Assembly: GCF_000230555.1 (NCBI RefSeq)
Contig: NC_016078.1
Coordinates: forward strand, 124,001-188,000
Direction of reading: 5' to 3'
Origin: Pelagibacterium halotolerans B2
GTDB taxonomy: Bacteria > Pseudomonadota > Alphaproteobacteria > Rhizobiales > Devosiaceae
Length of the DNA stretch: 64,000 nucleotides
The notes under the pieces were generated by a model that saw only the letters and a list, made by a program, of their open reading frames with translations, was not told the DNA's origin and did no database searches. A program made the position numbers and the translations under genes. Below, piece by piece: positions 1-64,000 of this stretch. Each line of letters opens with the position of its first letter. Position 1 is the first letter of the stretch.

Positions 1-327
1 ACCCGCCGCAACCGTCGCTTCCGCAACGTGCCCGGCCCCCGCGTCGAGACGGAAGGTCAGGTCGAGATCACCGGTTGGTGTATAGCTGAAGCTGCCATAT
101 TCGTCAGTCAGCACCTCCCCGATCCGTTCGCCGTCGGGACCGAGGATATCAATGACGCTTTCGCCGACCATGACGCCGTCGGAAAAGAAGGCCTCTCCAG
201 CGATATCCGCGCCATAGGGATAGGCCTCGAGGATCAGATTGTGGGCAAGGACCGGGCTGGTCATGGTTACCGCAACAACAAGGACCGGACAGATCTTGCG
301 TGCGAGGTGTTTGGTTATGGTTGCCAT
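1..327 (-). CDS. Exported CbiL/NikL-like accessory protein of a Ni/Co importer (3' end cut off)
   Basis: The gene starts at the ATG at 327 and runs off the window start, so only about 109 residues are visible. A signal peptide of about 27 residues ends VLA, which leaves a predicted mature N-terminus of HNLILEAYPYGA. The rest (GEAFFSDG, VIDILGPDGERIGEVLTDEYGSFSYTP) reads as a small beta-sandwich of the carboxypeptidase-regulatory/CbiL type. Known: such proteins accompany CbiM-type permeases of ECF nickel/cobalt importers. It lies downstream of the DUF4198 gene on the same strand and of an RcnR-type regulator, which fits a metal uptake operon that continues outside the window. The family call rests on context and general look. 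Confidence 0.6.
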   Translation of the reverse strand, partial: MATITKHLARKICPVLVVAVTMTSPVLAHNLILEAYPYGADIAGEAFFSDGVMVGESVIDILGPDGERIGEVLTDEYGSFSYTPTGDLDLTFRLDAGAGHVAEATVAAG

Positions 328-375
328 GGGTTTCGGTTCCAAATCCGGCAAACGGGCTGCCCGACGCTGATTCGA

Positions 376-1200
376 TTACTCGAGATCATGGGCCGTGATC
401 CAGATCACCGCGTCCTGGGAGAGTTCCTTGCCGTCAAATTCGGTATCCGGCCCGATCCCCAACGCGGCAAAGCCCCACCATCCGGCTCTGGGAATGCCGA
501 ATGTGAAATAGCCATTGGCGTCACTCATCAGTGTAATCGTGCCGCCCGCTGCTTCGCCGACAATGGGTGCTCCCGATGTGTGCGTGGCCACGTCCGGTTC
601 GGCTGCGATATACTCGACCTCGATTTCCGCATTGGCAACCGGCTCTCCCTCTGAAAGGACGCGCCCGGTAAAGGTTGAGCCGACCAGCGCATTGTAGGGA
701 CGGCTGAGCGGCAGGATTTCGGCCTTGAGCCCGAGCGGTTCGGACCAGTCCGTGGGCAACTGCCCACGGTTGAAATAGGCCTTCGTGATCTGCTGTATGA
801 AGAGGTCTTCAGTCTCTTCGTAATATGGCTGCGGAACAGCGGTTATGATGTAGTCTCCTGAGGTGCGGAAGGTCATCGGCACCGAATAGGCCTGCCCGGT
901 ATTTGCCTCGCTCGTAAATCCGATTTCGGTTGCGCCGTCCCTTAAATCCGTGCGCTCGCCCCTGTGGACAACGAAGAGTTCTTCGGGCGCGCCGCCCATG
1001 TCCATCACGTGGGCGCCACCCAGGGGGTGCCAGAACAATAGATCCACATTTGTCTCGGTCGGAGCATCCATTACGGCCGATGGCGCGAAGATGGAGAGAA
1101 AATGAGCATTGGCCGGCGCCGTCAGCAAAACGGCCGCACTCGCCACGAGCGCCGCTGCGAGTCTCTTCGTCATGATCGTCTTTTGCCCCATCAGAAACAT
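376..1200 (-). CDS. DUF4198-type periplasmic protein, probably nickel/cobalt uptake accessory
   Basis: The protein has 274 residues. A signal peptide ends ANA and the predicted mature protein begins HFLSIFAPSAV. The motif LLFWHPLGGAHVMDMGG and a C-terminal beta domain with DANGYFTFGIPRAGWWGF match the DUF4198 (NikK-like) family. Members occur beside ECF-type nickel/cobalt permeases and are thought to deliver metal at the outer face of the membrane. The histidines near the N-terminus and in the HPLGGAHVMDM stretch are plausible metal ligands. The start is uncertain: ATG at 1200 lies directly behind AAAGGGA, and an in-frame ATG at 1191 has better spacing. A G-tract operator about 120 bp upstream suggests control by the neighbouring RcnR-type repressor. 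Confidence 0.75.
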   Translation of the reverse strand: MFLMGQKTIMTKRLAAALVASAAVLLTAPANAHFLSIFAPSAVMDAPTETNVDLLFWHPLGGAHVMDMGGAPEELFVVHRGERTDLRDGATEIGFTSEANTGQAYSVPMTFRTSGDYIITAVPQPYYEETEDLFIQQITKAYFNRGQLPTDWSEPLGLKAEILPLSRPYNALVGSTFTGRVLSEGEPVANAEIEVEYIAAEPDVATHTSGAPIVGEAAGGTITLMSDANGYFTFGIPRAGWWGFAALGIGPDTEFDGKELSQDAVIWITAHDLE

Positions 1201-1322
1201 TTCCCTTTGAACGTTTACCCGTTTTCGAAGCGCCGTTGTCAGGCGCGCTATCGAACGAAAACTGGAATTGAGCGTACGAGTTTATTGGTCGGGGTCAAGG
1301 AGAAAAAAGACTGTTATTTCAA

Positions 1323-1341
1323 TAATATAGGGGGGGGTATC
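1323..1341 (-). promoter_or_regulatory. Probable RcnR/DmeR-type operator (G8 tract flanked by TATA-like ends)
   Basis: The plus strand reads TAATATA, eight G (1330-1337), then TATC. RcnR, DmeR and CsoR-family repressors are known to bind a G/C tract flanked by A/T-rich inverted ends. The site lies between the regulator gene (ends at 1444) and the DUF4198 gene (starts near 1200), both on the minus strand, and it overlaps TATATT, a possible minus-strand -10 element. The binding assignment is inference. Confidence 0.65.
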
Positions 1342-1414
1342 GAAGGAAGCCGGTCGATTTTCATGCAAAATCCTCGAGCCGAGTTTCAACTCGGTCCGGC
1401 ACACAATTCCATGT

Positions 1415-1438
1415 CTGGGAGCGGAAATGTGCTCCCGG
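1415..1438 (-). terminator. Hairpin just after the RcnR-type gene (no U-tract)
   Basis: GGGAGC and GCTCCC face each other across an 8-nt loop, and the stem can extend by two more pairs. It lies a few bases beyond the stop of the metal regulator gene. A second small stem (CCGAG/CTCGG, 1379-1394) follows in the direction of transcription. No run of T follows on the minus strand, so this may be an attenuator, a processing site or a weak terminator separating the regulator from the uptake operon. Confidence 0.35.
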
Positions 1439-1443
1439 GATTG

Positions 1444-1707
1444 TCAGCGCATATAGGTGCGCATCACAGCTATCAGCGCTTCTGTATCCTCCCCGGCGTC
1501 GGCGCCGTCGGTCAGATGCATTCGGACATGATCTTCCATGAGCTCGGCGATCAGACCACCAATTGCGCCCCGCGCGGATGCCGCAAGCTGCATGACGCTT
1601 GCACACTCGCGCCCTTCCTCCAGAGCGCGTTCCACGGCCTCAATCTGCCCGGCAATTCTGCGGACACGGTTGAGCAACCGCTTCTTGTCGTGGCGCGTAT
1701 GTGACAT
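1444..1707 (-). CDS. RcnR/DmeR-type nickel/cobalt-sensing repressor (CsoR/FrmR/RcnR family)
   Basis: This 87-residue all-helical repressor has the family signature VRRIAGQIEAVERALEEG. His3, Cys35, His60 and His64 are all present at the positions that bind Ni(II)/Co(II) in Escherichia coli RcnR, so a metal sensor is favoured over a formaldehyde sensor (FrmR lacks that full set). It should act as a DNA-bound tetramer released by metal. A clear AGGAGG precedes the ATG by 4 nt. The G-tract operator at 1323-1341 lies just downstream, in front of the DUF4198 gene, which is its likely target. Whether it represses an importer, as the neighbours suggest, or also an exporter outside the window cannot be told. 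Confidence 0.85.
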   Translation of the reverse strand: MSHTRHDKKRLLNRVRRIAGQIEAVERALEEGRECASVMQLAASARGAIGGLIAELMEDHVRMHLTDGADAGEDTEALIAVMRTYMR

Positions 1708-1753
1708 CCCGCCTCCTGACGATAGCGCTCGGCTTCAAAGGGAAGTCTATTTT

Positions 1754-2239
1754 TTATTGATCGGGCGTGGCCTGCACGATCGCAGCGGATTGGCCGGATG
1801 ATGCGATTGGATCGTGCAGAACCTCGCTGTGGGGCAGCGGCGGCTCGAGTCCTTCAGCCGCGCCAAAGGCCACACCTTCGGCATCGACCGAACCGAGCCA
1901 CAGGCCGCCGGGACGATCGCCGCGCATCGGACTGATCCGCAACGTGATCCTGTCGCCGGTCGCAACATAGTCGGACTTTATCCCTTTCTGGAAAAGGGCT
2001 GGCACGCCCTCCATCTCGATGGCCCATTCCCGCGACTGTCCGTCATCGCCATCGGTCGAGATTCGCAGCCACGAGTGTGGAATGGCATAGTCGAAAGCGA
2101 TCACCTCTCCTTCGATCACCACTTGCATATCCATATGGTACATCGCGTATGACGGGTGTGCCGGGGCGGGCATCGGCGCAATGAGGATCGCGGCGCCCAA
2201 GACGAGGCCCGGCCCGCGCGTGGTCGACAACAACGCCAT
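1754..2239 (-). CDS. Exported DUF6152-family protein (copy 1)
   Basis: A signal peptide ends PAPA and is followed by HPSYAMYHMDMQVVIEGEVIAF. The pattern of an N-terminal histidine, AM(F/Y), E-G-x-V and (N/I)PHSW, then a beta-rich domain ending RPGGLWLGSV, matches the DUF6152 family of small periplasmic proteins of unknown function. I chose ATG 2239 because it follows the upstream stop after a few bases; an in-frame ATG at 2281 would overlap the upstream gene by 38 bp. It forms a two-gene unit with the anchor-like protein before it. The two other DUF6152 genes here are only distantly similar. It has a 40-residue C-terminal tail beyond the shared domain. Confidence 0.7.
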   Translation of the reverse strand: MALLSTTRGPGLVLGAAILIAPMPAPAHPSYAMYHMDMQVVIEGEVIAFDYAIPHSWLRISTDGDDGQSREWAIEMEGVPALFQKGIKSDYVATGDRITLRISPMRGDRPGGLWLGSVDAEGVAFGAAEGLEPPLPHSEVLHDPIASSGQSAAIVQATPDQ

Positions 2240-2243
2240 GCCG

Positions 2244-2783
2244 CTACCGGCTTGCGCCAATGATGCCCGGTTCGAGATCATAGGTTCCGGCCAGGGTCAG
2301 CTCGATCTCGACCGGCGCATCGAAGGAGTCGTTTACGAAATACCAGCCGTGAATGCCCTGCAATGGTGCGCGGACAAAGCCGTGCGACTGGGACCCATCT
2401 TCGTCGCGATACAGCATGGCATCGCCATAGGTGCCGTCTGGGCTCAGCGGATGGCCGTGAAATTCGTAATAGATGTCGTCGGATGCCGTCCATGTGTACA
2501 GCAGCACGTCGCCTTCATCCATGGTGACCTTGTATTCCATTTGGCCGTAATTTTGGATCATTCCACCCACCGTCAGCCTAATGGTGTCAGTGCGCCAGGG
2601 GGCATCGAAATGTGCCGCCACGTCTTCATTTGCGCGGCCCAGGGCATAGGGTGCGAAATCCGTCTCAACAGGATCCGTTCCGGTAATTCCTTGTGAGGCA
2701 ACCGGAACAGCGGCAACGGCGATTATGGCGCCGCCCATAATCGCCGCGACCTGCGGAAGCCGATTGACTCGTGACTTTTCCAT
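2244..2783 (-). CDS. Exported 'transmembrane anchor'-type protein of unknown function
   Basis: The start is the ATG at 2783, with GGAGG 7 nt upstream. The open frame continues upstream to 3053, but those residues look non-coding. The 179-residue product has one N-terminal hydrophobic segment (about residues 10-28) that may be a signal peptide or an anchor. The exported domain carries EYKVTMDEGDVLLYTWTA, YYEFHGHP, SHGFVRAP, GIHGWYFVND and a closing beta stretch. This resembles proteins listed in databases as transmembrane anchor protein, usually near small c-type cytochromes or metal genes; I know no proven function. The histidine-rich FHGHP and GIHGWY motifs could bind a metal. It is co-transcribed with the DUF6152 gene and divergent from a cytochrome c' gene. 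Confidence 0.6.
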   Translation of the reverse strand: MEKSRVNRLPQVAAIMGGAIIAVAAVPVASQGITGTDPVETDFAPYALGRANEDVAAHFDAPWRTDTIRLTVGGMIQNYGQMEYKVTMDEGDVLLYTWTASDDIYYEFHGHPLSPDGTYGDAMLYRDEDGSQSHGFVRAPLQGIHGWYFVNDSFDAPVEIELTLAGTYDLEPGIIGASR

Positions 2784-3164
2784 GGGTGCCTCCTGTTTCG
2801 AACTCTCTTGAGATGAGCGCTGCGGTGACCGGCCCGGCAGGATCGAGGGCTGCAACACTCCCGGGCGCGCGAAAGCCGTGGCCAAGAATAAGCAGGGTGG
2901 GGGCGATTGCCTGCACGATCGATGGATCAAAACTGCACGAATTCGGTGGGGATCGTATGTGAGGCCAAGCCGGTCAGAGAGCCGGGCTGCCCCGCATAGC
3001 CGCCGCTTTGTCCAATTTCGCCGCGCAGGCGGAAATTCGGCTCCATGCCGCATATGCTACGGACATTCGGAAAGCTTACTGATTTACATACGAAACGCTC
3101 CTCTTACGCTCTGGATTGTTCAGCGGGCCCGGCGGCAAACGGGGCCCGCCAGAGGGGTATCGAA

Positions 3165-3668
3165 ATGAGCAGAACTTCGTATTTTTGGGGCGTTGCGGGC
3201 GCATGCATCCTTGCCTGTACAACACTGAGCGCGGCCACCGCCCAGCAGGCCATGCCCCCGACATCGACACAGGCGGTTCTGGCACGTCAGGACGTGATGG
3301 TGTCACTGGAAACGCTTTTGCAGGCAGTCGAAATCTCCGCTGGCGACGAGGCTGCGCGATCGGTCAATTTGTCGAGGACAGGCGCAATTTCGGCCATGCT
3401 CGGAACTGTGCCGTTTCTCTTTCCGCAAGCGAGCAGCCCTGATGCGTTGGGAGCGGAGGCCGATGCGCCGGTCACCTCGGCTGATCCCGCCATATGGGAC
3501 AACTTGGAGGCATTCGTCTCTTTGAATGCTTCGGCGTCACAGGTGGCGCGCGATGCAGCGCAAGCTGAAACGGTTGCGGCGCTGCAAAATCATACGACCG
3601 CACTCCGTGCGGCCTGCACCGCCTGTCACGAGCAATATCTCACCTATGTCTCGCCCTTTTCGTTCTAG
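3165..3668 (+). CDS. Class II cytochrome c (cytochrome c'-type), periplasmic
   Basis: A signal peptide ends ATA (MSRTSYFWGVAGACILACTT...). A four-helix segment of about 145 residues follows, with one haem motif near the C-terminus, CTACHEQY, which is the position expected in cytochrome c'. The ATG at 3165 has AGAGGGG 7 nt upstream. The codons upstream of it in the open frame are probably untranslated. Cytochromes c' bind NO or CO, or carry single electrons in the periplasm; which applies here is not visible. It heads a plus-strand group with two DUF6644 membrane proteins, so it may pass electrons to or from them. Confidence 0.85.
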   Translation: MSRTSYFWGVAGACILACTTLSAATAQQAMPPTSTQAVLARQDVMVSLETLLQAVEISAGDEAARSVNLSRTGAISAMLGTVPFLFPQASSPDALGAEADAPVTSADPAIWDNLEAFVSLNASASQVARDAAQAETVAALQNHTTALRAACTACHEQYLTYVSPFSF

Positions 3669-3728
3669 TCGTCCGACCGCCGGACAGATTGGAACCAAAA
3701 GGCCATTCTCAGCAAAGGATATCCGCTG

Positions 3729-4217
3729 ATGAGGGAATTCGCCGAGTGGCTCTATGCCACCCCCTTTTCCATATTCCTCCAGACCACCGACAATCTGCTG
3801 CCGGCCATTCAGACCGTGCACATTCTGATGATCGGGATCGTCTATACATCGACCTTGGTCATAACGCTGCGGTTGTTCGGGCGTGCCTGGGCCAACGACA
3901 CCTTGGCCAACACCGCACGACGCTTCATGCCCTGGAACTGGGGCGGGCTGGTGCTTCTGCTCGCCACCGGCATCCTGATGATCATCTGCGAACCGATCCG
4001 TGAGCTTTTGAACTACAGCTTCTGGATCAAGATGGTTCTCGTTATCTTGGTTGTAGGCCTCGCGACGGCCTTTCAACTGGGCGTGGGGCGACCGCTGGCG
4101 AACGGCGTTTCTGCCGATGGAGTGGCCCGCTATCGCGCACCCGCAGTGGCAACCATGGTTCTTCTCACTGTGATTATCGTCCTTGGGCGATGGATCGCGT
4201 ACAGCCCCTCTTTCTAG
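3729..4217 (+). CDS. DUF6644-like integral membrane protein (first of a pair)
   Basis: The 162-residue protein has four predicted membrane helices: IQTVHILMIGIVYTSTLVI, WGGLVLLLATGILMII, WIKMVLVILVVGLATAF and a last helix ending VLGRWIAY. The next gene carries the same plan (SIHVIGVALVFG, WTWIGFAVAAVAG, FRFKMM, FGRWVGF), so they are diverged paralogues. Conserved histidine in the first helix and RW near the end could bind haem, which would suit the adjacent cytochrome c', but that is inference. AAAGGA lies 10 nt before the ATG. The family has no known function. Confidence 0.65.
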   Translation: MREFAEWLYATPFSIFLQTTDNLLPAIQTVHILMIGIVYTSTLVITLRLFGRAWANDTLANTARRFMPWNWGGLVLLLATGILMIICEPIRELLNYSFWIKMVLVILVVGLATAFQLGVGRPLANGVSADGVARYRAPAVATMVLLTVIIVLGRWIAYSPSF

Positions 4218-4250
4218 TGCCCCTTGACGGCCGACCTCCAGGAGAGATCG

Positions 4251-4760
4251 ATGAATCTTGACGCATTCTTTGCGAGCATCGCGGCAAGCCCGCTGGCTGT
4301 GGCGATCCAGCAGTCGGGCTTTCTATTCCCCGCCTTTGAATCCATTCATGTTATTGGCGTCGCTCTTGTCTTCGGCACAATAGCCATAGTCGACTTGCGC
4401 CTCGTCGGACTGGTCGGCAGGAACAGAACCTTCAGCGCTACAATGAAGGACATACTGCCCTGGACATGGATCGGCTTTGCCGTAGCGGCGGTGGCGGGAT
4501 CGCTGCTGTTTATTTCCAATGCCTCGATGTACTGGGTCAACGGACCGTTCCGATTCAAGATGATGTGTCTGGCATTGGCCGGGATAAACATGGTGATCTT
4601 CGAATTGGTCGCCTCGCGCCGGGTTTCCGATTGGGATGCCAACCCACAGGCCACGCCATGGCCTGCACGGATTTGCGGCGCTCTATCCATCACCCTATGG
4701 GTCCTGGTTGTCGCCTTTGGGCGCTGGGTAGGCTTTACCCTCAACCCGTTCGGCTTCTGA
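4251..4760 (+). CDS. DUF6644-family integral membrane protein (second of a pair)
   Basis: The start is the ATG at 4251 with AGGAGAG 4-5 nt upstream; an in-frame ATG at 4224 lacks a ribosome site. The product has 169 residues and four membrane helices, with ESIHVIGVALVFGTIAIVDLRL in the first, ILPWTWIGFAVAA in the second and LWVLVVAFGRWVGF in the last. These are typical of DUF6644. It ends just before a strong terminator, so cytochrome c' and the two membrane proteins probably form one transcript. A dimeric membrane redox or haem protein is one possible role. Confidence 0.7.
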   Translation: MNLDAFFASIAASPLAVAIQQSGFLFPAFESIHVIGVALVFGTIAIVDLRLVGLVGRNRTFSATMKDILPWTWIGFAVAAVAGSLLFISNASMYWVNGPFRFKMMCLALAGINMVIFELVASRRVSDWDANPQATPWPARICGALSITLWVLVVAFGRWVGFTLNPFGF

Positions 4761-4790
4761 CGGGCCGTATCAAACCGATGATGCCAATGC

Positions 4791-4819
4791 GGCGGGTGGA
4801 CTTTCCGCCCGCCTTTTTT
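4791..4819 (+). terminator. Rho-independent terminator
   Basis: GCGGGTGGA and TCCGCCCGC form a 9-bp stem (one G-T pair) with a 3-nt loop, followed by CTTTTTT. It lies 30 bp after the second DUF6644 gene. Confidence 0.9.
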
Positions 4820-4913
4820 GCATCTGCACAAAAACTGAAAATCAATTCAAGTTATTTTCGGTTTAAAAACTCAATTTTGCAGAAATAACGAGTATTCGTG
4901 ATCTCTCGGTGAA

Positions 4914-4928
4914 TTATACGGAAAATCT
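4914..4928 (+). promoter_or_regulatory. Possible regulator site in the A/T-rich leader of duplicated unit A
   Basis: TTATACGGAAAATCT here resembles TTATACGAGAATATAT at 7763-7778 in front of the second copy of the same gene pair. The rest of the two leaders has diverged, except for an AAGGGGAGT ribosome site. The AraC regulator between the copies is a natural candidate to bind. This rests on a short match seen by eye. Confidence 0.25.
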
Positions 4929-5042
4929 CCAAAAGATTGGGTTCAGGATCGATATTTTAACCCCTAAATTTCGTAGGAGCGCCGATCGGTGCGGCATTTG
5001 GTGTCGGTCGGTCGCCTTCCAAGACCCAAGGGGAGTTAGACA

Positions 5043-5921
5043 ATGAATATTTCCGGTGCACGGACGGCAGCGAAGCTGAAGGCCGTGCTACTTTCCATAG
5101 CGGTGCTGGCTTTGGCACCGTCTGCTGGGGCGCTGGCCCAGTCCGATCGCGCCCTCGAAGCCGTACCTGAGGCCTTCGCTGAAGTTCTGCCGCAATGGGT
5201 GGAGGGGACCTGGGGGTTTGTACATCCGGAGGGGTGTTTCCGCTTCTATTGGGGCTGTTACGGCAGCCAGGAAGACTACAACGCCGGCATCGAACCGAAA
5301 AATCCGTTCCCACTGACCGAGGAAGCGCGCGCCTTCCATGAGGAAGTTATCGCTAACCTCAATGAAGGCCGTTCGATCTTCGATCCCAATGCGCTCTGCT
5401 ATCCCTCCGGCATGCCGGACATCGCGCGCTCCAATTTCAAACTGGCCCCGGGCCCAACCGGAGATCGCTGGTATCTGGTCCTTAACGGCAACGAGTTCCG
5501 CACAATCTGGCTCGATGGTCGCGAGATGCCCGATGTCGAGCCCTACGACTATACATTCTATGGTGACTCGGTGGGGCACTTTGAAGGCGATACGCTAGTG
5601 ATCGAGACCCGCAACATGGTGGGAGAAAACACGGCGATTTCACCCAATACGCCCAAATCGGACAATTTCTGGGTGATCGAGCGCTGGACCCCCGTCTCGG
5701 CCGACGAGTTCACCGCCGAAATAACGTTCATGGATGAAGAGCGCTTCACCGAACCCTTCACTGAAACCTATCAGGTTCGGCGCAATGCCGGAGGCGAAAC
5801 CGGTCGTCCGAGCGATCCGTGCATCACCGGCGTCGGCCAGCGCTACATCCCGGATCCGGAAACCGGCGAGCAACTTCTGACCGGCCCGGGCGGCATGGCA
5901 CTCGAATTCGCCGAAGAATGA
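5043..5921 (+). CDS. Exported protein of an uncharacterised DUF6152-linked family (copy A)
   Basis: The 292-residue protein has a signal peptide ending ALAQ. The core has NPFPLTEEARAFHEEV, DPNALCYPSGMPDIAR, TIWLDGREMP, GDSVGHFEGDTLVIETRN, NFWVIERWTPV and ITFMDEERFTEPF. The pattern P.....C.P.GMP...DGR..P......G.SVGH.EGDTLV..T resembles exported proteins of unknown function that often sit beside DUF6152 genes. Paired cysteines in EGCFRFYWGCYG could form a disulfide. AAGGGGAG precedes the ATG. It is followed by a DUF6152 gene in the same unit. A diverged copy lies at 7916, and the last 38 residues of the two proteins are identical. Confidence 0.65.
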   Translation: MNISGARTAAKLKAVLLSIAVLALAPSAGALAQSDRALEAVPEAFAEVLPQWVEGTWGFVHPEGCFRFYWGCYGSQEDYNAGIEPKNPFPLTEEARAFHEEVIANLNEGRSIFDPNALCYPSGMPDIARSNFKLAPGPTGDRWYLVLNGNEFRTIWLDGREMPDVEPYDYTFYGDSVGHFEGDTLVIETRNMVGENTAISPNTPKSDNFWVIERWTPVSADEFTAEITFMDEERFTEPFTETYQVRRNAGGETGRPSDPCITGVGQRYIPDPETGEQLLTGPGGMALEFAEE

Positions 5922-6443
5922 GCATCGGCGCGGCGCCGGCCGGGCGCCGCACACTTTGAGTTGCGAGAAAGGATTTGAAATGAACACAACCAAACTGACC
6001 CGGGCACTCGCCTCGCTGACCGTCGGAGGCCTGGTCTTCGCCGGCGCAACCGCGGCCTTTGCCCACCACTCGAACGCCATGTTCGATTACACCCATGGCA
6101 ATGAGCGCACCATAACGGGAACGGTCAACCAGTTCCTGTGGACCAACCCACACTCCTATCTCGACCTGGCGGTGACCGCCTCGTCGGGCAATGTGCAGAA
6201 CTGGGTTGTCGAGTTTCAGGGCATAAGCCTGAACTCCGAGCGCGGGCTGACCATCGACAGCTTCAAGGAAGGCGACGAGGTCACCGTGGTCATCCATCCG
6301 CTCAAGGACGGCCGCACGGGCGGTGATTTCCTTTCGGCCACGCTTGCCGACGGCACCGAGATCCTTCCTCCCGAAGACGATTGATCGCACCCGCACGCGC
6401 CAATCCCCCGGCCGGGTCCGCACAGCCAGACCCGGCCGCTTCT
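5805..6443 (+). repeat. Direct repeat, left copy (639 bp, 6 differences from 8681-9319)
   Basis: By eye only six base differences separate this segment from 8681-9319 (offset 2876). It spans the last 38 codons of the exported protein gene, the intergenic space, the whole DUF6152 gene and its terminator. Upstream of 5805 the two genes are clearly diverged, so the near identity begins abruptly within a coding frame. Confidence 0.9.
5980..6384 (+). CDS. Exported DUF6152-family protein (copy 2)
   Basis: The product has 134 residues. Its signal peptide ends AFA, and the predicted mature protein begins HHSNAMFDYTHG. The conserved TGTVNQFLWTNPHSYLDL, VVEFQGI and GDEVTVVIHPLKDGRTGG place it in DUF6152. 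The ATG at 5980 has GAAAGGA 7 nt upstream. The protein is identical, residue for residue, to that of the gene at 8856; the three base differences in the gene are silent. The function is unknown. The exposed N-terminal histidines could bind copper or nickel (inference). Confidence 0.75.
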   Translation: MNTTKLTRALASLTVGGLVFAGATAAFAHHSNAMFDYTHGNERTITGTVNQFLWTNPHSYLDLAVTASSGNVQNWVVEFQGISLNSERGLTIDSFKEGDEVTVVIHPLKDGRTGGDFLSATLADGTEILPPEDD

Positions 6444-6446
6444 TTG
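6410..6446 (+). terminator. Terminator after the first duplicated unit
   Basis: GGCCGGGTC and GACCCGGCC form a 9-bp stem with a 10-nt loop, followed by GCTTCTTTGTT. The T-tract is interrupted, so moderate strength is expected. It is part of the direct repeat. Confidence 0.7.
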
Positions 6447-6679
6447 TTCTCAGCCGACAATGTTTCGATCGTTCCCACGCCCGCGGAGGTCCCATCGGAA
6501 CTCCTGCGGATACCGGATTCCAGCACAGCGTGTTCGGTCTCGTACGATGTCGATTTCTTTATGTGAAATGAGAAGGGTTGACGTTCAAACGACGGCGTTA
6601 ACGCCCAAATATTCCATGGATGTACGGTGGGCTAGACATATCCTCGGTGGTTGAAAGTGCCGTCTGAGGAGGTGGATAC

Positions 6680-7612
6680 GTGTCTGGTCTGGAGTTCAGC
6701 TATTCGCCAATGCGTCGCTCAACGAGACACGGCATCGGAGCCGTGGCGCTGCCCATGCCAATGACCATCGCGCGATTGGGTCAGACGATTGTCGCCAGCG
6801 CCGGGGTCGTCGGACGCACCGAGTGGTTCGATCACCTTGGTCTCGATGAGGGCAAGGCCAGACAGAAGGCTGGTACGACCGACGATCGCGGATGCTGGTT
6901 GATCTGGTCGGATGCTCAACTCGAAAGTGGCGGCCCTTTGACCATTTCGGTCGCGGCGGGCGTCAACTCAGCGCAAGACCTTCCATTTGACACGGGAGAG
7001 CCCGTTTCGTTCGTTTATCTTAATCGCCCCACCGTTCTCGGTGTGACGTCCGAACTGATTTCCGGGCTGCCGGGCGAGATGGCTATCCGCCCTGGTCGAG
7101 TAGAAAATGACTGTGTGCTGCAAAAGATGATATCAGTCGTCCATTCCATTCTTGATGCGCGTGATGGGGGAGGGGCTCAAATTGCCTTTCTTACGCACCT
7201 GTTGCGCGCCATGGCTGCGCATCTCGTTTCCACAAATTCGGATGCACCCGAAAGAAAAGCGGCATACGCGCTCAGTGCCGACGATGCCGCCTTTGCCAAA
7301 GCAACCGAATACATGCTCGAAAACATCGAGCGTCCCATATCGGTCCAGGAAATTGCATCGATGGCGGGGGTCGGTCCCTACAAGCTCGGACGCATCTTCA
7401 AATCGGCAATCAACGATTCCCCATACAACTACTTCGTGAAGTTGCGGATCGAGCGGGCAAAGCGCCTTCTCTCTCTCTCCAACCTGCCGATCTCCCACAT
7501 CGCCCTTGAGTGCGGGTTCTCCCATCAGGAGCATTTGACGCGACGTTTTCGCGAGCATTGCGGCACGACACCGGCAGTCTATCGCCGTCAACGAAAAATT
7601 CGTTCGCTCTAG
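6680..7612 (+). CDS. AraC-family transcriptional regulator between the two duplicated units
   Basis: The start is GTG at 6680 with GAGGAGG 7 nt upstream. The 310-residue protein has an N-terminal ligand or dimerisation region of about 200 residues that I do not recognise, then two helix-turn-helix units: ISVQEIASMAGVGPYKLGRIFK and LPISHIALECGFSHQEHLTRRF, ending GTTPAVYRR. It lies alone between the two copies of the exported-protein/DUF6152 pair, all on the plus strand. It therefore probably controls one or both of them. The inducer is unknown. Confidence 0.85.
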   Translation: MSGLEFSYSPMRRSTRHGIGAVALPMPMTIARLGQTIVASAGVVGRTEWFDHLGLDEGKARQKAGTTDDRGCWLIWSDAQLESGGPLTISVAAGVNSAQDLPFDTGEPVSFVYLNRPTVLGVTSELISGLPGEMAIRPGRVENDCVLQKMISVVHSILDARDGGGAQIAFLTHLLRAMAAHLVSTNSDAPERKAAYALSADDAAFAKATEYMLENIERPISVQEIASMAGVGPYKLGRIFKSAINDSPYNYFVKLRIERAKRLLSLSNLPISHIALECGFSHQEHLTRRFREHCGTTPAVYRRQRKIRSL

Positions 7613-7915
7613 TTCTCTAGACAACCCATCTTCGTTCGCCATCCCTGGTCAGGGTGGCGCCGTGCCGGCTCGCCTCCCAGCACGTTGCTTATTGCATCGA
7701 CGATTGGAGAAAAGTTGAAATAGAATTCAGGTTTAACGGCGTTTTGGAAGAATAATTGCAGCTTATACGAGAATATATCTTGCAACCGTAATCTTCACAA
7801 GATTGTCGCCCATATTCCTACTTTGGTTCCGCTGCTCTCTCCATAGGATGTTTGTGTCTGGTCGCTGCTTTGTCCGGTTGCGGCCAGTTCTGCAAACAAG
7901 GGGAGTAAATGTAAG
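7613..7915 (+). other. 303-bp non-coding leader of duplicated unit B
   Basis: No gene is visible. The stretch is A/T-rich from about 7690 to 7800, which suits a promoter, and holds TTATACGAGAATATAT (7763-7778) resembling a stretch in front of unit A. AAGGGGAGT precedes the ATG at 7916, as in unit A. There is no good terminator for the AraC gene. Confidence 0.4.
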
Positions 7916-8797
7916 ATGAGCAATATTTCCGGTTCACGAGGGGTGACTGGGCTCAAGACAGCGGCGCTGGCAACATTGTTGGCCGTCACCATCCCTATGA
8001 GTGGCGCGCTCGCGCAATCCGAAGAAATGTCCACGGACATTCCAGAGGCCTGGGCCGAGTTTCTGCCCCAATATGTCATTGGCGAATGGGACGTCGAAAC
8101 AAACGAGGGCTGCTTCAGCGCGTACTTCAACTGCTATGAGAGCCAGGAGGCCTACAACGCCGGCATCGAGCCCAAGACGCCGTTCCCGCTGACTGAGGAA
8201 GCGCGTGCCTTCCACGACGAGGTGGTGGCCAATCTTGGCGAGGGCCGTTCGACCTACGATCCGAACGCGCTTTGTTATCCGCAGGGTATGCCGGACGACG
8301 CGCGTGACAATTTCACGCTTCTGCCCGATCCGCGGGGAGACCGCTGGTATCTTCTCAACAGTCCCGAGCAAGTCCGCACCGTCTGGCTCGATGGTCGCGA
8401 GATGCCCGAGCGCGAGACATATGACTATACCTTCTGGGGTGACTCGGTGGGGCACTTTGAAGGCGATACCCTGGTGATTGAGACCCGCAACATCACGGGC
8501 CCCAACTCTGCGATTTCGCCCAACACGCCCAAATCGGACAATTTCTGGGTGATTGAGCGCTGGACCCCCGTCTCGGCCGACGAGATGACCGTGGAGATTA
8601 CCTTCATGGACGAAGAGCGCTTCACCGAACCCTATACGGAATCTTTCACGGCATCGCGTGATCCCGAAGGCGATATCGGCCGTCCGAGCGATCCGTGCAT
8701 CACCGGCGTCGGCCAGCGCTACATCCCGGATCCGGAAACCGGCGAGCAACTTCTGACCGGCCCGGGCGGCATGGCACTCGAATTCGCCGAAGAATGA
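7916..8797 (+). CDS. Exported protein of an uncharacterised DUF6152-linked family (copy B)
   Basis: This 293-residue paralogue of the gene at 5043 keeps the same layout: signal peptide ending ALAQ, TPFPLTEEARAFHDEV, DPNALCYPQGMP, TVWLDGREMP, GDSVGHFEGDTLVIETRN and ERFTEPYTESF. The first 255 residues differ at many positions from copy A, and the last 38 are identical. Cysteines in EGCFSAYFNCYE match those of copy A. It is followed by an identical DUF6152 gene. The divergence of the front part argues that the duplication is old and the tail was recently homogenised. Confidence 0.65.
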   Translation: MSNISGSRGVTGLKTAALATLLAVTIPMSGALAQSEEMSTDIPEAWAEFLPQYVIGEWDVETNEGCFSAYFNCYESQEAYNAGIEPKTPFPLTEEARAFHDEVVANLGEGRSTYDPNALCYPQGMPDDARDNFTLLPDPRGDRWYLLNSPEQVRTVWLDGREMPERETYDYTFWGDSVGHFEGDTLVIETRNITGPNSAISPNTPKSDNFWVIERWTPVSADEMTVEITFMDEERFTEPYTESFTASRDPEGDIGRPSDPCITGVGQRYIPDPETGEQLLTGPGGMALEFAEE

Positions 8798-8855
8798 GCA
8801 TCAGCGCGGCGCCGGCCAGGCGCCGCACACTTTGAGTTGCGAGAAAGGATTTGAA

Positions 8856-9260
8856 ATGAACACAACCAAACTGACCCGGGCACTCGCCTCGCTGACTGTC
8901 GGAGGCCTGGTCTTCGCCGGCGCAACCGCGGCCTTTGCCCACCACTCGAACGCCATGTTCGATTACACCCATGGCAATGAGCGCACCATAACGGGAACGG
9001 TCAACCAGTTCCTGTGGACCAACCCGCATTCCTATCTCGACCTGGCGGTGACCGCCTCGTCGGGCAATGTGCAGAACTGGGTTGTCGAGTTTCAGGGCAT
9101 AAGCCTGAACTCCGAGCGCGGGCTGACCATCGACAGCTTCAAGGAAGGCGACGAGGTCACCGTGGTCATCCATCCGCTCAAGGACGGCCGCACGGGCGGT
9201 GATTTCCTTTCGGCCACGCTTGCCGACGGCACCGAGATCCTTCCTCCCGAAGACGATTGA
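8856..9260 (+). CDS. Exported DUF6152-family protein (copy 3, identical to copy 2)
   Basis: The product has 134 residues, identical to that of the gene at 5980. Signal peptide, HHSNAMFD mature start, TNPHSYLDL and HPLKDGRTGG are all conserved. GAAAGGA precedes the ATG at 8856. It follows copy B of the exported partner by 58 bp. Two identical products from separate promoters suggest dosage or separately regulated expression. Confidence 0.75.
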   Translation: MNTTKLTRALASLTVGGLVFAGATAAFAHHSNAMFDYTHGNERTITGTVNQFLWTNPHSYLDLAVTASSGNVQNWVVEFQGISLNSERGLTIDSFKEGDEVTVVIHPLKDGRTGGDFLSATLADGTEILPPEDD

Positions 9261-9285
9261 TCGCACCCGCACGCGCCAATCCCCC

Positions 9286-9319
9286 GGCCGGGTCCGCACA
9301 GCCAGACCCGGCCGTTTCT
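9286..9319 (+). terminator. Terminator after the second duplicated unit
   Basis: The same 9-bp GGCCGGGTC/GACCCGGCC stem as at 6410, followed by GTTTCT. It overlaps the end of the convergent AraC-type gene. Confidence 0.65.
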
Positions 9320-10106
9320 AATCGCTTTCTATGAAACGACGTGGTGGCATGCCGGTTAGTCGCTTGAACATGGCGATGAAAGCTGACGATGTCGCATAGC
9401 CAAGATCGAGCGCCACCGTTTCGACGCTCTCGCCGGATCGCAATCTGGGCAGCGCCGCAATGACGCGCAGGCGTTGCCGCCATTCCGAGAGCGACATTCC
9501 CAGTTCACTTTGGCAGCGGCGCATCAATGTGCGTTCGCCCATCGCAAAGGCCGCGGCGAGTTCGGACACGGTTCTGTTGTCGGCCGGATTTTCGCGGAGT
9601 GCGAGAAGGACCTGTTTCAGATCTGCGTCCTGCGTATCGGGAATGTAGCTGCCTGTCGTCGGGCACGTGGCAACAAGATCGACCAAGACACGCAAGAGCC
9701 GCGCTCCCGCCGGCCCGCTCAGTTGGGCTTCGTCAAGTTGCGCCAGATGATCGATCATTGCCCGCAACAGGGCAGAGATCATCAACGCACAAGGCGTTGC
9801 GGGCAGGCCGGCGCAAAGTTCCCGCGCAATATAGACCGAGCAATGCACCGTTTCGCGGTAATTGAAGCCGATATGGGCGGTTTCAGGCGGAATCCATAGT
9901 CCCAGATGGGGTGGCGTCAGAAAATTGAGTGGCCCGATCGATACCTCCGTAATCCCGCTCAGTGAATAGACGAACTCGCCCCAGGGGTGCTTCATCGGGG
10001 GATAGGTGGCGTTGGCGGGCATGTGCTCGACCCTGAAGAACACCGGACGCGGAAGATGGTCGGTAAAGGGCGGGTGTCGCAAATGCCGGTGTTGATGAGC
10101 ACTCAT
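9318..10106 (-). CDS. AraC-family regulator with N-terminal cupin domain (NimR-like layout)
   Basis: The 262-residue protein has a cupin-type N-terminal half: HPWGEFVYSLSG, GLWIPPETAHIGFNYRE. A C-terminal AraC helix-turn-helix pair follows: TVSELAAAFAMGERTLMRRCQ and SVETVALDLGYATSSAFIAMF, ending TGMPPRRF. Regulators with this layout usually control a divergent exporter gene. Here an EamA transporter starts 93 bp away on the other strand, so the pair probably forms a drug or metabolite efflux module. The last codon overlaps the right end of the 639-bp repeat. Confidence 0.85.
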   Translation of the reverse strand: MSAHQHRHLRHPPFTDHLPRPVFFRVEHMPANATYPPMKHPWGEFVYSLSGITEVSIGPLNFLTPPHLGLWIPPETAHIGFNYRETVHCSVYIARELCAGLPATPCALMISALLRAMIDHLAQLDEAQLSGPAGARLLRVLVDLVATCPTTGSYIPDTQDADLKQVLLALRENPADNRTVSELAAAFAMGERTLMRRCQSELGMSLSEWRQRLRVIAALPRLRSGESVETVALDLGYATSSAFIAMFKRLTGMPPRRFIESD

Positions 10107-10199
10107 GTCTGTCCTCCGCTATCGATTGGCAGGTTCGCGCTATATGTTGCGATATGAACACGATAGAGCCTTGCTGACAATTAACGGTGAGGTGGGCCT

Positions 10200-11159
10200 A
10201 TGCGGCGGCAAATCGACGGAACAGCCATTATCGCTATGGTGTCGCTTTGCCTGGTTTGGGGAATGCAACAGGTCTCCATCAAGGCGGTCGCAGACAACAT
10301 CGCACCGGTCTTTCAGATCGGCCTGCGCTCCGGCATTGCCGCAGTGCTCGTACTGCTTGTCAGCAAGCTGTTCCTTCGCGAACGCTGGATCCAAGGCGTT
10401 GCGCTGGGACCCGGGCTTTTGGTCGGAACCTTGTTTGCCTTGGAATATCTGCTCGTCGCCGAGGGTCTGAGATGGACTACGGCCTCCCATATTGCTGTTT
10501 TTCTCTACACGGCCCCGATTTTCGCCGCCATCGGCCTGCATCTGGTCGTGCCGGAAGAAAAACTCAATTCCGTTCAGTGGGCCGGCATCGGATTGGCCTT
10601 CGCCGGCGTCGCCGTGATCTTTGTTGGTCCCGAACTCCTCCGTGGCCGTTCGTCCATTGGGCCTGCAATGCTGCTGGGAGATAGCCTGGGACTTCTGGCA
10701 GGTGCGGCATGGGGCTTTACCACAGTCGCTTTGCGGGCAACCCGACTGGGAGCGGCGCCACCGACCCAAACTCTGTTTTATCAACTGCTGGCGGCTTTTG
10801 GAGGGCTCATGCTCTATGCGCTGATTACGGGCCAGGTGGGCATTGATCCAACGCCATTGGTGGTCATGAGCATGGGTTTTCAAACGCTCGTGGTTTCGGT
10901 TGCCAGTTTCCTTGTCTGGTTCTGGATGTTGCGGCGCTACATGGTATCCCGACTGGGCGTCCTCACTTTCATGTCGCCGCTGTTTGGTGTCGTGTTGGGC
11001 GCGTTACTGCTGGGGGAAAGTCTCGAACCCTCATTTGTTGCCGGCGCTGCGCTGGTTTTGTCCGGCATGGTGCTGGTCAATGGCAGTGAGTGGCTGGCGA
11101 CTCGGCGCACAATGCCGGACACTCGAAAAGGACCGTCTGTCCAGGCGCCGCGGGGCTGA
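10200..11159 (+). CDS. EamA-family (DMT superfamily) transporter, probable exporter
   Basis: The 319-residue protein has ten predicted membrane helices in two EamA repeats. The first runs from residue 8 with VSLCLVWGMQQVSIKAV and contains SHIAVFLYTAPIFAAIG. The second begins LLGDSLGLLAGAAWGFTTVALRA and ends FGVVLGALLLGESLEP and AALVLSGMVLV. DMT proteins of this kind export amino acids, nucleosides or toxic metabolites; the substrate cannot be told. It is divergent from the cupin-AraC regulator, its likely controller. Confidence 0.8.
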   Translation: MRRQIDGTAIIAMVSLCLVWGMQQVSIKAVADNIAPVFQIGLRSGIAAVLVLLVSKLFLRERWIQGVALGPGLLVGTLFALEYLLVAEGLRWTTASHIAVFLYTAPIFAAIGLHLVVPEEKLNSVQWAGIGLAFAGVAVIFVGPELLRGRSSIGPAMLLGDSLGLLAGAAWGFTTVALRATRLGAAPPTQTLFYQLLAAFGGLMLYALITGQVGIDPTPLVVMSMGFQTLVVSVASFLVWFWMLRRYMVSRLGVLTFMSPLFGVVLGALLLGESLEPSFVAGAALVLSGMVLVNGSEWLATRRTMPDTRKGPSVQAPRG

Positions 11160-11175
11160 GACCTGCCGCAGGTCT
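11159..11175 (+). terminator. Short perfect hairpin after the EamA gene
   Basis: AGACCTG and CAGGTCT pair over a 3-nt loop directly at the EamA stop codon. There is no T-tract, so termination is uncertain. Confidence 0.35.
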
Positions 11176-11238
11176 TCATGCTGGAAACGCGGCAAGGGCG
11201 TGCAGCTCTCGCTTTGGTTGCATCGAACATCAACGAAT

Positions 11239-11700
11239 CTAGATCGGCAGGATGCCGTCGTCCTTGACCTCTTCGATTACCGGATAGGTGTGGCTTTCCT
11301 TGACGCCGGGAAGTGAAAGCAGGACATCGCTGAGAAATACGCGATAGCGTGCCATGTCGTGGAGGCGGGCCTTGACCAGATAATCGAAGCCGCCTGCCAC
11401 CATGTGGCACTCAAGGACCTCGGGCTGCTTGCGGACCGCGTTGGCGAATTTCTGAAAGTTGTCCGGTGTCGTCTTGTCGAGCGAAACCTCGATGAAAACG
11501 AGCAGCCCCAGACCCATCTGCTCAGGATCCAGAACGGCCTTGAACCCCTTTATATATCCCTGTTTCTGCAGCCTTCGCATCCGGTCGCTCATTGAGGTGG
11601 GCGCCAACCCGACCCGCTGTGCGAGCTCGGCGTTGGTGATGCGGCCGTCGTACTGAAGCTCCATCAGGATGCGGCGGTCAATTCGGTCGATAGTGGTCAT
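11239..11700 (-). CDS. Lrp/AsnC-family transcriptional regulator
   Basis: The 153-residue protein has the N-terminal AsnC-type helix-turn-helix (IDRRILMELQYDGRITNAELAQRVGL, PTSMSDRMRRLQKQGYIKGF) and a C-terminal RAM/effector domain (VLECHMVAGGFDYLVKARLHDM, LPGVKESHTYPVIEEVKDD). The length is normal for Lrp. Such regulators respond to amino acids. It sits downstream of the tctBA genes on the same strand but 26 bp beyond them, and no target site can be named. Confidence 0.85.
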   Translation of the reverse strand: MTTIDRIDRRILMELQYDGRITNAELAQRVGLAPTSMSDRMRRLQKQGYIKGFKAVLDPEQMGLGLLVFIEVSLDKTTPDNFQKFANAVRKQPEVLECHMVAGGFDYLVKARLHDMARYRVFLSDVLLSLPGVKESHTYPVIEEVKDDGILPI

Positions 11701-11726
11701 TTCCGTGTTCCCAGGGGAGAAGCCGT

Positions 11727-13226
11727 TTAAAAATTTTGCGAAAGGCGGCGCTGCCTAAATGCGCTCCAGCCCGTCCATGCCAACAATAGGCCGGCGGCCA
11801 ACAGCACGGTGGCGCTGATCGGTTCGTGGATGAAGACGGACAGCTCGCCACGGGAGAGCAACATGGCGCGGCGCAGATGTTCCTCCATCAGCGGGCCGAG
11901 AATAAAGCCCATCAGGAGCGGAGCGGCCGAAATGCGCGTCAGCCTCATTCCGTATCCAGCAATGCCGATGGCGAGCACCAACCCCACGTCGAACGCCGAT
12001 AGTTTGACGCTGTAGACGCCCACACAGACCAGGCCGACGATGCAGGGAAAAAGCAGCCGGTAGGGGATTGAAAGCAGGCGAACCCAGATTCCCACCATTG
12101 GGATATTGAGAACCAGCAACATCAGATTGCCGATCCAGAAGCTTGCGACCATCACCCAGAACAGATCAGCGTGTTCGGTCATGAGTTTGGGTCCAGGCGG
12201 TATGCCGTGGATCATGAGCGCTCCAAGGATCAACGCCATCGTGGCGCTGCCGGGAATTCCAAGCGTCAGCGTGGGGATGAAAGCTGTCTGGGCGGCCGCG
12301 TTGTTGGCCGACTCCGGGCCGACAACGCCCTCGATGGTGCCTGTTCCGAACCGTTCCGGATGCCTGCTGATCTGCTTCTCGGTCATATAGGCCATGAAGG
12401 CCGCAATGGTGGGCCCTGTGCCCGGCAGCGCGCCGAGAGCTGAGCCGAGCAATGAGCCGCGGGCGGTTGGCATGGCGCCATCGCGCACGTCCTGGCGTGT
12501 GGGTATCATGTCACGCAGCCGCACCTTTTGCCTGACGTCGGCGTGGTTGTTCGACGCTGCAGAACTCATCACTTCGGCAATTCCGAAAAGCCCCATTGCC
12601 AGAATGACGAGGCTGATGCCGTCATAGAGATTGAGTTCGCCAAAAGTGAACCTCTGGATGCCCGTGTTGACATCGGTGCCCACCGTCCCGAGCAGGATGC
12701 CGAGAATGACCGCGCCGACCTTCTTGATTGCCGAACCGTCGCCGATCGTGGTCGAAGCGATGAGGCCGAAGGCCATCACCGCGAAATAGTCCGCGGGGCC
12801 GAACCGAAGAGAGAACGCGGCGAGCAGAGGCGAAAAGAGCGTCAGCAGCACGATCCCGATCGAGCCTCCGACGAATGACGCTATGGCTGTCGCGCTTAAG
12901 GCGACGCCGGCCCGGCCATTTTTCGTCATCTGGTTGCCGTCGATGCAGGTGACTGCCGTCGACGCGCTGCCGGGCATATTGATGAGGATGGAGGCGATCG
13001 AGCCGCCGTACTCACCTCCATAGTATATGCCCGCCAGCATGATGAGCGCAGCGGCGGGGTCGAGATAGAAGGTCAGGGGCAAAAGCACCGTGATCCCGAC
13101 CATCGAGCCGATACCCGGCAATACCCCCACGAAGGTTCCAAATGCGACCCCGATGAAACAATAAAACAGGTTGACCGGTGTAACCGCTCCTGCAAAGCCG
13201 CCGGCAAGGTTTCCCAGAAGCTCCAT
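11727..13226 (-). CDS. tctA: Tripartite tricarboxylate transporter large membrane subunit (TctA family)
   Basis: The 499-residue protein has about ten to twelve membrane helices, the normal TctA size. It shows the GVLPGIGSMVGITVLLPLTF motif near the N-terminus and its repeat SALGALPGTGPTIAAFMAY in the second half, plus the YGGEYGGSIASILINMPG stretch typical of the family. It forms the channel of a proton- or sodium-driven importer of carboxylates. It starts 3 nt after the TctB stop. The binding protein gene is divergent at 13873. The substrate is unknown; the adjacent CoA ligase suggests a carboxylic acid. Confidence 0.92.
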   Translation of the reverse strand: MELLGNLAGGFAGAVTPVNLFYCFIGVAFGTFVGVLPGIGSMVGITVLLPLTFYLDPAAALIMLAGIYYGGEYGGSIASILINMPGSASTAVTCIDGNQMTKNGRAGVALSATAIASFVGGSIGIVLLTLFSPLLAAFSLRFGPADYFAVMAFGLIASTTIGDGSAIKKVGAVILGILLGTVGTDVNTGIQRFTFGELNLYDGISLVILAMGLFGIAEVMSSAASNNHADVRQKVRLRDMIPTRQDVRDGAMPTARGSLLGSALGALPGTGPTIAAFMAYMTEKQISRHPERFGTGTIEGVVGPESANNAAAQTAFIPTLTLGIPGSATMALILGALMIHGIPPGPKLMTEHADLFWVMVASFWIGNLMLLVLNIPMVGIWVRLLSIPYRLLFPCIVGLVCVGVYSVKLSAFDVGLVLAIGIAGYGMRLTRISAAPLLMGFILGPLMEEHLRRAMLLSRGELSVFIHEPISATVLLAAGLLLAWTGWSAFRQRRLSQNF

Positions 13227-13229
13227 GTG

Positions 13230-13697
13230 TCAGGTTCCTCCAATCGGGGAAATCGGCAGATCCAGAAGCACGATAAAGATCAGCCAGGTGAATGCGGCCA
13301 TGGAGAGAGCCAGCCCGCACGCCTCCCAGGGTTTGGTACGCTTATCGGCAAGAGCGGCGAGCGCGACGGCGAAAAAGGTTGCCGGGAGCAGGCCGGCAAT
13401 GTCGATTGACGCTGCGAAAGCGACAAAGGCAGCGGAGATGAACAGCAGCGGCCGATACATTACCGCTGGCGTCTCCTTTGCCGGCGCAACCAGTGCGACG
13501 GCCACAATGATGCCACCAAGCACGAGCCCGATCATCGCTGCGGAAAAGGGGAAGAAACCTGGCCCCATGCGCGATATCGTGCCGATGCCGTAAATCCAGC
13601 CTCCCACTGCAAAGGCCGAGCAAGCGACAATTATCGCTGCGCCCGCGGCAATGTCGGTCGGATCGGCCCTGAAATCCAAGCGAAATTGGGTCATCAT
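13230..13697 (-). CDS. tctB: Tripartite tricarboxylate transporter small membrane subunit (TctB family)
   Basis: The 155-residue protein has four membrane helices and the TctB layout (GAAIIVACSAFAVGGWIYG, GPGFFPFSAAMIGLVLG). No Shine-Dalgarno sequence is visible before the ATG pair at 13697/13694; instead an ATATTG-N6-AATA site lies 12 nt upstream. The gene is the first of the tctBA unit, divergent from tctC. Confidence 0.85.
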   Translation of the reverse strand: MMTQFRLDFRADPTDIAAGAAIIVACSAFAVGGWIYGIGTISRMGPGFFPFSAAMIGLVLGGIIVAVALVAPAKETPAVMYRPLLFISAAFVAFAASIDIAGLLPATFFAVALAALADKRTKPWEACGLALSMAAFTWLIFIVLLDLPISPIGGT

Positions 13698-13709
13698 AAA
13701 AACGATATG

Positions 13710-13728
13710 AGTTATTGGATAACAATAT
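13710..13728 (-). promoter_or_regulatory. Proposed IclR-type site 1 before tctB
   Basis: On the minus strand ATATTGTTATCCAATAACT ends 12 nt before the tctB start. It shares ATATTG-N6-AATA with the sites at 13842-13860 and 16481-16499. The nearby IclR-family regulator (15628-16440) is the likely binder (inference). It is the weakest of the three. Confidence 0.45.
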
Positions 13729-13841
13729 CGATTGTAACAATTCGGACATCTGCGTCAAGACGTGCGAGGCAATTTTCTCGGCTCCGCTATCGACGTTGAC
13801 GCCGACGCAAAATTCAGCTTAGCATAACAATGCAATGTTAA

Positions 13842-13860
13842 ATATTGTATTGTAATACAA
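13842..13860 (+). promoter_or_regulatory. Proposed IclR-type site 2 before tctC
   Basis: ATATTGTATTGTAATACAA contains the perfect inverted repeat TTGTATT-GT-AATACAA (13845-13860) and ends 12 nt before the tctC ATG. The same spacing occurs at the other two sites. Confidence 0.6.
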
Positions 13861-13872
13861 AGGGAGATCGCA

Positions 13873-14838
13873 ATGTATAAGCCAATTCTGGCTCTGGGCC
13901 TCGCGAGTCTGCTGGTCACCCCGGCTCTGGCGCAAGGCTATCCTGAAAAGCCCGTACGGGTCATAGTTCCCTATAATGCAGGTGGGGCAGTCGATTATCT
14001 CGGTCGGGTACTCGCCCAGCAGCTTTCAGAGGAACTCGGTCAGCAGTTCGTCGTGGAAAATCGGGCCGGCGCGTCGGGCAACATCGGCGCACAGGCCGTC
14101 GCCAGCTCTGAAGCGGATGGGTACACGCTATTGATGACCTCGGTCACCAGCAGTGCAATCACTTCGGCCCTGCAACCCGATACGGCCGGGTACAATCTGG
14201 ACGAGGATCTCGAAGGCGTCGGCATGGTCGGTCTCGTGCCGTTCCTGCTTGTTTCCTCGGCGCAAACTCCCGCTGCCAATTTCGATGAGTTCCTGGCTTA
14301 TGCTCTCGAGCAGGGCGACGCTTTGGCCTATGGGTCGAGCGGCGTTGGATCGGCCGAACATTTGGGCGCCGAGCTTCTCGCCGGCATCGCCGGCTTTGAA
14401 GCGTTGCACGTCCCTTATACAGGAGCGGCGCCCGCAATGACCGACGTTGTTGCCGACCGGCTGCCAATGATGGTGGCGACCGTGCCCACGGCATTGCCCC
14501 ATATAGATGCGGGGGCTGTCACCCCGCTGGTGGTCGCCCTTGACAGCCGCATCGACAGCCTTCCCGACGTGCCCAGCGCGCCAGAGGCGGGTATCGAAGG
14601 CTTCGACGTGGTCTCGCTTTACGGTCTGCTTGCCCCCGTCGGACTTTCAGAAGATGTCAAAGCAGCGCTTTCAGAGGCGCTTTCGGCTGTTGTCGAGGAC
14701 TCCGAATTCACGACTGCACTTGAAGAGCGCGGTATTCTTCCTGTCGAGGGCGGCGTCGAATCTGCTCAGGATATGTTTCTGGCCGATGTCGAGAAGTGGT
14801 ACACTCGCGTCAAAAATACGGACCTGACCGCGGAGTGA
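13873..14838 (+). CDS. tctC: Tripartite tricarboxylate transporter substrate-binding protein (TctC/Bug family)
   Basis: The 321-residue periplasmic protein has a signal peptide ending ALAQ, then YPEKPVRVIVPYNAGGAVDYLGRVLAQQL, FVVENRAGASGNIGA and YGSSGVGSAEHLGAELL, the classic Bug motifs. Bug proteins deliver carboxylates or related compounds to TctAB. GGGAG precedes the ATG by 7 nt. The downstream enoyl-CoA hydratase-family gene begins within a few bases of its stop, so uptake and catabolism are co-transcribed. Confidence 0.92.
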   Translation: MYKPILALGLASLLVTPALAQGYPEKPVRVIVPYNAGGAVDYLGRVLAQQLSEELGQQFVVENRAGASGNIGAQAVASSEADGYTLLMTSVTSSAITSALQPDTAGYNLDEDLEGVGMVGLVPFLLVSSAQTPAANFDEFLAYALEQGDALAYGSSGVGSAEHLGAELLAGIAGFEALHVPYTGAAPAMTDVVADRLPMMVATVPTALPHIDAGAVTPLVVALDSRIDSLPDVPSAPEAGIEGFDVVSLYGLLAPVGLSEDVKAALSEALSAVVEDSEFTTALEERGILPVEGGVESAQDMFLADVEKWYTRVKNTDLTAE

Positions 14839-14840
14839 AA

Positions 14841-15617
14841 TTGGATACGGCGACCGGAATTTCAGTTCGCAGGCACGCCGCCATCGCTCACGTCACCATC
14901 GACCGGCCCGAGCGGCGCAATGCATTGCACGGGCCGGCGTGGCAGGCGTTGGGGGATTGCGTTGAAATGCTTTCTGCCGACACGGAAATGCGCTGCATGG
15001 TCATTGGTGGCGCACACGGCCATTTCTGTGCCGGCGACGATCTCAAGGAGTCCGAACTTAAGCTCGGTGGTGCGCGTGCGCGTGCCTATGCCGATCTGAT
15101 TGCACGCGTTTATGCCAGATTGGACGAGGCGCCCTTCCCGGTCATCGCTGCCATCAATGGGGCCTGTATGGGCGCCGGCATGTCCATAGCACTGCATTGC
15201 GATTTCCGGATCGCGGCGCCCGATGCCAAATTCGCGGTGCCCGTGGCCAGGATCGGCGACTATTATCCCCTCGAACTCTGCGCCCGTTTGGTTCGGCTCT
15301 TGGGAGCCAGGGAGGCTTCAGCTATCCTGATGCTGGGCGATCCGATGGATGGGGAGACTGCCGATCGCGCGGGCTTTGCCAGGCTTGCCGATGACCCGCT
15401 GGCCGGAGCGCTCGATATGGCCGACGCCATCTCCAGCCGTGCGCCACTTGTCGTCCATGCCATGAAGCGCGCCGTCAACGCGGTTCTCGATGGTCGGCTG
15501 GAACAGCAGCGCCCCGAAATCGACGCAATGATCGAGGCGATCAAATCCTCAATGGATCGCAATGAGGGTCGCCAGGCCTTTCTCGATAAACGGCCCCCGG
15601 TGTTCCGCGGCCAATAG
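14841..15617 (+). CDS. Enoyl-CoA hydratase/isomerase-family protein (first of two)
   Basis: Crotonase-fold protein of about 259 residues. It has ITIDRP-like VTIDRPERRNALHGPAWQAL, GGAHGHFCAGDDLKE (first oxyanion region), AAINGACMGAGMSIALHCDFRIA (second) and VARIGDYYP. In place of the usual catalytic glutamates the last motif has G-D-Y-Y, so the reaction (hydration, isomerisation or hydrolysis) is open. Start choice: TTG at 14841 has GGAG 5 nt upstream; GTG at 14835 overlaps the tctC stop by 4 nt and is the alternative. It is probably co-transcribed with tctC and acts on the CoA thioester made by the ligase at 17315. Confidence 0.8.
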   Translation: MDTATGISVRRHAAIAHVTIDRPERRNALHGPAWQALGDCVEMLSADTEMRCMVIGGAHGHFCAGDDLKESELKLGGARARAYADLIARVYARLDEAPFPVIAAINGACMGAGMSIALHCDFRIAAPDAKFAVPVARIGDYYPLELCARLVRLLGAREASAILMLGDPMDGETADRAGFARLADDPLAGALDMADAISSRAPLVVHAMKRAVNAVLDGRLEQQRPEIDAMIEAIKSSMDRNEGRQAFLDKRPPVFRGQ

Positions 15618-15627
15618 GCCGTCATTG

Positions 15628-16440
15628 TTAACCGTTGAGCGAAGACGAACGGGCGGCCGCGGCGACCAGCGGGCCGAATTTGGCTACCGCCTGATCGCGC
15701 GAATATCGCGCCTCTGGGACGGCGATGTTGATGGCGCCGATCGGATGGCCCTCGTGGTCGAGGATAGGCGAGGCTATTGAAATGTCGCCCAGATAGATTT
15801 CACTTGCCGCAGTCGCAAAGCCCCGACTGACAGCGGCGTCGAGTTCGTCGATCAATGCGCCGATCTCGAAGATCGTCGCCGGTGTGAACTGACGCCGCTC
15901 GCTGCCTTCGAGAATTGCCATTGCTTGGGACCTCGGCAGTGCGGAAAGCATCGCCCGGCCCGGTGCGGTGCAATAGGCTGGCAGGCGCTTGCCATTGACC
16001 ACGTCCGTATGGAGGACGTTGCGGCTGAGAAAACGGGAGACGAAAACGATACTGTCTCCATCGAGCACGCTGAGGCTGACCGTTTCGTCGGTCGTTTTGT
16101 TCAGATGCATCAGATAGGGCATCACCCTGTTGATGAGCGTATTTGAAGATACATAGGCAGCAGCCAACTCGAGCATGCGTACCGAAAGCTGGTAGCGTTT
16201 GGTCGCGGGATCCTTGACCAGGTAGCCGAGCCGTTCGAGCGTGTGGGTGAAGCGCTGGACGGCGCTCTTGTTCATTCCGACCGCGGTTGTGAACTCGGTC
16301 AGACTGAACGAAGTCTTTCCGTTCGTGAACGCGGACAGGATGCGGAAGGCCTTTTCTACCGATCCGACCATAAGCACGTCATTATGGCCGTTTTCGATCT
16401 CATCGTCCGCATTCGAACGCCCGGTGGATTTTTCTACCAA
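15628..16440 (-). CDS. IclR-family transcriptional regulator
   Basis: The 270-residue protein has an N-terminal winged helix (GSVEKAFRILSAF, FSLTEFTTAVGMNKSAVQRFTHTLERLGYL) and a C-terminal IclR effector domain (LSVLDGDSIVFVSRF, LPAYCTAPGRAMLSALP, EIYLGDISIASPILDHEGHPIGAINIAVP). It is divergent from the second enoyl-CoA hydratase gene and convergent with the first. The ATATTG-N6-AATA site between 16440 and 16513, repeated before tctB and tctC, suggests it controls the whole transporter/CoA cluster. The effector is probably the imported acid or its CoA ester. Confidence 0.88.
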   Translation of the reverse strand: MVEKSTGRSNADDEIENGHNDVLMVGSVEKAFRILSAFTNGKTSFSLTEFTTAVGMNKSAVQRFTHTLERLGYLVKDPATKRYQLSVRMLELAAAYVSSNTLINRVMPYLMHLNKTTDETVSLSVLDGDSIVFVSRFLSRNVLHTDVVNGKRLPAYCTAPGRAMLSALPRSQAMAILEGSERRQFTPATIFEIGALIDELDAAVSRGFATAASEIYLGDISIASPILDHEGHPIGAINIAVPEARYSRDQAVAKFGPLVAAAARSSSLNG

Positions 16441-16480
16441 TTGACATGTCCTTCAAATGAATCAAAAATAGCAATACCAC

Positions 16481-16499
16481 ATATTGCATGCCAATACAA
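16481..16499 (+). promoter_or_regulatory. Proposed IclR-type site 3 in the divergent regulator promoter
   Basis: ATATTGCATGCCAATACAA ends 13 nt before the ATG at 16513 and lies 40 bp from the regulator start on the other strand. It matches 14 of 19 bases of the tctC site. Confidence 0.6.
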
Positions 16500-16512
16500 T
16501 AGAGAAAGATCC

Positions 16513-17286
16513 ATGGATAGCTTTATACTAACGCAAGATCATGGAGCGATACGGGTGATAACGCTCAATCGTCCCGACATGCTCAATGCATGGCATCGCC
16601 CGATGCGAGACGAACTGGTCGCCGCGTTGGAGGCTGCCGGTGCTGCGTCCGAAGTTGGTGCGATCGTTCTGACCGGCGCCGGTGACCGGGCTTTCGGGGC
16701 CGGGCAGGATTTGAGCGAAACCCAGGCCTTCGACGCCGAAAGGGCTGTCGATTGGATGGGCGAATGGGAGAGACTTTACGGCGCCATTCGCAATCTCGAC
16801 AAGCCGATCATCGCTGCGCTCAACGGGGTCGCCGCCGGCTCGGCCTTCCAGGTCGCTCTTCTCGCCGATCTGCGTATTGCCCATCCCGGCGTCCGGGTGG
16901 GCCAGCCCGAAATCAATTCGGGAATTCCCAGCGTTACCGGTCCCTGGCTGATGCTGGATAGAATTGGCCTCGCGCGTACCATCGACCTCACACTCACAGG
17001 CAGAATGCTTGATGCGGAGGAGGCTCTCGCCTTCGGGCTCGTCAGCCGTGTGGTCCCGGCCGATCAGGTGTTGCCCTCCGCCATGACACTTGCGGCCGAA
17101 CTGGCCAGCAAGCCGCCCGTCGCCATGAAACTCAACAAACAGCGCTTCCGCGAACTTACCGAAGCGAGCTTTCGCGAGTGTCTCGCGGCCGGCGCGGAGG
17201 CGCAGAAGGCCGCCTACGGGTCCGGCGAGCCAGCGATAATGATGGAACGTTTTTTTGCTGAACGGGCTGCGCGCAAACGCGGCTGA
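16513..17286 (+). CDS. Enoyl-CoA hydratase/isomerase-family protein (second of two)
   Basis: 257-residue crotonase-family protein with ITLNRPDMLNAWHRPMRDEL, GAGDRAFGAGQDLSE, AALNGVAAGSAFQVALLADLRIAHP and VGQPEINSGIPSVTGPWLM. The glutamate in QPEINSGIP matches the position of a catalytic glutamate of the family (PE-xx-GI), unlike the first copy. The ATG at 16513 has GAGAAAGA upstream; the codons before it in the frame are unlikely to be translated. The next gene, an acyl-CoA ligase, starts 28 bp later, so the two form one unit. Confidence 0.82.
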   Translation: MDSFILTQDHGAIRVITLNRPDMLNAWHRPMRDELVAALEAAGAASEVGAIVLTGAGDRAFGAGQDLSETQAFDAERAVDWMGEWERLYGAIRNLDKPIIAALNGVAAGSAFQVALLADLRIAHPGVRVGQPEINSGIPSVTGPWLMLDRIGLARTIDLTLTGRMLDAEEALAFGLVSRVVPADQVLPSAMTLAAELASKPPVAMKLNKQRFRELTEASFRECLAAGAEAQKAAYGSGEPAIMMERFFAERAARKRG

Positions 17287-17314
17287 TTCCCCCGAACCCA
17301 ACATTTTAAAGACC

Positions 17315-18877
17315 ATGGCTGAAGTCGAAATCCAAACCATCCCCCACACCCTCTTCCGCGACATCATGGAAACGCGCGCGCGCCAGGAACCGGATGCGGT
17401 TTACCTTCGCTTTGAAGGCGTTGACATGAGTGTAGCTCAGATCAACGCCGCGGCGAACAGATTGGCCAACGCGCTTTTGGCGCGCGGCCTCAATCCGGGT
17501 GATCGTGTCGCGCTGATGCTGCCAAGTCATCCCCATCACATTGTGGCTATTTTTGCCTTGATGAAGGCAGGGTTGGTGCGCGTCCCGATCAATGTCAATG
17601 CCAAGGGGCCTTCGCTCGAGCACTATTTCAAGAGCTACGACCCTCATTTGCTGATCGCCGATCGCGCCTATCAGGACCTGCTCATTGATATGCCGGCTCC
17701 CGAAACGGTGTGGCGTTCGCTCGAAGACAGTGCCGAAGACGGCTTTGCCGCGCTGCTCGCCCATGAGGACGAAAGCTGCCCAACCGTGTCGATCGATCCC
17801 GACCAGATGCTGGCAATGACGCCAAGTTCAGGCACGACAGGAGCTCCCAAGGGCGTCATCAAATCCGATCGCACCCTGCGGGCTGGTCCTCACTGCATTC
17901 TCGAACTCACAGAAGCAAAAAAGGGCGACGTGTTTCTTCTTTGGGAGCCCCTGCATCACGGCGCGGGTGTCGCGGTGACCATAGCCGCGATGCTCGGCGG
18001 TATCACACTTGCCATGGTGGAGCGGTTCAGCGTGTCGCGGTTCTGGGATCAGGTGCGCGACAACGGCGTCACCCATATCCACTATCTCGGAGGTGTCTTT
18101 CCGCTGCTGCTCAAGCAGGAACCATCCAAAAAGGAGCGCGATCACAACGTACGCATCGCCTGGGGTGGCGGTTGTCCGCCCGAAATATGGGATGAGGTAC
18201 AGGAGCGGTTCGGCGTTCAACTGCGGGAAGGATATGGGCTTTCCGAACTCATTACCTTCGTCACTCTTAACAAGACAGGCCGCAAGGGCTCGTGTGGACT
18301 TCCAATTTCACTTTACGAGATCAAGGCCGTCGATGCGAAAGGAACCGAAGTCCCCGTTGGAAGTGCCGGTGAGTTGATCGCCCGCGCACGTCAACCAGGA
18401 TTGGAGTTTCTGGGCTATTTCCGTAACGAAAAGGCCGCCGCCGATGCCATGAAGGATGGGTGGTTTCATACCGGCGATCTGGCCCGCCGCGACGAGGATG
18501 GCTATCTCTACTATGCCGGCCGAACCAAGGAGATGGTGCGCCGACGCGGTGTTAATATCTCGGCCTGGGAAGTCGAACAGGTGGTTAACAAGTTCGGGCC
18601 AGTCGCCGAAAGCGCGCTTGTGGGGGTTCCGAGCGAACTTGGCGAGGATGATCTCAAGATCGTCGTTCGACCCGCCGGGGGCAAGAGCTTCGATCCACTC
18701 GAACTCATAAGATTTTGCGAACCGCAAATGCCTTATTACCAGGTGCCGCGCTATGTGGAATTCATCGACGAGTTTCCCAAGACGCCCACCCAGCGTATCC
18801 GCAAGAATGAACTTTCCCGCTCGGTTCAGGGCGTATGGGATCTTGAGGCGAGTGGATACCAGGTGAGCCGCAGGTGA
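17315..18877 (+). CDS. Acyl-CoA synthetase (AMP-binding, class I; CaiC-like)
   Basis: A protein of about 520 residues that activates a carboxylic acid with ATP and CoA. Core motifs are present in order: MTPSSGTTGAPKGVIKSD (phosphate loop), REGYGLSE, GWFHTGDLARRDEDGYLYYAGRTKEMVRRRGVNISAWEVEQVV and the C-terminal TPTQRIRKNEL with the lysine needed for adenylation. The general look is closest to carnitine/crotonobetaine or similar CoA ligases. I took the ATG at 17315, since the frame's earlier ATG lies inside the preceding gene. With the transporter and two crotonase-type enzymes it forms a short uptake-and-activation route. Confidence 0.85.
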   Translation: MAEVEIQTIPHTLFRDIMETRARQEPDAVYLRFEGVDMSVAQINAAANRLANALLARGLNPGDRVALMLPSHPHHIVAIFALMKAGLVRVPINVNAKGPSLEHYFKSYDPHLLIADRAYQDLLIDMPAPETVWRSLEDSAEDGFAALLAHEDESCPTVSIDPDQMLAMTPSSGTTGAPKGVIKSDRTLRAGPHCILELTEAKKGDVFLLWEPLHHGAGVAVTIAAMLGGITLAMVERFSVSRFWDQVRDNGVTHIHYLGGVFPLLLKQEPSKKERDHNVRIAWGGGCPPEIWDEVQERFGVQLREGYGLSELITFVTLNKTGRKGSCGLPISLYEIKAVDAKGTEVPVGSAGELIARARQPGLEFLGYFRNEKAAADAMKDGWFHTGDLARRDEDGYLYYAGRTKEMVRRRGVNISAWEVEQVVNKFGPVAESALVGVPSELGEDDLKIVVRPAGGKSFDPLELIRFCEPQMPYYQVPRYVEFIDEFPKTPTQRIRKNELSRSVQGVWDLEASGYQVSRR

Positions 18878-18889
18878 CCTGAAAATGAG

Positions 18890-18917
18890 GGCCAGCGTGT
18901 CGCAACACATGCTGGCC
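18890..18917. terminator. Hairpin between convergent genes
   Basis: GGCCAGC and GCTGGCC pair, with an inner GTGT/ACAC, between the acyl-CoA ligase and the convergent GFA gene. There is no T-tract on either side; a weak bidirectional terminator is possible. Confidence 0.4.
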
Positions 18918-18930
18918 ACCACCGTCGGTC

Positions 18931-19323
18931 CTATGCCTCGGCACGCTTATCGGAGTCGCGATCTTTCGCGTATCGTTTCAAGACCGGAAACGCGGGCAGC
19001 CAGGCCTCGCGGCGGATGGTCCAGAGTTCGTATGTCGGCACCATTTGATCCGTGGCGTCCAGCGATCCCAGGTTCACTTCGATTTCGTCGGCACTGCGCG
19101 AGAAGACGGAAGAACCACAATTGGGACAAAAGGACCTGCCCCCATACTCGCGCGTGTCACCCTCGATAGTCACCGCGTCCTGTGGGAATATCGCGGACGC
19201 ATGAAAAAGCGCGCCATGATGCTTGCGGCACTCCAGACAATGGCAAATGCCAACCCGGTACGGCGCACCCGACGCTTCAATCCGGACGTTGCCGCACAGG
19301 CATCCACCGGTAAAGTGGTCCAT
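18931..19323 (-). CDS. GFA/CENP-V-type zinc-binding protein
   Basis: The 130-residue protein begins TGGCLCGNVRIEASG and continues with GICHCLECRKHHGALFHASA and GRSFCPNCGSSVFSR. The CxC, CxxC and CPxC clusters are the zinc sites of the glutathione-dependent formaldehyde-activating (GFA) fold. Members may bind glutathione adducts, but most have no proven substrate. It ends the minus-strand group and lies 15 bp after the fusion protein gene. Confidence 0.85.
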   Translation of the reverse strand: MDHFTGGCLCGNVRIEASGAPYRVGICHCLECRKHHGALFHASAIFPQDAVTIEGDTREYGGRSFCPNCGSSVFSRSADEIEVNLGSLDATDQMVPTYELWTIRREAWLPAFPVLKRYAKDRDSDKRAEA

Positions 19324-19338
19324 TCTACGTCTCCATCA

Positions 19339-21315
19339 TCACCCTATATCTGCGGCACAACGAAAACCGATAATGGGTGAGCGGACAAGACCCGCTCCCA
19401 TGGCCAGAAGCTTCACCGAGCGCTCGGGCGGCAGCGGGCCGGATTCGACGTACCAGTCGGACACCTTGGGTAGGGGAGCGCAACCACCCTTGAGGATTGC
19501 AAACCGGGTGCGTCCGTCACGGTGTTCGCTTTCGGTCAGGTTCCAGATCATAGGGTGGGCTCGGTTGAGCAGGCCCTGTTGCGTCGCCAATTGCCATTCG
19601 TCTTCAGTAGGTAGGCGCAGCCCGGCCCATGCCGCGTAGGCGCGGGCGTCGTCGAGTTCGATGTGAGTGACCGGATGGTTTTCAGTTCCGGTGCGCGGCG
19701 CCCCATCCTGCCAATGAGCCAGAAAGCGTTCCGAGCGAATCGGTCGATAGGCGCTTTCGGACAGAAATTGGGCGAATTGACCATTGGTGACCTCGTCGCG
19801 TGCAATGGCGATGCGGTGCGCGAAAAGCGGGCGCGTCATTGTAGCAATCTGGTGCAGACGCGGTGGCAGCGGCTTCCACTCGTCGACGTAAGGGGTTTCG
19901 CCATAGAGTCCGGTTTCACGCAGCCGGTATGTCACCGTCAGTTGACCGTCCGGAATGTCGATGGGAACCATGCCCTCCGGCGCGATCTCATGCGGCACGA
20001 GAGGGGGCGGGACACGCTCTGTGACGCGGGCAGGGAAGTCGGAGGAAGCGGAGGCGATGTCAGGTTCGGTTGCCGGGGGCAGGGTGGCACGGTTGACGAT
20101 GCAGGCAATGGCGCCTGCAGCAATGGGGCCGCAAAGTGCAATGTGCCCGTCTGCCTGCCGCTCGATGGCAAGTTCCTCGCCAGAAACCAGATCGACCCAA
20201 AGCCCCTGTTCTTTCCGGTTCGGTTCGATAAGCAAGAGGGGCCCGCAATAGTCGCCGCCGCGATTGACGAGGGTCCAGAGGCGACCGGCCCGAGTTTCCC
20301 AGCGCGAAGCGTAAATTTTTGTGTCAGGACCGGGGTGGTCCGCCAGCGGCGTCCAGTTCTCGGAAATGAAATGGTCTGCGTTTTCGGCATAGAGCCGACG
20401 CATATGGGCGAGAATGGCCCGTTCTCGAGGATTCCATCCCACCCACACACCGAACACCACCGGCCATACCAGAACCCCGGTGCCATTGAGCCAGGCCGAA
20501 TGGAGTTCGTCGAGATGCGAGCGGTTCCAGCGGCGAATGTGATGCAATTCGTGGCGGCGTTCGAACCATTTCGCGCGCAAAACGCCGGGAACTTGGGAGT
20601 CGGCGAACCACTGTGCCCAACTCATGGTCTGGTCGGCGATCTGGGCAAGCGGAACGCGAGACTCGCACTCGATGGGGAGACGTGGATCGATGGTATCGAG
20701 CGCCGCGCGCAGGCGTGTTGAGGCTTCCTTTGAGGAATCGAGGAATACGGCGTCAAAACCGCATCGTTCAACTATGGCGGTAACCCTCTCGATCGCTTCA
20801 GGACCAGAGCCAGTCTCCCAGGGGTAGTAGGTGAAATAGACCTTGACGCCACGCCGCTGAAAGTTTGCAACGACTTCGGGCAGTTCGGGAATGTCTTCGA
20901 AAAACGAGAAATGGTCGCGGGCGTCGATGCCGAGAACCGGGTAGGCATTCCAGAGCACGACGGCGTCGAAGCCGCCAAATTCCAGGTCCCCCGCATCGAT
21001 GTACGCATCGACGGTAAAGCGCCCGCTGGTAAAGTCGTAAAGCCGTTCGTCCCACAGCCAGACCATTTCCACAATGCGGGGGCCGGGCTCGGCCATCGCC
21101 TCGTAGCGATGCGGATCATAGCCGATCCGGCGCCGGGCCTCGTCCCGCCAGCGCGTGATGGCGGCGCGCCAGGCCGGCCAGTCCGTCGGATCGTCGGGCG
21201 CGGCAAATATCTTGGCCTCATCAAGGACAGAGAGATCAGCGTCAGGGGCGAGCGGCACGACAGCGGGCCCGTCGATGGGACGCGGAATGTACGGAGAAAA
21301 GCCGGGACGGATCAT
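19339..21315 (-). CDS. Glycoside-hydrolase-like protein fused to an FGE-sulfatase/SUMF1-type domain
   Basis: The 658-residue protein has no signal peptide. Residues about 70-400 look like a TIM-barrel glycosidase-like domain (GGFDAVVLWNAYPVLGID, VKVYFTYYPWETGSG, CGFDAVFLDSSKEAS, PIECESRVPL). Residues about 440-655 carry FGE-type features (MVPIDIPDG, IARDEVTNGQFAQFL, HPVTHIELDDARAYAAWAGLRLPTEDEW, ILKGGCAP, IIGFRCA). In true formylglycine-generating enzymes paired catalytic cysteines occur near the end; here only the single cysteine in LKGGCAP and the one in GFRC are seen, so this is probably not a sulfatase activator but a binding or non-canonical oxygenase domain. It lies at the end of the LacI-controlled minus-strand cluster. 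Confidence 0.65.
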   Translation of the reverse strand: MIRPGFSPYIPRPIDGPAVVPLAPDADLSVLDEAKIFAAPDDPTDWPAWRAAITRWRDEARRRIGYDPHRYEAMAEPGPRIVEMVWLWDERLYDFTSGRFTVDAYIDAGDLEFGGFDAVVLWNAYPVLGIDARDHFSFFEDIPELPEVVANFQRRGVKVYFTYYPWETGSGPEAIERVTAIVERCGFDAVFLDSSKEASTRLRAALDTIDPRLPIECESRVPLAQIADQTMSWAQWFADSQVPGVLRAKWFERRHELHHIRRWNRSHLDELHSAWLNGTGVLVWPVVFGVWVGWNPRERAILAHMRRLYAENADHFISENWTPLADHPGPDTKIYASRWETRAGRLWTLVNRGGDYCGPLLLIEPNRKEQGLWVDLVSGEELAIERQADGHIALCGPIAAGAIACIVNRATLPPATEPDIASASSDFPARVTERVPPPLVPHEIAPEGMVPIDIPDGQLTVTYRLRETGLYGETPYVDEWKPLPPRLHQIATMTRPLFAHRIAIARDEVTNGQFAQFLSESAYRPIRSERFLAHWQDGAPRTGTENHPVTHIELDDARAYAAWAGLRLPTEDEWQLATQQGLLNRAHPMIWNLTESEHRDGRTRFAILKGGCAPLPKVSDWYVESGPLPPERSVKLLAMGAGLVRSPIIGFRCAADIG

Positions 21316-21373
21316 GGAGACTCGGGAGATGGGTGGGTTTTACCCCGGAGCGTCCGCACTCCGGGGCGCTGTA

Positions 21374-22339
21374 TCAGTTTGCCGTGGGTGCGGACAGGCC
21401 ATTGGCGAACATGTAGGCAAGTCCCTCGCTAAAGCCGGGTCCCCAGACCTCCATGTCGTGTCCGCCATCAACAATGCGCAATTCGGCGGGACTGGCGGGA
21501 ACGCTTTCCCACTTTTCGAAATCGGCATCGAAGATGTTTTCGCGGTGCAGCGCTGTATAGAAAGCAACGGCCTGGACCTCCATGTTGTATTTGGTGGCGT
21601 CGTCGGGAAGGTCCTCCTTTTCCGAAAGATGGTTCCAGTCATCGTCACCCGCGACAATGAAAAACGGCACACGGTAATCCTGGACGGCGTAGGGCCCGAT
21701 AAGCGCCGGGTAGTTCAATTCATCCCAGCGGGCCGGTTCGTAAGGGTCGCCAAACGAGCCGCGGGTGACAGCGCCCGCTGTGGCCGGGGGCTGGCCCTGT
21801 TGAAGGGCTGGGCTGAGCAGCGTCGCGGCGGTGAAAAGGTCCGGGTAGGCAAGGCCGTAGCGTGCGACGCCAAAGCCGCCCATGGAAAACCCGACAAGCG
21901 CCCGACCGTCGCGTGCGGCGATGGTGGCAAGAGTTTGATCGACGTGCGGGATCAGATCGTCGATGACGGCGGTTTCAGCGGCGCCGAAGGTTGCCGAATC
22001 CACCCAATAGGAGTTGCCGGTGACCGGCGCAACGGCGATGACCGGCGGCACCGTGCCTTCGGCGATCATTGAATTCAGTATGGGCCAGAAATCGTCCCAC
22101 GCGTCTGCTTCTCCGCCGCTGCCGTGCAACAGATAGAGAACTGGATAGCGTGTATCCCCTTCTGCCTCATAGCCGGCGGGGAGATAGAGGGTATAGGTTA
22201 GATCCTCTGTTTCGGGATTATCGTCGCCGGCCATAGCGGGCGAGGCGATCGTTTCTACACTGATCTCTTGCGCCATCGCCGGCACACACAGTGTGCCGAT
22301 GAGAACCGGGACCAGAAGCCCCTTTGCTGGATTGGACAT
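21374..22339 (-). CDS. Exported esterase (alpha/beta hydrolase, esterase D-like family)
   Basis: The 321-residue protein has a signal peptide ending AMAQ, then YTLYLPAGYEAEGDTRYPVLYLLHGSGGEADAW. The nucleophile elbow is GFSMGGFGVARYGLAYPD, an Asp lies in VAGDDDWN and the catalytic His probably in DGGHDMEVW. Such periplasmic esterases cleave acyl or feruloyl esters from sugars. It lies between the CitE-type lyase and the fusion protein, so it may remove an acyl group from the imported glycoside, whose acid could then go to the CoA-transferase and lyase upstream (inference). Confidence 0.8.
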   Translation of the reverse strand: MSNPAKGLLVPVLIGTLCVPAMAQEISVETIASPAMAGDDNPETEDLTYTLYLPAGYEAEGDTRYPVLYLLHGSGGEADAWDDFWPILNSMIAEGTVPPVIAVAPVTGNSYWVDSATFGAAETAVIDDLIPHVDQTLATIAARDGRALVGFSMGGFGVARYGLAYPDLFTAATLLSPALQQGQPPATAGAVTRGSFGDPYEPARWDELNYPALIGPYAVQDYRVPFFIVAGDDDWNHLSEKEDLPDDATKYNMEVQAVAFYTALHRENIFDADFEKWESVPASPAELRIVDGGHDMEVWGPGFSEGLAYMFANGLSAPTAN

Positions 22340-22375
22340 AGTAAACGCCTCCTCCGCGTTTGCTGTGGTTCAGGT

Positions 22376-23158
22376 TTAAGAAAGGATCGAGCGGGCGCGG
22401 GCGATGACCGGGGCATCGATCATGCGGCCGTCGATTGTGAAGGCGCCGGCTTTGGTCTCTTGGGCAGCGGCGAGGACGCGTTGAGCCCAGTCGATCTCCT
22501 TAGATGTTGGAGTGAATACGGCGTTGAGAATGGGAACGGCAGAGGGATGGACGCAGCTTGCGCCGTCGAAGCCGTGGCGGCGGGCGTCCTGTGCGGCGTC
22601 CTCGATGGCCGACAGGTCGGTGTAATCGGCGATGGAGCGGAAAAGTCCGAGCGAGGGCTTTCCGTGGGCTTTTGCTGCGTAGTGGATCAGAAGCTTGGGC
22701 GTCCGCAGCACATCGGGATCGGGGACGGCGCCCAGAGCGGTCGCCAGGTCTTCGCCGCCGGCGGCAAGGCCGATGACTGCGGGGTGGGCCGCTATGGTGG
22801 CGACGTCGAGAAGGGCCAAAGGGTCTTCGATCAGGGCAAAGAGCGGAAGGTTTGGAAATTTGGTCGCCAATGCGCCGATCCGGGCGAGGCTGGCCTTGGA
22901 GACGTAGAGGCCATCGGCGCCCGCTGCAGCGGTGGCGTCCTGGATTGCGCTTTCCGTATTGATGCGCACGAAAACCTTGGCGCCATTTCGCCGGGTCGAT
23001 TGGATGGAGGCACCAAGGGTCTCTCTGGCCGCATCGCGATATTGGGGGCGCACGGAGTCTTCGAGGTCGAGAATGATCGCATCGGCGCCGCGCTCATGGG
23101 CTTTGGCGATGAAGCGCTCATTGTCGGCCGGAACATAGAGCAGTGAGCGTAATCTCAT
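22376..23158 (-). CDS. HpcH/HpaI aldolase / CitE-type lyase
   Basis: The 260-residue protein begins MRLRSLLYVPADNERFIAKA, with LDLEDSVRPQYRDAAR, KVFVRINTE, LIEDPLALLD, GGEDLATALG and DGASCVHPSAV, all typical of CitE-like (citramalyl-CoA or malyl-CoA) lyases. The glutamate in LIED and the aspartate in LDLED are expected Mg2+ ligands. Its start overlaps the stop of the CoA-transferase gene by 4 nt. Together they look like activation to a CoA ester and C-C cleavage, as for citramalate, itaconate or malate derivatives; the substrate is unknown. Confidence 0.82.
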   Translation of the reverse strand: MRLRSLLYVPADNERFIAKAHERGADAIILDLEDSVRPQYRDAARETLGASIQSTRRNGAKVFVRINTESAIQDATAAAGADGLYVSKASLARIGALATKFPNLPLFALIEDPLALLDVATIAAHPAVIGLAAGGEDLATALGAVPDPDVLRTPKLLIHYAAKAHGKPSLGLFRSIADYTDLSAIEDAAQDARRHGFDGASCVHPSAVPILNAVFTPTSKEIDWAQRVLAAAQETKAGAFTIDGRMIDAPVIARARSILS

Positions 23159-24357
23159 TGCGAAACGTCCAGTGCAGCGGCGATGCTGGCGGGATCAATC
23201 CCGATTTCGCTCAAGATTGCCTCACCATCGGCTCCGAGTTCGGGCGCTGCGCGATAGAAGCCGCCCGGCGTCGCCGAAAGGCGTGGCAGGATGTTGTGCA
23301 TGGGAAGGGACCCAAAGTCGGCATCTTCGAGATCGATAAACACCTCGCGCTCACGGAAGTGCGTGTCCTCGCAGGCATCGGCGATGGAATAGATCGGGCC
23401 AACGGTTGCTCCGGCGTCGCGCATGATCTCCAGGGCGTCTTCGCTGGTGCGCGCCGAGAACCAGCTCCCAATTGCGGCATCGACGAGATCACGGTTCTTG
23501 ATGCGGTCTGCGTTCGTTGCAAACCTCGGGTCATCGATCATGTCGGGCCGCCCGATGATTCTGAAAATCCGTTCAGCGACCGCCTGTGTCGAACCCGAAA
23601 GGGCCAGATATTTGCCGTCGGAGCAGATATAGACGTTGCGCGGGCAAGATGTATTGGAGGCCGACCCGACACGCTCCTTGACGATCCCGGTTTTGGCAAA
23701 GATCGCCGCTTCGGGACCGAGAACCGAAAAGATAGGCTCGAGCAACGAGAGGTCGATGACTTGACCTTGAGCGTGCCCTTTTTCCCGCGCCAATAAAGCC
23801 GTGGTGATCGCGGATGCGCCATAGATGCCGGCAATCATGTCGGCCAGCGCCAGCGGCGGGAGAACGGGCTCACGGTCGGCAAAGCCCGTGCGATAGGCAT
23901 AGCCGCTCATCGCTTCAACAATCGTTCCAAACCCCGGCAGGTGGGCATAGGGGCCGGTCTGACCATAGCCCGACACACGCAATACAATCAGGCCGCGATT
24001 GCGCGCATGCAGCGCTTGGGGACCCAGTCCCATCTTTTCGAGTGTCCCCGGGCGATAATTCTCGATCAGCACGTCGGCGCCGTCGATCAGCGACCAGAGG
24101 GCTTCCATGGCTGCCGGCCGGCGCAGATCGAGGGCGATGGAGCGCTTGTTGCGCCCATAGACCTTCCAGAAAAACGACGAACCGCCATCCTTCCAGGCGC
24201 GCAACGGATCGCCGGCGGGCGGTTCGACCTTGATCACCTCGGCGCCGAAATCACCCAGTTGGAGCGACGTCATGTTCCCCGCGACGAGGCGCGAGAGATC
24301 GATGACCTTTATGCCCTTGAGCGGGCCACCGGCGTCAGGGGCAAACCTTCGCACCAT
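23155..24357 (-). CDS. CaiB/BaiF-family (class III) CoA-transferase
   Basis: The 400-residue protein has LKGIKVIDLSRLVAGNMTSLQLGDFGAEVIKVEPPAGDPLR, GRNKRSIALDLR, ADVLIENYRPGTLEKMGLG, GYGQTGPYAHLPGF and LALADMIAGIYGASA; the aspartate of the last motif is the expected catalytic residue. It moves CoA between carboxylic acids. It starts with a TGATG overlap on the ABC ATPase gene upstream and overlaps the lyase downstream, so all three are translationally coupled. Confidence 0.88.
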   Translation of the reverse strand: MVRRFAPDAGGPLKGIKVIDLSRLVAGNMTSLQLGDFGAEVIKVEPPAGDPLRAWKDGGSSFFWKVYGRNKRSIALDLRRPAAMEALWSLIDGADVLIENYRPGTLEKMGLGPQALHARNRGLIVLRVSGYGQTGPYAHLPGFGTIVEAMSGYAYRTGFADREPVLPPLALADMIAGIYGASAITTALLAREKGHAQGQVIDLSLLEPIFSVLGPEAAIFAKTGIVKERVGSASNTSCPRNVYICSDGKYLALSGSTQAVAERIFRIIGRPDMIDDPRFATNADRIKNRDLVDAAIGSWFSARTSEDALEIMRDAGATVGPIYSIADACEDTHFREREVFIDLEDADFGSLPMHNILPRLSATPGGFYRAAPELGADGEAILSEIGIDPASIAAALDVSQ

Positions 24358-25421
24358 CAGCGCAACCTCGCGCCTGTCCTGGTGTCGAACAGAAGGGCTT
24401 TTTCGGCGTCGGGCGCGATCGAGATCATGTCCCCGGCCGAATGAATCGCGCGATTATGCAACACCACCGACAGTTCGGTCTGCCCGGTTCGCACCACGAG
24501 TTCCTGGCTGTCGCCGGTGGGTTCGACGAGAACGATTTCCGCTCTGGCGCCGGTATCGGACACGGTGAAATGTTGCGGGCGAATGCCATAGGTGACCGGC
24601 GTGCCTTTTTCGAGCGCCACCGGACCGGCGAGCGGCATGCGCGTGCCATCCGTCAACTCGACTTCGGCGGCACCGGGGCAAAGCGTTTTGGCAGCCAGAA
24701 GATTGATCTCGGGTGACCCGATAAAACCGGCAACGAACGCATTGGCCGGATCCTGATAGACCTCGAGCGGCGTGCCCAGCTGGGCGATGTCACCATCATG
24801 GAGAACCACGATACGGTCGGCCAGCGTCATGGCTTCGGTCTGGTCGTGGGTGACGTAGATCATTGTCTTGCCCAGCTGTTGGTGCAGTTTCTTGATTTCC
24901 GAGCGCATCTTGACGCGCAGCTTGGCGTCGAGGTTCGACAGCGGTTCGTCGAACAGGAAAGCGGTGGGATTGCGCACGATAGCGCGTCCCATCGCGACGC
25001 GCTGGCGCTGTCCGCCCGATAGCTCGCGGGGCAGGCGGTCAAGGAGATTTTCGAGGCCCAGAATGTCGGCGGCGACCTTGACCCGTTCTTCGATCTCGGC
25101 CTTGGGCTGGCCAGCGAGTTTGAGCGCGAAGCTCATATTGTCGGCAACCTTCATGTGCGGATAGAGCGCGTAGGACTGAAACACCATGGCGAGATCGCGC
25201 TGTTTGGCAGGCATGGTGTTGACCACCTTGCCGCCGATTTCGACATCGCCGCCCGTTATGTCTTCAAGCCCGGCGATCATGCGCAGCAATGTCGACTTTC
25301 CGCACCCCGACGGGCCGACCAGAACGACAAATTCACCTTGCGCGATATCGATGGAGATGTCGTTGAGCACGGGCACCTGACCGTAGCGTTTGTGGACATT
25401 CCTGAGCGTGATCTGGGACAT
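24357..25421 (-). CDS. Sugar ABC transporter ATPase (UgpC/MalK type)
   Basis: The 354-residue protein has Walker A GPSGCGKST, Q-loop, signature LSGGQRQRVAMGRA, Walker B FLFDEPLSNLDA, the H-loop YVTHDQTEAM and a C-terminal OB/TOBE domain. The length is standard for the sugar-importer ATPases. It probably powers the permeases at 30199 and 31096, from which it is separated by the two ADP-ribosylglycohydrolase genes. It lies 21 bp downstream of the first of these. Confidence 0.92.
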   Translation of the reverse strand: MSQITLRNVHKRYGQVPVLNDISIDIAQGEFVVLVGPSGCGKSTLLRMIAGLEDITGGDVEIGGKVVNTMPAKQRDLAMVFQSYALYPHMKVADNMSFALKLAGQPKAEIEERVKVAADILGLENLLDRLPRELSGGQRQRVAMGRAIVRNPTAFLFDEPLSNLDAKLRVKMRSEIKKLHQQLGKTMIYVTHDQTEAMTLADRIVVLHDGDIAQLGTPLEVYQDPANAFVAGFIGSPEINLLAAKTLCPGAAEVELTDGTRMPLAGPVALEKGTPVTYGIRPQHFTVSDTGARAEIVLVEPTGDSQELVVRTGQTELSVVLHNRAIHSAGDMISIAPDAEKALLFDTRTGARLR

Positions 25422-25442
25422 CGAAATCCTCCCTGTCGGCCT

Positions 25443-27539
25443 CTAGTGCTCGACGATTTCAAACTTGGAGATCGCAAACCGCCCGGGGCCGCCCAGCCGG
25501 ACGCCGGCCTGCCCGTAAGCGAAACGATCGTCGCTTGCACCAAGAAGCCTCTCGTCATCGACGCTGACGACGATGGAGGTGCCTTTGACGTCGACTGCGA
25601 GACGATAGGTGCGGCCATATTCGACAGTGAAATCGGTCTCGGCCAGAACGCTCTTGCCGAAATCCTCGCGGATGATCCGCAATTTGCCGTCCTCAAACCC
25701 GGCAGCGTAGAAACGCGACGTCCCCTGGGCCCGAAAACTCACAAGATGCGAGGCGCCCGACTGTGGGGTGATCTCGGCGCTGACAACGGCGTCACGCGTG
25801 TAAAGGTGGCCTGTCCACAGATCGGCATCGGTATCGGTGAGGCCGGTGATGGTCCCACCGTCCTTTTTCCAATAGCCTCTGTTCCAGGTGAACCGGGTGA
25901 TCGCGTCCCACTCCTCGACCTCTTTTGCCGGATCTATGCGGGTCGTGCCTTTGCCCGTGACACGGAAATTGGCGAGATGGAGCTTGCCCAGAAATTTGAG
26001 CCGACCGAAATATTCGATGTCGAGACCGATCTCGTCGACGGCTTCGCCCTCTGCATCGGGGACGGTAAATTCGACATGCGTCCAGGATCCTGCAGCCGGC
26101 TGCTGGTAAGCGCCGGTTTCGATGATGGTCTTGCTCATTGTGGCGCGGACATAAGGCGCGATGCGCAAATGGCCATCGCCTTCCCAAGGCTCCATGAAGA
26201 TATCGAATGATACGGTCTGCCCGCTGGCGACAAGTGGCGAGAACATGGGGCGGTAGCGCTCATCATCGAAATCGGCCCGCCGATAGAACGGCTTCCAGAA
26301 TACCTTGCCCGACTGCCCGCGCTCGAAACGGTCGACGAGGATTTCCAGAGCGCCAGTTCCGGCGCCATTGTCTCGGTCGGTCCAGCTCAGCTCGAGCTGG
26401 TTGGTGCCCGAAGTCTTGAACCCGTGCGTGGAGCCGGGCAGAGAAAAGTCGAAATGGACGCCACGGTCTTCCATAGCCTGGACCCAGCCTTCGGGCACAT
26501 CATTGCCGTCCAGTTGCAGGGCAAGCGTTGCAAGTTCGCGGGCGAAAGTGGGGATATCGACGATATTGAGCGCGCCGGTGACACCCGATGTCACGACCAT
26601 GTCGTTGATGGGTTTGCGGTATTTCTCCCAGCTCGGCTGGATGCCTTCAAAGGTGCCGATGATGGCTCCGGCATTGCCGGCGTTGCAGTCGGTGTCCCAG
26701 CCGCACATCGTGGCGATTTCGACCGTACGGCAGAGTTCGCCTTTGCCGTAGATCATGGCGAGCGCCAGAACGCCGGCATTGGGAATGATGTGGCAGACAC
26801 CGGGATAACGGTCATAACCCCAGTCGCGGGTTAGCAGGTCGCGGCAGGCACGCCAGTCATCGGGGTCTTTTTGGTGCTGGCCGAGCACCGCCTTGACCAC
26901 CGAGGTGTAGGTGGAGTCCGAAGGAATGACCGAAAGGCCGATTTCGAACAATTCCTCGATCGATTTGGCCGTGAACGATGCCGCGATCATCGCCGCACAG
27001 AACCGGGCCCCGTGCAGTCCTTCTCCATCATGGGCGACCGAAGCGGCGCTGGCCGACATCTCGGCGGCGCGTTCGGGATTGCCCGCGTTCACCCAGCCCC
27101 AGCTGTCGATAAAGATCTGGCCGCCGATCTGTTCGGCGATCGCCGCGCCGTTCTGGGCGATCGAACCCGATTGCGGCGCCTCAATGCCGGCGCGCAGATT
27201 GAGGTATGCAGTGTGCTCGGTCGAACGGCCATAGCCGCCCCACCAATACATGCCGTGGCCCTCGGCGGCATAGTTGAGCCAGGTCCTGGCAACCTCTTGC
27301 GGGGTGGGCACAAGCTGATAATCGCGCATGGCGCGGATGAAATAGACTGGACCGTTGGTATCGTCATCTGCCGCAAATGTCTTGAAGTTGCGCAGATAGC
27401 CGGTGATCTCACCATAGGTGTCGCGGATGCGCTCATAGCTCCAGATGGTCGGCTCGACCGGCGCTCCGAGGCGCACGCCGATGGCCTTGCCCAGAAAGCC
27501 TGAATAGATGCGGTGGACGAGATCGGAGGAGGAAAGCAT
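25443..27539 (-). CDS. ADP-ribosylglycohydrolase-family protein with a C-terminal beta domain
   Basis: The start is the ATG at 27539 with AGGA upstream; the earlier in-frame ATG at 27662 lies in the preceding gene's end. The product is about 698 residues. The N-terminal 370 residues form the ARH fold (IYSGFLGKAIGVRLGAPVE, FAADDDTNGPVYFI, GWDTDCNAGNAGAIIGTFEG), keeping acidic residues that bind Mg2+. Residues about 400-698 form a beta-rich region (WVQAMEDRGVHFDFSLPGS, GDGHLRIAPYVRATMSKTII, FRAQGTSRFYAAGF) that looks like a sugar-binding module. Known ARH enzymes cut ADP-ribose N- or O-glycosidic bonds; with a sugar importer an unusual N-glycoside is the likely substrate. No signal peptide is seen. 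Confidence 0.8.
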   Translation of the reverse strand: MLSSSDLVHRIYSGFLGKAIGVRLGAPVEPTIWSYERIRDTYGEITGYLRNFKTFAADDDTNGPVYFIRAMRDYQLVPTPQEVARTWLNYAAEGHGMYWWGGYGRSTEHTAYLNLRAGIEAPQSGSIAQNGAAIAEQIGGQIFIDSWGWVNAGNPERAAEMSASAASVAHDGEGLHGARFCAAMIAASFTAKSIEELFEIGLSVIPSDSTYTSVVKAVLGQHQKDPDDWRACRDLLTRDWGYDRYPGVCHIIPNAGVLALAMIYGKGELCRTVEIATMCGWDTDCNAGNAGAIIGTFEGIQPSWEKYRKPINDMVVTSGVTGALNIVDIPTFARELATLALQLDGNDVPEGWVQAMEDRGVHFDFSLPGSTHGFKTSGTNQLELSWTDRDNGAGTGALEILVDRFERGQSGKVFWKPFYRRADFDDERYRPMFSPLVASGQTVSFDIFMEPWEGDGHLRIAPYVRATMSKTIIETGAYQQPAAGSWTHVEFTVPDAEGEAVDEIGLDIEYFGRLKFLGKLHLANFRVTGKGTTRIDPAKEVEEWDAITRFTWNRGYWKKDGGTITGLTDTDADLWTGHLYTRDAVVSAEITPQSGASHLVSFRAQGTSRFYAAGFEDGKLRIIREDFGKSVLAETDFTVEYGRTYRLAVDVKGTSIVVSVDDERLLGASDDRFAYGQAGVRLGGPGRFAISKFEIVEH

Positions 27540-27562
27540 TAAAGGTCCTGTTGAAAAGAGTA

Positions 27563-28771
27563 TCAGTTCTGCGCAGCGACAGCAGGCGTCTCGAAAATGG
27601 CTGCGCGCTGGGCGGCGAGCGCTTCGAGACGCTTCTGGTCGGCGCTCATTATGGCGCTGCATGTCGCAGCGAAACGCGAGGCTTCGCCTGCGAGGTCCAG
27701 CCGGTTGATCTTGTCGATCTGTTCGGCGTCCGCAGGATCGATCACCGCTTCTCCGTGCATCGCGCCAAGGATCGCGCCCGCCATCACCCCGATGGAATCG
27801 GTGTCGCGACCGGAATTGACGCCGTCTTCGACGGCCCGGCGGAAATCGCCATCCGCCACGAGCGCAAACCCGAGGGCAAGTGGCAGCTCTTCGATCGAGA
27901 AAAACCGCGAGGGCTGATAATTCTGGGTGGGCCGCCCGGCCTTTGCGGCTGTATGGTCCAGATCGTCGCCGAGCGGCGAAAAGGGGAGAATGGCCTCATG
28001 GAACGCCTGCACGACCTCTCCATGGTCGGCACCGCTGGCGCGCAAATCCCCGGCGATTTCGGCGATTGCGCCGATGGCGGCGCGGGTGCCGTCCTTGGCG
28101 AGGCCATAGGCCGTATCGACCACCGTATCGATATGTGTTCCCGGAATGAAAGCAGCGGCGACGGCAGCGGCCAGAACGCCGGCAGCTTCCAGCCCATAGC
28201 TTTGCTGATGGCCCGAGGCGAAAGCGATGGCCTCGTCATAGGCGGCGCGCGGATCACAGGCGTTCACGACGCCAATCGGCGCGATATACATTGCCGCGCC
28301 ACAATTGACCATGTTGCCGATCCCACCCTGGCGCGGATCGCAGCCTGAGAGCTGGTGGCGTTGGAAAATCCATTTCTCTGGATAAAACAGGCGCTCGAGC
28401 AGCGGACATTCGCGCTGGAGCTCGGGGACATAGCGTTTGACCCAGGCGATCTGGCGCACCATGCCGTCGGCCATGTCCCAGGCGTCGATGTGGCGGCCGG
28501 TTTCATTATAGACGGCCATGAGCGATAGGGTCATCAGCGTATCATCGGTGACGATGCCATTGCCGCGCACCCGTCCATTGCCCGCTGCCGGGTCGCGGCT
28601 GGTGCGGTGCCATTGGTTGTCGAGCGAATTGACCCGCCCGTACATGGTCTCGATTTCCGCCGGAGTGAGTTTTTCGACGGGCGCCCCGATGGCGTCGCCG
28701 AATGCGACGCCATGGAGCAGTCCGCGGACCCGGCTCTGAAAAGCCGGGCCCGTGTTCTGCAGTTTGGTCAT
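27563..28771 (-). CDS. ADP-ribosylglycohydrolase-family protein
   Basis: The start is the ATG at 28771, which overlaps the stop of the binding protein gene (ATGA). The product is about 402 residues. ARH motifs: LHGVAFGDAIGAPVEKLTPAEIE, GIVTDDTLMTLSLM and NSGRDTDSIGVMAGAILGAMHGEA, with the DDT and DTDS acidic metal-binding sets intact, so it should be active. It differs strongly from the larger neighbour (no C-terminal domain). Two ARH paralogues in one import operon suggest stepwise cleavage of a complex glycoside or two anomers. Confidence 0.85.
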   Translation of the reverse strand: MTKLQNTGPAFQSRVRGLLHGVAFGDAIGAPVEKLTPAEIETMYGRVNSLDNQWHRTSRDPAAGNGRVRGNGIVTDDTLMTLSLMAVYNETGRHIDAWDMADGMVRQIAWVKRYVPELQRECPLLERLFYPEKWIFQRHQLSGCDPRQGGIGNMVNCGAAMYIAPIGVVNACDPRAAYDEAIAFASGHQQSYGLEAAGVLAAAVAAAFIPGTHIDTVVDTAYGLAKDGTRAAIGAIAEIAGDLRASGADHGEVVQAFHEAILPFSPLGDDLDHTAAKAGRPTQNYQPSRFFSIEELPLALGFALVADGDFRRAVEDGVNSGRDTDSIGVMAGAILGAMHGEAVIDPADAEQIDKINRLDLAGEASRFAATCSAIMSADQKRLEALAAQRAAIFETPAVAAQN

Positions 28772-30165
28772 TGAAGAACGGTCCTTGCGTGATCGGTCAT
28801 CGCCTGGCCCCCGGCGGCGTACCATCCCTCGACATACTGGTCCCATTGGTCCATCGACCATTCACCAGAGACGAAGCGGAACACCGAGGTGCGATAGTAC
28901 TGCTCGGCCGCATCGACATCGGCGGCCAGATCGGCGGGCCAGACAAAGGCGTTGTCGGCGACGAAATATTCGGCGCCCTGTTCGAGCGAACCCTGGGCCA
29001 CGTCTGACAACAGGTCGACGGGTGGGGTCCAGTAGCCGGGATCTACCGTCCAGAAGCGCGGATACCATCCCCCCATGGCCGGCAGTACTTCGAATGTATC
29101 GCCGTCGCGGGTATAATGCTCACCCTCGACACCCATGCGGTCGATGAACTGACCTTCAGGGCTGGCGAGGAAATCGAGAACCGCAAACGCGGCTTCCTTG
29201 TTCTCGCTCATGGCGTGGATTGCGTAACCACGGTCTTCCTTGGCCACGTTGACCGCTTCAAGCCCGTCGGGGGGAGCAAGCAGTGCGAGATCGGCACCCG
29301 GATTGGCCTCGGCCATCTTGGTCCTGTAGATCTCGACCACCGGACCGGCGGTCCCCATGATGACGGCAACGCGCCCCGAATAGAATTTGTCTTCCTTCAC
29401 TTCCCAGTTCGAGGTGACATATTCAGGATCGAGAATGCCGTCGGCATAGAGCATCTGGTAGTAGGCCAGCTTATCGCGCTCTGCATCCGACACGCGCGAA
29501 TGAATCCATTCGCCGCTTCCGTCTTCGAGCCAGGTCGCCGATACACCGAAGGACTGGTTGAAGATGGCGTCGAGTTCGGCCGTGTTGTCCGGCGCCAGAA
29601 TGCCGAACGTGTCCTGCTCGCCATTGCCGTCGAAATCGGATTGCGACATCTCGGTGAGGAACGCTGTCCATTCATCGAGATTGGTCGGAGCTTCGAGCCC
29701 GCTCTGTTCGAGCCAGTCCGAGCGCATCACTGCCGATTTGGTGCGCGCCGGAAAGATGTAGAGCAGATAGGGGTAGTTCTCCATGCGCGCTTCGTTGTGC
29801 GGCCACATTGCATCCTTGATGTAACTCGATTGCTCGATCCACGGGCCCAGATCCTCCAATATGCCCTGATTGGCAAATTCGGCGTCAGCCCCTTGGAAGT
29901 AGATGATGTCGGGGATTTCGCCCGACAAAAGGCGCAGGCTGAGCGCATCGGCGTAGCCCGAACTGGGCAGGCCGACCAGTTCGATATTGACCGGCGTTCC
30001 GGCCTCGGCCATTCCAGCCTCGATCCGCTCGAAAAGCTCGGCATCGCCGGGGTTTTCGTGCGCAATGATCGTTACGGTCGGTGTGTCCTGCGCGAGAACG
30101 CCGCCTCCCAAACTCAGCGCGGTCGCCACGGCAGCGACCGTGGTCATGAGGTTTCTTGCAAGCAT
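28768..30165 (-). CDS. ABC transporter extracellular substrate-binding protein (oligosaccharide type)
   Basis: The 465-residue protein has a signal peptide ending VLAQ, then TPTVTIIAHENPGDAELFERIEAGM, GEIPDIIYFQGAD, MRSDWLEQSGLEAPTNLDEW and DFDGNGEQDTFGI, a calcium-loop-like stretch often seen in LipO/YtcQ-type binding proteins. It binds the imported glycoside in the periplasm. The downstream ARH gene overlaps its stop; the permease genes lie upstream. Confidence 0.9.
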   Translation of the reverse strand: MLARNLMTTVAAVATALSLGGGVLAQDTPTVTIIAHENPGDAELFERIEAGMAEAGTPVNIELVGLPSSGYADALSLRLLSGEIPDIIYFQGADAEFANQGILEDLGPWIEQSSYIKDAMWPHNEARMENYPYLLYIFPARTKSAVMRSDWLEQSGLEAPTNLDEWTAFLTEMSQSDFDGNGEQDTFGILAPDNTAELDAIFNQSFGVSATWLEDGSGEWIHSRVSDAERDKLAYYQMLYADGILDPEYVTSNWEVKEDKFYSGRVAVIMGTAGPVVEIYRTKMAEANPGADLALLAPPDGLEAVNVAKEDRGYAIHAMSENKEAAFAVLDFLASPEGQFIDRMGVEGEHYTRDGDTFEVLPAMGGWYPRFWTVDPGYWTPPVDLLSDVAQGSLEQGAEYFVADNAFVWPADLAADVDAAEQYYRTSVFRFVSGEWSMDQWDQYVEGWYAAGGQAMTDHARTVLQ

Positions 30166-30198
30166 CTGGTCCTCCTCCTTGTTGGATTTTTGCTTGTG

Positions 30199-31095
30199 TT
30201 ATCCCTTCAGCGCACCGCTCATGGTGCCCTTCGTGAAGAATTTCAGGATCAGCGGATAGACCGCCAGAATGGGCAGGATGGTCAGCATGATCATGCCGGC
30301 ATTGAGCGCTCTCGTACTGATCTGGGCCGCGCCTTGATAGTTCGACATGGCCGCCAGCCCCACCATCGAGGATTTGTCGCCGTCGAGAACGAATTTGCGC
30401 AGCACGACCTGCAGCGGATGCATGCTGGAATCGTTGAGATAGATCATCGGGCGCAGAAACTCGTTCCAGTGATAGACGAGATAGAACAGTGTAATGGTGG
30501 CCAGCGCCGGCATGGTCAGAGGCAGCACCACTTTCCACAGCGTCTGGAACGCGTTGGCGCCATCGAGCTCTGCCGCCTCGAGTAATTCGCCCGGCACTTC
30601 CTCAAAGAAGCGGATGAGAATGATCAGGTACCAGGCGTTGACGAGCTTATAGAGAATGACCGCCCAGTAGGTGTTGAGCAGGCCCAACTCGCGCACCACG
30701 AAATAGTCGGGGATCAGGCCGGGTTCGAAAACGATTGTGGCCAGAACGAAAACGAACAGGATGCGGCGTCCCGGCAGCCGCGGACGCGACAGCGCCCATG
30801 CCATCAGTGCGGTAAAGGTCACGTTGAGGATCGTGCCGGTGATCGTGATGAACAGCGAATTGAGCAGGCCGCGCTGGACCTCGGGATTGGCGATCAAAAG
30901 CGTCCAGACATCGAGTGAAAACCCCCTTGGGACCACCGCCAGGCCGCTCATTCCAGGCACCTGTGCGGAATCTGAAAATGAAATGGCGAGCAGATTGAGG
31001 ATCGGCTGAACCGTCACGACCACCATGAGCAAAAGGCTCGATACGATGATCGTCTGCTCTAGACGCTCGAAACGGGTGGAATTGGCGCGGGTCAT
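30199..31095 (-). CDS. ABC transporter permease (LplC/YtcP type)
   Basis: The 298-residue protein has six predicted membrane helices, the EAA loop EAAELDGANAFQTLWKVVLPLTMPAL, and ends FTKGTMSGALKG, as is usual for carbohydrate importer permeases of the LplC type. It forms the channel with the permease just upstream; their genes abut (31095/31096). Confidence 0.9.
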   Translation of the reverse strand: MTRANSTRFERLEQTIIVSSLLLMVVVTVQPILNLLAISFSDSAQVPGMSGLAVVPRGFSLDVWTLLIANPEVQRGLLNSLFITITGTILNVTFTALMAWALSRPRLPGRRILFVFVLATIVFEPGLIPDYFVVRELGLLNTYWAVILYKLVNAWYLIILIRFFEEVPGELLEAAELDGANAFQTLWKVVLPLTMPALATITLFYLVYHWNEFLRPMIYLNDSSMHPLQVVLRKFVLDGDKSSMVGLAAMSNYQGAAQISTRALNAGMIMLTILPILAVYPLILKFFTKGTMSGALKG

Positions 31096-32073
31096 TTACC
31101 ACACTCCCTTTCCGGTCAGGCGCTTGGAAATGGTGTGCGCGGCAACGATCAGCACCATGCCGATAACCCCCTTGAACAGCCCCGCCGCCGTTGCCAGCGA
31201 GAACTGGCCCGACTGCAAGCCGATCCGATAAACATAGGTATCGATGATATCGATCTGGTCACGGATGGCGTCGTTGGAGAGGTTGAAGATCTGGTCGAAA
31301 CCCGCATTCATGAACAGGCCGACATTGAGAATGAACAGGGTCGCGATGGTCGGTGTGATGCCGGGCAGGGTGACATGGACGATCTTCTGCCAGCGATTTG
31401 CCCCGTCCATTTCCGCAGCGTCATATAGCTGCGGATCGATGGCCATGATGGCCGCGAAATAGAGCAGCGAATCCCAGCCCGCAGTGCGCCACATCTCGGA
31501 GAATACGACGACCCAACGAATGGAACCGGACTCGGTCATGAAAGACCGCGGCGCAAATCCGAGCGCCTGCCCGATATCGTTGACGACACCGCTTGAGGGC
31601 GACAGTGCGGCGATGAAAATGCCAGCAATCACAACCCATGACAGAAAGTGCGGCAGGTAAATCGCCGATTGAATGAAGCGACGCAGATTTGTGCTGCGCA
31701 CCTCGTTGATGAACAGCGCGATGAAGATGGGGACCGGAAAGACGAAAACCATCTTCATGGCCGAGATGATCAGCGTATTGGCGAGAACCTGGAAAAAGGC
31801 GGGGGAGTCGAACAACGTGTCGAAATGCTTGAAGCCCACAAACAGGTTGTCTCCGAAAATCCGGAAGTCCTCGAAGGCGAGCTTGGCCTGGTAGATGGGG
31901 AAGTAGTGAAACACCAGAAAATAGATGATACCCGGGGTCATCATCGCGTAGTACGGCCACCACGCCCTAAGCTTTAGACCGAACGCAATGCGCCATGGAA
32001 CGCGTTTTGCGCTTTTGGGAACGTTCCCAAAATTGGATACAGTGGAGGCCAACTGCTTTTCGTCAAGGCTCAC
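31096..32073 (-). CDS. ABC transporter permease (LplB type)
   Basis: The 325-residue protein has six membrane helices, IIYFLVFHYFPIYQAKLAFEDF near the N-terminus and the EAA loop DAAEMDGANRWQKIVHVTLPGITPT. This is the LplB partner for complex oligosaccharides. The first 20 codons contain a perfect 20-bp LacI-type palindrome (32013-32032). The gene starts 3 nt after the LacI-family regulator stop, so regulator and transporter share a transcript unless a promoter lies inside the regulator gene. Confidence 0.9.
   Translation of the reverse strand: MSLDEKQLASTVSNFGNVPKSAKRVPWRIAFGLKLRAWWPYYAMMTPGIIYFLVFHYFPIYQAKLAFEDFRIFGDNLFVGFKHFDTLFDSPAFFQVLANTLIISAMKMVFVFPVPIFIALFINEVRSTNLRRFIQSAIYLPHFLSWVVIAGIFIAALSPSSGVVNDIGQALGFAPRSFMTESGSIRWVVVFSEMWRTAGWDSLLYFAAIMAIDPQLYDAAEMDGANRWQKIVHVTLPGITPTIATLFILNVGLFMNAGFDQIFNLSNDAIRDQIDIIDTYVYRIGLQSGQFSLATAAGLFKGVIGMVLIVAAHTISKRLTGKGVW
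32013..32032. promoter_or_regulatory. LacI-family operator inside the LplB-type permease gene
   Basis: TTTTGGGAACGTTCCCAAAA is a perfect 20-bp palindrome covering codons 14-20 of the permease. It matches the site at 33163-33182 in 18 of 20 positions. A LacI-type repressor bound here could block elongation, loop to the upstream site or control an internal promoter. Confidence 0.75.
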
Positions 32074-32075
32074 GG

Positions 32076-33131
32076 TTAGTTACTCCCCACGGCCATCAAT
32101 CGGGCGGGTCCGCTCTCGCCATTTCGGGCTAGCGATCCGCGCGAGGTGAGCGAGCAGTCCAGCAGCACGCGGCGATGCTCAAGTTCGCCCTCGATGGTTT
32201 CCTTGAGCAGGCGCATGCCCTCGACCCCGATAGTGCGGGCCGGCTTTTCGATTGTGGTCAGTCCCGGATCTGAGAAGGCCGCGGCCGGAATTCCGTCAAA
32301 GCCGAGGATCGATACGTCGTCCGGGCACCGCAATCCAGCTTCGCGTACGGCAAGCAGGGCGCCGAGCGCCATGAGATCGTTGGCGGCAAATACGCACCGG
32401 GCTGCCTTCGGGTCCCGCTGCAACAGGCGCAACATCGCCGCGCGTCCCGATTCGACTGTATAGCTCCCCTCTTCGATCACCAGTGTTGCCGGGTCGATGT
32501 CGTGGCCAATGCAATAGTCATGGACAACGCGCATGAAGCGCACGCGCGCCAACCGGTTGGCCGAGCCGACCAGCAGCGCCGGGCGGTGATGACCAAGGCC
32601 GGCAAGGTGATCGAGGCCCAGTGCAACGCCTTGTGCAATATCGCTGCCCACGCTGGAAAGTTCGGGAAACCGCTCGGCGCTCGACCCGATCAGAACCACG
32701 GGAAGGCCGAACCGGCCGAGTCTGTCCACATTGTCGGCAACCGGATTGACAATGGCGCCATCGACCCGCGCCTGACGCAGGGCCCGCAAATGATGCGCCT
32801 CGCGCTCGGGGTCCCAATCGGAGCTGAAAATCAGAAGCGAAGCGCCGCTGGCCGCCGCCGCGTCCTGGGCGCCGCGTGCCACTTCGGCCCAGAACGGGTT
32901 GGCAATATCGGGAATGACCAGACCGATCAGTCCTGTCTTTCCCGAGCGCAGCGAATGGGCAAGATGGTTGCGCTCATATCCCAGCGCGCGCACCGCATTG
33001 AGCACCCGTTCCCGCGTCTTGTCCCCGATATGGGGCGATCCAGACAATGCGCGCGCTACGGTGCTTTTGGAAACACCGGCCACTTCCGCAATATCGATGA
33101 TCGTCGGTTGCTTGTTTCGAGGCGTAGGCAT
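32076..33131 (-). CDS. LacI-family transcriptional repressor
   Basis: The 351-residue protein has the N-terminal helix-turn-helix TIIDIAEVAGVSKSTVARALSG with the hinge LGYERNHLAHSLRSGKTGLIGLVIPDIANPFWAEVARGAQ, and a periplasmic-binding-like sensor domain (RCVFAANDLMALGALLAVREAGL, DVSILGFDG). It heads the importer/ARH operon. The ATG at 33131 lacks a close ribosome site; GGAGG lies about 23 nt upstream. Palindromes at 33163 and 32013 are its probable operators, giving autoregulation and control of the importer. Confidence 0.9.
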   Translation of the reverse strand: MPTPRNKQPTIIDIAEVAGVSKSTVARALSGSPHIGDKTRERVLNAVRALGYERNHLAHSLRSGKTGLIGLVIPDIANPFWAEVARGAQDAAAASGASLLIFSSDWDPEREAHHLRALRQARVDGAIVNPVADNVDRLGRFGLPVVLIGSSAERFPELSSVGSDIAQGVALGLDHLAGLGHHRPALLVGSANRLARVRFMRVVHDYCIGHDIDPATLVIEEGSYTVESGRAAMLRLLQRDPKAARCVFAANDLMALGALLAVREAGLRCPDDVSILGFDGIPAAAFSDPGLTTIEKPARTIGVEGMRLLKETIEGELEHRRVLLDCSLTSRGSLARNGESGPARLMAVGSN

Positions 33132-33162
33132 GCCGTTATGCGGATAAACCGCTTCCTCCCAT

Positions 33163-33182
33163 TTTTGGGAACGTTACCAAAC
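33163..33182. promoter_or_regulatory. LacI-family operator upstream of the regulator gene
   Basis: TTTTGGGAACGTTACCAAAC is an almost perfect palindrome centred on AACGTT, 32 bp before the regulator's start codon. It matches the intragenic palindrome at 32013. The distance between the two centres is 1150 bp. Confidence 0.75.
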
Positions 33183-33418
33183 ACGGTTGCGCCTGTAAAG
33201 GCACTTGCAATGGGCAAGCCAATTCGCGGCTGTGAGCCGGGTTGAGTATAGGTGAGCCTGTAAACGCCCGACGCGCCTCTCGCTCGACAAGGTCGACTGC
33301 CTAACGCCGGTATTAGCCGTATTAATATTGTGTCATTGCCCGTTTATTGCCTCTCCCTAACGTCCCCGGCGACGACCCGCGAGGTCGGTGCGCAAGACAT
33401 TCAAGAACGGAGAGCAAT

Positions 33419-34978
33419 ATGGCAGTCCTCAAAAGGATAGTCATGGTATCGGCCGCGGTTCTGGCAATGGGGACTCCTGTCCTTGCCCAGGACGACCGTC
33501 CATCCCTTACCATAGGTGTGCAGGCCCTACCGGCCGGCTTTGATCCGGGGCTCAACATTTCCAATGTCGGTCAGCGGGTGAATTATTCGATCTTCGATGA
33601 GTTGATCCGTCGTGCCTATTGGGAAGGTGGCAACGGCAACGGGACCGAACTGGCCCCATCGATTGCCACCGAATGGCGCAATGTGTCCCCCAATGAATGG
33701 GAGGTCGATATCCGCACCGATGTGGTTTTCCACGATGGAACCCCGATGACTGCGGAAGATGTCGCCTTCTCGTTCAGCGAAGAACGCGTATTCGGTGCGG
33801 ACCGTCTCGTCGCGGTCGGCCCGACCTATTTCGGCAATTTCACCGCTGTCGAAGCGGTCGATGAGGACACTGTTCTCTTTACGACCAGCGCGCCAGACCC
33901 GATCTTCCCTTCCCGTTTCACAACGACCATGGGCAAGGTCGTGCCGAAAGATTACTACCTCGAACTCGGTCCTGAAGAATTCAATCTCGCTCCCATCGGT
34001 ACAGGGCCCTACAAGCTCGTCGAAATACGGCAGGGCGAATTCATCCGCCTTGAATCAAACGACGAGTATTGGGGCGGCTTGCCACCGGCTCGTGAGATCA
34101 CCTTTCTCGAAGTCCCTGAAATGTCGACCCGGATCGCCGGGCTGATGACCGGTGAACTCGACATGATCACCGACATCTCCCCCGACCAGAAGGCCACTCT
34201 TGAACAGGCGAGCGGCGTACAACTCATGCCGGCGTTGATCGACAATTCGCGCGTGACCGCGTTCAACACTGTCCAGGAACCGATGGATGACGCAAACCTG
34301 CGCCGCGCCATGTCCTATGCCGTCGATCGCCAGGCGGTGGTCGAAGCGCTTTGGGGGGGCGATTCCCAGGTGCTGCCCGAATTGGTCTTCCCCAGCCATG
34401 GCGAGGACATCTTTTCCGGCCGCGAGGCGGCCCATTACGACCCCGAAGAAGCCGCGCGTCTGCTCGAAGCTTCGGACTACAATGGTGAAGAACTCATTTT
34501 CCGCATTCATGACGGATACTACACCAACTTCCTCGAAATTTCCCAGGTGCTCCAGCAGATGTGGCGCGACGCGGGAATCAATGTGACCATTGAGTTGTTC
34601 TCCGCCGGGGGACAGGAAACGTTCGAGGGCGTATGGCATATGCGCTCCTGGTCAAACGGTATGCAGATGGCCGACCTCACCCACCCGATGATCAACGCTT
34701 ATGGTGAAACCTCGATCCGCACCAATCCCGACGATTTCCGGTTCATCTGGCAGCCGCCGGCCCGCTTCTATGAACTGCACGACCTTCTCAACACCACTCT
34801 CGATGCCGATGAGCGGGCAACCTATTTCAACGAGGCGCTCGATATCGTCGAGGCCGAAGCCCCGCAGATGGAGATGTTCCAGCACGTCGATTACTTCGGC
34901 GTCCGTGAAGGCATTGATTGGCAGCCCTATTCCTTCTTCATGATGGATCTGGGTCCCAACAACCTTTCGTTCGAATAG
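33419..34978 (+). CDS. ABC transporter substrate-binding protein, family 5 (peptide/nickel/oligosaccharide type)
   Basis: The start is the ATG at 33419 with ACGGAGAG 4-5 nt upstream. A signal peptide ends VLAQ. The roughly 519-residue periplasmic protein has LAPSIATEWRNVSPNEWEVDIRTDVVFHDGTPMTAEDVAFSF, IGTGPYKLVE, LRRAMSYAVDRQAVVEALWGG and YDPEEAARLLEASDY, all typical SBP_bac_5 motifs. It is the first gene of a plus-strand unit with two permeases. The two phosphodiesterase genes nearby suggest a phosphate-ester substrate. Confidence 0.9.
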   Translation: MAVLKRIVMVSAAVLAMGTPVLAQDDRPSLTIGVQALPAGFDPGLNISNVGQRVNYSIFDELIRRAYWEGGNGNGTELAPSIATEWRNVSPNEWEVDIRTDVVFHDGTPMTAEDVAFSFSEERVFGADRLVAVGPTYFGNFTAVEAVDEDTVLFTTSAPDPIFPSRFTTTMGKVVPKDYYLELGPEEFNLAPIGTGPYKLVEIRQGEFIRLESNDEYWGGLPPAREITFLEVPEMSTRIAGLMTGELDMITDISPDQKATLEQASGVQLMPALIDNSRVTAFNTVQEPMDDANLRRAMSYAVDRQAVVEALWGGDSQVLPELVFPSHGEDIFSGREAAHYDPEEAARLLEASDYNGEELIFRIHDGYYTNFLEISQVLQQMWRDAGINVTIELFSAGGQETFEGVWHMRSWSNGMQMADLTHPMINAYGETSIRTNPDDFRFIWQPPARFYELHDLLNTTLDADERATYFNEALDIVEAEAPQMEMFQHVDYFGVREGIDWQPYSFFMMDLGPNNLSFE

Positions 34979-34986
34979 CAATTTGC

Positions 34987-35014
34987 GGCGGGCGGCGCGA
35001 TTGTGCCGTCCGCC
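34987..35014 (+). other. Stable hairpin between binding-protein and permease genes
   Basis: A 10-bp G/C-rich stem (GGCGGGCGGC with GCCGTCCGCC, one G-T pair) just after the binding-protein stop. Such structures commonly lower permease expression relative to the binding protein by partial termination or mRNA protection. It would bury a GTG at 35003. Confidence 0.55.
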
Positions 35015-35038
35015 TTCCATTCCCGGGAGTTCGGTCTG

Positions 35039-35959
35039 TTGAAAGCCCATCCTATTGCGGCCCGCGCGATGCGCATGGGAATTACCCTTCTCGTCGTTGC
35101 TGTAGCCGTGTTCTTTATGGTCCGGCTGTCGGGCGATCCCATCACCATCATGGCCGGACCCGATGCCGATCCACTGCAGATCGAGCGAATGCGCGAACGC
35201 TGGGGCCTGGATCGACCACTCCACGAGCAGTTGGTTACATTTCTCGGTGGCATCTTGCAGGGAGAATTCGGCTATTCCATTGCGACGGGCATGCCCGCTG
35301 GCGAACTCTTCCTTGAACGCCTGCCGTCAACGGTAATCCTCGGACTGTCCAGTCTTGCACTCAGCATTGCCATTGGCCTGCCGCTGGGGATCATCGCGGC
35401 GCTGCGGCACAATTCGGCGCTGGATCGTTTCGTCATGTCGATGTCGGTCATGGCTTTTTCGATGCCGAATTTCTTTCTCGGCATCCTGTTCATTCTGTTC
35501 TTTTCCCTTCATCTGCGCTGGCTTCCCAGCTTCGGAAGTGGCTCGTTCCTCCATCTCATCCTGCCGGTGATGACCTTGGGACTGTCCAGCGCCGGCGCCA
35601 TTGCCCGTTTCGCCCGTTCCTGCATGCTCGATGTTCTCAATCAGCCCTATATGCTGGCAGCCCGGGCTCGCGGCATCCGGCCACAGCGGCGGACAATCCT
35701 GCACGCGCTACCCAACGCCTCGATCCCTCTGGTGACCATCCTTGGCATGCGCCTGGGCGATCTGGTTGCGGGGGCAATCATCGTTGAGACCGTCTTTGCC
35801 TGGCCCGGCATCGGCCGGCTGCTGGCTGAATCGGTCATCCGCCGCGACCTCGCCGTCGTCCAGATCATCGTCCTCGCCACCGCCACCACAATGGTCCTCG
35901 CCAATCTAGCTGTCGACATCGCTTATGGCTGGCTCGATCCCCGGCTGCGCAAATCATGA
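35039..35959 (+). CDS. ABC transporter permease (DppB/OppB type)
   Basis: The protein has about 307 residues and six membrane helices, with MAGPDADPLQIERMRERWGLDRPLHEQ, GEFGYSIATGMPAGELFLERLPSTVILGLSSL and the EAA-like loop AARARGIRPQRRTILHALPNASIPLVTILG. I chose TTG at 35039 (GGGAG 9 nt upstream); GTG at 35003 is open but lies inside a hairpin. It ends with an ATGA overlap onto the next permease gene. Confidence 0.88.
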   Translation: MKAHPIAARAMRMGITLLVVAVAVFFMVRLSGDPITIMAGPDADPLQIERMRERWGLDRPLHEQLVTFLGGILQGEFGYSIATGMPAGELFLERLPSTVILGLSSLALSIAIGLPLGIIAALRHNSALDRFVMSMSVMAFSMPNFFLGILFILFFSLHLRWLPSFGSGSFLHLILPVMTLGLSSAGAIARFARSCMLDVLNQPYMLAARARGIRPQRRTILHALPNASIPLVTILGMRLGDLVAGAIIVETVFAWPGIGRLLAESVIRRDLAVVQIIVLATATTMVLANLAVDIAYGWLDPRLRKS

Positions 35960-36798
35960 AAAAGCACTTTCACGACATACCGTTCACAACGCGGCTCGCC
36001 ATGGTGTTCCTTGTCGCGCTCATCGTTCTGGGTCTGGGCGCGGACTTTCTGGCGCCCTATGATTATCGCGACACCGATATCCTTGCGAGGCTGCAGCCGC
36101 CGCTCCTTGCAGGTGGCGAATGGGACCATGTGTTTGGAACCGATGAGATCGGGCGCGACGTGTTTTCGCGCATTCTTTACGGACTGAGGACCAGCCTGCT
36201 GATCGCAGCGCTGGGCACCATGATCGGCGCCATCGTCGGCACGCTCCTGGGATTCGTAGCCGCGCATCTTCGCGGGCCCGCCGAACAGATCATCATGGCG
36301 GCGGTCGACTTTCAGGCGGCGGTCCCCTTCATCATCCTCGTTCTGTTTTTCATGGCGATCGCAGGGAGCGGATTGTGGATATTCCTCCTGCTGGTGGGGC
36401 TTGCCGGCTGGGAGGTCTATGCGCGCCTGACCCGCGGCATGGTGCTGAGCGCCAAGGAGCAGAACTACGTCTTGGCATTGCAGGGCCTTGAGCTGAGCCA
36501 GTCGACAATCTATCTGCGCCACATCCTGCCCAACATCGGCAGCGCGCTCATCGTGCAACTGACGCTCAACTTCCCGGCAACAGTCCTGCTTGAAACCGGG
36601 CTGAGCTTTCTTGGTCTGGGGGTGCAGCCGCCCAACACCAGCCTTGGGTTGATGTTGGGGCAGGGCCGCAATTTCCTTCTCAATGCATGGTGGATTGCGG
36701 TGTTTCCCGGCAGCGTGATTTTCCTCGCAACCCTGTCGATGAGCATTTTGGGCGACTGGCTGCGCGACCGGCTCGATCCGCTTTCACAATCCCGATAA
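35956..36798 (+). CDS. ABC transporter permease (DppC/OppC type)
   Basis: The 280-residue protein has an N-terminal helix, then HVFGTDEIGRDVFSRILYGLRTSLLIAALG, the standard DppC signature, EQNYVLALQGLELSQSTIYLRHILPNI and LSFLGLGVQPPNTSLGLMLGQGRNFLLNAWW. Its ATG overlaps the stop of the preceding permease. It is convergent with the two ATPase genes, which complete the transporter from the other strand. Confidence 0.92.
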   Translation: MKKHFHDIPFTTRLAMVFLVALIVLGLGADFLAPYDYRDTDILARLQPPLLAGGEWDHVFGTDEIGRDVFSRILYGLRTSLLIAALGTMIGAIVGTLLGFVAAHLRGPAEQIIMAAVDFQAAVPFIILVLFFMAIAGSGLWIFLLLVGLAGWEVYARLTRGMVLSAKEQNYVLALQGLELSQSTIYLRHILPNIGSALIVQLTLNFPATVLLETGLSFLGLGVQPPNTSLGLMLGQGRNFLLNAWWIAVFPGSVIFLATLSMSILGDWLRDRLDPLSQSR

Positions 36799-36801
36799 CA
36801 G

Positions 36802-37758
36802 TCAGTCGAGATGGCAGGCGAGTTGCCTGGTGGCATCTGCATACCGCAGTTGCGGACGCTCCGTGCCGCAACGCGGCATGGCGTGGGCGCATCTTGGATG
36901 GAAAGGGCATCCTGAAGGCAGGGCAAGGGGGTTGGGCGGCTCGCCGATGGCCGTCTCATCACGTCGATCGCGGCGCGGATCGAGCGCTGCAGAGAGCAGG
37001 ACCCGCGTATAGGGGTGACGCGGTGCCGCAAAAATTTCGGCCGTAGGACCGTATTCCACGATCCGCCCCGCATACATGACCGCGATTTCGTCGCAGAGAT
37101 AACGGACGCTGGACAGCTGGTGCGAAATGAACAGATAGGCCAGCCCCAATTCCCGGCGCAGCTTTTCAAGAAGGCTCAGGATCTGGGCCTGCACTGAAAC
37201 GTCGAGCGCCGAAAGGGGCTCATCACACACGAGAAGTTTGGGCCGGGCCGCCAGCGCGCGGGCAATGACCACACGTTGTTTCTGCCCGCCCGAAATCTGG
37301 TGCGGAAATCGCTTCGCCATGTCGGTGGACAACCCCACAAGCGCAAGCAGACGGTCCCGCTCGGCGAGACGATCCGGCTGAGAACCGTCAAAGGCAATCC
37401 CTACGGCCTCTTCGATCTGGTCGCCAATAGCCATTCGCGAATCCAGGGCCCCGGCCGGGTTCTGGAAAACCATCTGCACGCTGCGCCGCAGCTGCTGGCG
37501 CTGTTGCGGAGTAACCTCGTCAAGACTGCGGCCCCCGATGCGGACGACGCCGGCCGTAGGGTCGAGGAACTGGGTGGCAATACGGGCAAGTGTGGACTTG
37601 CCACACCCGCTTTCCCCCACCAGTCCCAGCGCGCGACCCGGTGCGATCGAAAGCGAAACCCCACCGACTGCGGCAAGCGGGCGCGGCGGAGAGAACAGAC
37701 CCTTGCCTGCAAGACGGAAGGTCTTTTCAACATTGTCGAGGGCGAGCAGCGCGGTCAT
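36802..37758 (-). CDS. Oligopeptide/dipeptide-type ABC transporter ATPase (DppF/OppF)
   Basis: The start is the ATG at 37758, which overlaps the stop of the upstream ATPase gene. The protein has about 318 residues, with Walker A GESGCGKST, signature ISGGQKQRVVIARAL, Walker B LLVCDEPLSALDVSVQAQIL, FISHQLSSVRYLCDEIAVMYAGRIVEYG and the C-terminal PFHPRCAHAMPRC cluster that binds an iron-sulfur or zinc ion in this family. It powers the DppBC-type permeases on the opposite strand. Confidence 0.92.
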   Translation of the reverse strand: MTALLALDNVEKTFRLAGKGLFSPPRPLAAVGGVSLSIAPGRALGLVGESGCGKSTLARIATQFLDPTAGVVRIGGRSLDEVTPQQRQQLRRSVQMVFQNPAGALDSRMAIGDQIEEAVGIAFDGSQPDRLAERDRLLALVGLSTDMAKRFPHQISGGQKQRVVIARALAARPKLLVCDEPLSALDVSVQAQILSLLEKLRRELGLAYLFISHQLSSVRYLCDEIAVMYAGRIVEYGPTAEIFAAPRHPYTRVLLSAALDPRRDRRDETAIGEPPNPLALPSGCPFHPRCAHAMPRCGTERPQLRYADATRQLACHLD

Positions 37759-38807
37759 TGAAGGCTGTATCCGGCCGAGCCGAGCGGATTGTGGCACCGC
37801 ACCATGCCATCCGCCGCGCTGGCGACACGCTCCGGAAGAGCCTGCGCGCAATGTGCAGTTGCGTACGAACAGCGCGGGTGAAAGGCGCAGCCCGAAACGT
37901 GCTGCCGGGGGCCGGGCACTTCGCCCGGAATTGCAGCCGGCGGTGGCGCCTGGGGATCGAGCGAGGGCAGGCAGTCAAGCAAAGCGCGGGTATAGGGGTG
38001 ATGTGGTCGATCAAAAAGGTCTGCCATGGACCGCGATTCCACCGATCGCCCCGCATAGAGCACTGTAACCCGGTCGCAGATTTCCGAGACGACGCCAAGA
38101 TCGTGGGTAATCAGCACGATGGCGAGGTCGCGCTGGCGCTGGATCGACCTGAGCAGGTCCAGGACCTGAAGTTGCACTGTCGCATCGAGCGCGGTGGTCG
38201 GCTCGTCTGCAATCAGGATCTCGGGCTCGGTGGCCAGGGCCATGGCGATCATCACCCGCTGGCAGGTGCCGCCGGAAAGCTGGTGCGGATAGGCTTCGAG
38301 TCGCGTTTCGGGTGCTGAAATTCCCACCATGGCCAGGAGCTCGCAGGCTCTGGCGCGCGCTTTTTTTCGTGTCATCCCCATATGCAACCGCAAAGGCTCG
38401 ACCAGTTGCACACCGATGGTGCGCACGGGATTGAGTGCGCCCTGGGGGTCCTGAAAGATCATGCCGATCTTCCGACCCCTTACCGCTTCGAGCTCGGCCC
38501 GGTTCCCGCCCAGCAACTGGGTCTCTCCCAACCGCACCGAGCCGGAAACATTGGTGCTGCGTGGCATGAGCCCGAGCGCTGCAAGGCAGGTTACTGTCTT
38601 GCCGCACCCGCTTTCCCCAACAATGGCGTGGCACTCGCCACGGGCAACCGAAAGGCTCACATCGTGGACGAGGTCGAGCTTTCCGTCGGGAGATGGAACG
38701 CTGACCGCGAGATTTTCGATGGCAAAGGCTGGAGCTTTACGTGCGATCGGGCGGGGCGCCGCCATCGCGGTAGTCGAGAGGGCGGGGGCAGGCAGTGTCA
38801 GCGTCAT
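37755..38807 (-). CDS. Oligopeptide/dipeptide-type ABC transporter ATPase (DppD/OppD)
   Basis: The start is the ATG at 38807, overlapping the stop of the phosphodiesterase gene (ATGA). The protein has about 350 residues, with Walker A GESGCGKT, signature [16 protein letters not shown] (TCQ replaces the common MRQ), Walker [44 protein letters not shown] and [14 protein letters not shown]. An N-terminal extension of about 25 residues precedes the nucleotide-binding domain. The triple coupling phosphodiesterase-DppD-DppF is notable. Confidence 0.9.
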
Positions 38808-39679
38808 GATGCGATCTCCAGCGGATCGGGGTCGGCGTCGGGAACGTTCACGCCACGCTTGGCGCAATTGTTCACGAAATCGGTAAACTGGCCCCTTGGA
38901 TGCGTGTGGACATCGCCCGCATAGGTGAAATCCTGCTGATGGGTCACAAGGCTGCGCTCACCGATCAGCGCCACCGCATAATGGGGCGCGCCTTCCCAGC
39001 GCGAGACCATCTCGGTCGAAAGGTCGGGATAAACCTGTGATCCCATCGAACGCAGGCCGGAAAAGGAAATGCCTTCGATGTGGCCCTGCATGTCGGTGTG
39101 GCAATGGCCGTGAAAAATGTGCCGGATCTTTGCACTGTGGCGGGCGAGCACCCTGTGGAACGCGTCCCAGTCCGCAACACCTTTGGCATCCATCGCATGA
39201 GCCCCGGTCGGGGTGGGGTGGTGGTGCATGAACATCAGCACCTCGCGTTCACTTTCGGACAGCCGTTGATCGAGCCAGCGCAGGCGGTGGCTGCCGAAGG
39301 CGCCACCCGCAGTGCCGGCGGTCTGGGTATCGAGAAACAGGAGCCGATAGCGATCATGATCGGCCCAGTACTGCATGAAGGGTGCGTCAAACCGATGACG
39401 GTCGCCGAATACCGACAGGAAGTTGTCCCGGTTGTCGTGGTTGCCGATCATCAGATAGACCGGCAGCGGATAGTCGGCCAGAAGGCGCTCCAGCTTGCGA
39501 TAAGCGCCGATCTCGCCCCAATTGGCAAGATCGCCGGTAATGACCAGAAATCCGGCATCGGCGAAATGGGTGCGGGCATGATCGAGCGCCTGCCGCGTCG
39601 CCTCGTGAGTGTCATGGCCGAAATGGAGTTCGCCGGTTCCGGTCAGGTGAAGGTCGGTCATATGGATAAGCTTGAGCAA
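38804..39679 (-). CDS. Metallophosphoesterase, cyclic-nucleotide/glycerophosphodiester phosphodiesterase type (GpdQ/CpdA-like)
   Basis: The two-metal motifs are complete: IHMTDLHLTG (D-x-H), ITGDLANWG (GD), IGNHDNR (GNHD), MFMHHHPTP (H) and IFHGHCHTDMQG (GHxH). This set and its spacing match class III phosphodiesterases that cleave cAMP or glycerophosphodiesters. Start: TTG at 39679 follows GAGG by 5 nt and gives the usual family start M-L-K-L-I-H; an ATG at 39727 has no ribosome site. It heads the unit with the two ATPases and is divergent from the LysR gene. Confidence 0.88.
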   Translation of the reverse strand: MLKLIHMTDLHLTGTGELHFGHDTHEATRQALDHARTHFADAGFLVITGDLANWGEIGAYRKLERLLADYPLPVYLMIGNHDNRDNFLSVFGDRHRFDAPFMQYWADHDRYRLLFLDTQTAGTAGGAFGSHRLRWLDQRLSESEREVLMFMHHHPTPTGAHAMDAKGVADWDAFHRVLARHSAKIRHIFHGHCHTDMQGHIEGISFSGLRSMGSQVYPDLSTEMVSRWEGAPHYAVALIGERSLVTHQQDFTYAGDVHTHPRGQFTDFVNNCAKRGVNVPDADPDPLEIAS

Positions 39680-39796
39680 CGGGGCCTCATCGACGCATAC
39701 GAATTGAAACTGTCCCGCCGATATCATCGAACTGTCACGTCGCGGTGATGTAGTATTAGCGCTGTTTATACGGCGATCACGCTCCGGGACCCGCGC

Positions 39797-40657
39797 TTGA
39801 AAATCAATCATCACCAGATCGTCGCCTTCAACGCCGCCTGCCGGCACAAAGGCTTTTCCAACGCGGCCAGGGCGCTCGGGGTCACCCAGTCCTCGGTCAC
39901 TCAGAACGTGGCCAAATTCGAAGCCGAGATCGGCGCCCGGCTGTTCGAGCGTCGGCGCACCGGGCTCGTGCTCACCCCGGCCGGGAACAAGATCCATTCG
40001 GTTACCGAAGAGATCGGCCATCTCTACCTGGTGCTCGAGGAGCGCATGGGCGAATACGCCCAGCTCAACAAAGGTCTTTTGCGCATCGTCGCCGCGGCGT
40101 CCCAACCCGCGCTGTCCTATCTCCGCCGGTTCAAGGAGCGGCATCCGGGCATAGAGTTGGCCTTTGACAATGCGAGCTGGCGTCAATGCGCCGATTTGCT
40201 GCGCAATCGCGACGCCGATGTGGCACTCATGCCCCAGCCCGAAAATGCCGCCGGGCTCTATCTCTGGCCGATCGAAGAGCGCGTCCACATGGCTCTGGTT
40301 TATAAGGGGCATCCGCTTTTCGATGCGGCTGAAATAACCATTGCCCAGATGGCGCAAACCACAGTGGTTCTGGCCAGTTCACGCTCGTTTGCCCGTTGGC
40401 GTTTCGAGCGCCGTGCCGCCGAACTGGGCGTGCGCCTCCCCGACGTCATGACGGTCGGTTCAACCCCGATGGCGGTCGAGGCGGTCAGCAGCGGTCTGGG
40501 CATCGGCATCACCTATGGTGAGGCCGTGCAGTCCGAACCGCGCCTGCGCGCGGTCCCGATTGCCGACCTTGCCGACCCCTATTCCCTGGTCGCAGCCTGC
40601 AACAGCGACGTGCGGGACCTGGCGATCATCCGCAGCTTTTTCGATTGCATGGATTGA
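39797..40657 (+). CDS. LysR-family transcriptional regulator
   Basis: The 286-residue protein starts at TTG 39797. The N-terminal helix-turn-helix is QIVAFNAACRHKGFSNAARALGVTQSSVTQNVAKFEAEIGARLFERRRTGLVLTPAG. The effector domain has ALSYLRRFKERHPGIEL and AVEAVSSGLGIGITYGEAV. It is divergent from the phosphodiesterase/ATPase unit, with 117 bp between, and should regulate it. A LysR control of a peptide-type transporter with phosphodiesterases is unusual. Confidence 0.88.
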   Translation: MKINHHQIVAFNAACRHKGFSNAARALGVTQSSVTQNVAKFEAEIGARLFERRRTGLVLTPAGNKIHSVTEEIGHLYLVLEERMGEYAQLNKGLLRIVAAASQPALSYLRRFKERHPGIELAFDNASWRQCADLLRNRDADVALMPQPENAAGLYLWPIEERVHMALVYKGHPLFDAAEITIAQMAQTTVVLASSRSFARWRFERRAAELGVRLPDVMTVGSTPMAVEAVSSGLGIGITYGEAVQSEPRLRAVPIADLADPYSLVAACNSDVRDLAIIRSFFDCMD

Positions 40658-40694
40658 GTGGGCACCGGACCTCTGGACCAGGTGCCCGGCCGTT

Positions 40695-42155
40695 TCATCC
40701 CACCCAGCCGTGATCGGCGACGGTGCGGCGATCGAGCCTGCGGATCTGCAAATGCTGCTCGAACGCGCCATTGCTGACTGAAACGGTTTCCACTTCAGGC
40801 AACGCGTCAGCGGGCTCCATGCCGTCGGCAAGCAAGCCGCCCAGCGGCCGGCCAACCATCGACTGGGGCTGCTCGATGCCGAACAGCGACAGGATGGTTG
40901 CGGCCACATCGACCATGCCGCCGACGGTTTCCGTCCGGTGATGACTTTTGAAGTCTGGCCCAGCGGCGAAAAAGACCGTAGCGAGTTCCTCGGCGTGCAG
41001 CCCACCATGGCTCGACCCGCTTGGCCCTTTGTCTCCTGCATTGAGGCAGTGGCCATATTGCCGCTCACGTCCGTCGGCGTCCATGCGGCGCAATTGAAAG
41101 AACAGATCCGGCGCGCGTTCATGATCGAGTGAGAGCAGGCTGGACGAAAACGTGCCCGGGACCGCACCGGCCACCCCGTCCCCGCCAGCGGTCAGCAAAT
41201 TGCCGCACCAGGGCTGGGCCTGCATCCAGGAGACGATATCGGCGAGGGCCGAACTGTCGGTATCGCGCAGATAAATGCCACCGCTGCCGAACGGGAGCAG
41301 CAATGCGCCGGGCCGGCTCGGGTCGGTGGTGACCGGCAGGCCGGTTTCGGCGAAAAGGGCATTCAGCGCGATGGTGCCGGAGGTTTCCACATGGCCATGA
41401 TCGGACAGGAACAGCAGATTGGGTGCGTCGTCTCCCAATCCGTGCCACCAATCGATGACATCGCAAACCAGATCGTCGGCATGTGCAAGCGCTGCCGTGG
41501 ACACAGGCCCGCCGAAACCATCGACATGCAATGATTTGTCGGGCTCGTCAGACCACACGATCGTAACGTCTGGCAAAAGCTGCGGATAAACGACTTGGGT
41601 CAGGGCTCTCACTGCGTAGCGCGAGCGTTCAAGATTGACACCGCTCGGCGAGGGCATGGGACCGAGTTCGGCCTCGACTGCAGCCCAGAGCCGTCCGGAA
41701 CTGAACTGTGGTCCGGCCAGCGACAGATAGTGCTGCCCACGCTCGGCCGCGCGATAATTGAGCAGGTGCGGAGCGCCCGACGCGCCGCAATGGATAACGG
41801 CCATGGTCCGGTCCGCATCGGCCAATACCTCACCGAGGGGCGTTGCGGTTACCAGGTCGGCGTTGAGGTCGAGGCCTGCCAGGTCCGGGAAATCGGCGAC
41901 GTCGAGAATGCCGCCGGGCTTGAGCGCGCCGCCGGCGATCTTGTTGAAATGGATGCCGTGGTATTTCGGCGTCGTGCCGGTTCCAAGGCCCGTCTTGTTA
42001 ACGCGCGTATGGCTGGGATAAAGCGCCCGGCTGCCGCCCAGCACCGCTGCCTCGTCGCGGAACCGGGCAAGATTGGGCATCCTGTCCGGGGTGACGAGAT
42101 CGGGCCGCAGGCCATCCAGAACGACGACAACGAAACGATTGTGGGTCACGAACAT
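40695..42155 (-). CDS. Alkaline phosphatase-superfamily protein (nucleotide pyrophosphatase/phosphodiesterase type)
   Basis: The 486-residue protein starts with VVVVLDGLRPDLVTPDRMPNLARF (first metal Asp), then YPSHTRVNKTGLGTGTTPKYHGI, where a Thr or Ser is the nucleophile, NLLFLSDHGHVETSG (DH-H metal site) and SHGGLHAEELATVFFAAGP (H). It should cleave a phosphodiester, pyrophosphate or phosphonate ester. There is no signal peptide, so it is probably cytosolic and acts on what the transporter brings in. Confidence 0.82.
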   Translation of the reverse strand: MFVTHNRFVVVVLDGLRPDLVTPDRMPNLARFRDEAAVLGGSRALYPSHTRVNKTGLGTGTTPKYHGIHFNKIAGGALKPGGILDVADFPDLAGLDLNADLVTATPLGEVLADADRTMAVIHCGASGAPHLLNYRAAERGQHYLSLAGPQFSSGRLWAAVEAELGPMPSPSGVNLERSRYAVRALTQVVYPQLLPDVTIVWSDEPDKSLHVDGFGGPVSTAALAHADDLVCDVIDWWHGLGDDAPNLLFLSDHGHVETSGTIALNALFAETGLPVTTDPSRPGALLLPFGSGGIYLRDTDSSALADIVSWMQAQPWCGNLLTAGGDGVAGAVPGTFSSSLLSLDHERAPDLFFQLRRMDADGRERQYGHCLNAGDKGPSGSSHGGLHAEELATVFFAAGPDFKSHHRTETVGGMVDVAATILSLFGIEQPQSMVGRPLGGLLADGMEPADALPEVETVSVSNGAFEQHLQIRRLDRRTVADHGWVG

Positions 42156-42258
42156 CTCTCTTTGCTAAACGATGTTCAGTTCCGCTACGTCTTTCCCGTG
42201 TCACGCTGTTGACGCACTATTATCCCCGCTAATGGATTGGATACTCCGGCATCATTGG

Positions 42259-43218
42259 CTAGGCGTATATCTGGACCGCGCCCGGCAGCGTGCTCCACTG
42301 CGCGTACCAGCTCTCGAACAGGCGCAACTGGCTTTCGGCGTAGCCGCGCTGGCTATCGGTGAGGGTGTCGGTTTCATTGAAGTTTAGCGCATATTCCTTG
42401 TCGCCCTTGACGGTCATCAAATGCTTGTAAAACAGCACGAGATCCGGCCCTTCATCGAATGCGGACAGAGCCCCAAGCGCACCTTCGAGTTCGAGCGCGC
42501 GCTGGCGGGCTTCGACATCGCCATCCGCCGCCGCCTTCGCCAGCGCACAGAGATGGAGCACTTCGCGGGGCAGGACATTGCCGATCCCGGTGATGGCACC
42601 CGCCGCACCGCAATTGACGAAGCCGTGGAAGACTGTCGTATCGACACCGATCATCAGCGAAATCTCATCATCCTGGCTGGTGATGTTTTCAGCGGCATAG
42701 GTCAGGGATTCGGTGCCGCCGAATTCCTTGAAACCGACGAGGTTGTTGTGTTCCGCGCGCAACGCGAAAAACAGCTCGGCGCGTGTCGTAAAGCCATAAT
42801 AGGGACTGTTGTAAATCACCGCCGGCAGATCGGGCGCCGCCGAAAGGATTGCTTTGAAGTGATGGCGTTGCGCGGTGGTCGACGGCCCGCGCGACAGGAC
42901 GCGCGGAATGACCATCAGGCCCTGCGCCCCGGCCTCTTGGGCATGGGCTGCGATGGCGACCGCCGAGGCGGTGTTGATGGCGCCGGTTCCCACGATCACC
43001 GGCACACCCGCGCCGACCAGTCTGGCGACGCCTTCCATGCGCTGGGCGTCGGTCAAGAGCGGCCAGTCGCCCATCGACCCGCAATAGACGACGGCGCGCA
43101 TCCCGGCAGCGATCAACCCTTCGCCCTTGCGGACCAATGCGTCGAAATCGGGCGTCCGATCCGGCTTGCAGGGTGTCATCAGGGCTGGAATGCACCCTGA
43201 AAAGATGCTGGCGGCCAT
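42259..43218 (-). CDS. DapA-family lyase/deaminase, likely 1-pyrroline-4-hydroxy-2-carboxylate deaminase
   Basis: The start is the ATG at 43218 with AAGGAG 8 nt upstream. The protein has about 319 residues with the DapA barrel motifs CIPALMTPCKPDRTPDFDALVRKGEGLI, GSMGDWPLLTDAQRMEGV, VIYNSPYYGF (active-site Tyr) and NNLVGFKEFGG (Schiff-base Lys). Alone it would be a generic aldolase. Beside a 4-hydroxyproline epimerase and a D-amino-acid-type dehydrogenase, the deaminase giving alpha-ketoglutarate semialdehyde is the best call. The semialdehyde dehydrogenase is not in the window. It is about 20 residues longer than usual at the C-terminus. Confidence 0.78.
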   Translation of the reverse strand: MAASIFSGCIPALMTPCKPDRTPDFDALVRKGEGLIAAGMRAVVYCGSMGDWPLLTDAQRMEGVARLVGAGVPVIVGTGAINTASAVAIAAHAQEAGAQGLMVIPRVLSRGPSTTAQRHHFKAILSAAPDLPAVIYNSPYYGFTTRAELFFALRAEHNNLVGFKEFGGTESLTYAAENITSQDDEISLMIGVDTTVFHGFVNCGAAGAITGIGNVLPREVLHLCALAKAAADGDVEARQRALELEGALGALSAFDEGPDLVLFYKHLMTVKGDKEYALNFNETDTLTDSQRGYAESQLRLFESWYAQWSTLPGAVQIYA

Positions 43219-43265
43219 CGCGGCGTCTCCTTGAGCATGGTGGTTCTTGCGTCCGAACGCCAATG

Positions 43266-43284
43266 ATAATACGCTTTGTATTAT
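43266..43284. promoter_or_regulatory. Inverted repeat in the promoter of the DapA-family gene
   Basis: ATAATAC and GTATTAT are separated by GCTTT. It lies 48-66 bp before the start codon and next to the GntR-type palindrome at 43287. The binder is unknown. Confidence 0.4.
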
Positions 43285-43286
43285 AG

Positions 43287-43296
43287 TTGTCGACAA
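43287..43296. promoter_or_regulatory. Proposed GntR operator before the DapA-family gene
   Basis: TTGTCGACAA, a perfect palindrome. Its core TGTCGACA recurs at 44151-44158 between the GntR gene and the dehydrogenase gene. Confidence 0.55.
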
Positions 43297-43346
43297 AAAT
43301 CTTGTTCGCGCACGTTTGGGATGCCGAACTCGCATTCGATCTGCTG

Positions 43347-44078
43347 CTACAAAGACATCTGGGCGTTTAGGCGCTTGTCGGCGGTGATGTAGGACTGAAT
43401 CTGGGTGACAATCTGCTCCGCATGAGCGCTGGCCAGCCGATCGGCCTCATCGACATCCCGAGCCGCGATCGCCGCGATCATCTGGTCATGCTCGATAACG
43501 TATTTGCGCGGCAGATCGTCGTTGAAGGAGGAATAGTAAAGCCGCAGGAGTCGCCGATTCTCGTCGAGCAGCCTTGTAAAGAGTTCGGTATAGTAGCTGT
43601 TCCCACCCGCCCGAGCGATTTCGAGGTGAAAATCGCGGTTGGTTGCGATCAGGGCGAGCGCGTCGCGCGCTTGCACTGCGCGCGTAAACTCTTCCTGCTT
43701 GGCCTGCATTCGGACGATATCGTCAGCGTGGTGATGACCGGCGGCCAGCCTCGTGGTGACCCGGTACATCAGCGTTAGTGCATCGAAAAATTGGGGCAGG
43801 TGGAGAAAGTCTATGTTGGAAACGATCGTCGCCCGGTTCGGTAGGGTGGTGATCAATCCTTCGACAGAGAGGCGAACGAGAGCTTCGCGGATCGGTGTGC
43901 GTGAAAGCGCGAACCGTTCGGCCAGTTGCAACTCGTCCATTGGACTGCCGGGAGCCAGCTTGAGATCGATGATCTCGTTGCGCAGAATCTTGTGAACATG
44001 GCTGGAACCTGACCCGCGTTTGGGGGTGCCGGTGCTTTCAGGTTTTCTTTCGACGGTCTCTTTGACCATGCCATCCAT
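43347..44078 (-). CDS. GntR-family (FCD) transcriptional regulator of the hydroxyproline cluster
   Basis: The 243-residue protein has the GntR winged helix (HKILRNEIIDLKLAPGSPMDELQLAERFALSRTPIREALVRLSVEGLITTLPNRATIV) and an FCD-type all-helical effector domain with histidines and acidic residues for metal binding (FHLEIARAGGN, RKYVIEHDQMIAAIAARD). It is divergent from the FAD dehydrogenase gene and upstream of the DapA-type gene. The shared TGTCGACA palindromes point to control of both sides. Confidence 0.88.
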   Translation of the reverse strand: MDGMVKETVERKPESTGTPKRGSGSSHVHKILRNEIIDLKLAPGSPMDELQLAERFALSRTPIREALVRLSVEGLITTLPNRATIVSNIDFLHLPQFFDALTLMYRVTTRLAAGHHHADDIVRMQAKQEEFTRAVQARDALALIATNRDFHLEIARAGGNSYYTELFTRLLDENRRLLRLYYSSFNDDLPRKYVIEHDQMIAAIAARDVDEADRLASAHAEQIVTQIQSYITADKRLNAQMSL

Positions 44079-44150
44079 CCCTTTTCCTTGTGTTCATTCA
44101 TAAGGATCGATGAGCACACGGGGAAGAGTGTCGATAGTTAATATTTTCTG

Positions 44151-44158
44151 TGTCGACA
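44151..44158. promoter_or_regulatory. Proposed GntR operator between regulator and dehydrogenase genes
   Basis: TGTCGACA palindrome within TTTTCTGTGTCGACAGA, 54 bp before the dehydrogenase ATG and 72 bp before the regulator start. It shares its core with 43287-43296. Confidence 0.5.
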
Positions 44159-44212
44159 GAGAACTTGCTCATGGCTATACACGCTGTTGTGCTGAACAGG
44201 GATCGGGTTGCC

Positions 44213-45445
44213 ATGCGCGTCGCAGTAATCGGAGCAGGGATCATCGGCGTGACCGCTGCGCTGGCCCTGACCGAACGCGGACACGCGGTAACGATATTCG
44301 ACCGTCAGGGCGTGGCCTCGGGGGCCTCAGGTGGCAATGCCGGCGCATTTGCCTTTGCCGATGTCATCCCGCTCGCAACGCCAGGCATCATCAAAAAGGC
44401 ACCCGCCTGGCTTTTCGATCCCAACGGGCCGCTTTCCATTCCTCCCGCCTATGCACTAAAGATCGCGCCTTGGCTCCTGGCTTTCTTTAAGGCGAGCTTG
44501 CCCGCCCGCTACCGTGCCGCGGTCGCGGCGCAAGGCGCCCTGATGGACCATTCCGCTGCCGCCCTCGAGCGTCTGGTGAAAACCTGCGATCTTGAAGGAT
44601 TGCTGCGCCGCGAGGGGCAGTTGCAACTCTATGAGGGCGAGCACGAATTCAGGGCCAGCCTTCCTGGTTGGCAAGAGCGGCGTGTCGTCGGTGTCAAATT
44701 CGATCTTCTCGAAGGCCCCGAAGCGATTGCTGAAATCCAGCCCGGCCTTGCTCGCCGCTTTACCCATGCAGGGTTCACCCCCGACTGGAAGAACGTCACT
44801 GACCCCGCGGTCTGGACTGAAGCGATTGCTGAAATTGCGTTGACCCGTGGTGCAACGCTGATCAGGTCGGAAATTACGACCATCAGGCCCACCGAGACCG
44901 GTATGGAACTGATAGGTCCGGGCGAAAATTCCACCTTCGACCGCGTAGTTGTTGCGGCGGGCGCTCATTCGGGCGGGTTGACGCAGCAACTGGGCCTAAA
45001 TCTCCCGCTCGAAACCGAGCGCGGCTACAATGTGTCCCTCCCCGAAGGTGCTTTCGATCTGCGCACGCACCTGACTTTTGCCGGGCATGGATTCGTCGTC
45101 AGCCGCATCGGGGATGGCATCCGCGTCGGTGGAGGCGTCGAACTCGGGGGGCTCGAACTTGCACCCCGAATGGGCCGCGCCGATGCCCTGCTGGCCAAGG
45201 CAGCACGCTTTCTGCCCGAGCTCAGGACTGCGGGTGGGCGCCGCTGGATGGGGTTCCGCCCCTCCATGCCCGACAGCCTGCCGGTTATCGATGTTGCACC
45301 GGGCAATCCTCGTGTCATTCTGGCGTTCGGTCATGGGCATCTGGGGCTTACGCAATCGGCAGGAACCGCAGAAATTGTCGCCGATCTTGTCGACGATGCG
45401 CCGCCGGCCATCGACATGGCGCCGTTTAGGGCAACCCGTTTTTGA
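44213..45445 (+). CDS. FAD-dependent D-amino-acid dehydrogenase, likely cis-4-hydroxy-D-proline dehydrogenase (DadA family)
   Basis: The start is the ATG at 44213. The 410-residue protein opens with the FAD-binding fold RVAVIGAGIIGVTAALALTERGHAVTIFDRQGVASGASGGNAG, then FDRVVVAAGAHSGGLTQQLGLNLPLETERGYNV and GRRWMGFRPSMPDSLPVIDVAPGNPRVILAFGHGHLGLTQSAGTAEIVADLV, the DadA C-terminal pattern. It oxidises a D-imino or D-amino acid and passes electrons to the respiratory chain. It is followed 10 bp later by the epimerase gene, so cis-4-hydroxy-D-proline is the probable substrate. Confidence 0.82.
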   Translation: MRVAVIGAGIIGVTAALALTERGHAVTIFDRQGVASGASGGNAGAFAFADVIPLATPGIIKKAPAWLFDPNGPLSIPPAYALKIAPWLLAFFKASLPARYRAAVAAQGALMDHSAAALERLVKTCDLEGLLRREGQLQLYEGEHEFRASLPGWQERRVVGVKFDLLEGPEAIAEIQPGLARRFTHAGFTPDWKNVTDPAVWTEAIAEIALTRGATLIRSEITTIRPTETGMELIGPGENSTFDRVVVAAGAHSGGLTQQLGLNLPLETERGYNVSLPEGAFDLRTHLTFAGHGFVVSRIGDGIRVGGGVELGGLELAPRMGRADALLAKAARFLPELRTAGGRRWMGFRPSMPDSLPVIDVAPGNPRVILAFGHGHLGLTQSAGTAEIVADLVDDAPPAIDMAPFRATRF

Positions 45446-45455
45446 GAAGAGCTTG

Positions 45456-46457
45456 ATGAGCCAGCATACATTCCAATGCATCGACGGACACACCTGCGGC
45501 AATCCGGTGCGCCTTGTGACGGGCGGAGCACCCATGCTCAAGGGCGATACCATGCTGGAAAGGCGCGCGCACTTTCTGGCCGAATATGACTGGATCCGTA
45601 CCGGGCTGATGTTCGAGCCGCGCGGCCATGACATGATGTCGGGCTCCATCCTTTATCCGCCCACCCGTCCCGATTGCGAAGTGGCGGTATTGTTTATCGA
45701 AACGTCGGGCTGCCTGCCTATGTGTGGCCACGGGACCATCGGCACCATCACGATGGCCATCGAGAACGGGCTCATAAATCCGCGAGAGCCGGGCAGATTG
45801 TCGATCGAAACCCCGGCAGGCAAGGTTGATATCACCTATCGTCAGGAGGACCGGTTCGTCGAGGAAGTGCGCCTGACCAATGTCGCCTCATTCCTCCACG
45901 CCGAAGGATTGACCGCCGAGATTGAGGGCTTTGGGGAGCTTGTTGTCGATGTGGCCTATGGCGGCAACTTCTATGCGATCGTCGAATCGCAAAAGCTGTT
46001 TCGCGACATGGCTGATTTCACCGCCGCCGAGCTCATCGGGCTGTCTCCGAAATTGCGTGCCGCGCTTAACGAAAAATATGAGTTCGTCCATCCCGAGCAT
46101 CCGCAAATCAGCGGGCTGAGCCACATCCAATGGACCGGACAGCCGACCCGGCCCGGAGCCACGGCCCGCAACGCCGTCTTTTACGGCGACAAGGCGATTG
46201 ACCGATCCCCATGCGGCACCGGCACGTCGGCGCGCATGGCGCAGCTTGTTGCAAAGGGCAAGCTCAATATTGGCGACGAATTCGTCCACGAAAGCATCAT
46301 CGGCTCACTTTTCAACGGGCGCGTCGAAGCAGCGGCGCAAGTAGGAGAAACCCAAGCGATCGTTCCCTCAATCGGAGGTTGGGCGCGTCAGACCGGGTTC
46401 AATACCATCTTCATCGACGACCGGGACCCCTATGCGCACGGCTTCACTGTGATTTAA
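45456..46457 (+). CDS. 4-hydroxyproline 2-epimerase (proline racemase family)
   Basis: The start is the ATG at 45456 with AGAAGAG upstream. The 333-residue protein begins FQCIDGHTCGNPVRLVTGG. It has both catalytic cysteines, in LPMCGHGTIG (Cys90) and DRSPCGTGTSARMAQL. The Cys/Cys pair marks racemases and epimerases; trans-3-hydroxyproline dehydratases have Thr at the second site. The G-N-P-V-R-L start and size fit the hydroxyproline epimerase subgroup. It converts trans-4-hydroxy-L-proline to cis-4-hydroxy-D-proline, the substrate of the enzyme before it. Confidence 0.88.
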   Translation: MSQHTFQCIDGHTCGNPVRLVTGGAPMLKGDTMLERRAHFLAEYDWIRTGLMFEPRGHDMMSGSILYPPTRPDCEVAVLFIETSGCLPMCGHGTIGTITMAIENGLINPREPGRLSIETPAGKVDITYRQEDRFVEEVRLTNVASFLHAEGLTAEIEGFGELVVDVAYGGNFYAIVESQKLFRDMADFTAAELIGLSPKLRAALNEKYEFVHPEHPQISGLSHIQWTGQPTRPGATARNAVFYGDKAIDRSPCGTGTSARMAQLVAKGKLNIGDEFVHESIIGSLFNGRVEAAAQVGETQAIVPSIGGWARQTGFNTIFIDDRDPYAHGFTVI

Positions 46458-46474
46458 GGTCCTTGGCCGGCTTC

Positions 46475-47377
46475 TCACACCGCCAGCGACTTTGTCGGAC
46501 GCGGTGCGCCACCAATCGATTGAACCGATAGCGATCCGGCCGCGATGCCCGCATCGAGGCAGTCACCAAGCGGGCGTCCTGCCAGATAGGCGTCGATCAG
46601 TCCGGCGTTAAAGGCATCGCCGGCCCCGGTCGTATCGACCACATGAACTTTTGGAGCCCTTGCCGATAGCCGGATCGTACCTGCACCGAGTAGCCCACCG
46701 GCGCCGCCGCATTTGATCGCGACCACGGGAAAATATGCGGTCAGGACTTCCAGCGCTTCGGTCACGTCGGGTTTGCCCGTGATGGCGATGGCCTCTTCGG
46801 CATTGGGGAGAAAAATATCCACGCCGGTGCAAGCTTCGAGCAGACCCGGCTTGCTGATGAGAGTTTCATCCCAACTGGGGTCGAGCGCCACAGCGAGCCC
46901 GGCCGCCTTGGCCTGTGAAACGAGATCGGGCTGGTCGGCAAGCGTTGCATATTCGGCTATGTGCAAAAGTGCGGCCCGTTCCCACGTCAGCGCATTTGCA
47001 AACTGTGCAGGAATCGACCGGCCCGCCCTGCAGGAAAGGAATGCCCGATCTTCGGCGCCGGTCATCACAACGGTGACCTGCGGTCCGGCATCGGCCCTGC
47101 GCTCGATAAAGCCCAGGTCGATGCCGCTTGTCTCCAGTTGCGGCGCCAGCACCTCGGACAACGGATCGGTGCCATACGAGGCAAGCAGGGCTGCTGGGCG
47201 GCCCAGTTGGATCAAATGGGCAGCAGCGATGAAGGCGCCCCCACCCAGCACCGGGTGCATGGAACGTGCAAAAACCTCCCGGCCCATTTGCGGCATGCCT
47301 GAGAGCTCGGCGAAAACAAGGTCGCAATAGATGCGGCCGACGCTGACGACAGCGTCGCGCGGCGATTTCAGATTCAT
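46475..47377 (-). CDS. PfkB-family sugar kinase
   Basis: The 300-residue ribokinase-type protein has the N-terminal VSVGRIYCDLVF and GGGAFIAAAHLIQLGRPAALLASYGTD, and the C-terminal signature VVDTTGAGDAFNAGLIDAYLAG with the catalytic Asp. It phosphorylates a sugar or sugar-like imported molecule. Its start overlaps the stop of the ABC ATPase gene (ATGA), placing it at the end of the ROK-regulated operon. Confidence 0.88.
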   Translation of the reverse strand: MNLKSPRDAVVSVGRIYCDLVFAELSGMPQMGREVFARSMHPVLGGGAFIAAAHLIQLGRPAALLASYGTDPLSEVLAPQLETSGIDLGFIERRADAGPQVTVVMTGAEDRAFLSCRAGRSIPAQFANALTWERAALLHIAEYATLADQPDLVSQAKAAGLAVALDPSWDETLISKPGLLEACTGVDIFLPNAEEAIAITGKPDVTEALEVLTAYFPVVAIKCGGAGGLLGAGTIRLSARAPKVHVVDTTGAGDAFNAGLIDAYLAGRPLGDCLDAGIAAGSLSVQSIGGAPRPTKSLAV

Positions 47378-48447
47378 AGACGCCCCAGGGCTTTTTCGCT
47401 CTCGGCGTCGAAAAGATAAAGACTGCCCGGCGCGGCCCAGGCCGTAACGATGCTGTCGACCGCTGGCAAAAGCTTGCTTGGCGCGGTGGCGATCGCCGAG
47501 GATCCGGCTATATCGAGATGCACAAGCGTTTCCGAGCCCAAAGGCTCAACGGCGGTCACCTTGCCCTCGAATGCCAGGGCAGCATTGTCCGGCGCCTCTC
47601 CCACCAGCAGGTCATGAGGTCTCACACCGACTAGGACATTGCCCGAGCCGGTCGCTGGTAATGTGCCTTTGATCTTGGCGCCTGCGGCCGTCAGGCCGTC
47701 CCCCGAGGCCGTTCCATCGATGAGATTCATGGACGGACTGCCGATGAACCGCGCTGTGAAAACATCGATCGGACTCTCGTAAAGCTCGGTCGGCGTGCCG
47801 ACTTGAAGGATCAGCCCATCGCGCATCACAACGATCCGGTCGGCCATTGTCATGGCTTCGATCTGGTCGTGCGTGACATAGACGATGGTCGTTCCAAGCC
47901 GCTGGTGCAGGCGCTTGATCTCGATGCGCATCTGCGAGCGCAATTGTGCGTCGAGGTTGGACAGTGGCTCGTCGAAGAGGAACGCGGCCGGATCGCGCAC
48001 CATGGCGCGCCCGATAGCGACGCGCTGGCGTTGCCCGCCCGAGAGTGCCGCCGGACGGCGTTCGAGCAGATCCTCGAGCCCCAATATCTTGCCGGCTTCG
48101 GCAATGCGTTGCTGCTTTTCAGCCTTGGAAAGTTTGGAGGTATAAAGCCCGAACCCGATATTCTGACCCACCGTCATGTGGGGATATATCGCATAGTTCT
48201 GGAACACCATGGCGATGTTGCGCTGCTTGGGTTCGTACTGGTTGACGATGGTGTCACCGATCTTGAGCACGCCGCCGGAGATTTCCTCGAGCCCGGCAAT
48301 CATGCGCAGGGTCGTCGATTTCCCGCAGCCCGATGGCCCGACAAAGACAACGAACTCGCCATCGGCGATTTCGAGGTCGATGCCATGAACGGCGGTCACC
48401 TTGCCATAGCGCTTTACAAGGCCTTCCAACTGGATTTCTGCCATCAC
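47374..48447 (-). CDS. Sugar ABC transporter ATPase (UgpC/MalK type)
   Basis: The 357-residue protein has Walker A GPSGCGKST, signature LSGGQRQRVAIGRA, Walker B FLFDEPLSNLDA, YVTHDQIEAMTMADRIVVMRDG and a C-terminal TOBE region (VLVGVRPHDLLVGEA). It is similar to but distinct from the ATPase at 24357. It overlaps the stop of the ArgH-like gene by 4 nt and probably energises the permeases at 49950 and 50810. Confidence 0.92.
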   Translation of the reverse strand: MMAEIQLEGLVKRYGKVTAVHGIDLEIADGEFVVFVGPSGCGKSTTLRMIAGLEEISGGVLKIGDTIVNQYEPKQRNIAMVFQNYAIYPHMTVGQNIGFGLYTSKLSKAEKQQRIAEAGKILGLEDLLERRPAALSGGQRQRVAIGRAMVRDPAAFLFDEPLSNLDAQLRSQMRIEIKRLHQRLGTTIVYVTHDQIEAMTMADRIVVMRDGLILQVGTPTELYESPIDVFTARFIGSPSMNLIDGTASGDGLTAAGAKIKGTLPATGSGNVLVGVRPHDLLVGEAPDNAALAFEGKVTAVEPLGSETLVHLDIAGSSAIATAPSKLLPAVDSIVTAWAAPGSLYLFDAESEKALGRL

Positions 48448-49946
48448 GCCGCTCCTAAAAGTGCATTGAATTTATCGTTGAGTTCTTTGTGCGCGCTTTT
48501 CAGCGTTTCGGTGCGCCGGGCCGCCTGATCGAAGAACCCTCTGAGCTTCTGGCGATATCGACCAAGGGAGGCACGCAGCGCGGTGGGCGCCGGGCCGCCG
48601 AGCCGGTCGCGGACCGAAACGAAATGCCGCGCCGAGACCAGTTCGGCAAATCGTTCGGGTGAAAGGGTCGAAGCCCTCCCGGTTGCCGCTTCAAATGCGG
48701 ACGCAAAGGGCGCATACCCATCCTCGACAAGTGAGCCGTCCGCCGCGACCACCGCCTTTGCCACGGCTGCCGAGACTTCATGTGCCTGCCGGAAAGACAG
48801 ATCTTCGAGTCGGACGAGACTGTCGGCCAATTCGGTGATGGTAATGCAGGAGCGCTTGGTGTTGATATCCACCCGTTCGGGGTTGATCGAGACCTGCGCG
48901 ATCAGCGCGGTGAAAAGGTCGAGCACGCGATAGGCGGCATCGAACACCTGATAGCCCATGGCCTGGCTTTCCCCCTCGCTGTCGTTCATGTCGGTAAAAG
49001 GCGTGTTGTGCATGATATCGAGCATCGCCTTGGCGCGGCCATAGGTCTGGCTGGCCAGGTGGCGCAGGTGCTCGATGGGCACCGGATTGCGCTTTTGCGG
49101 CATGATCGATGAAATCTGGACCAGCGCATTGGGCACGTAGAGCTGGCCCACCTCAAAGCTCGACCAGACCTGAAAATCCTGGATGGGGCGCCCCAGATGG
49201 AGAAAGCTGAGCGCCATCGCGCCATAAATGCCGGTGATGTAATCGACCGACGCAATACAGCCATAGGAATTTTCCAGCGGACGGGCAAACCCGAGCAACT
49301 CGGCCACCCGCTCGCGGTCGATGGGGAAGCCCGAAGTGGTGATGGCTGCCGCTCCCATGGGCGAAAGATCGATCACCTCGATCGCGGATTCCACTTTTTC
49401 GATATCGCGGATCAGCACCTCGGCCATGGCGCCCAGATAATGCCCGAAGGTCGTCGGCTGGGCCGGCTGCCCGTGCGTGTAGGCAACGATCAGCGTTTCG
49501 GCTTCACGCTCTGCCGTCGAAAGAACGGCATCGAGCAGGACCCGCATCTTTTCGAGCAGCATCTCGGTGCGCGGCTTGAGCCCGAGCTTGAACAGCGTGT
49601 GATCGATGTCGTTGCGCGACCGGGAGGTGTGCAGTCGCCCGGCCAGATCGGGACCGAGGCGGGCCTTGAGATTCTTTTCGATCAGGAAGAAGAAGTCTTC
49701 GACCTCGCCGGTATAAACGAGAGTGTCGAGATCGATCTCGTCATCTATGGCAACCAGTGCTCTTGCGATCGAGGACGCTTGTTGGCGTGTGAGGATGCCG
49801 GTTTCGGCCAGCATGACCAGATGCGCCCTGTCGATGGCCCTGAACCCGTCGGCGTGATGATCCTTGGCGCCGTCGAAAAGCGGGCGCAGCACGGTCTCCT
49901 TGTAAACGGGATCGGGAAAAACGCTCGTATCTCTCATTGAGGCCAT
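48444..49946 (-). CDS. Argininosuccinate-lyase-like protein inside a sugar import operon
   Basis: The 500-residue protein belongs to the fumarase/aspartase superfamily. It has HTSRSRNDIDHTLFKLGLK, AYTHGQPAQPTTFGHYLGAM, QISSIMPQKRNPVPIEHLRHLAS (the flexible signature loop) and NDSEGESQAMGYQVFDAAYRVLDL. True argininosuccinate lyases have about 460 residues, GSS in the loop and an AQPISFAH-type stretch; here the loop reads ISS and the protein is longer at both ends. As it sits between permease and ATPase genes with coupled starts, a catabolic C-N lyase on an imported compound is more likely than arginine synthesis. AAGGG lies 9 nt before the ATG. Confidence 0.82.
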   Translation of the reverse strand: MASMRDTSVFPDPVYKETVLRPLFDGAKDHHADGFRAIDRAHLVMLAETGILTRQQASSIARALVAIDDEIDLDTLVYTGEVEDFFFLIEKNLKARLGPDLAGRLHTSRSRNDIDHTLFKLGLKPRTEMLLEKMRVLLDAVLSTAEREAETLIVAYTHGQPAQPTTFGHYLGAMAEVLIRDIEKVESAIEVIDLSPMGAAAITTSGFPIDRERVAELLGFARPLENSYGCIASVDYITGIYGAMALSFLHLGRPIQDFQVWSSFEVGQLYVPNALVQISSIMPQKRNPVPIEHLRHLASQTYGRAKAMLDIMHNTPFTDMNDSEGESQAMGYQVFDAAYRVLDLFTALIAQVSINPERVDINTKRSCITITELADSLVRLEDLSFRQAHEVSAAVAKAVVAADGSLVEDGYAPFASAFEAATGRASTLSPERFAELVSARHFVSVRDRLGGPAPTALRASLGRYRQKLRGFFDQAARRTETLKSAHKELNDKFNALLGAA

Positions 49947-49949
49947 CGA

Positions 49950-50810
49950 TCAGCCCTTCAAACCGGCAAGCATCACACCGCGCACGATGTAACGCTGCAG
50001 GACGAGGAACACCAAAAGGGTGGGAATGGTGGCCAGCGCGGCGCCGGTCATGATCATTTCCCATTGGATCGATTGCTCGACGGCAAAGCTCGAAAGTCCA
50101 ACCGGCAACGTGTAGAGCTCGCGGCTGTTGGTGACGATGAGCGGCCAGAAAAAAGCCGTCCAGTTTCCAAGGAAGGTAAAGATCGCCAAGGCGGATATTG
50201 CAGGCGCCACCATGGGCATGGCGATCTTCCACCAGATGGTGAATTCGTTCAGCCCGTCGACCCGCGCCGCTTCGAGGAAATCGTCAGGCACCGTTTCGAA
50301 GAATTGCTTCATCAGGAATGTGCCGAAGGCCGTCATCATGCCCGGGAACATGATGCCCCAATAGCTGTCGATCCAGCCCAGTTGCGCGCTCATCAGATAC
50401 CACGGGATCACCAGCATTTCGGTGGGGATCATCAGGGTAGATAGGATGGCGATGAAGATCAGGTAGCGCCCGCGGAACTGGAATTTGGCCAGAGTGTAGC
50501 CGACCAGCGAGTCGAAAAAGACGTTCGATAGGGTCACGCAGACTGCAACCAGCGTGGAATTGAAGAACCAGCGCATGAAGCGCCCGTCCGAAAGCACCTT
50601 CAGGTAATTGTCGAAAGTGGGTGCTGCCGGAATCAACCTCAGGTCGTAAACCTGTCCGGCCGTCTTCAGTGACGTTGAAAACATGAAGAGCAGGGGCGTT
50701 ATCATCAGCACCCCGCCGATAAACAGCAGTGTCCAGGTCAGGACCCGGCCCGGACGGATGGAGGCGCTGTTGAGCCTGAGTTCGGTGTTCGTGGCAGCGG
50801 TGGCAGTCAT
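49950..50810 (-). CDS. Sugar ABC transporter permease (MalG/UgpE type)
   Basis: The 286-residue protein has six membrane helices, MITPLLFMFSTSLKTAGQVYDLRLIPAAPTFDNYLKVL near the N-terminus and the EAA loop EAARVDGLNEFTIWWKIAMPMVAPA; it ends QRYIVRGVMLAGLKG, the usual MalG-type C-terminus. It starts with a TGATG junction on the preceding permease gene. Confidence 0.92.
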   Translation of the reverse strand: MTATAATNTELRLNSASIRPGRVLTWTLLFIGGVLMITPLLFMFSTSLKTAGQVYDLRLIPAAPTFDNYLKVLSDGRFMRWFFNSTLVAVCVTLSNVFFDSLVGYTLAKFQFRGRYLIFIAILSTLMIPTEMLVIPWYLMSAQLGWIDSYWGIMFPGMMTAFGTFLMKQFFETVPDDFLEAARVDGLNEFTIWWKIAMPMVAPAISALAIFTFLGNWTAFFWPLIVTNSRELYTLPVGLSSFAVEQSIQWEMIMTGAALATIPTLLVFLVLQRYIVRGVMLAGLKG

Positions 50811-51742
50811 CAGCGCGTCCTCAGAACCCAGAGCTGAAGCAGGGAAACGATGAGAAGGATGGTAAAGAGCACCACCGTCTGCGCCGCCGCATAGCCCATG
50901 TTGAAGGAAGAAAATGCAGTCTGGTAAATCATGAGAACCAGGGGCTTTGTTGTATTGAGCGGCCCGCCGGGGTCATTGCTTGTCATGTTGTAAACCTGAT
51001 CGAAAATCCGCAGAAAGCCGATCGAGGAAAAGACGACGAGGAACACAGTCGTCGGCTTGAGCAATGGAAGCGTGATCTTGCGCAGGATCGCCCATTCGCC
51101 CAGCCCGTCGATACGTGCGGCCTCGTAGTAGGTTTGAGGAATGGCCCTCAGGCCAGCCATGAATATGATGATCTGGAACCCCAGCCCCGCCCATATCGCG
51201 GTGACCATGATAGCGGGTAGGGCCTGTTCGGTGGATCGCAGGAAGGGCTGCGCCGGCAGGCCGGTGACGCCCAAAAAGCCGTTGATGATGCCGATTGGCG
51301 GGGGTTGGTAAAACCAGCGCCAAACCCAGGCCATTGCTGCAGCCGTGGTCAGGAACGGGAGAAAATAAAGCGCGCGGATGAAGCCGTGCATAAAGCGCAC
51401 GCGGTCGAGATAATAGGCAACCGCAAACGAGATGACGAGGCTGATCGGCGTGCCGATAATCAGATAAGCGAATGTATTGCGGAACACCTGCCAGAACAGG
51501 GGATCGTTATACAGCTTTGTGTAGTTCTCGATGCCGATGAATTGGGCCGGGCGTAGCAGGTCCCAATCGGTGAACGAGAGCCAGAAAGCCTGTACCGTGG
51601 GATAAAAACGGATAACGACATAAAATACCACGGGCAGAGCCAGGAAGGTCCAGACCCAGATCAGCCGCTTTTGTCCGATGCTGAGCCGGTTCCAGGTCCC
51701 TGATGGCTCCACGGTGCCACTTGCCGATACTGCCGAAGTCAT
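50810..51742 (-). CDS. Sugar ABC transporter permease (MalF/UgpA type)
   Basis: The 310-residue protein has six membrane helices, FYPTVQAFWLSFTDWDLL, IGIENYTKLYNDPLFWQVFRNTFAYLIIGTPISLV and the EAA loop EAARIDGLGEWAILRKITLPLLKPT. This is the standard partner for the MalG-type permease after it. It follows the binding-protein gene across a 111-bp gap with two hairpins. Confidence 0.92.
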   Translation of the reverse strand: MTSAVSASGTVEPSGTWNRLSIGQKRLIWVWTFLALPVVFYVVIRFYPTVQAFWLSFTDWDLLRPAQFIGIENYTKLYNDPLFWQVFRNTFAYLIIGTPISLVISFAVAYYLDRVRFMHGFIRALYFLPFLTTAAAMAWVWRWFYQPPPIGIINGFLGVTGLPAQPFLRSTEQALPAIMVTAIWAGLGFQIIIFMAGLRAIPQTYYEAARIDGLGEWAILRKITLPLLKPTTVFLVVFSSIGFLRIFDQVYNMTSNDPGGPLNTTKPLVLMIYQTAFSSFNMGYAAAQTVVLFTILLIVSLLQLWVLRTR

Positions 51743-51769
51743 CGCCTGCCACTCCTGCTGATTTGCCCA

Positions 51770-51844
51770 GGTGGGCCGGCCGGTCTGTTGTCCGGCCGGT
51801 TCACCTCTGAAGTCACAAGACTGGACCGGCAGTACACCGGTCCA
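51770..51844 (-). other. Two hairpins between binding-protein and permease genes
   Basis: On the minus strand the binding-protein stop is followed by TGGACCGG/CCGGTCCA with a 7-nt loop (51822-51844), then by a longer stem built on CCGGCCGG twice (51770-51805). There is no T-tract. In sugar operons such structures usually keep binding-protein mRNA in excess over permease mRNA. Confidence 0.6.
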
Positions 51845-51853
51845 ATCCCATTG

Positions 51854-53116
51854 TTACTGGTTGGCGTAGAATTCGTCGAGAATGGCCTGTTCCTCCGCAG
51901 CGGCGGCAGCCAGAGAATCCGCAGGCGACTGACCCTGCAGCGAGATGCGGCTTTCCATATCGATCGCCACCTGACGCTGGGCAGCCTCGTCCACGAAGAT
52001 TGTGGTGTGGGCATATTCGAGCCCCGCCAGGAACGGACCATAGATTGGGTCTGAAAGGTTTTCCTCGGTCAGGGCAACCTCTTGGCGAGCGGGCAGTTCG
52101 CCCACCACTTCGAGCCAGATTTCCATGGCCTCGGGTGAACTGATATAGGCAAGGAACTTCTGGGCAGCCTCGAGTTCTTCCCCCTCGGCGCGCGCGCCGA
52201 TGGCGTTGGCGAAATAGCTCGCATAGTTCGAACGCATACCGTCTTCATTAGCCGGCAGCTCGGTGACGCCCCATTCGAAATCAGTGATTTCGCTGAACGC
52301 GCCGAGCCGGAAAGTGCCGTCAATGGTCATCGCGGCGCGGCCGGCGCGGAACGCGGCCTGAGGTTCGTCCATGAAGGCGATCTGGGTCACCGCATCGTCG
52401 CCCAGATAGAGATCTGCCTGCCATGTGGTTGCGGCGAGGCCAGCTTCGTCATTGTAGGTGACCGTGCGGCCGTCGTCCGAATAGGGTTGGCCACCGAACT
52501 GGCGGACGAGGCCCTCGCGCCACCACTGATGGTCCTGGCCCGCCATACCCATGGCAATGCCGACCGACGTGATGTTGCCGCCGCCATCGCGCTGTACGGT
52601 CGCCTGCGCGGCCTCGACAAGCTCATCGAGCGTTTGGGGTGGGCTTTCGGGATCGAGCCCGGCGGCTTCGAGAATGTCCTTGTTGTAGAACAGGGCCAGC
52701 GAACGGACCGCGGTGGGCAGGCCCCAGTACTGGCCGTCACGTTCCATCGCAGAAACGATCGGGAAAAAGTCCGATTCGATGTCCTCGGTCGGGAAGACGT
52801 CCGGATCGAGCGGCTGGATCAGCCCGCCGGCGATGAAATTGTCGAGCCAGCCATAAAAGAGCTGCGCCACGTCGGGTCCCTGTCCGGCTACATTGGCGGC
52901 CACGACGCGCGTCTGGTAATCGGCATAGGGAAAGGTCTGGTGGTTGACCGTGATGTCGGGATTGGCTTCTTCGAAATTGGCGATCAGCTGGTCCATGGCC
53001 TGAACGCGCGTGTCGAATACATACTGCCAGTATTCGATTTCGACGGCCTGGGCCGAGCCCAGCGCTGCCAGGCTGACGCCGGCTGAAAGTGTGGTCACCG
53101 CAAGTGCTCTACGCAT
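51854..53116 (-). CDS. Sugar ABC transporter substrate-binding protein
   Basis: The start is the ATG at 53116 with GGAGGG 7-8 nt upstream. The roughly 420-residue protein has a signal peptide ending AQA, then VEIEYWQYVFDTRVQAMDQLIANFEEANPDITVNHQTFPYADYQTRVVAAN, GPDVAQLFYGWLD, WGLPTAVRSLALFYNKDILEAAGLDPE and AFRAGRAAMTIDGTFRLG, typical of family 1 sugar-binding proteins. It is the first gene of the operon and is preceded by a 25-bp ROK-type operator. Confidence 0.92.
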   Translation of the reverse strand: MRRALAVTTLSAGVSLAALGSAQAVEIEYWQYVFDTRVQAMDQLIANFEEANPDITVNHQTFPYADYQTRVVAANVAGQGPDVAQLFYGWLDNFIAGGLIQPLDPDVFPTEDIESDFFPIVSAMERDGQYWGLPTAVRSLALFYNKDILEAAGLDPESPPQTLDELVEAAQATVQRDGGGNITSVGIAMGMAGQDHQWWREGLVRQFGGQPYSDDGRTVTYNDEAGLAATTWQADLYLGDDAVTQIAFMDEPQAAFRAGRAAMTIDGTFRLGAFSEITDFEWGVTELPANEDGMRSNYASYFANAIGARAEGEELEAAQKFLAYISSPEAMEIWLEVVGELPARQEVALTEENLSDPIYGPFLAGLEYAHTTIFVDEAAQRQVAIDMESRISLQGQSPADSLAAAAAEEQAILDEFYANQ

Positions 53117-53227
53117 TTTGATCCCTCCTTTGGGAGCAGGGAAAACATGTCCCTGCACGATTGTGTGGCAGCTCGGACCCCTCCGTCCACCATCCGGTCA
53201 TCGTCAAATGATGTGCGCCACCTTGTC

Positions 53228-53252
53228 AATAAAATAATTTACTTTCGTTATT
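53228..53252 (+). promoter_or_regulatory. Proposed ROK-regulator operator 1
   Basis: 25 bp: AATAAAATAA, TTT, then ACTTTCGTTATT. It is an imperfect palindrome (AATAA at the left end, TTATT at the right) located 112 bp before the binding-protein start codon. It agrees with the two other copies at most positions: A(A/T)TAAA-N-TAA at the left, ACTT-N2-GTTATT at the right. Confidence 0.65.
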
Positions 53253-53355
53253 AGTGGGGCCCGTTGAGCCGATTGCCCCTTGGCGTAGCCTGCAAAATGG
53301 ACACAATGCCCATCTCGCGCCATTCCGAATGGTTCGCAGCCTGCCGTGGCGCGGG

Positions 53356-53380
53356 ATTAAATTAATCTACTTGTGTTATT
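53356..53380 (+). promoter_or_regulatory. Proposed ROK-regulator operator 2
   Basis: 25 bp: ATTAAATTAA, TCT, ACTTGTGTTATT, 61 bp before the TTG start of the ROK gene. The right half is identical to the copy at 60591-60615. Confidence 0.7.
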
Positions 53381-53441
53381 CGGGTGGCATGCCTAATCTT
53401 GAGGTCCGATAGCGCGCGTCCAATCGGTAAGAGGGAACACC

Positions 53442-54683
53442 TTGACCAGTTCGGAAAAGCAGGGTCGTGGTCCGCGCCTTGTCATAGGATCCAATCCGGA
53501 GCGCAACCGCGCCCACAATCGGCGCGTCGTTCTCGAGGTCATCAGGACCCATGGGCATATGGGGCGCACCGAAATTGCCCGCCGCGCCCACATCACACCT
53601 CAGGCGGTTGCCAATATCGTCGATGAACTTCTGGGCGAAGGCATGCTCGTGCAACTGGGCCGCCTGCGCTCAGGCCGTGGCCAGCCCCCCATCCAGTTCG
53701 CGATCAATCCCGACGGACCGCTGACCGGCGGGGTGGAAATCGCTGCCGACCATATCGCGACAACGCTGCTCGATCTTTCCGGCGCAGTCCGCGCTCAGGC
53801 CATCTCTCCTCTCCAATCGGCCACGCCCGATCAGGTGCCCGGTCGGGTCCTCGATGAGATCGACAAGCTCTGTGCCCGTATCGGTGCCTCGCGCGACCGC
53901 TTGATCGGCGTTGGCGCCGTGATGCCGGGTCCGTTCGAGATCGAAGGCATGAGTTCGGTGGGTCCGGCAACCCTGCCGGGGTGGAAAGGCATCGACGCCA
54001 AGGCCACGCTGTCCCGGGCCATCGGCCAACCGGTATCGATCGAAAATGATGCGACGGCCGCAGCGGTTGGTGAGCGGCTCTATGGGGCAGGGCGCCAGAT
54101 TTCCAATTTCTGCTTTCTGTATTTCGGCGTGGGCCTGGGCCTTGGCGTTCTTAAGGACGGCGTTCCGTTGCGCGGCGCTTTCGGCAATGCCGGTGAAATC
54201 GGCCATGTTGCCCTGGTTCCCCGCAACGGGGTTGCGCGCTATGGCCCCGAAGGGGCACTGGAGCGCTTTGCATCTCTTTATGCCCTGCGCGAGAAACTGG
54301 CGGAAAGCGGGCGCCCCAACCTCGATAGCGAGGCTCTTGAACCGCTTTTCGCCAGGAATGATCCGGTGCTTGCCGCTTGGATCACGGAAGCGGCCGATTA
54401 TCTGGCGCCCACCGTTGCCATGATCGAAAACATCTTCGATCCCGAAACCGTAGTGTTTGGCGGCAATCTTCCCGACGTCATCCTCGATGCATTGATCGCT
54501 GCGCTCGAACCGCTGCCGGTTTCCGTTTCCACCCGCGCGGGACGAACTCAACCGCGAGTCGTCCGCGGCCAGACCGGGCGGTTCACTGCGGCGTTGGGTG
54601 CTGCTGCGCTCGCGCTGCACGATGTCTTGTCGCCTCAACTCTCACTCGAATATTCGCCGGCGGTCGCGACCGCACGGCCTTAG
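53442..54683 (+). CDS. ROK-family transcriptional regulator (NagC/XylR type)
   Basis: TTG start at 53442 with GAGGGAA 4 nt upstream. The 413-residue protein has a winged helix at residues about 24-75 (NRRVVLEVIRTHGHMGRTEIARRAHITPQAVANIVDELLGEGML) and a ROK sugar-kinase-like domain (LIGVGAVMPGPFE, PVSIENDATAAAVGERLYGAG, FLYFGVGLGLGVLKDGVPLRGAFGNAGEIGH). The zinc motif usual in ROK proteins (CxCGxxGC) is absent: after GEIGH the chain reads VALVPRNGVARYGPEGALE. It probably senses an amino sugar or its phosphate and binds the 25-bp sites at 53228, 53356 and 60591. Confidence 0.88.
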   Translation: MTSSEKQGRGPRLVIGSNPERNRAHNRRVVLEVIRTHGHMGRTEIARRAHITPQAVANIVDELLGEGMLVQLGRLRSGRGQPPIQFAINPDGPLTGGVEIAADHIATTLLDLSGAVRAQAISPLQSATPDQVPGRVLDEIDKLCARIGASRDRLIGVGAVMPGPFEIEGMSSVGPATLPGWKGIDAKATLSRAIGQPVSIENDATAAAVGERLYGAGRQISNFCFLYFGVGLGLGVLKDGVPLRGAFGNAGEIGHVALVPRNGVARYGPEGALERFASLYALREKLAESGRPNLDSEALEPLFARNDPVLAAWITEAADYLAPTVAMIENIFDPETVVFGGNLPDVILDALIAALEPLPVSVSTRAGRTQPRVVRGQTGRFTAALGAAALALHDVLSPQLSLEYSPAVATARP

Positions 54684-54691
54684 GACTATCC

Positions 54692-57048
54692 ATGCCCCTA
54701 TCGCGCACCCAGCTTTCTCATCGCTTTGGTCAACGTCGCACCAGCCCCAGGCTGGTCGCCCTGCATCGGATGCTGTCGCGGCTGAAGTCAACAGTCACCG
54801 TGCTTCACACGGGTGCCCATCCGGACGACGAGCAGAACGCGATGCTCGCTTTCATGCGCTTCAGGCTCGGCATGCGCACGGTTATCGGCTGTTCGACGCG
54901 CGGGGAGGGTGGTCAGAATACGCTCGGGCCCGAACGCGGAGGTGCCCTTGGGATCGTCCGGACCCGCGAGCTTGAAGAAGCGGCCAAGGTCATCGATGCC
55001 GATATCGTTTGGTTCGGTTTCGGCCCTAACGATCCTGTCCATGATTTCGGATTCTCCAAGAACGGCCAGGATACCCTCGAGCGCTGGCAGCACGACCTGA
55101 TCGTCGAGCGCATGGTTCGTGCCTATCGCAGCGAAAGGCCCGATATTGTCATCCCGACATTTCTTGATGTGCCCGGTCAGCACGGCCATCACCGCGCCAT
55201 GACCATGGCTGCCGAAGAGGCGATCGCGCTTGCCGCCGATCCCAACGCCTACCCCGAGCATTTCGTTCTGGGCCTGGCGCCGTGGCAGGTCACCAAATAC
55301 TACCTGCCCGCCTGGTCGGGCGGGGGCTCGACCTATGATGACGAGGTGCCGCCGCCACCCGAAACTGTAAAGGTGAGCGCGACGGACCCCGATTTCGCCA
55401 CCGGCATGCCCTTTGACGAGATCGGAGAGTGGTCGCGATTCTATCACGCCAGCCAGGGCATGGGGCGCTGGCCGGACGATCTGCGAACCGAATGGCCGCT
55501 TCACCTTCGCGTCGGACCGAACGACAACGGCGGCATTGCCGACAACATCCCGCGTCGGCTCGCCGACATCGTTCCGGGGCTTGCGGCCGCCGATACGGCC
55601 ATAGCGACGGCCATAGCCGCCTTCCCGAATGCCGATGACATCATCGCGCCATTGTCCGTGGCGCTCGAAATCATCGAAGCTCATGCCGATGTCGTCCCGG
55701 CCGAGCACCTCCACCGCATCGAAACCATGATCGCCGATCTCGAAGCTGCCATGTTGGTCGCGAGTGGCATCGATTGCGTCGCCGCGCTCGACAGAGAGGT
55801 TGTTGCGCAAGGCCAGACCGTCGATTTGAGCCTGACGCTTCGTGGCGCGCCCGCGGATGTTTCGATCGATGTCATTATACCCGAAGGCGTCTCGATCATC
55901 ACACAGTCACGGGGTCGATATACGCTCGAGGTTGCGCCCGATGCTCCGATCACCGACCCGTTCACCCAGACATACTCGGCCTCGGGAGCCAATGGTGATG
56001 CCTGCATAATCCTGACGCTGACCATCGCCGGGCGAACAATCTCGCGCGCCTTTGCCCTGGAGCGGCCGCTGACCATTGTGCCCGCGGCATCGGTCGACCT
56101 GACGCCCAGCGCCCTGCTGGTGGCGGCTGATTCGGAGTTTTCCGGCCTCTCCGTAGAAGCCAAGATCGAAGGTGGTGCCAACAAGCTGAGCCTTTCCAGC
56201 CTTGAGGGTGTCGAGATTTCACCGAGCCGGGATGGCATAACGCTCTCGGGAGGGGGCCTTATGGAGGGGCGCTATTCTCTCGATGTGATGCTCGACGATG
56301 CCCCCGCTTTCACCGCCAGCACAATCGATTACGCCCATATCGGCAAAAGTCTCTATCTCAGCCCCGCACGTATCGACATCCTTGCGCTCAAGCTTGCGCT
56401 GCCCCAGGACCGCCGCGTCGCCTATATCGGCGGGGGGGGCGCCACGACAATGTCGGGCGCTGGCTGAACCGCATGGGGTTCAAGGTGACCGAGCTCGATG
56501 CACCTGCACTTTCTGAAGATCTTTTGAAATTCCCCACCATCGTCGTCGGCCTTTTCGCCTTCGGCCTTCGTCCTGATCTGGCCGCGAGCGCTCAGGCGTT
56601 GCAAGCCTATGTCGAGGCTGGCGGTAATCTCGTCACGCTCTACCATCGCCCGTGGGATGGCTGGAATCCCGACACGGTCCCCCCGCGCTTTCTCAAGATC
56701 GGCCAGCCCTCGTTGCGCTGGCGGGTGACCAATCCCGAGGCGGCGGTTGAGATTTTGGCGGCAGATAATCCCATCCTTTCCGGTCCCAATCCGATCTCGG
56801 TGCGCGACTTTGACGGCTGGAACAAGGAGCGTGGCCTCTATTTCGCGTCCGAATGGGACCCGGCCTACAGCCCCCTCCTTGCCATGAGCGACAAGGGTGA
56901 AGCGCCGCTCGAAGGCGCATTGCTGACCGCCGAAATCGGCAAAGGGCGTCATACGCACACCAGTCTCGTCCTGCACCACCAGCTCGACAATCTCGTGCCC
57001 GGTGCGTTCCGGATCATGGCCAACCTCGTGGCGGGCGGCCGCATGTAG
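54692..57048 (+). pseudogene. PIG-L/LmbE-type deacetylase-like protein, frame broken at a G8 run
   Basis: The reading frame from the ATG at 54692 ends at 56467. The missing C-terminal part continues in another frame and is open to 57048 (its own ATG is at 56473). Comparison with the paralogue at 57994 shows where they join: the break is in the G8 run 56432-56439, and one more G or two fewer would restore one protein of about 785 residues (YIGGG, then RHDNVGRWLNRMGFKV). The N-terminal domain has HTGAHPDDEQNAML, STRGEGGQNTLGPERG and VPGQHGHHRA, the zinc-dependent N-deacetylase motifs. Unlike the paralogue it has no signal peptide, so it should be cytosolic. It may be a true pseudogene, phase-variable, or a sequencing error. 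It follows the ROK gene by 8 bp. Confidence 0.8.
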
Positions 57049-57939
57049 ATGGCCGACCCGGCGCCCTCTTACCGCAGCGGCATTGCCTGGCTTCTGGCCG
57101 ATATGACGCTGGTGACCGCAATGACCGTTCTCGTCAAGTTCGAGGGCGCCACCTATCCGGCGATCCAACTCGTATTCATCCGCTCGCTGATCGGGCTGGT
57201 GTCCATCCTACCGTTGGCCTGGCGCAAACGTCGCGCGGTCACCGGCACCAAACAGCCCTTCCGGCATCTGGTGCGCGTGGGTTGCAACACGTTGGCCCTG
57301 ACCTGTAATTTCACTGCGCTGGCGGCGCTGCCACTGGCGCTCGTCAATGCCATAGGCTTCATGCGTCCACTCGTTGTCATGCTGTTTGCCGCCTGGCTGC
57401 TGGCCGAAAAGATCGCTCCGGTACGCTGGATCGGCACCGTTATCGGATTTGCCGGCATCCTCGTCATTGTTGCACCGGGCGAAGTTGCATTTTCCTGGGG
57501 ACTTGCCGCTGCATTCGGCTCGGTGCTGTTCGGCTCACTGGCCGTTATCCAGATCCGCGCCATGGAAAACGAGGACACTGCCGTTCTCATGGTCTTTTAC
57601 ACTGTAGGGCTTTCGGTCCTGACCGCCATTCCCGCCGCGCTCGTCTGGCAGCCGGTAGCATTGGCCGATTGGCCGACATTGCTGGCCATCGGCATCCTGG
57701 CCCAGATCGGGCAGTATTGCTTCCTGCGTGCCTACCAGACGACCCCGGCGCGGATATTGGCTCCCCTGGGGTATCTGTCCATAGGCTTTGCCGCGCTCGC
57801 GGGGTTCATCTTTTTCGGCGAAATTCCCTCATGGGCAACGATCATCGGCGTGGCGATCATTCTCATTGCTCTGCAATCGACCAATATGCTCGAAGCGGCC
57901 GCGACCCGGCGCAAGGTCAATTCGGAGGCCGAACGATAA
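57049..57939 (+). CDS. EamA-family (DMT superfamily) transporter
   Basis: The 296-residue protein has ten membrane helices in two EamA repeats (AIQLVFIRSLIGLVSILPLAWR, ALPLALVNAIGFMRPLVVMLFAAWLLAEKI; then LAAAFGSVLFGSLAVIQIRAME, PARILAPLGYLSIGFAALAGFIFFGE). The ATG follows the stop of the PIG-L frame directly (TAGATG), so it is translated from the same mRNA. It may import or export a product of the deacetylase pathway. It is only distantly similar to the EamA gene at 10200. Confidence 0.8.
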   Translation: MADPAPSYRSGIAWLLADMTLVTAMTVLVKFEGATYPAIQLVFIRSLIGLVSILPLAWRKRRAVTGTKQPFRHLVRVGCNTLALTCNFTALAALPLALVNAIGFMRPLVVMLFAAWLLAEKIAPVRWIGTVIGFAGILVIVAPGEVAFSWGLAAAFGSVLFGSLAVIQIRAMENEDTAVLMVFYTVGLSVLTAIPAALVWQPVALADWPTLLAIGILAQIGQYCFLRAYQTTPARILAPLGYLSIGFAALAGFIFFGEIPSWATIIGVAIILIALQSTNMLEAAATRRKVNSEAER

Positions 57940-57964
57940 AAAAACGCCCCGGCGAACCGGGGCG
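57938..57964 (-). terminator. Rho-independent terminator for the minus-strand PIG-L gene
   Basis: On the minus strand CGCCCCGG and CCGGGGCG pair over a TTCG loop, followed by TTTTTTT. The 3' end of the T run overlaps the last bases of the convergent EamA gene. Confidence 0.9.
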
Positions 57965-57993
57965 CTCATCGTCACAACCGTAACCTTTGGCAA

Positions 57994-60486
57994 CTATTCG
58001 GCCGGCTGGACGAGATTGGCGAGCAGGCGGAATGCGCCCGGCACCAGATGATCGAGCTGATGGTGCAGGATCAGGCTGGTATGGGTATGCCGCCCGGCTC
58101 CGATCTGGGCCGAAAGCAACGAGCCATTCAGAGGATCTTCACCGGTATCGTGCATGGCCAGAAGCGGCTTATAGACCTCATCCCATTCCTCGGCGAAATA
58201 CAGCCCGCGCTCTTTGTCCCAGTTCGCCCAGTCGTCGGCCCCGATGGCATTGGGGTAGTTGAGCAAGGGGTGATCGGGTTCGAGAACGTCGACTTCGGCA
58301 TTTGCATCGGTGACGCGGAAGCGGATCGAGGGTGATCCGATCTTGAGGTAAGCGACGGGTATCGTCTCCGGATTCCAGCCATCGGAGGGGCGATGATAAA
58401 GGGTCACCAGATGCCCGCCATTGCGCACCCAGTCGTGGATGGCGGTAATGTTTTCCGCGAGATCCGGCCGTCGCCCGAAGGCAAATATGCCGACCACAAT
58501 AGTGCGAAGATCGCGATAGGTACCGCTCGAGATATCCTCGGGCGAGAGCTCCACGACATCGAGGCCCAGGCGCTCCATCCACAGCCCGACATTGTCGTTA
58601 CCTCCCGAGACGTACCCGATCCGCTTTACCGATGGCAGCTCGGCTCCGACCGCCTGTACGGGAACGGACACCGTTGTGGGGACGACCGATCGGCCGATAT
58701 GGGGGTAGGAGAAGGTGTTGATCTGATAGGCCCGCTCACCCAGCAGATCGGGTTCGATGTCAAAGCGTGACTGTTCGAGAGCGTTGGGCGGTACCAGTTC
58801 GAACGTTCCGCTCATCTCCGAAGCACGTTCTGTTTCATCGAGCGCCCAACCTTCGGGAACCGGCATGGTCAGATCAGCCAGCGTCGCGTTGTTGAGCGTC
58901 GCCGTCAGGGGAACGGGGGCCAACTCGGCCGTCGTGTTGAAAACGACAGCGCTCGGCTCGATCGTCATGGATGCCTTGGGGATGACACGCAACTGGTCTT
59001 CAAGATCGACGTCGAGCACAACCGTGCGCCCGCCGATATTGAGCGACACCCGTGTGTGCGCGTCGCCATTGCCCCCCAACGGGTCGAATTCTTCGCTGAG
59101 CGGGTTTGTGTAGCCGGCGTCTTCGGCGACCGAAACCGTCTCGCCCGAAGCTGATAGCCCCTCGCGCGCAACGATCTCGACGCCCTCGATTGTCACGTCC
59201 TCGGGACCATCCACAATGGTCTTGACGACCACTTCGTCACCTGGTGTGACGTCGCCGCCTTCGGTATAGGACCGGATTTGCACGCCCGCCGCAGCGGCAA
59301 GGGCAAGATCGATTTCCTTGACCTTGCGATCCAGCCGGTGCGCGACGTTGGCCCGCAATTCGTCAGGCAGCGTTTCGCGGGCCATGTCGATGATTTCGCC
59401 CACCCTGCCAACTTTGGCGAGCACGACGACGGGATCGCCATAATCGGCGATTGCCTCTTCGATCAACCCTTGAGCTTCGCGCAACGCATCTGCTGTGTCG
59501 GCAGGCATTCCGTCGAGTTCGGCAATGTCGCCGACCGTTGCGATCAGGCCCTCCCGGATATCGCTTTCCTCGCCACCTTCGCCGCCGCCGGTCACACGGG
59601 TGAGGTTGAGTTCCCATTCGGTCTGGGGCTCGGGACGCCAGCGGCCCATGCCCTGGGTCAGATGGCACGAGCGCGACCACTCGCCCATCTGTGGGAAAGT
59701 TGCGCCGGAAATCTTGTCGCGCTCGGGCGCCGTAACGACCAGTGTTACCGGAGGAGGCGGCACCTCGTCGTCATACACTCCACCGCCGCCGCCATAGGCC
59801 GGCTGATAGATTTTCGGCACTTCCCAAGTGTCGAGACCGCCGGCGATCTGATCGGGAAATTCTTCGGGATTGCCCGAGAGTTCGGCCGCAATGAATGTCG
59901 CGACATTGGCGGCCCGATGATGGCCGTGCTGGCCGGGAACGTCCAAAAAGCAGTTCATGATGATGTCGGGCTTGTACTTGCGGAACGCCGCCGTCATGCG
60001 CTCGACGATCTTGTCACGGCCCCACTGGTCGATGGTCTCGTTGGGGTCTTTGGAAAAGCCGAAATCGTGGACGGAATCGGTGTGCCCGAAGCTGCCGAAC
60101 GCCAGCGAGGCATCGAGCGAGCGCGAGGCTTCTTCCATTTCGCGGGTGCGCAGCACGCCCAGCACCGAGCCCAGTTCCGGCCCGATCGAGTTCTGCCCGC
60201 CCTCGCCGCGGGTGATGGCATAGACCACCGGATGGATGCCATAGACGTGCCGCAGCGCGGCGAGCATCGCCGAAGGTTCGTCATCGGGGTGCGCACCCGT
60301 GGTCATGATCGTTGCAGTGGAGGTCAGCCGCTCGAGACGGCGATAGAGGGTGACAATGGCCGGCTCGAGTTTCTGCTGGGCGATCAGGTCGAGATCGCTG
60401 AGCGGAGCCGCCCATGCCGGGATGTGCGAGGCTGCATACATCGCCGGCAAGGACGCAATGAACATGCGTCGTGTGATCTTGGTCAT
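57994..60486 (-). CDS. Exported PIG-L/LmbE-type N-deacetylase-like protein (830 residues)
   Basis: The N-terminus KITRRMFIASLPAMYAASHIPAWA looks like a Tat signal. Residues 65-70 are AHPDDE and 187-191 HGHHR, the zinc ligands and catalytic Asp of PIG-L deacetylases; RGEGGQNSIGPELG and DSVHDFGFSKDP are also kept. Residues about 430-560 form beta domains (GGDVTPGDEVVVKTIVDGPEDVTIEG) resembling the NEW3 type found in glycosidases. The last 200 residues (IGYVSGGNDNVGLWMERLGLDV, GGHLVTLYHRPSDGWNP, GRHTHTSLILHHQLDHLVPGAFRLL) look like a glutamine-amidotransferase-like fold. It probably removes N-acetyl groups from a sugar outside the cytosol. A ROK-type operator lies 105 bp upstream. Confidence 0.85.
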   Translation of the reverse strand: MTKITRRMFIASLPAMYAASHIPAWAAPLSDLDLIAQQKLEPAIVTLYRRLERLTSTATIMTTGAHPDDEPSAMLAALRHVYGIHPVVYAITRGEGGQNSIGPELGSVLGVLRTREMEEASRSLDASLAFGSFGHTDSVHDFGFSKDPNETIDQWGRDKIVERMTAAFRKYKPDIIMNCFLDVPGQHGHHRAANVATFIAAELSGNPEEFPDQIAGGLDTWEVPKIYQPAYGGGGGVYDDEVPPPPVTLVVTAPERDKISGATFPQMGEWSRSCHLTQGMGRWRPEPQTEWELNLTRVTGGGEGGEESDIREGLIATVGDIAELDGMPADTADALREAQGLIEEAIADYGDPVVVLAKVGRVGEIIDMARETLPDELRANVAHRLDRKVKEIDLALAAAAGVQIRSYTEGGDVTPGDEVVVKTIVDGPEDVTIEGVEIVAREGLSASGETVSVAEDAGYTNPLSEEFDPLGGNGDAHTRVSLNIGGRTVVLDVDLEDQLRVIPKASMTIEPSAVVFNTTAELAPVPLTATLNNATLADLTMPVPEGWALDETERASEMSGTFELVPPNALEQSRFDIEPDLLGERAYQINTFSYPHIGRSVVPTTVSVPVQAVGAELPSVKRIGYVSGGNDNVGLWMERLGLDVVELSPEDISSGTYRDLRTIVVGIFAFGRRPDLAENITAIHDWVRNGGHLVTLYHRPSDGWNPETIPVAYLKIGSPSIRFRVTDANAEVDVLEPDHPLLNYPNAIGADDWANWDKERGLYFAEEWDEVYKPLLAMHDTGEDPLNGSLLSAQIGAGRHTHTSLILHHQLDHLVPGAFRLLANLVQPAE

Positions 60487-60590
60487 CGGGACAATCCTAC
60501 CTTTGAAATTTCGCTCCTATGGGCCGTGCAACGGCGCCTTGCATCGGATCTTCTCGTCCAATTTGATCATGAGTATGCGTCCGGAAAAAC

Positions 60591-60615
60591 AATAACACAA
60601 GTGAGTTACTTTATT
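60591..60615 (-). promoter_or_regulatory. Proposed ROK-regulator operator 3
   Basis: Minus strand, 25 bp: AATAAAGTAA, CTC, ACTTGTGTTATT. The right-hand 12 bases equal those of operator 2. The rest of 60487-60772 shows nothing else. Confidence 0.7.
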
Positions 60616-60772
60616 GATCGATCCGTGGATGATTTGAATAAGGAAATGGCGCAACTGCGCGCTCGGCGAGGGACTGCCTCCTGGGGAAGACAGTCGGTTT
60701 CGCGCTCTGCACTCGAGGGGAATGCACCCTTGCGCTCAGCCCGGGGGGGTGCCTCCGATCACAGACTGAACG

Positions 60773-61435
60773 TCAGATATATTCGGGCTTGGCCAGATAC
60801 CTGAAAACCATGTCGATGGTGTTCTGACGCAGACTTGCCTGGCTGTCTGCCGAGCCCATGTCGCGACCGAAAAGATGCGAAAAGGTTGCCCGGTTCGAAA
60901 CGTTGAAAAAGCACAGCGCGCTGATCTGCCAGTGTATTTCCAGCGGGTCCAGCCCTTCGCGGAAAACGCCTTCCTCGACGCCCTTGGCATAGATCGACCC
61001 GATCCGCGCGATGGCCGCCTCATTGACGGCGCGCAGCGCCGGCGAGCGCTCCATATAGCGCCCTGAATGAATATTTTCGATCATCACCATGCGGATGAAA
61101 TCCTCATGCTCGGAATGATGATCGAAGGTAAAACCGACGAGGCGACGCAATCCCTCTAGTGGTGGGAGGCTCTCGATATCGAGTTCTGCCTCCCCCTCGC
61201 GCACGACGCGATAGGCGTTTTCCAGCGCGCTGACATAGAGCCCCTCTTTGTCGCCGAAATAGTAGTAGATCATCCGTTTGCTGGCGCGGGTCTTTTCGGC
61301 AATCTCGTCGATGCGCGCGCCGGCCAACCCATTGAGAGCAAACTCGGTTGACGCGACTTCGATGATGTTGCGCCGCGTGCCTTCGGGGTCCTGCTGGCGT
61401 CGGCCGGGCCGCCCGGTGTTTTCGATACTGCTCAA
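60773..61435 (-). CDS. TetR-family transcriptional regulator
   Basis: The best start is TTG at 61435 with GAGGGCGGG 4 nt upstream; another TTG at 61465 is open. The roughly 220-residue protein has the TetR helix-turn-helix TRRNIIEVASTEFALNGLAGARIDEIAEKTRASKRMIYYYFGDKEGLYVSALE and an all-helical C-terminal domain (HHSEHEDFIRMVMIENIHSGRYMERSP, SALCFFNVSNRATF). It is divergent from the shikimate-dehydrogenase-like gene. The palindrome ACTAGT with arms GAA/TTC, found between them and again before the TRAP gene, is its likely operator. Confidence 0.88.
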   Translation of the reverse strand: MSSIENTGRPGRRQQDPEGTRRNIIEVASTEFALNGLAGARIDEIAEKTRASKRMIYYYFGDKEGLYVSALENAYRVVREGEAELDIESLPPLEGLRRLVGFTFDHHSEHEDFIRMVMIENIHSGRYMERSPALRAVNEAAIARIGSIYAKGVEEGVFREGLDPLEIHWQISALCFFNVSNRATFSHLFGRDMGSADSQASLRQNTIDMVFRYLAKPEYI

Positions 61436-61472
61436 TATCCCGCCCTCGCCACACAGAATCGCCAATTGACTA

Positions 61473-61490
61473 AACTAACTAGTTCGTACA
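61473..61490. promoter_or_regulatory. Proposed TetR operator A
   Basis: AACTAACTAGTTCGTACA lies between the TetR start (61435) and the start of the shikimate-dehydrogenase-like gene (61577). It matches the site at 63356-63373 in 17 of 18 bases. Confidence 0.75.
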
Positions 61491-61576
61491 TTAATCACCT
61501 ATTGTCGCGCCCGCATTTAGGTCGAGACGCTCGAAAAACACAAGGGCGGGTCTCAACCGCCCAAAGAGGATGCATT

Positions 61577-62494
61577 TTGACTGTACCGTCGGGACAAACG
61601 GGATCTTCAAGCATGGTGAACTTGGGACGAGGGTTGGCTGAATTGCTTGATATCGGCGCAAAAGGGGCGATTCACATCGGCCTGCTCGGCCGGGGAATCG
61701 GTGCTTCGCTCTCCCCCGCCATGCACCGGCAGGAGGGCGAGCGGCAGGGGTTGGATTATCACTATCACCTGATCGATTTTGATGCCCTCGCCCTTGGCGA
61801 CGAGCATTTGGGAGATGTTGTCGACCTGCTGGAAAAAGTTGGCTTCCGCGGCGTCAACGTCACTCATCCCTTCAAGCAGGCCGTGATCGCTCACCTGCAC
61901 CAGCTCGCGCCCGATGCCAGAGAGATTGGGGCGGTCAATACCGTGATATTCGAGGACGGTCAGCGGATTGGCCACAATACCGATTGCTGGGGGTTCGCAG
62001 AAAGTTTCAGGCTTGGCCTGCCCGACGTGCCTCGAGCGCGCGTTCTGCAGATCGGGGCGGGGGGTGCAGGTGCCGCGGTCGCCCGCGCCCTTATCGAGGT
62101 AGGGACCCGCGACCTTTTCGTATTCGATACCGACGCGGCCCGCAGCGAGGGTCTTGCGGCGCGTATGCGGGAAATGACCTATGAGGTCACCACCGTCGCC
62201 GATATCTCCTCGATCGGATCCTTCGATGGCGTCGTCAACGCCACCCCCATCGGCATGGATAAATATCCCGGCATGCCTGTCGACCCCGACCAGTTGACGG
62301 CCAGCCAATGGGTTGCCGACATCATCTATTTCCCGCGCGAAACCCGACTGATAAAATGTGCGGCGGTGGCCGGATGCGCAACCCTTCCGGGAACCGGTAT
62401 GGCCATATTTCAGGCAGTGAAGGCCTTTGAACTCTTTACCGGCCGCATCCCCTCGCGTGAGGAAATGACCCGCAGCTTTGAAACGGCGGCCTGA
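61577..62494 (+). CDS. Shikimate 5-dehydrogenase-like protein (AroE family)
   Basis: The start is TTG at 61577 with AGAGGA 6 nt upstream; an ATG at 61613 is the alternative. The roughly 305-residue protein has GLLGRGIGASLSPAMHRQEGERQGLDYHYHLID, GFRGVNVTHPFKQAVIAH with the catalytic Lys, AVNTVIFEDGQRIGHNTDCWGF with the catalytic Asp, and the NAD(P) fold VLQIGAGGAGAAVARAL. R-G-I-G-A-S-L-S replaces the usual G-x-P-I-x-x-S-x-S, and NAD preference is suggested by FVFDTDAARSEGLA. With TetR control and a TRAP transporter, quinate or shikimate catabolism is more likely than biosynthesis. Confidence 0.85.
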   Translation: MTVPSGQTGSSSMVNLGRGLAELLDIGAKGAIHIGLLGRGIGASLSPAMHRQEGERQGLDYHYHLIDFDALALGDEHLGDVVDLLEKVGFRGVNVTHPFKQAVIAHLHQLAPDAREIGAVNTVIFEDGQRIGHNTDCWGFAESFRLGLPDVPRARVLQIGAGGAGAAVARALIEVGTRDLFVFDTDAARSEGLAARMREMTYEVTTVADISSIGSFDGVVNATPIGMDKYPGMPVDPDQLTASQWVADIIYFPRETRLIKCAAVAGCATLPGTGMAIFQAVKAFELFTGRIPSREEMTRSFETAA

Positions 62495-62504
62495 TCGGCC
62501 GGTA

Positions 62505-63194
62505 TTACAGCCTGCCGGTGCTCAGGATGTGGTCGATGCCCGAGTGAATATGCTGGGCCAGCTTGGCCTGGGCGCCTGCAACGTCCCGCTCGAGAGCAAG
62601 CCGGAACAGTTCCTTATGGTCTTCGGAAACCCCGTCGCCGCGAAAGCTTGCAGCCAGAAGATGGTAGCGCATGAACCTGTCGAAAATCGACTGATGAATC
62701 GCCAGCAGGGACTTCGATCCACAAGCCGAAATCAGCGCGTGATGAAACGCGAAATCATACTTGATCCACTCAAATGTCCGGTTGGCATCGCCGGCCAGCA
62801 GCGCCTTCTCGATCGAGGACAGCTTGTGATGGGCGGCAACCACATCGGCCTCCCAATCGAGGTCGCCTGCCGCAAAGGAAAGCGCAAGCGCATGGTTTTC
62901 CAGCACCAGTCGCAGATCGCCAACTTCACGCAGATTGTCCACCGAGGCGGGGCTGACTTCGAAGCCACGTTGCCCTTCCGCCACCACGAGGTCTTCCGTG
63001 GTGAGTCTGTTGAGAATCTCTCGGAGCGTGGAAACGCTGACCCCGTACTTGCTTTTGAGGTGCTCGAGCTTGAGCTTCTGCCCCGGCTTTAAATCACCCG
63101 AGACGATATCGCCCCGGATCTTGCGAAAAGCCTGTTCGCCCACGGTATCGGAAATTTCGTCCATTGCGTCGTGCAGCGGTTTTGCGTTTGCCAT
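62505..63194 (-). CDS. GntR-family (FCD) transcriptional regulator
   Basis: The best start is the ATG at 63194 with GGGGAAG upstream; ATG 63236 is possible. The roughly 229-residue protein has the winged helix AFRKIRGDIVSGDLKPGQKLKLEHLKSKYGVSVSTLREILNRLTTEDLVVAEGQRGFEV and an FCD domain (LRLVLENHALALSFAAGD, YDFAFHHALISACGSKSLL, KELFRLALERDVAGAQAKLAQHIHSGIDHIL). It sits between the AroE-like gene and the TRAP gene, divergent from the latter, giving the cluster two regulators. Confidence 0.88.
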   Translation of the reverse strand: MANAKPLHDAMDEISDTVGEQAFRKIRGDIVSGDLKPGQKLKLEHLKSKYGVSVSTLREILNRLTTEDLVVAEGQRGFEVSPASVDNLREVGDLRLVLENHALALSFAAGDLDWEADVVAAHHKLSSIEKALLAGDANRTFEWIKYDFAFHHALISACGSKSLLAIHQSIFDRFMRYHLLAASFRGDGVSEDHKELFRLALERDVAGAQAKLAQHIHSGIDHILSTGRL

Positions 63195-63355
63195 GTTTGT
63201 TTTCTTCCCCGTCGGCTGTTCCTGCCACGTCTTCATGCTCTTGTCACCTTCACGTTATCACGGTGTAAAATTGTTTCATATGAGATTTTCAAAATTGACA
63301 GATGATATCGGGAAAGATAGATGCATTGGAAGCAGGTGGAAAGCTGCTTGACATA

Positions 63356-63373
63356 AACGAACTAGTTCGTACA
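63356..63373. promoter_or_regulatory. Proposed TetR operator B before the TRAP transporter
   Basis: AACGAACTAGTTCGTACA holds the perfect 14-bp palindrome ACGAACTAGTTCGT (63357-63370), 84 bp before the TRAP binding-protein ATG. It pairs with 61473-61490. Confidence 0.75.
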
Positions 63374-63457
63374 TTTGAGCCAGGCGAGAGAGGAGAGATG
63401 TCGCGCGTCGTGACGCTGCGCCAATTATCGCCAGACGTAACAAGGAGGAAGATCATT

Positions 63458-64000
63458 ATGATTTTAAATCTCACCCGCCGGGCCCTCATGCTCGGCTCGG
63501 TCGCGATTGCGGCGGCGGTGTCGATGCCGGCCATGGCGCAGGATGCACCCACGCTCCGGTTTTCGGCCGTGTTTTCCGATCAGGACATCCGCGCCGCCAT
63601 GATGGGGCAACTCGCCGATGCAGTGCGCGACATCGCCACCATCGAGCCCTATTATGGCGGCACGCTTTTCCGCCAGGGTACCGAACTCGTTGCCCTGCAG
63701 CGCGGAAACCTCGAGATGGGCAATATCGCCCCTCAGGATATCTCTAACCAGATCCCTGAATGGTCGCTTCTGACCTCGGCCTATCTGTTCCGTGATGCCG
63801 AACATCTGCGGACCTTCTTTGAAAGCGAAGTGGGCGAGCAGTTCAAGCAGATGGCCGAAGACCAGCTCGGTATCCATATTCTTGGGCCAACCTATTTCGG
63901 CGCCCGCCAGGTCGGGCTGCGCATCGACAAGGAAATCCAGACGCCGGCCGATATGGAAGGGGTTCGCCTGCGCATGCCCGGCGGCGATGCCTGGCAGTTC
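63458..64000 (+). CDS. TRAP transporter substrate-binding protein (DctP family; 3' end cut off)
   Basis: The ATG at 63458 has AAGGAGGAAG 6 nt upstream. The 181 visible residues start with a signal peptide (LTRRALMLGSVAIAAAVSMPAMAQ; the RR pair might make it Tat-dependent). Then come LRFSAVFSDQDIRAAMMGQLADAV, GTLFRQGTELVALQRGNLEMGNIAPQDISNQIPEWSLLTSAYLFRDAEHLRTFFESEVGEQF and YFGARQVGLRIDKEIQTPADMEGVRLRMPGGDAW, the DctP core with its arginine for carboxylate binding. The membrane subunits should follow outside the window. Induced with the AroE-like enzyme, it may import an organic acid such as quinate or shikimate. Confidence 0.92.
   Translation, partial: MILNLTRRALMLGSVAIAAAVSMPAMAQDAPTLRFSAVFSDQDIRAAMMGQLADAVRDIATIEPYYGGTLFRQGTELVALQRGNLEMGNIAPQDISNQIPEWSLLTSAYLFRDAEHLRTFFESEVGEQFKQMAEDQLGIHILGPTYFGARQVGLRIDKEIQTPADMEGVRLRMPGGDAWQF

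Follow-up and report, generated by a model that had tools for sequence, protein, structure and literature searches.

Within the window, i.e. the whole 64,000-nucleotide stretch of Pelagibacterium halotolerans DNA that was analyzed, lies a cluster composed of a sugar importer operon that also carries an ArgH-like lyase and a kinase gene, a ROK regulator operon, and a gene for an exported PIG-L protein (Table 1). The gene families assigned in an earlier sequence-only reading (kinase, importer, lyase, ROK protein, and two PIG-L proteins) were all recovered by profile matches at or near the places where it had put them.

Table 1. Features of the cluster (positions in the window)
Feature	Position	Strand	Evidence
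PfkB-family sugar kinase	46475..47377	-	PF00294 129.5 bits; last gene of the importer operon
UgpC/MalK-type ATPase of the sugar importer	47374..48447	-	NF008653 465 bits (cut-off 432)
ArgH-like lyase (argininosuccinate lyase superfamily)	48444..49946	-	Lyase_1 137.6 bits
ABC permease, UgpE-type	49950..50810	-	PF00528
ABC permease, UgpA-type	50810..51742	-	PF00528
Periplasmic sugar-binding protein	51854..53158	-	PF01547/PF13416
Putative operator copy 1, importer promoter	53227..53252	+	Pattern scan; conserved in relatives
Putative operator copy 2, ROK promoter	53355..53380	+	Pattern scan; conserved in relatives
ROK-family transcriptional regulator, N-terminal helix-turn-helix	53442..54683	+	PF00480 143 bits; PF01047 24.8 bits
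Cytosolic PIG-L protein, N-terminal and middle parts, up to the frameshift	54692..56467	+	PF02585 56 bits
Remainder of the cytosolic PIG-L gene, C-terminal domain, out of frame	56473..57048	+	Joined to the N-terminal part in relatives
EamA/DMT-family transporter, end of the ROK operon	57049..57939	+	PF00892 93.8 bits
Exported PIG-L protein, 830 aa, Tat-type signal	57994..60486	-	PF02585 48.9 bits
Putative operator copy 3, exported PIG-L promoter	60591..60616	-	Pattern scan; conserved in relatives

By the criterion of a UgpC-type ATPase, the importer is of the CUT1 type. Its binding-protein gene has two candidate starts (GTG at 53158 or an in-frame ATG near 53116), and the closest PDB chains in sequence comparison were mostly sugar-binding proteins. 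The regulator matched the ROK family and a MarR-type helix-turn-helix (cut-off 24.6 bits).

A shared operator had been claimed for the importer, ROK, and exported PIG-L promoters, with a genome scan for further copies as the suggested check; the claim was confirmed. Allowing up to three mismatches, the pattern AATAAYTNACTTNNGTTATT was found at three sites in the window and at none in each of 100 shuffles. The whole 3.95-Mb genome contained only these three sites, all at this cluster (reversed control: none). The operator is kept in relatives, including upstream of exported PIG-L genes that stand without the cluster (L026 and L032). The best site upstream of the exported PIG-L gene was located at -93 to -224 in 14 of 16 loci; seven of these 14 scored above 12.9, the highest score of reversed loci. 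In L033 and L081, scoring revealed no site upstream of this gene. On this comparative evidence, a ROK repressor most likely controls the cluster through the putative operator, in support of the single ROK regulon proposed earlier.

The sequence-only reading had been staked on conservation of the neighborhood, and it survived: all six core genes occurred together in 58 of the 78 loci found via PIG-L. At least 579 candidates were ordered by similarity to the exported PIG-L protein, and these loci come from the best 80; the related genomes among them are not independent. PIG-L was present in 11 of the 15 loci found via the ArgH-like gene. PfkB occurred in 43 of the 78 loci and the EamA/DMT transporter in 46; in eight loci, PfkB was replaced by a ROK sugar kinase (five of the eight examined by hmm scan). 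The ArgH-like gene was missing from 12 loci, five with the exported PIG-L gene alone and seven in which the stretch ended before its place. Families recurring in the flanks, named by eye, chiefly encode ABC transporters (in 12 and 10 of 78 loci) and agmatinase-like proteins (in 5 of 78). The cluster appears to be a ROK-controlled gene set conserved among soil and marine bacteria.

The cytosolic PIG-L gene had been read as intact from 54692 to 57048, which is not one open frame in this genome. Its first open reading frame stops at 56467, the conserved C-terminal part follows in another frame, and the frame changes at or next to eight consecutive G at about 56431-56445. When searched separately, the two parts were found in a single frame in 76 of the 78 related loci (where the cytosolic gene is absent, the matched gene is the exported paralogue); in the other two, L034 and L081, no second part was found close by. 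The gene is also one frame in all six genus relatives fetched for comparison, and a programmed frameshift was rejected because of this single frame in relatives. As the dN/dS of both parts against two relatives (0.08-0.11) is like that between those relatives (0.10), the lesion would be either very recent or a homopolymer sequencing error.

The exported protein comprises a PIG-L domain, a beta-rich middle, and a ThuA-like C-terminal domain, to the last of which the pathway proposed below assigns no role. Both PIG-L proteins pass PF02585 (cut-off 28.2 bits). In an alignment of 34 rows, the HPDD and GQHGxH motifs of the exported protein and H66, D68, D69, H187, and H190 (exported numbering) were invariant; the His-Asp-His ligands and the base Asp follow the pattern given in Table 1 of PMC4101496. 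Export of one of the two proteins, as previously suggested, is supported by a twin-arginine motif (RRxF) in all ten exported-type members of alignment A1 and in none of the eight others. The best NCBIfam model was Mca, matched weakly (24-45 bits) and under its curated equivalog cut-off of 277 bits (TIGR03446), and two other PIG-L proteins of the same genome had BshB1 as best model, with weak scores. Given this ranking of models, PIG-L may hydrolyze an amino-acid amide of glucosamine instead of removing an N-acetyl group. The low Mca scores count against such a reading, as do the closest PIG-L structures, which are deacetylases.

Catalytic motifs of the ArgH-like lyase were invariant in all 24 aligned rows. 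The same rows differ from argininosuccinate lyase (ASL): the Asp after the SSxMPQKKNP loop of the Thermus thermophilus enzyme is Val, and the segment around ASL Tyr320 reads HNTPFTDM. The nearest solved fold is Chelativorans EDDS lyase, whose Gln159 and Asp290 are replaced by His158 and Val289; unlike both enzymes, the ArgH-like protein is encoded within a sugar regulon. Members of the ArgH superfamily form fumarate from 2-substituted succinates. The enzyme therefore need not cleave a C-N bond, and a malyl O-glycoside would fit as a substrate as well as a C-N-bonded one. The logic of PIG-L, lyase, and kinase put forward earlier is retained, without obligatory C-N cleavage.

We infer the substrate and every reaction of the following pathway from the genes, operators, conserved neighborhood, predicted folds, and accessory genes. 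Our working proposal, which we hold tentatively as somewhat short of probable, is that the cluster takes up a glucosamine conjugate and breaks it down to glucosamine, fumarate, and an acyl part, with bacillithiol as the best-fitting substrate. Bacillithiol is a thiol made by many other bacteria. Its derivatives are perhaps the most widespread bacterial thiols, according to the title of PMC6282198. The substrate would most likely be bacillithiol (Cys-GlcN-malate), its N-methyl form, or S-conjugates, derived from other bacteria. A PIG-L metallo-amidase would take the amino acid off the glucosamine nitrogen, either outside the cytosol or, by the protein that is frameshifted here, inside it. The ABC importer would take up glucosaminyl-malate or the whole thiol, and the ArgH-like lyase would eliminate fumarate from the malyl group and free glucosamine. 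The PfkB protein, the proposed glucosamine kinase (elsewhere the ROK kinase), would then yield glucosamine-6-phosphate, and NagB or NagB-II would convert it into fructose-6-phosphate and ammonia. Cysteine would pass to Cds1 or to the EamA/DMT transporter, by which the amino acid set free by PIG-L is possibly exported; N-methyl-cysteine would be handled by an N-methyl-amino-acid oxidase in genomes that have one.

Glucosamine-6-phosphate is the probable end product, because some relatives have NagB or NagB-II within the cluster. Against the proposal, deaminase genes were present in only 6 of the 78 loci found via PIG-L and 2 of the 15 found via the ArgH-like gene. The cluster in the window contains no glucosamine-6-phosphate deaminase, a mark of glucosamine catabolic clusters; a genome search with TIGR00502 (NagB) gave no match, and the NagB-II-like gene of this genome is not linked to the cluster. 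Two loci (L125 and L123) hold the cluster and a deaminase with no PIG-L nearby, so the amidase step would not always be needed. Genes for Cds1 and the N-methyl oxidase are confined to one lineage and may adjoin the cluster by chance. Operator-like sites beside four Cds1 genes score 13.3, 13.3, 19.0, and 7.6 (best reversed locus, 12.9). We regard it as quite possible that Alphaproteobacteria possess a dedicated catabolism of bacillithiol and N-methyl-bacillithiol, in which an exported or cytosolic PIG-L protein would act as amidase and the lyase would open the glycosidic bond by fumarate elimination instead of hydrolysis. Bacillithiol synthesis was rejected: the genome has no BshC match, and the same search gave matches in 3 of 14 control genomes.

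Everything that points to glucosamine and fumarate applies equally to an N-acetyl- or N-acyl-glucosaminide with a non-thiol aglycone of malyl or N-succinyl (aspartate) type, a compound which PIG-L would deacylate and the lyase relieve of fumarate, leaving glucosamine to the kinase and NagB. De-N-acetylases as the nearest PIG-L folds speak for such a substrate, as does the finding that 70 of 78 loci have neither a Cds1-type nor an N-methyl-oxidase gene. Yet it leaves Cds1, the oxidase, and the Mca-like ranking unaccounted for, and it is further weakened in that we know of no abundant natural compound of this kind besides bacillithiol intermediates; we consider it possible but doubtful. With remnants of N-glycans, e.g. 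GlcNAc-asparagine, PIG-L would deacetylate and the lyase act as a C-N lyase on the asparagine part. EDDS lyase and ASL are indeed C-N lyases, and a passage of PMC4101496 describes GlcNAc cores as recognized by PIG-L-type enzymes. However, the lyase would free ammonia, not sugar, an amidohydrolase would still be required, and none recurred among the neighbors inspected (families judged by eye), which makes this origin improbable.

A second argininosuccinate lyase, through which the cluster would link arginine metabolism with sugar uptake, is suggested by the TIGR00838 (argH) score of 286.7 (cut-off 279.5). Against this, a separate argH-like gene, 33% identical, lies elsewhere in this genome; of 13 genomes of the genus Pelagibacterium, 12 have such a gene (32-34% identical to that of the cluster) and 8 have the type found in the cluster. 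Together with the Val and HNTPFTDM replacements and the coupling of the lyase to sugar import and PIG-L, this renders a role in arginine metabolism very improbable. In the order read from the sequence initially, an N-acetylated glycoside is deacetylated outside and then inside the cytosol before a C-N bond is cut, for which the common operator type of both PIG-L genes would speak. Their distribution points the other way. With the exported type defined by an identity of 54% or more to the protein in the window (16 of 78 loci), 62 of the 78 fetched stretches contain only the cytosolic type (an exported one lies elsewhere in the genome in at least two cases, both from Aminobacter), and L033 has the cluster with the exported type only. 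Five exported genes had no cluster in the stretch fetched (L024, L026, L027, L030, and L032; L027 is a short contig beyond which the cluster may extend). Because of these single-type loci, the lone exported genes, and the broken cytosolic gene here, the two proteins look like parallel routes rather than successive steps, and we set consecutive deacetylations aside as unlikely.

Literature searches returned nothing relevant on this gene set. Compared with the S-conjugate amidases of mycothiol and bacillithiol (Mca and Bca) and with MshB/BshB, all of the LmbE-like superfamily, the PIG-L proteins described here are about 800 aa long, have a beta-rich middle, end in a ThuA-like part, score under the curated cut-offs, and belong to a catabolic-type regulon in an organism without a BshC match. 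NagC/Mlc-type ROK sugar regulons go with GlcNAc/GlcN catabolism. The cluster resembles them in its ROK regulator, its sugar kinase, and the NagB or NagB-II of relatives, whereas PIG-L and an ArgH-type lyase are added and the ROK protein scores far under the NagC and Mlc cut-offs. According to PMC10355420, Staphylococcus aureus imports glutathione and breaks it down for sulfur; there, too, an importer and a peptidase scavenge a low-molecular-weight thiol, but the enzymes and the thiol differ from those considered here.

If the bacillithiol proposal is true, the cluster supplies a pathway by which other organisms consume this thiol; none for its use by another organism was found in the open-licence literature searched. 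It would also explain what a family of PIG-L proteins of roughly 800 aa does, add a glycoside-cleaving reaction to the aspartase/fumarase superfamily, and assign another role to argH-annotated genes on several alphaproteobacterial plasmids (six plasmid regions, chosen by eye from 27 records).

A few further genes were noted beside related loci. Three of those found via the ArgH-like gene (L142-L144 by order) have a peptide-type ABC transporter; for L143 and L144, its SBP_bac_5 and permease domains were scanned. L122 has a lactonase-like MBL hydrolase (96 bits, cut-off 360), which recurs in 1 of 78 loci at 33%. In L031, genes resembling those for sialic acid use adjoin the exported PIG-L gene, a point against the bacillithiol proposal.

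The genes on either side of position 53300 almost certainly form one conserved catabolic regulon (see table). The complete six-gene core (binding protein, two permeases, ATPase, ArgH-like protein, and ROK) was present in 58 of 78 loci from related genomes, which were found through PIG-L and stem from the best 80 of at least 579 candidates; the conservation of the neighbourhood expected from the sequence-only reading was thus confirmed. Counted singly, the ArgH-like gene occurred in 66 of these loci, ROK in 69, PfkB in 43, and the DMT transporter in 46. Because these loci had been found through PIG-L, the search was repeated from the ArgH-like side in genomes of the class (385) and of the phylum (398). 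Of the 15 loci obtained, 11 also contained PIG-L within the stretch, and no PIG-L was found in the fetched stretches of the other four (L145, L146, L147, and L150). In L142-L144, the PIG-L/ArgH-like pair occurs without the sugar importer and adjoins peptide-type ABC genes. The ArgH-like family is rare (12 of 385 class and 6 of 398 phylum genomes, the genome under study being included in both), with all matches of the phylum sample in the same class; within Pelagibacterium (Devosiaceae), the genus of the nearest named relatives, 8 of 13 genomes carry the gene.

Predicted features of the cluster
Feature	Coordinates	Strand	Description
Predicted operator	53227-53252		pattern match
Predicted operator	53355-53380		pattern match
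Predicted operator	60591-60616	minus	pattern match
Left arm	from 53300		in order: solute-binding protein, two permeases, ArgH-like lyase, UgpC-type ATPase, PfkB kinase
Right arm	from 53300		in order: ROK regulator, PIG-L gene, DMT transporter
Exported PIG-L	57994-60486		830 aa; beyond the DMT transporter, oriented back toward the cluster

A regulon of three operator sites had been proposed, and a genome-wide scan (two contigs, 3.95 Mb) with the 20-base core at up to three mismatches gave no sites other than these three, with no match in the reversed genome or across 100 shuffles of the window. The consensus derived from relatives, CAATAARATAATYYACTTGAGTTATT, gave 56 sites at up to four mismatches in the 78 loci (best 80 of at least 579), at least one such site being present in 54; the reversed loci yielded none at up to six mismatches and one at seven. 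In 14 of the 16 loci with an exported-type PIG-L, the best-scoring related site was located 93-224 bases upstream of that gene. Seven of the 14 scored above 12.9, the best reversed-locus value; the other seven are supported by their constant position and their resemblance to one another. Two Aminobacter loci (L026 and L032) hold a stand-alone exported PIG-L with a related site (scores 25.5 and 19.7), and in the same named strains the cluster is located on another contig (L062 and L056).

The sugar kinase is of PfkB type in 43 of the 78 loci and of ROK type in eight (L033, L049, L072, L074, L075, L081, L092, and L093). NagB adjoins the ROK kinase with a 4-bp overlap in L049, L074, L092, and L093; three of the four were scanned (219, 227, and 258 bits), and one exceeds the TIGR00502 threshold of 237 bits. 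L123 carries NagB-II, a SIS-type deaminase not related to NagB (NF046059, 313 bits, below the cut-off of 430), with homologues of 44-49% identity in the ArgH-found L146 and L151 and the PIG-L-found L077 and L080, and nagB is annotated in L125 and L127. Deaminase genes were present in 6 of 78 PIG-L-found loci, 2 of 15 ArgH-found loci, and three of the six plasmid regions chosen by eye. The two kinase and two deaminase types probably meet at glucosamine-6-phosphate. The genome under study gave no TIGR00502 match; it has a NagB-II-like gene at C1:3910891, which shares 44% identity with the L123 gene. The plasmid clusters L123 (Roseomonas haemaphysalidis) and L125 (Paroceanicella profunda) combine a ROK kinase with a glucosamine-6-phosphate deaminase. 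No PIG-L was found in their fetched stretches, and they may import a conjugate already deacylated.

Glucosamine is likely to be released by way of PIG-L and a fumarate-forming lyase. Accessory genes bear on the conjugate, all eight loci concerned being of the exported type. In four Devosia loci (L028, L029, L073, and L079), a Cds1-type cysteine desulfhydrase gene is divergent from the exported PIG-L; the two scanned scored 528 and 536 bits, under the cut-off of 600. In four others (L025, L031, L034, and L064; Devosia plus one Rhizobiales bacterium), an N-methyl-L-tryptophan-oxidase-like gene lies between the two PIG-L genes. In L025, this gene (426 bits, cut-off 257) and the cytosolic PIG-L gene share 4 bp; the other three oxidase-like genes are 74-88% identical to that of L025. 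Bacillithiol is Cys-GlcN-malate. Taken together, glucosamine, cysteine, an N-methyl-amino acid, and a moiety that departs as fumarate fit bacillithiol and N-methyl-bacillithiol; bacillithiol or a close relative is the best-fitting, still tentative, substrate. It would be consumed rather than made, since no BshC match was found in the genome. A Cds1-like gene (563.6 bits) exists elsewhere in this genome, unlinked to the cluster, with no operator-like site within the 4-kb stretch scanned (L128). Section 2.6 of PMC4101496 describes Bca, and PMC6282198 deals with N-methyl-bacillithiol; among open-licence papers, no pathway with this gene set or for bacillithiol breakdown was found. At 5332-9773 in L031, beside the exported PIG-L, lie genes named by eye as encoding ABC ATPases, a dihydrodipicolinate-synthase-like protein, and a protein with a ROK kinase part; the set resembles sialic acid use.

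The cytosolic PIG-L gene had been taken as one intact frame, which did not hold: the frame switches at or beside an eight-G run near 56431-56445, and relatives carry both parts in a single frame. Against two relatives, dN/dS of the parts was 0.08-0.11, and 0.10 between those relatives; this similarity indicates either constraint until very recently or a sequencing error. For the exported PIG-L, dN/dS was lower (0.04). Where genus members hold both genes, identity is 94-95% for the exported against 85-90% for the cytosolic protein; by this sequence measure the exported PIG-L is the slower-evolving. At its C-terminus, residues 619-830 form a fused ThuA-like domain in which the motifs GG, HHQ, and KERGLYF are conserved. 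In L034 (Devosia sp. A8/3-2), both PIG-L genes are fragmented across frames, perhaps by sequencing errors.

A hydroxyproline-type cluster adjoins at 43347-46457 (GntR/FCD regulator, D-amino-acid-dehydrogenase-like protein, and 4-hydroxyproline epimerase; the latter PRK13971, 502 bits, cut-off 376). At 60773-62494, a shikimate-dehydrogenase-like gene (PRK12549, 377 bits, cut-off 235) is accompanied by a divergent TetR regulator, and both genes are also close to the exported PIG-L in L069.
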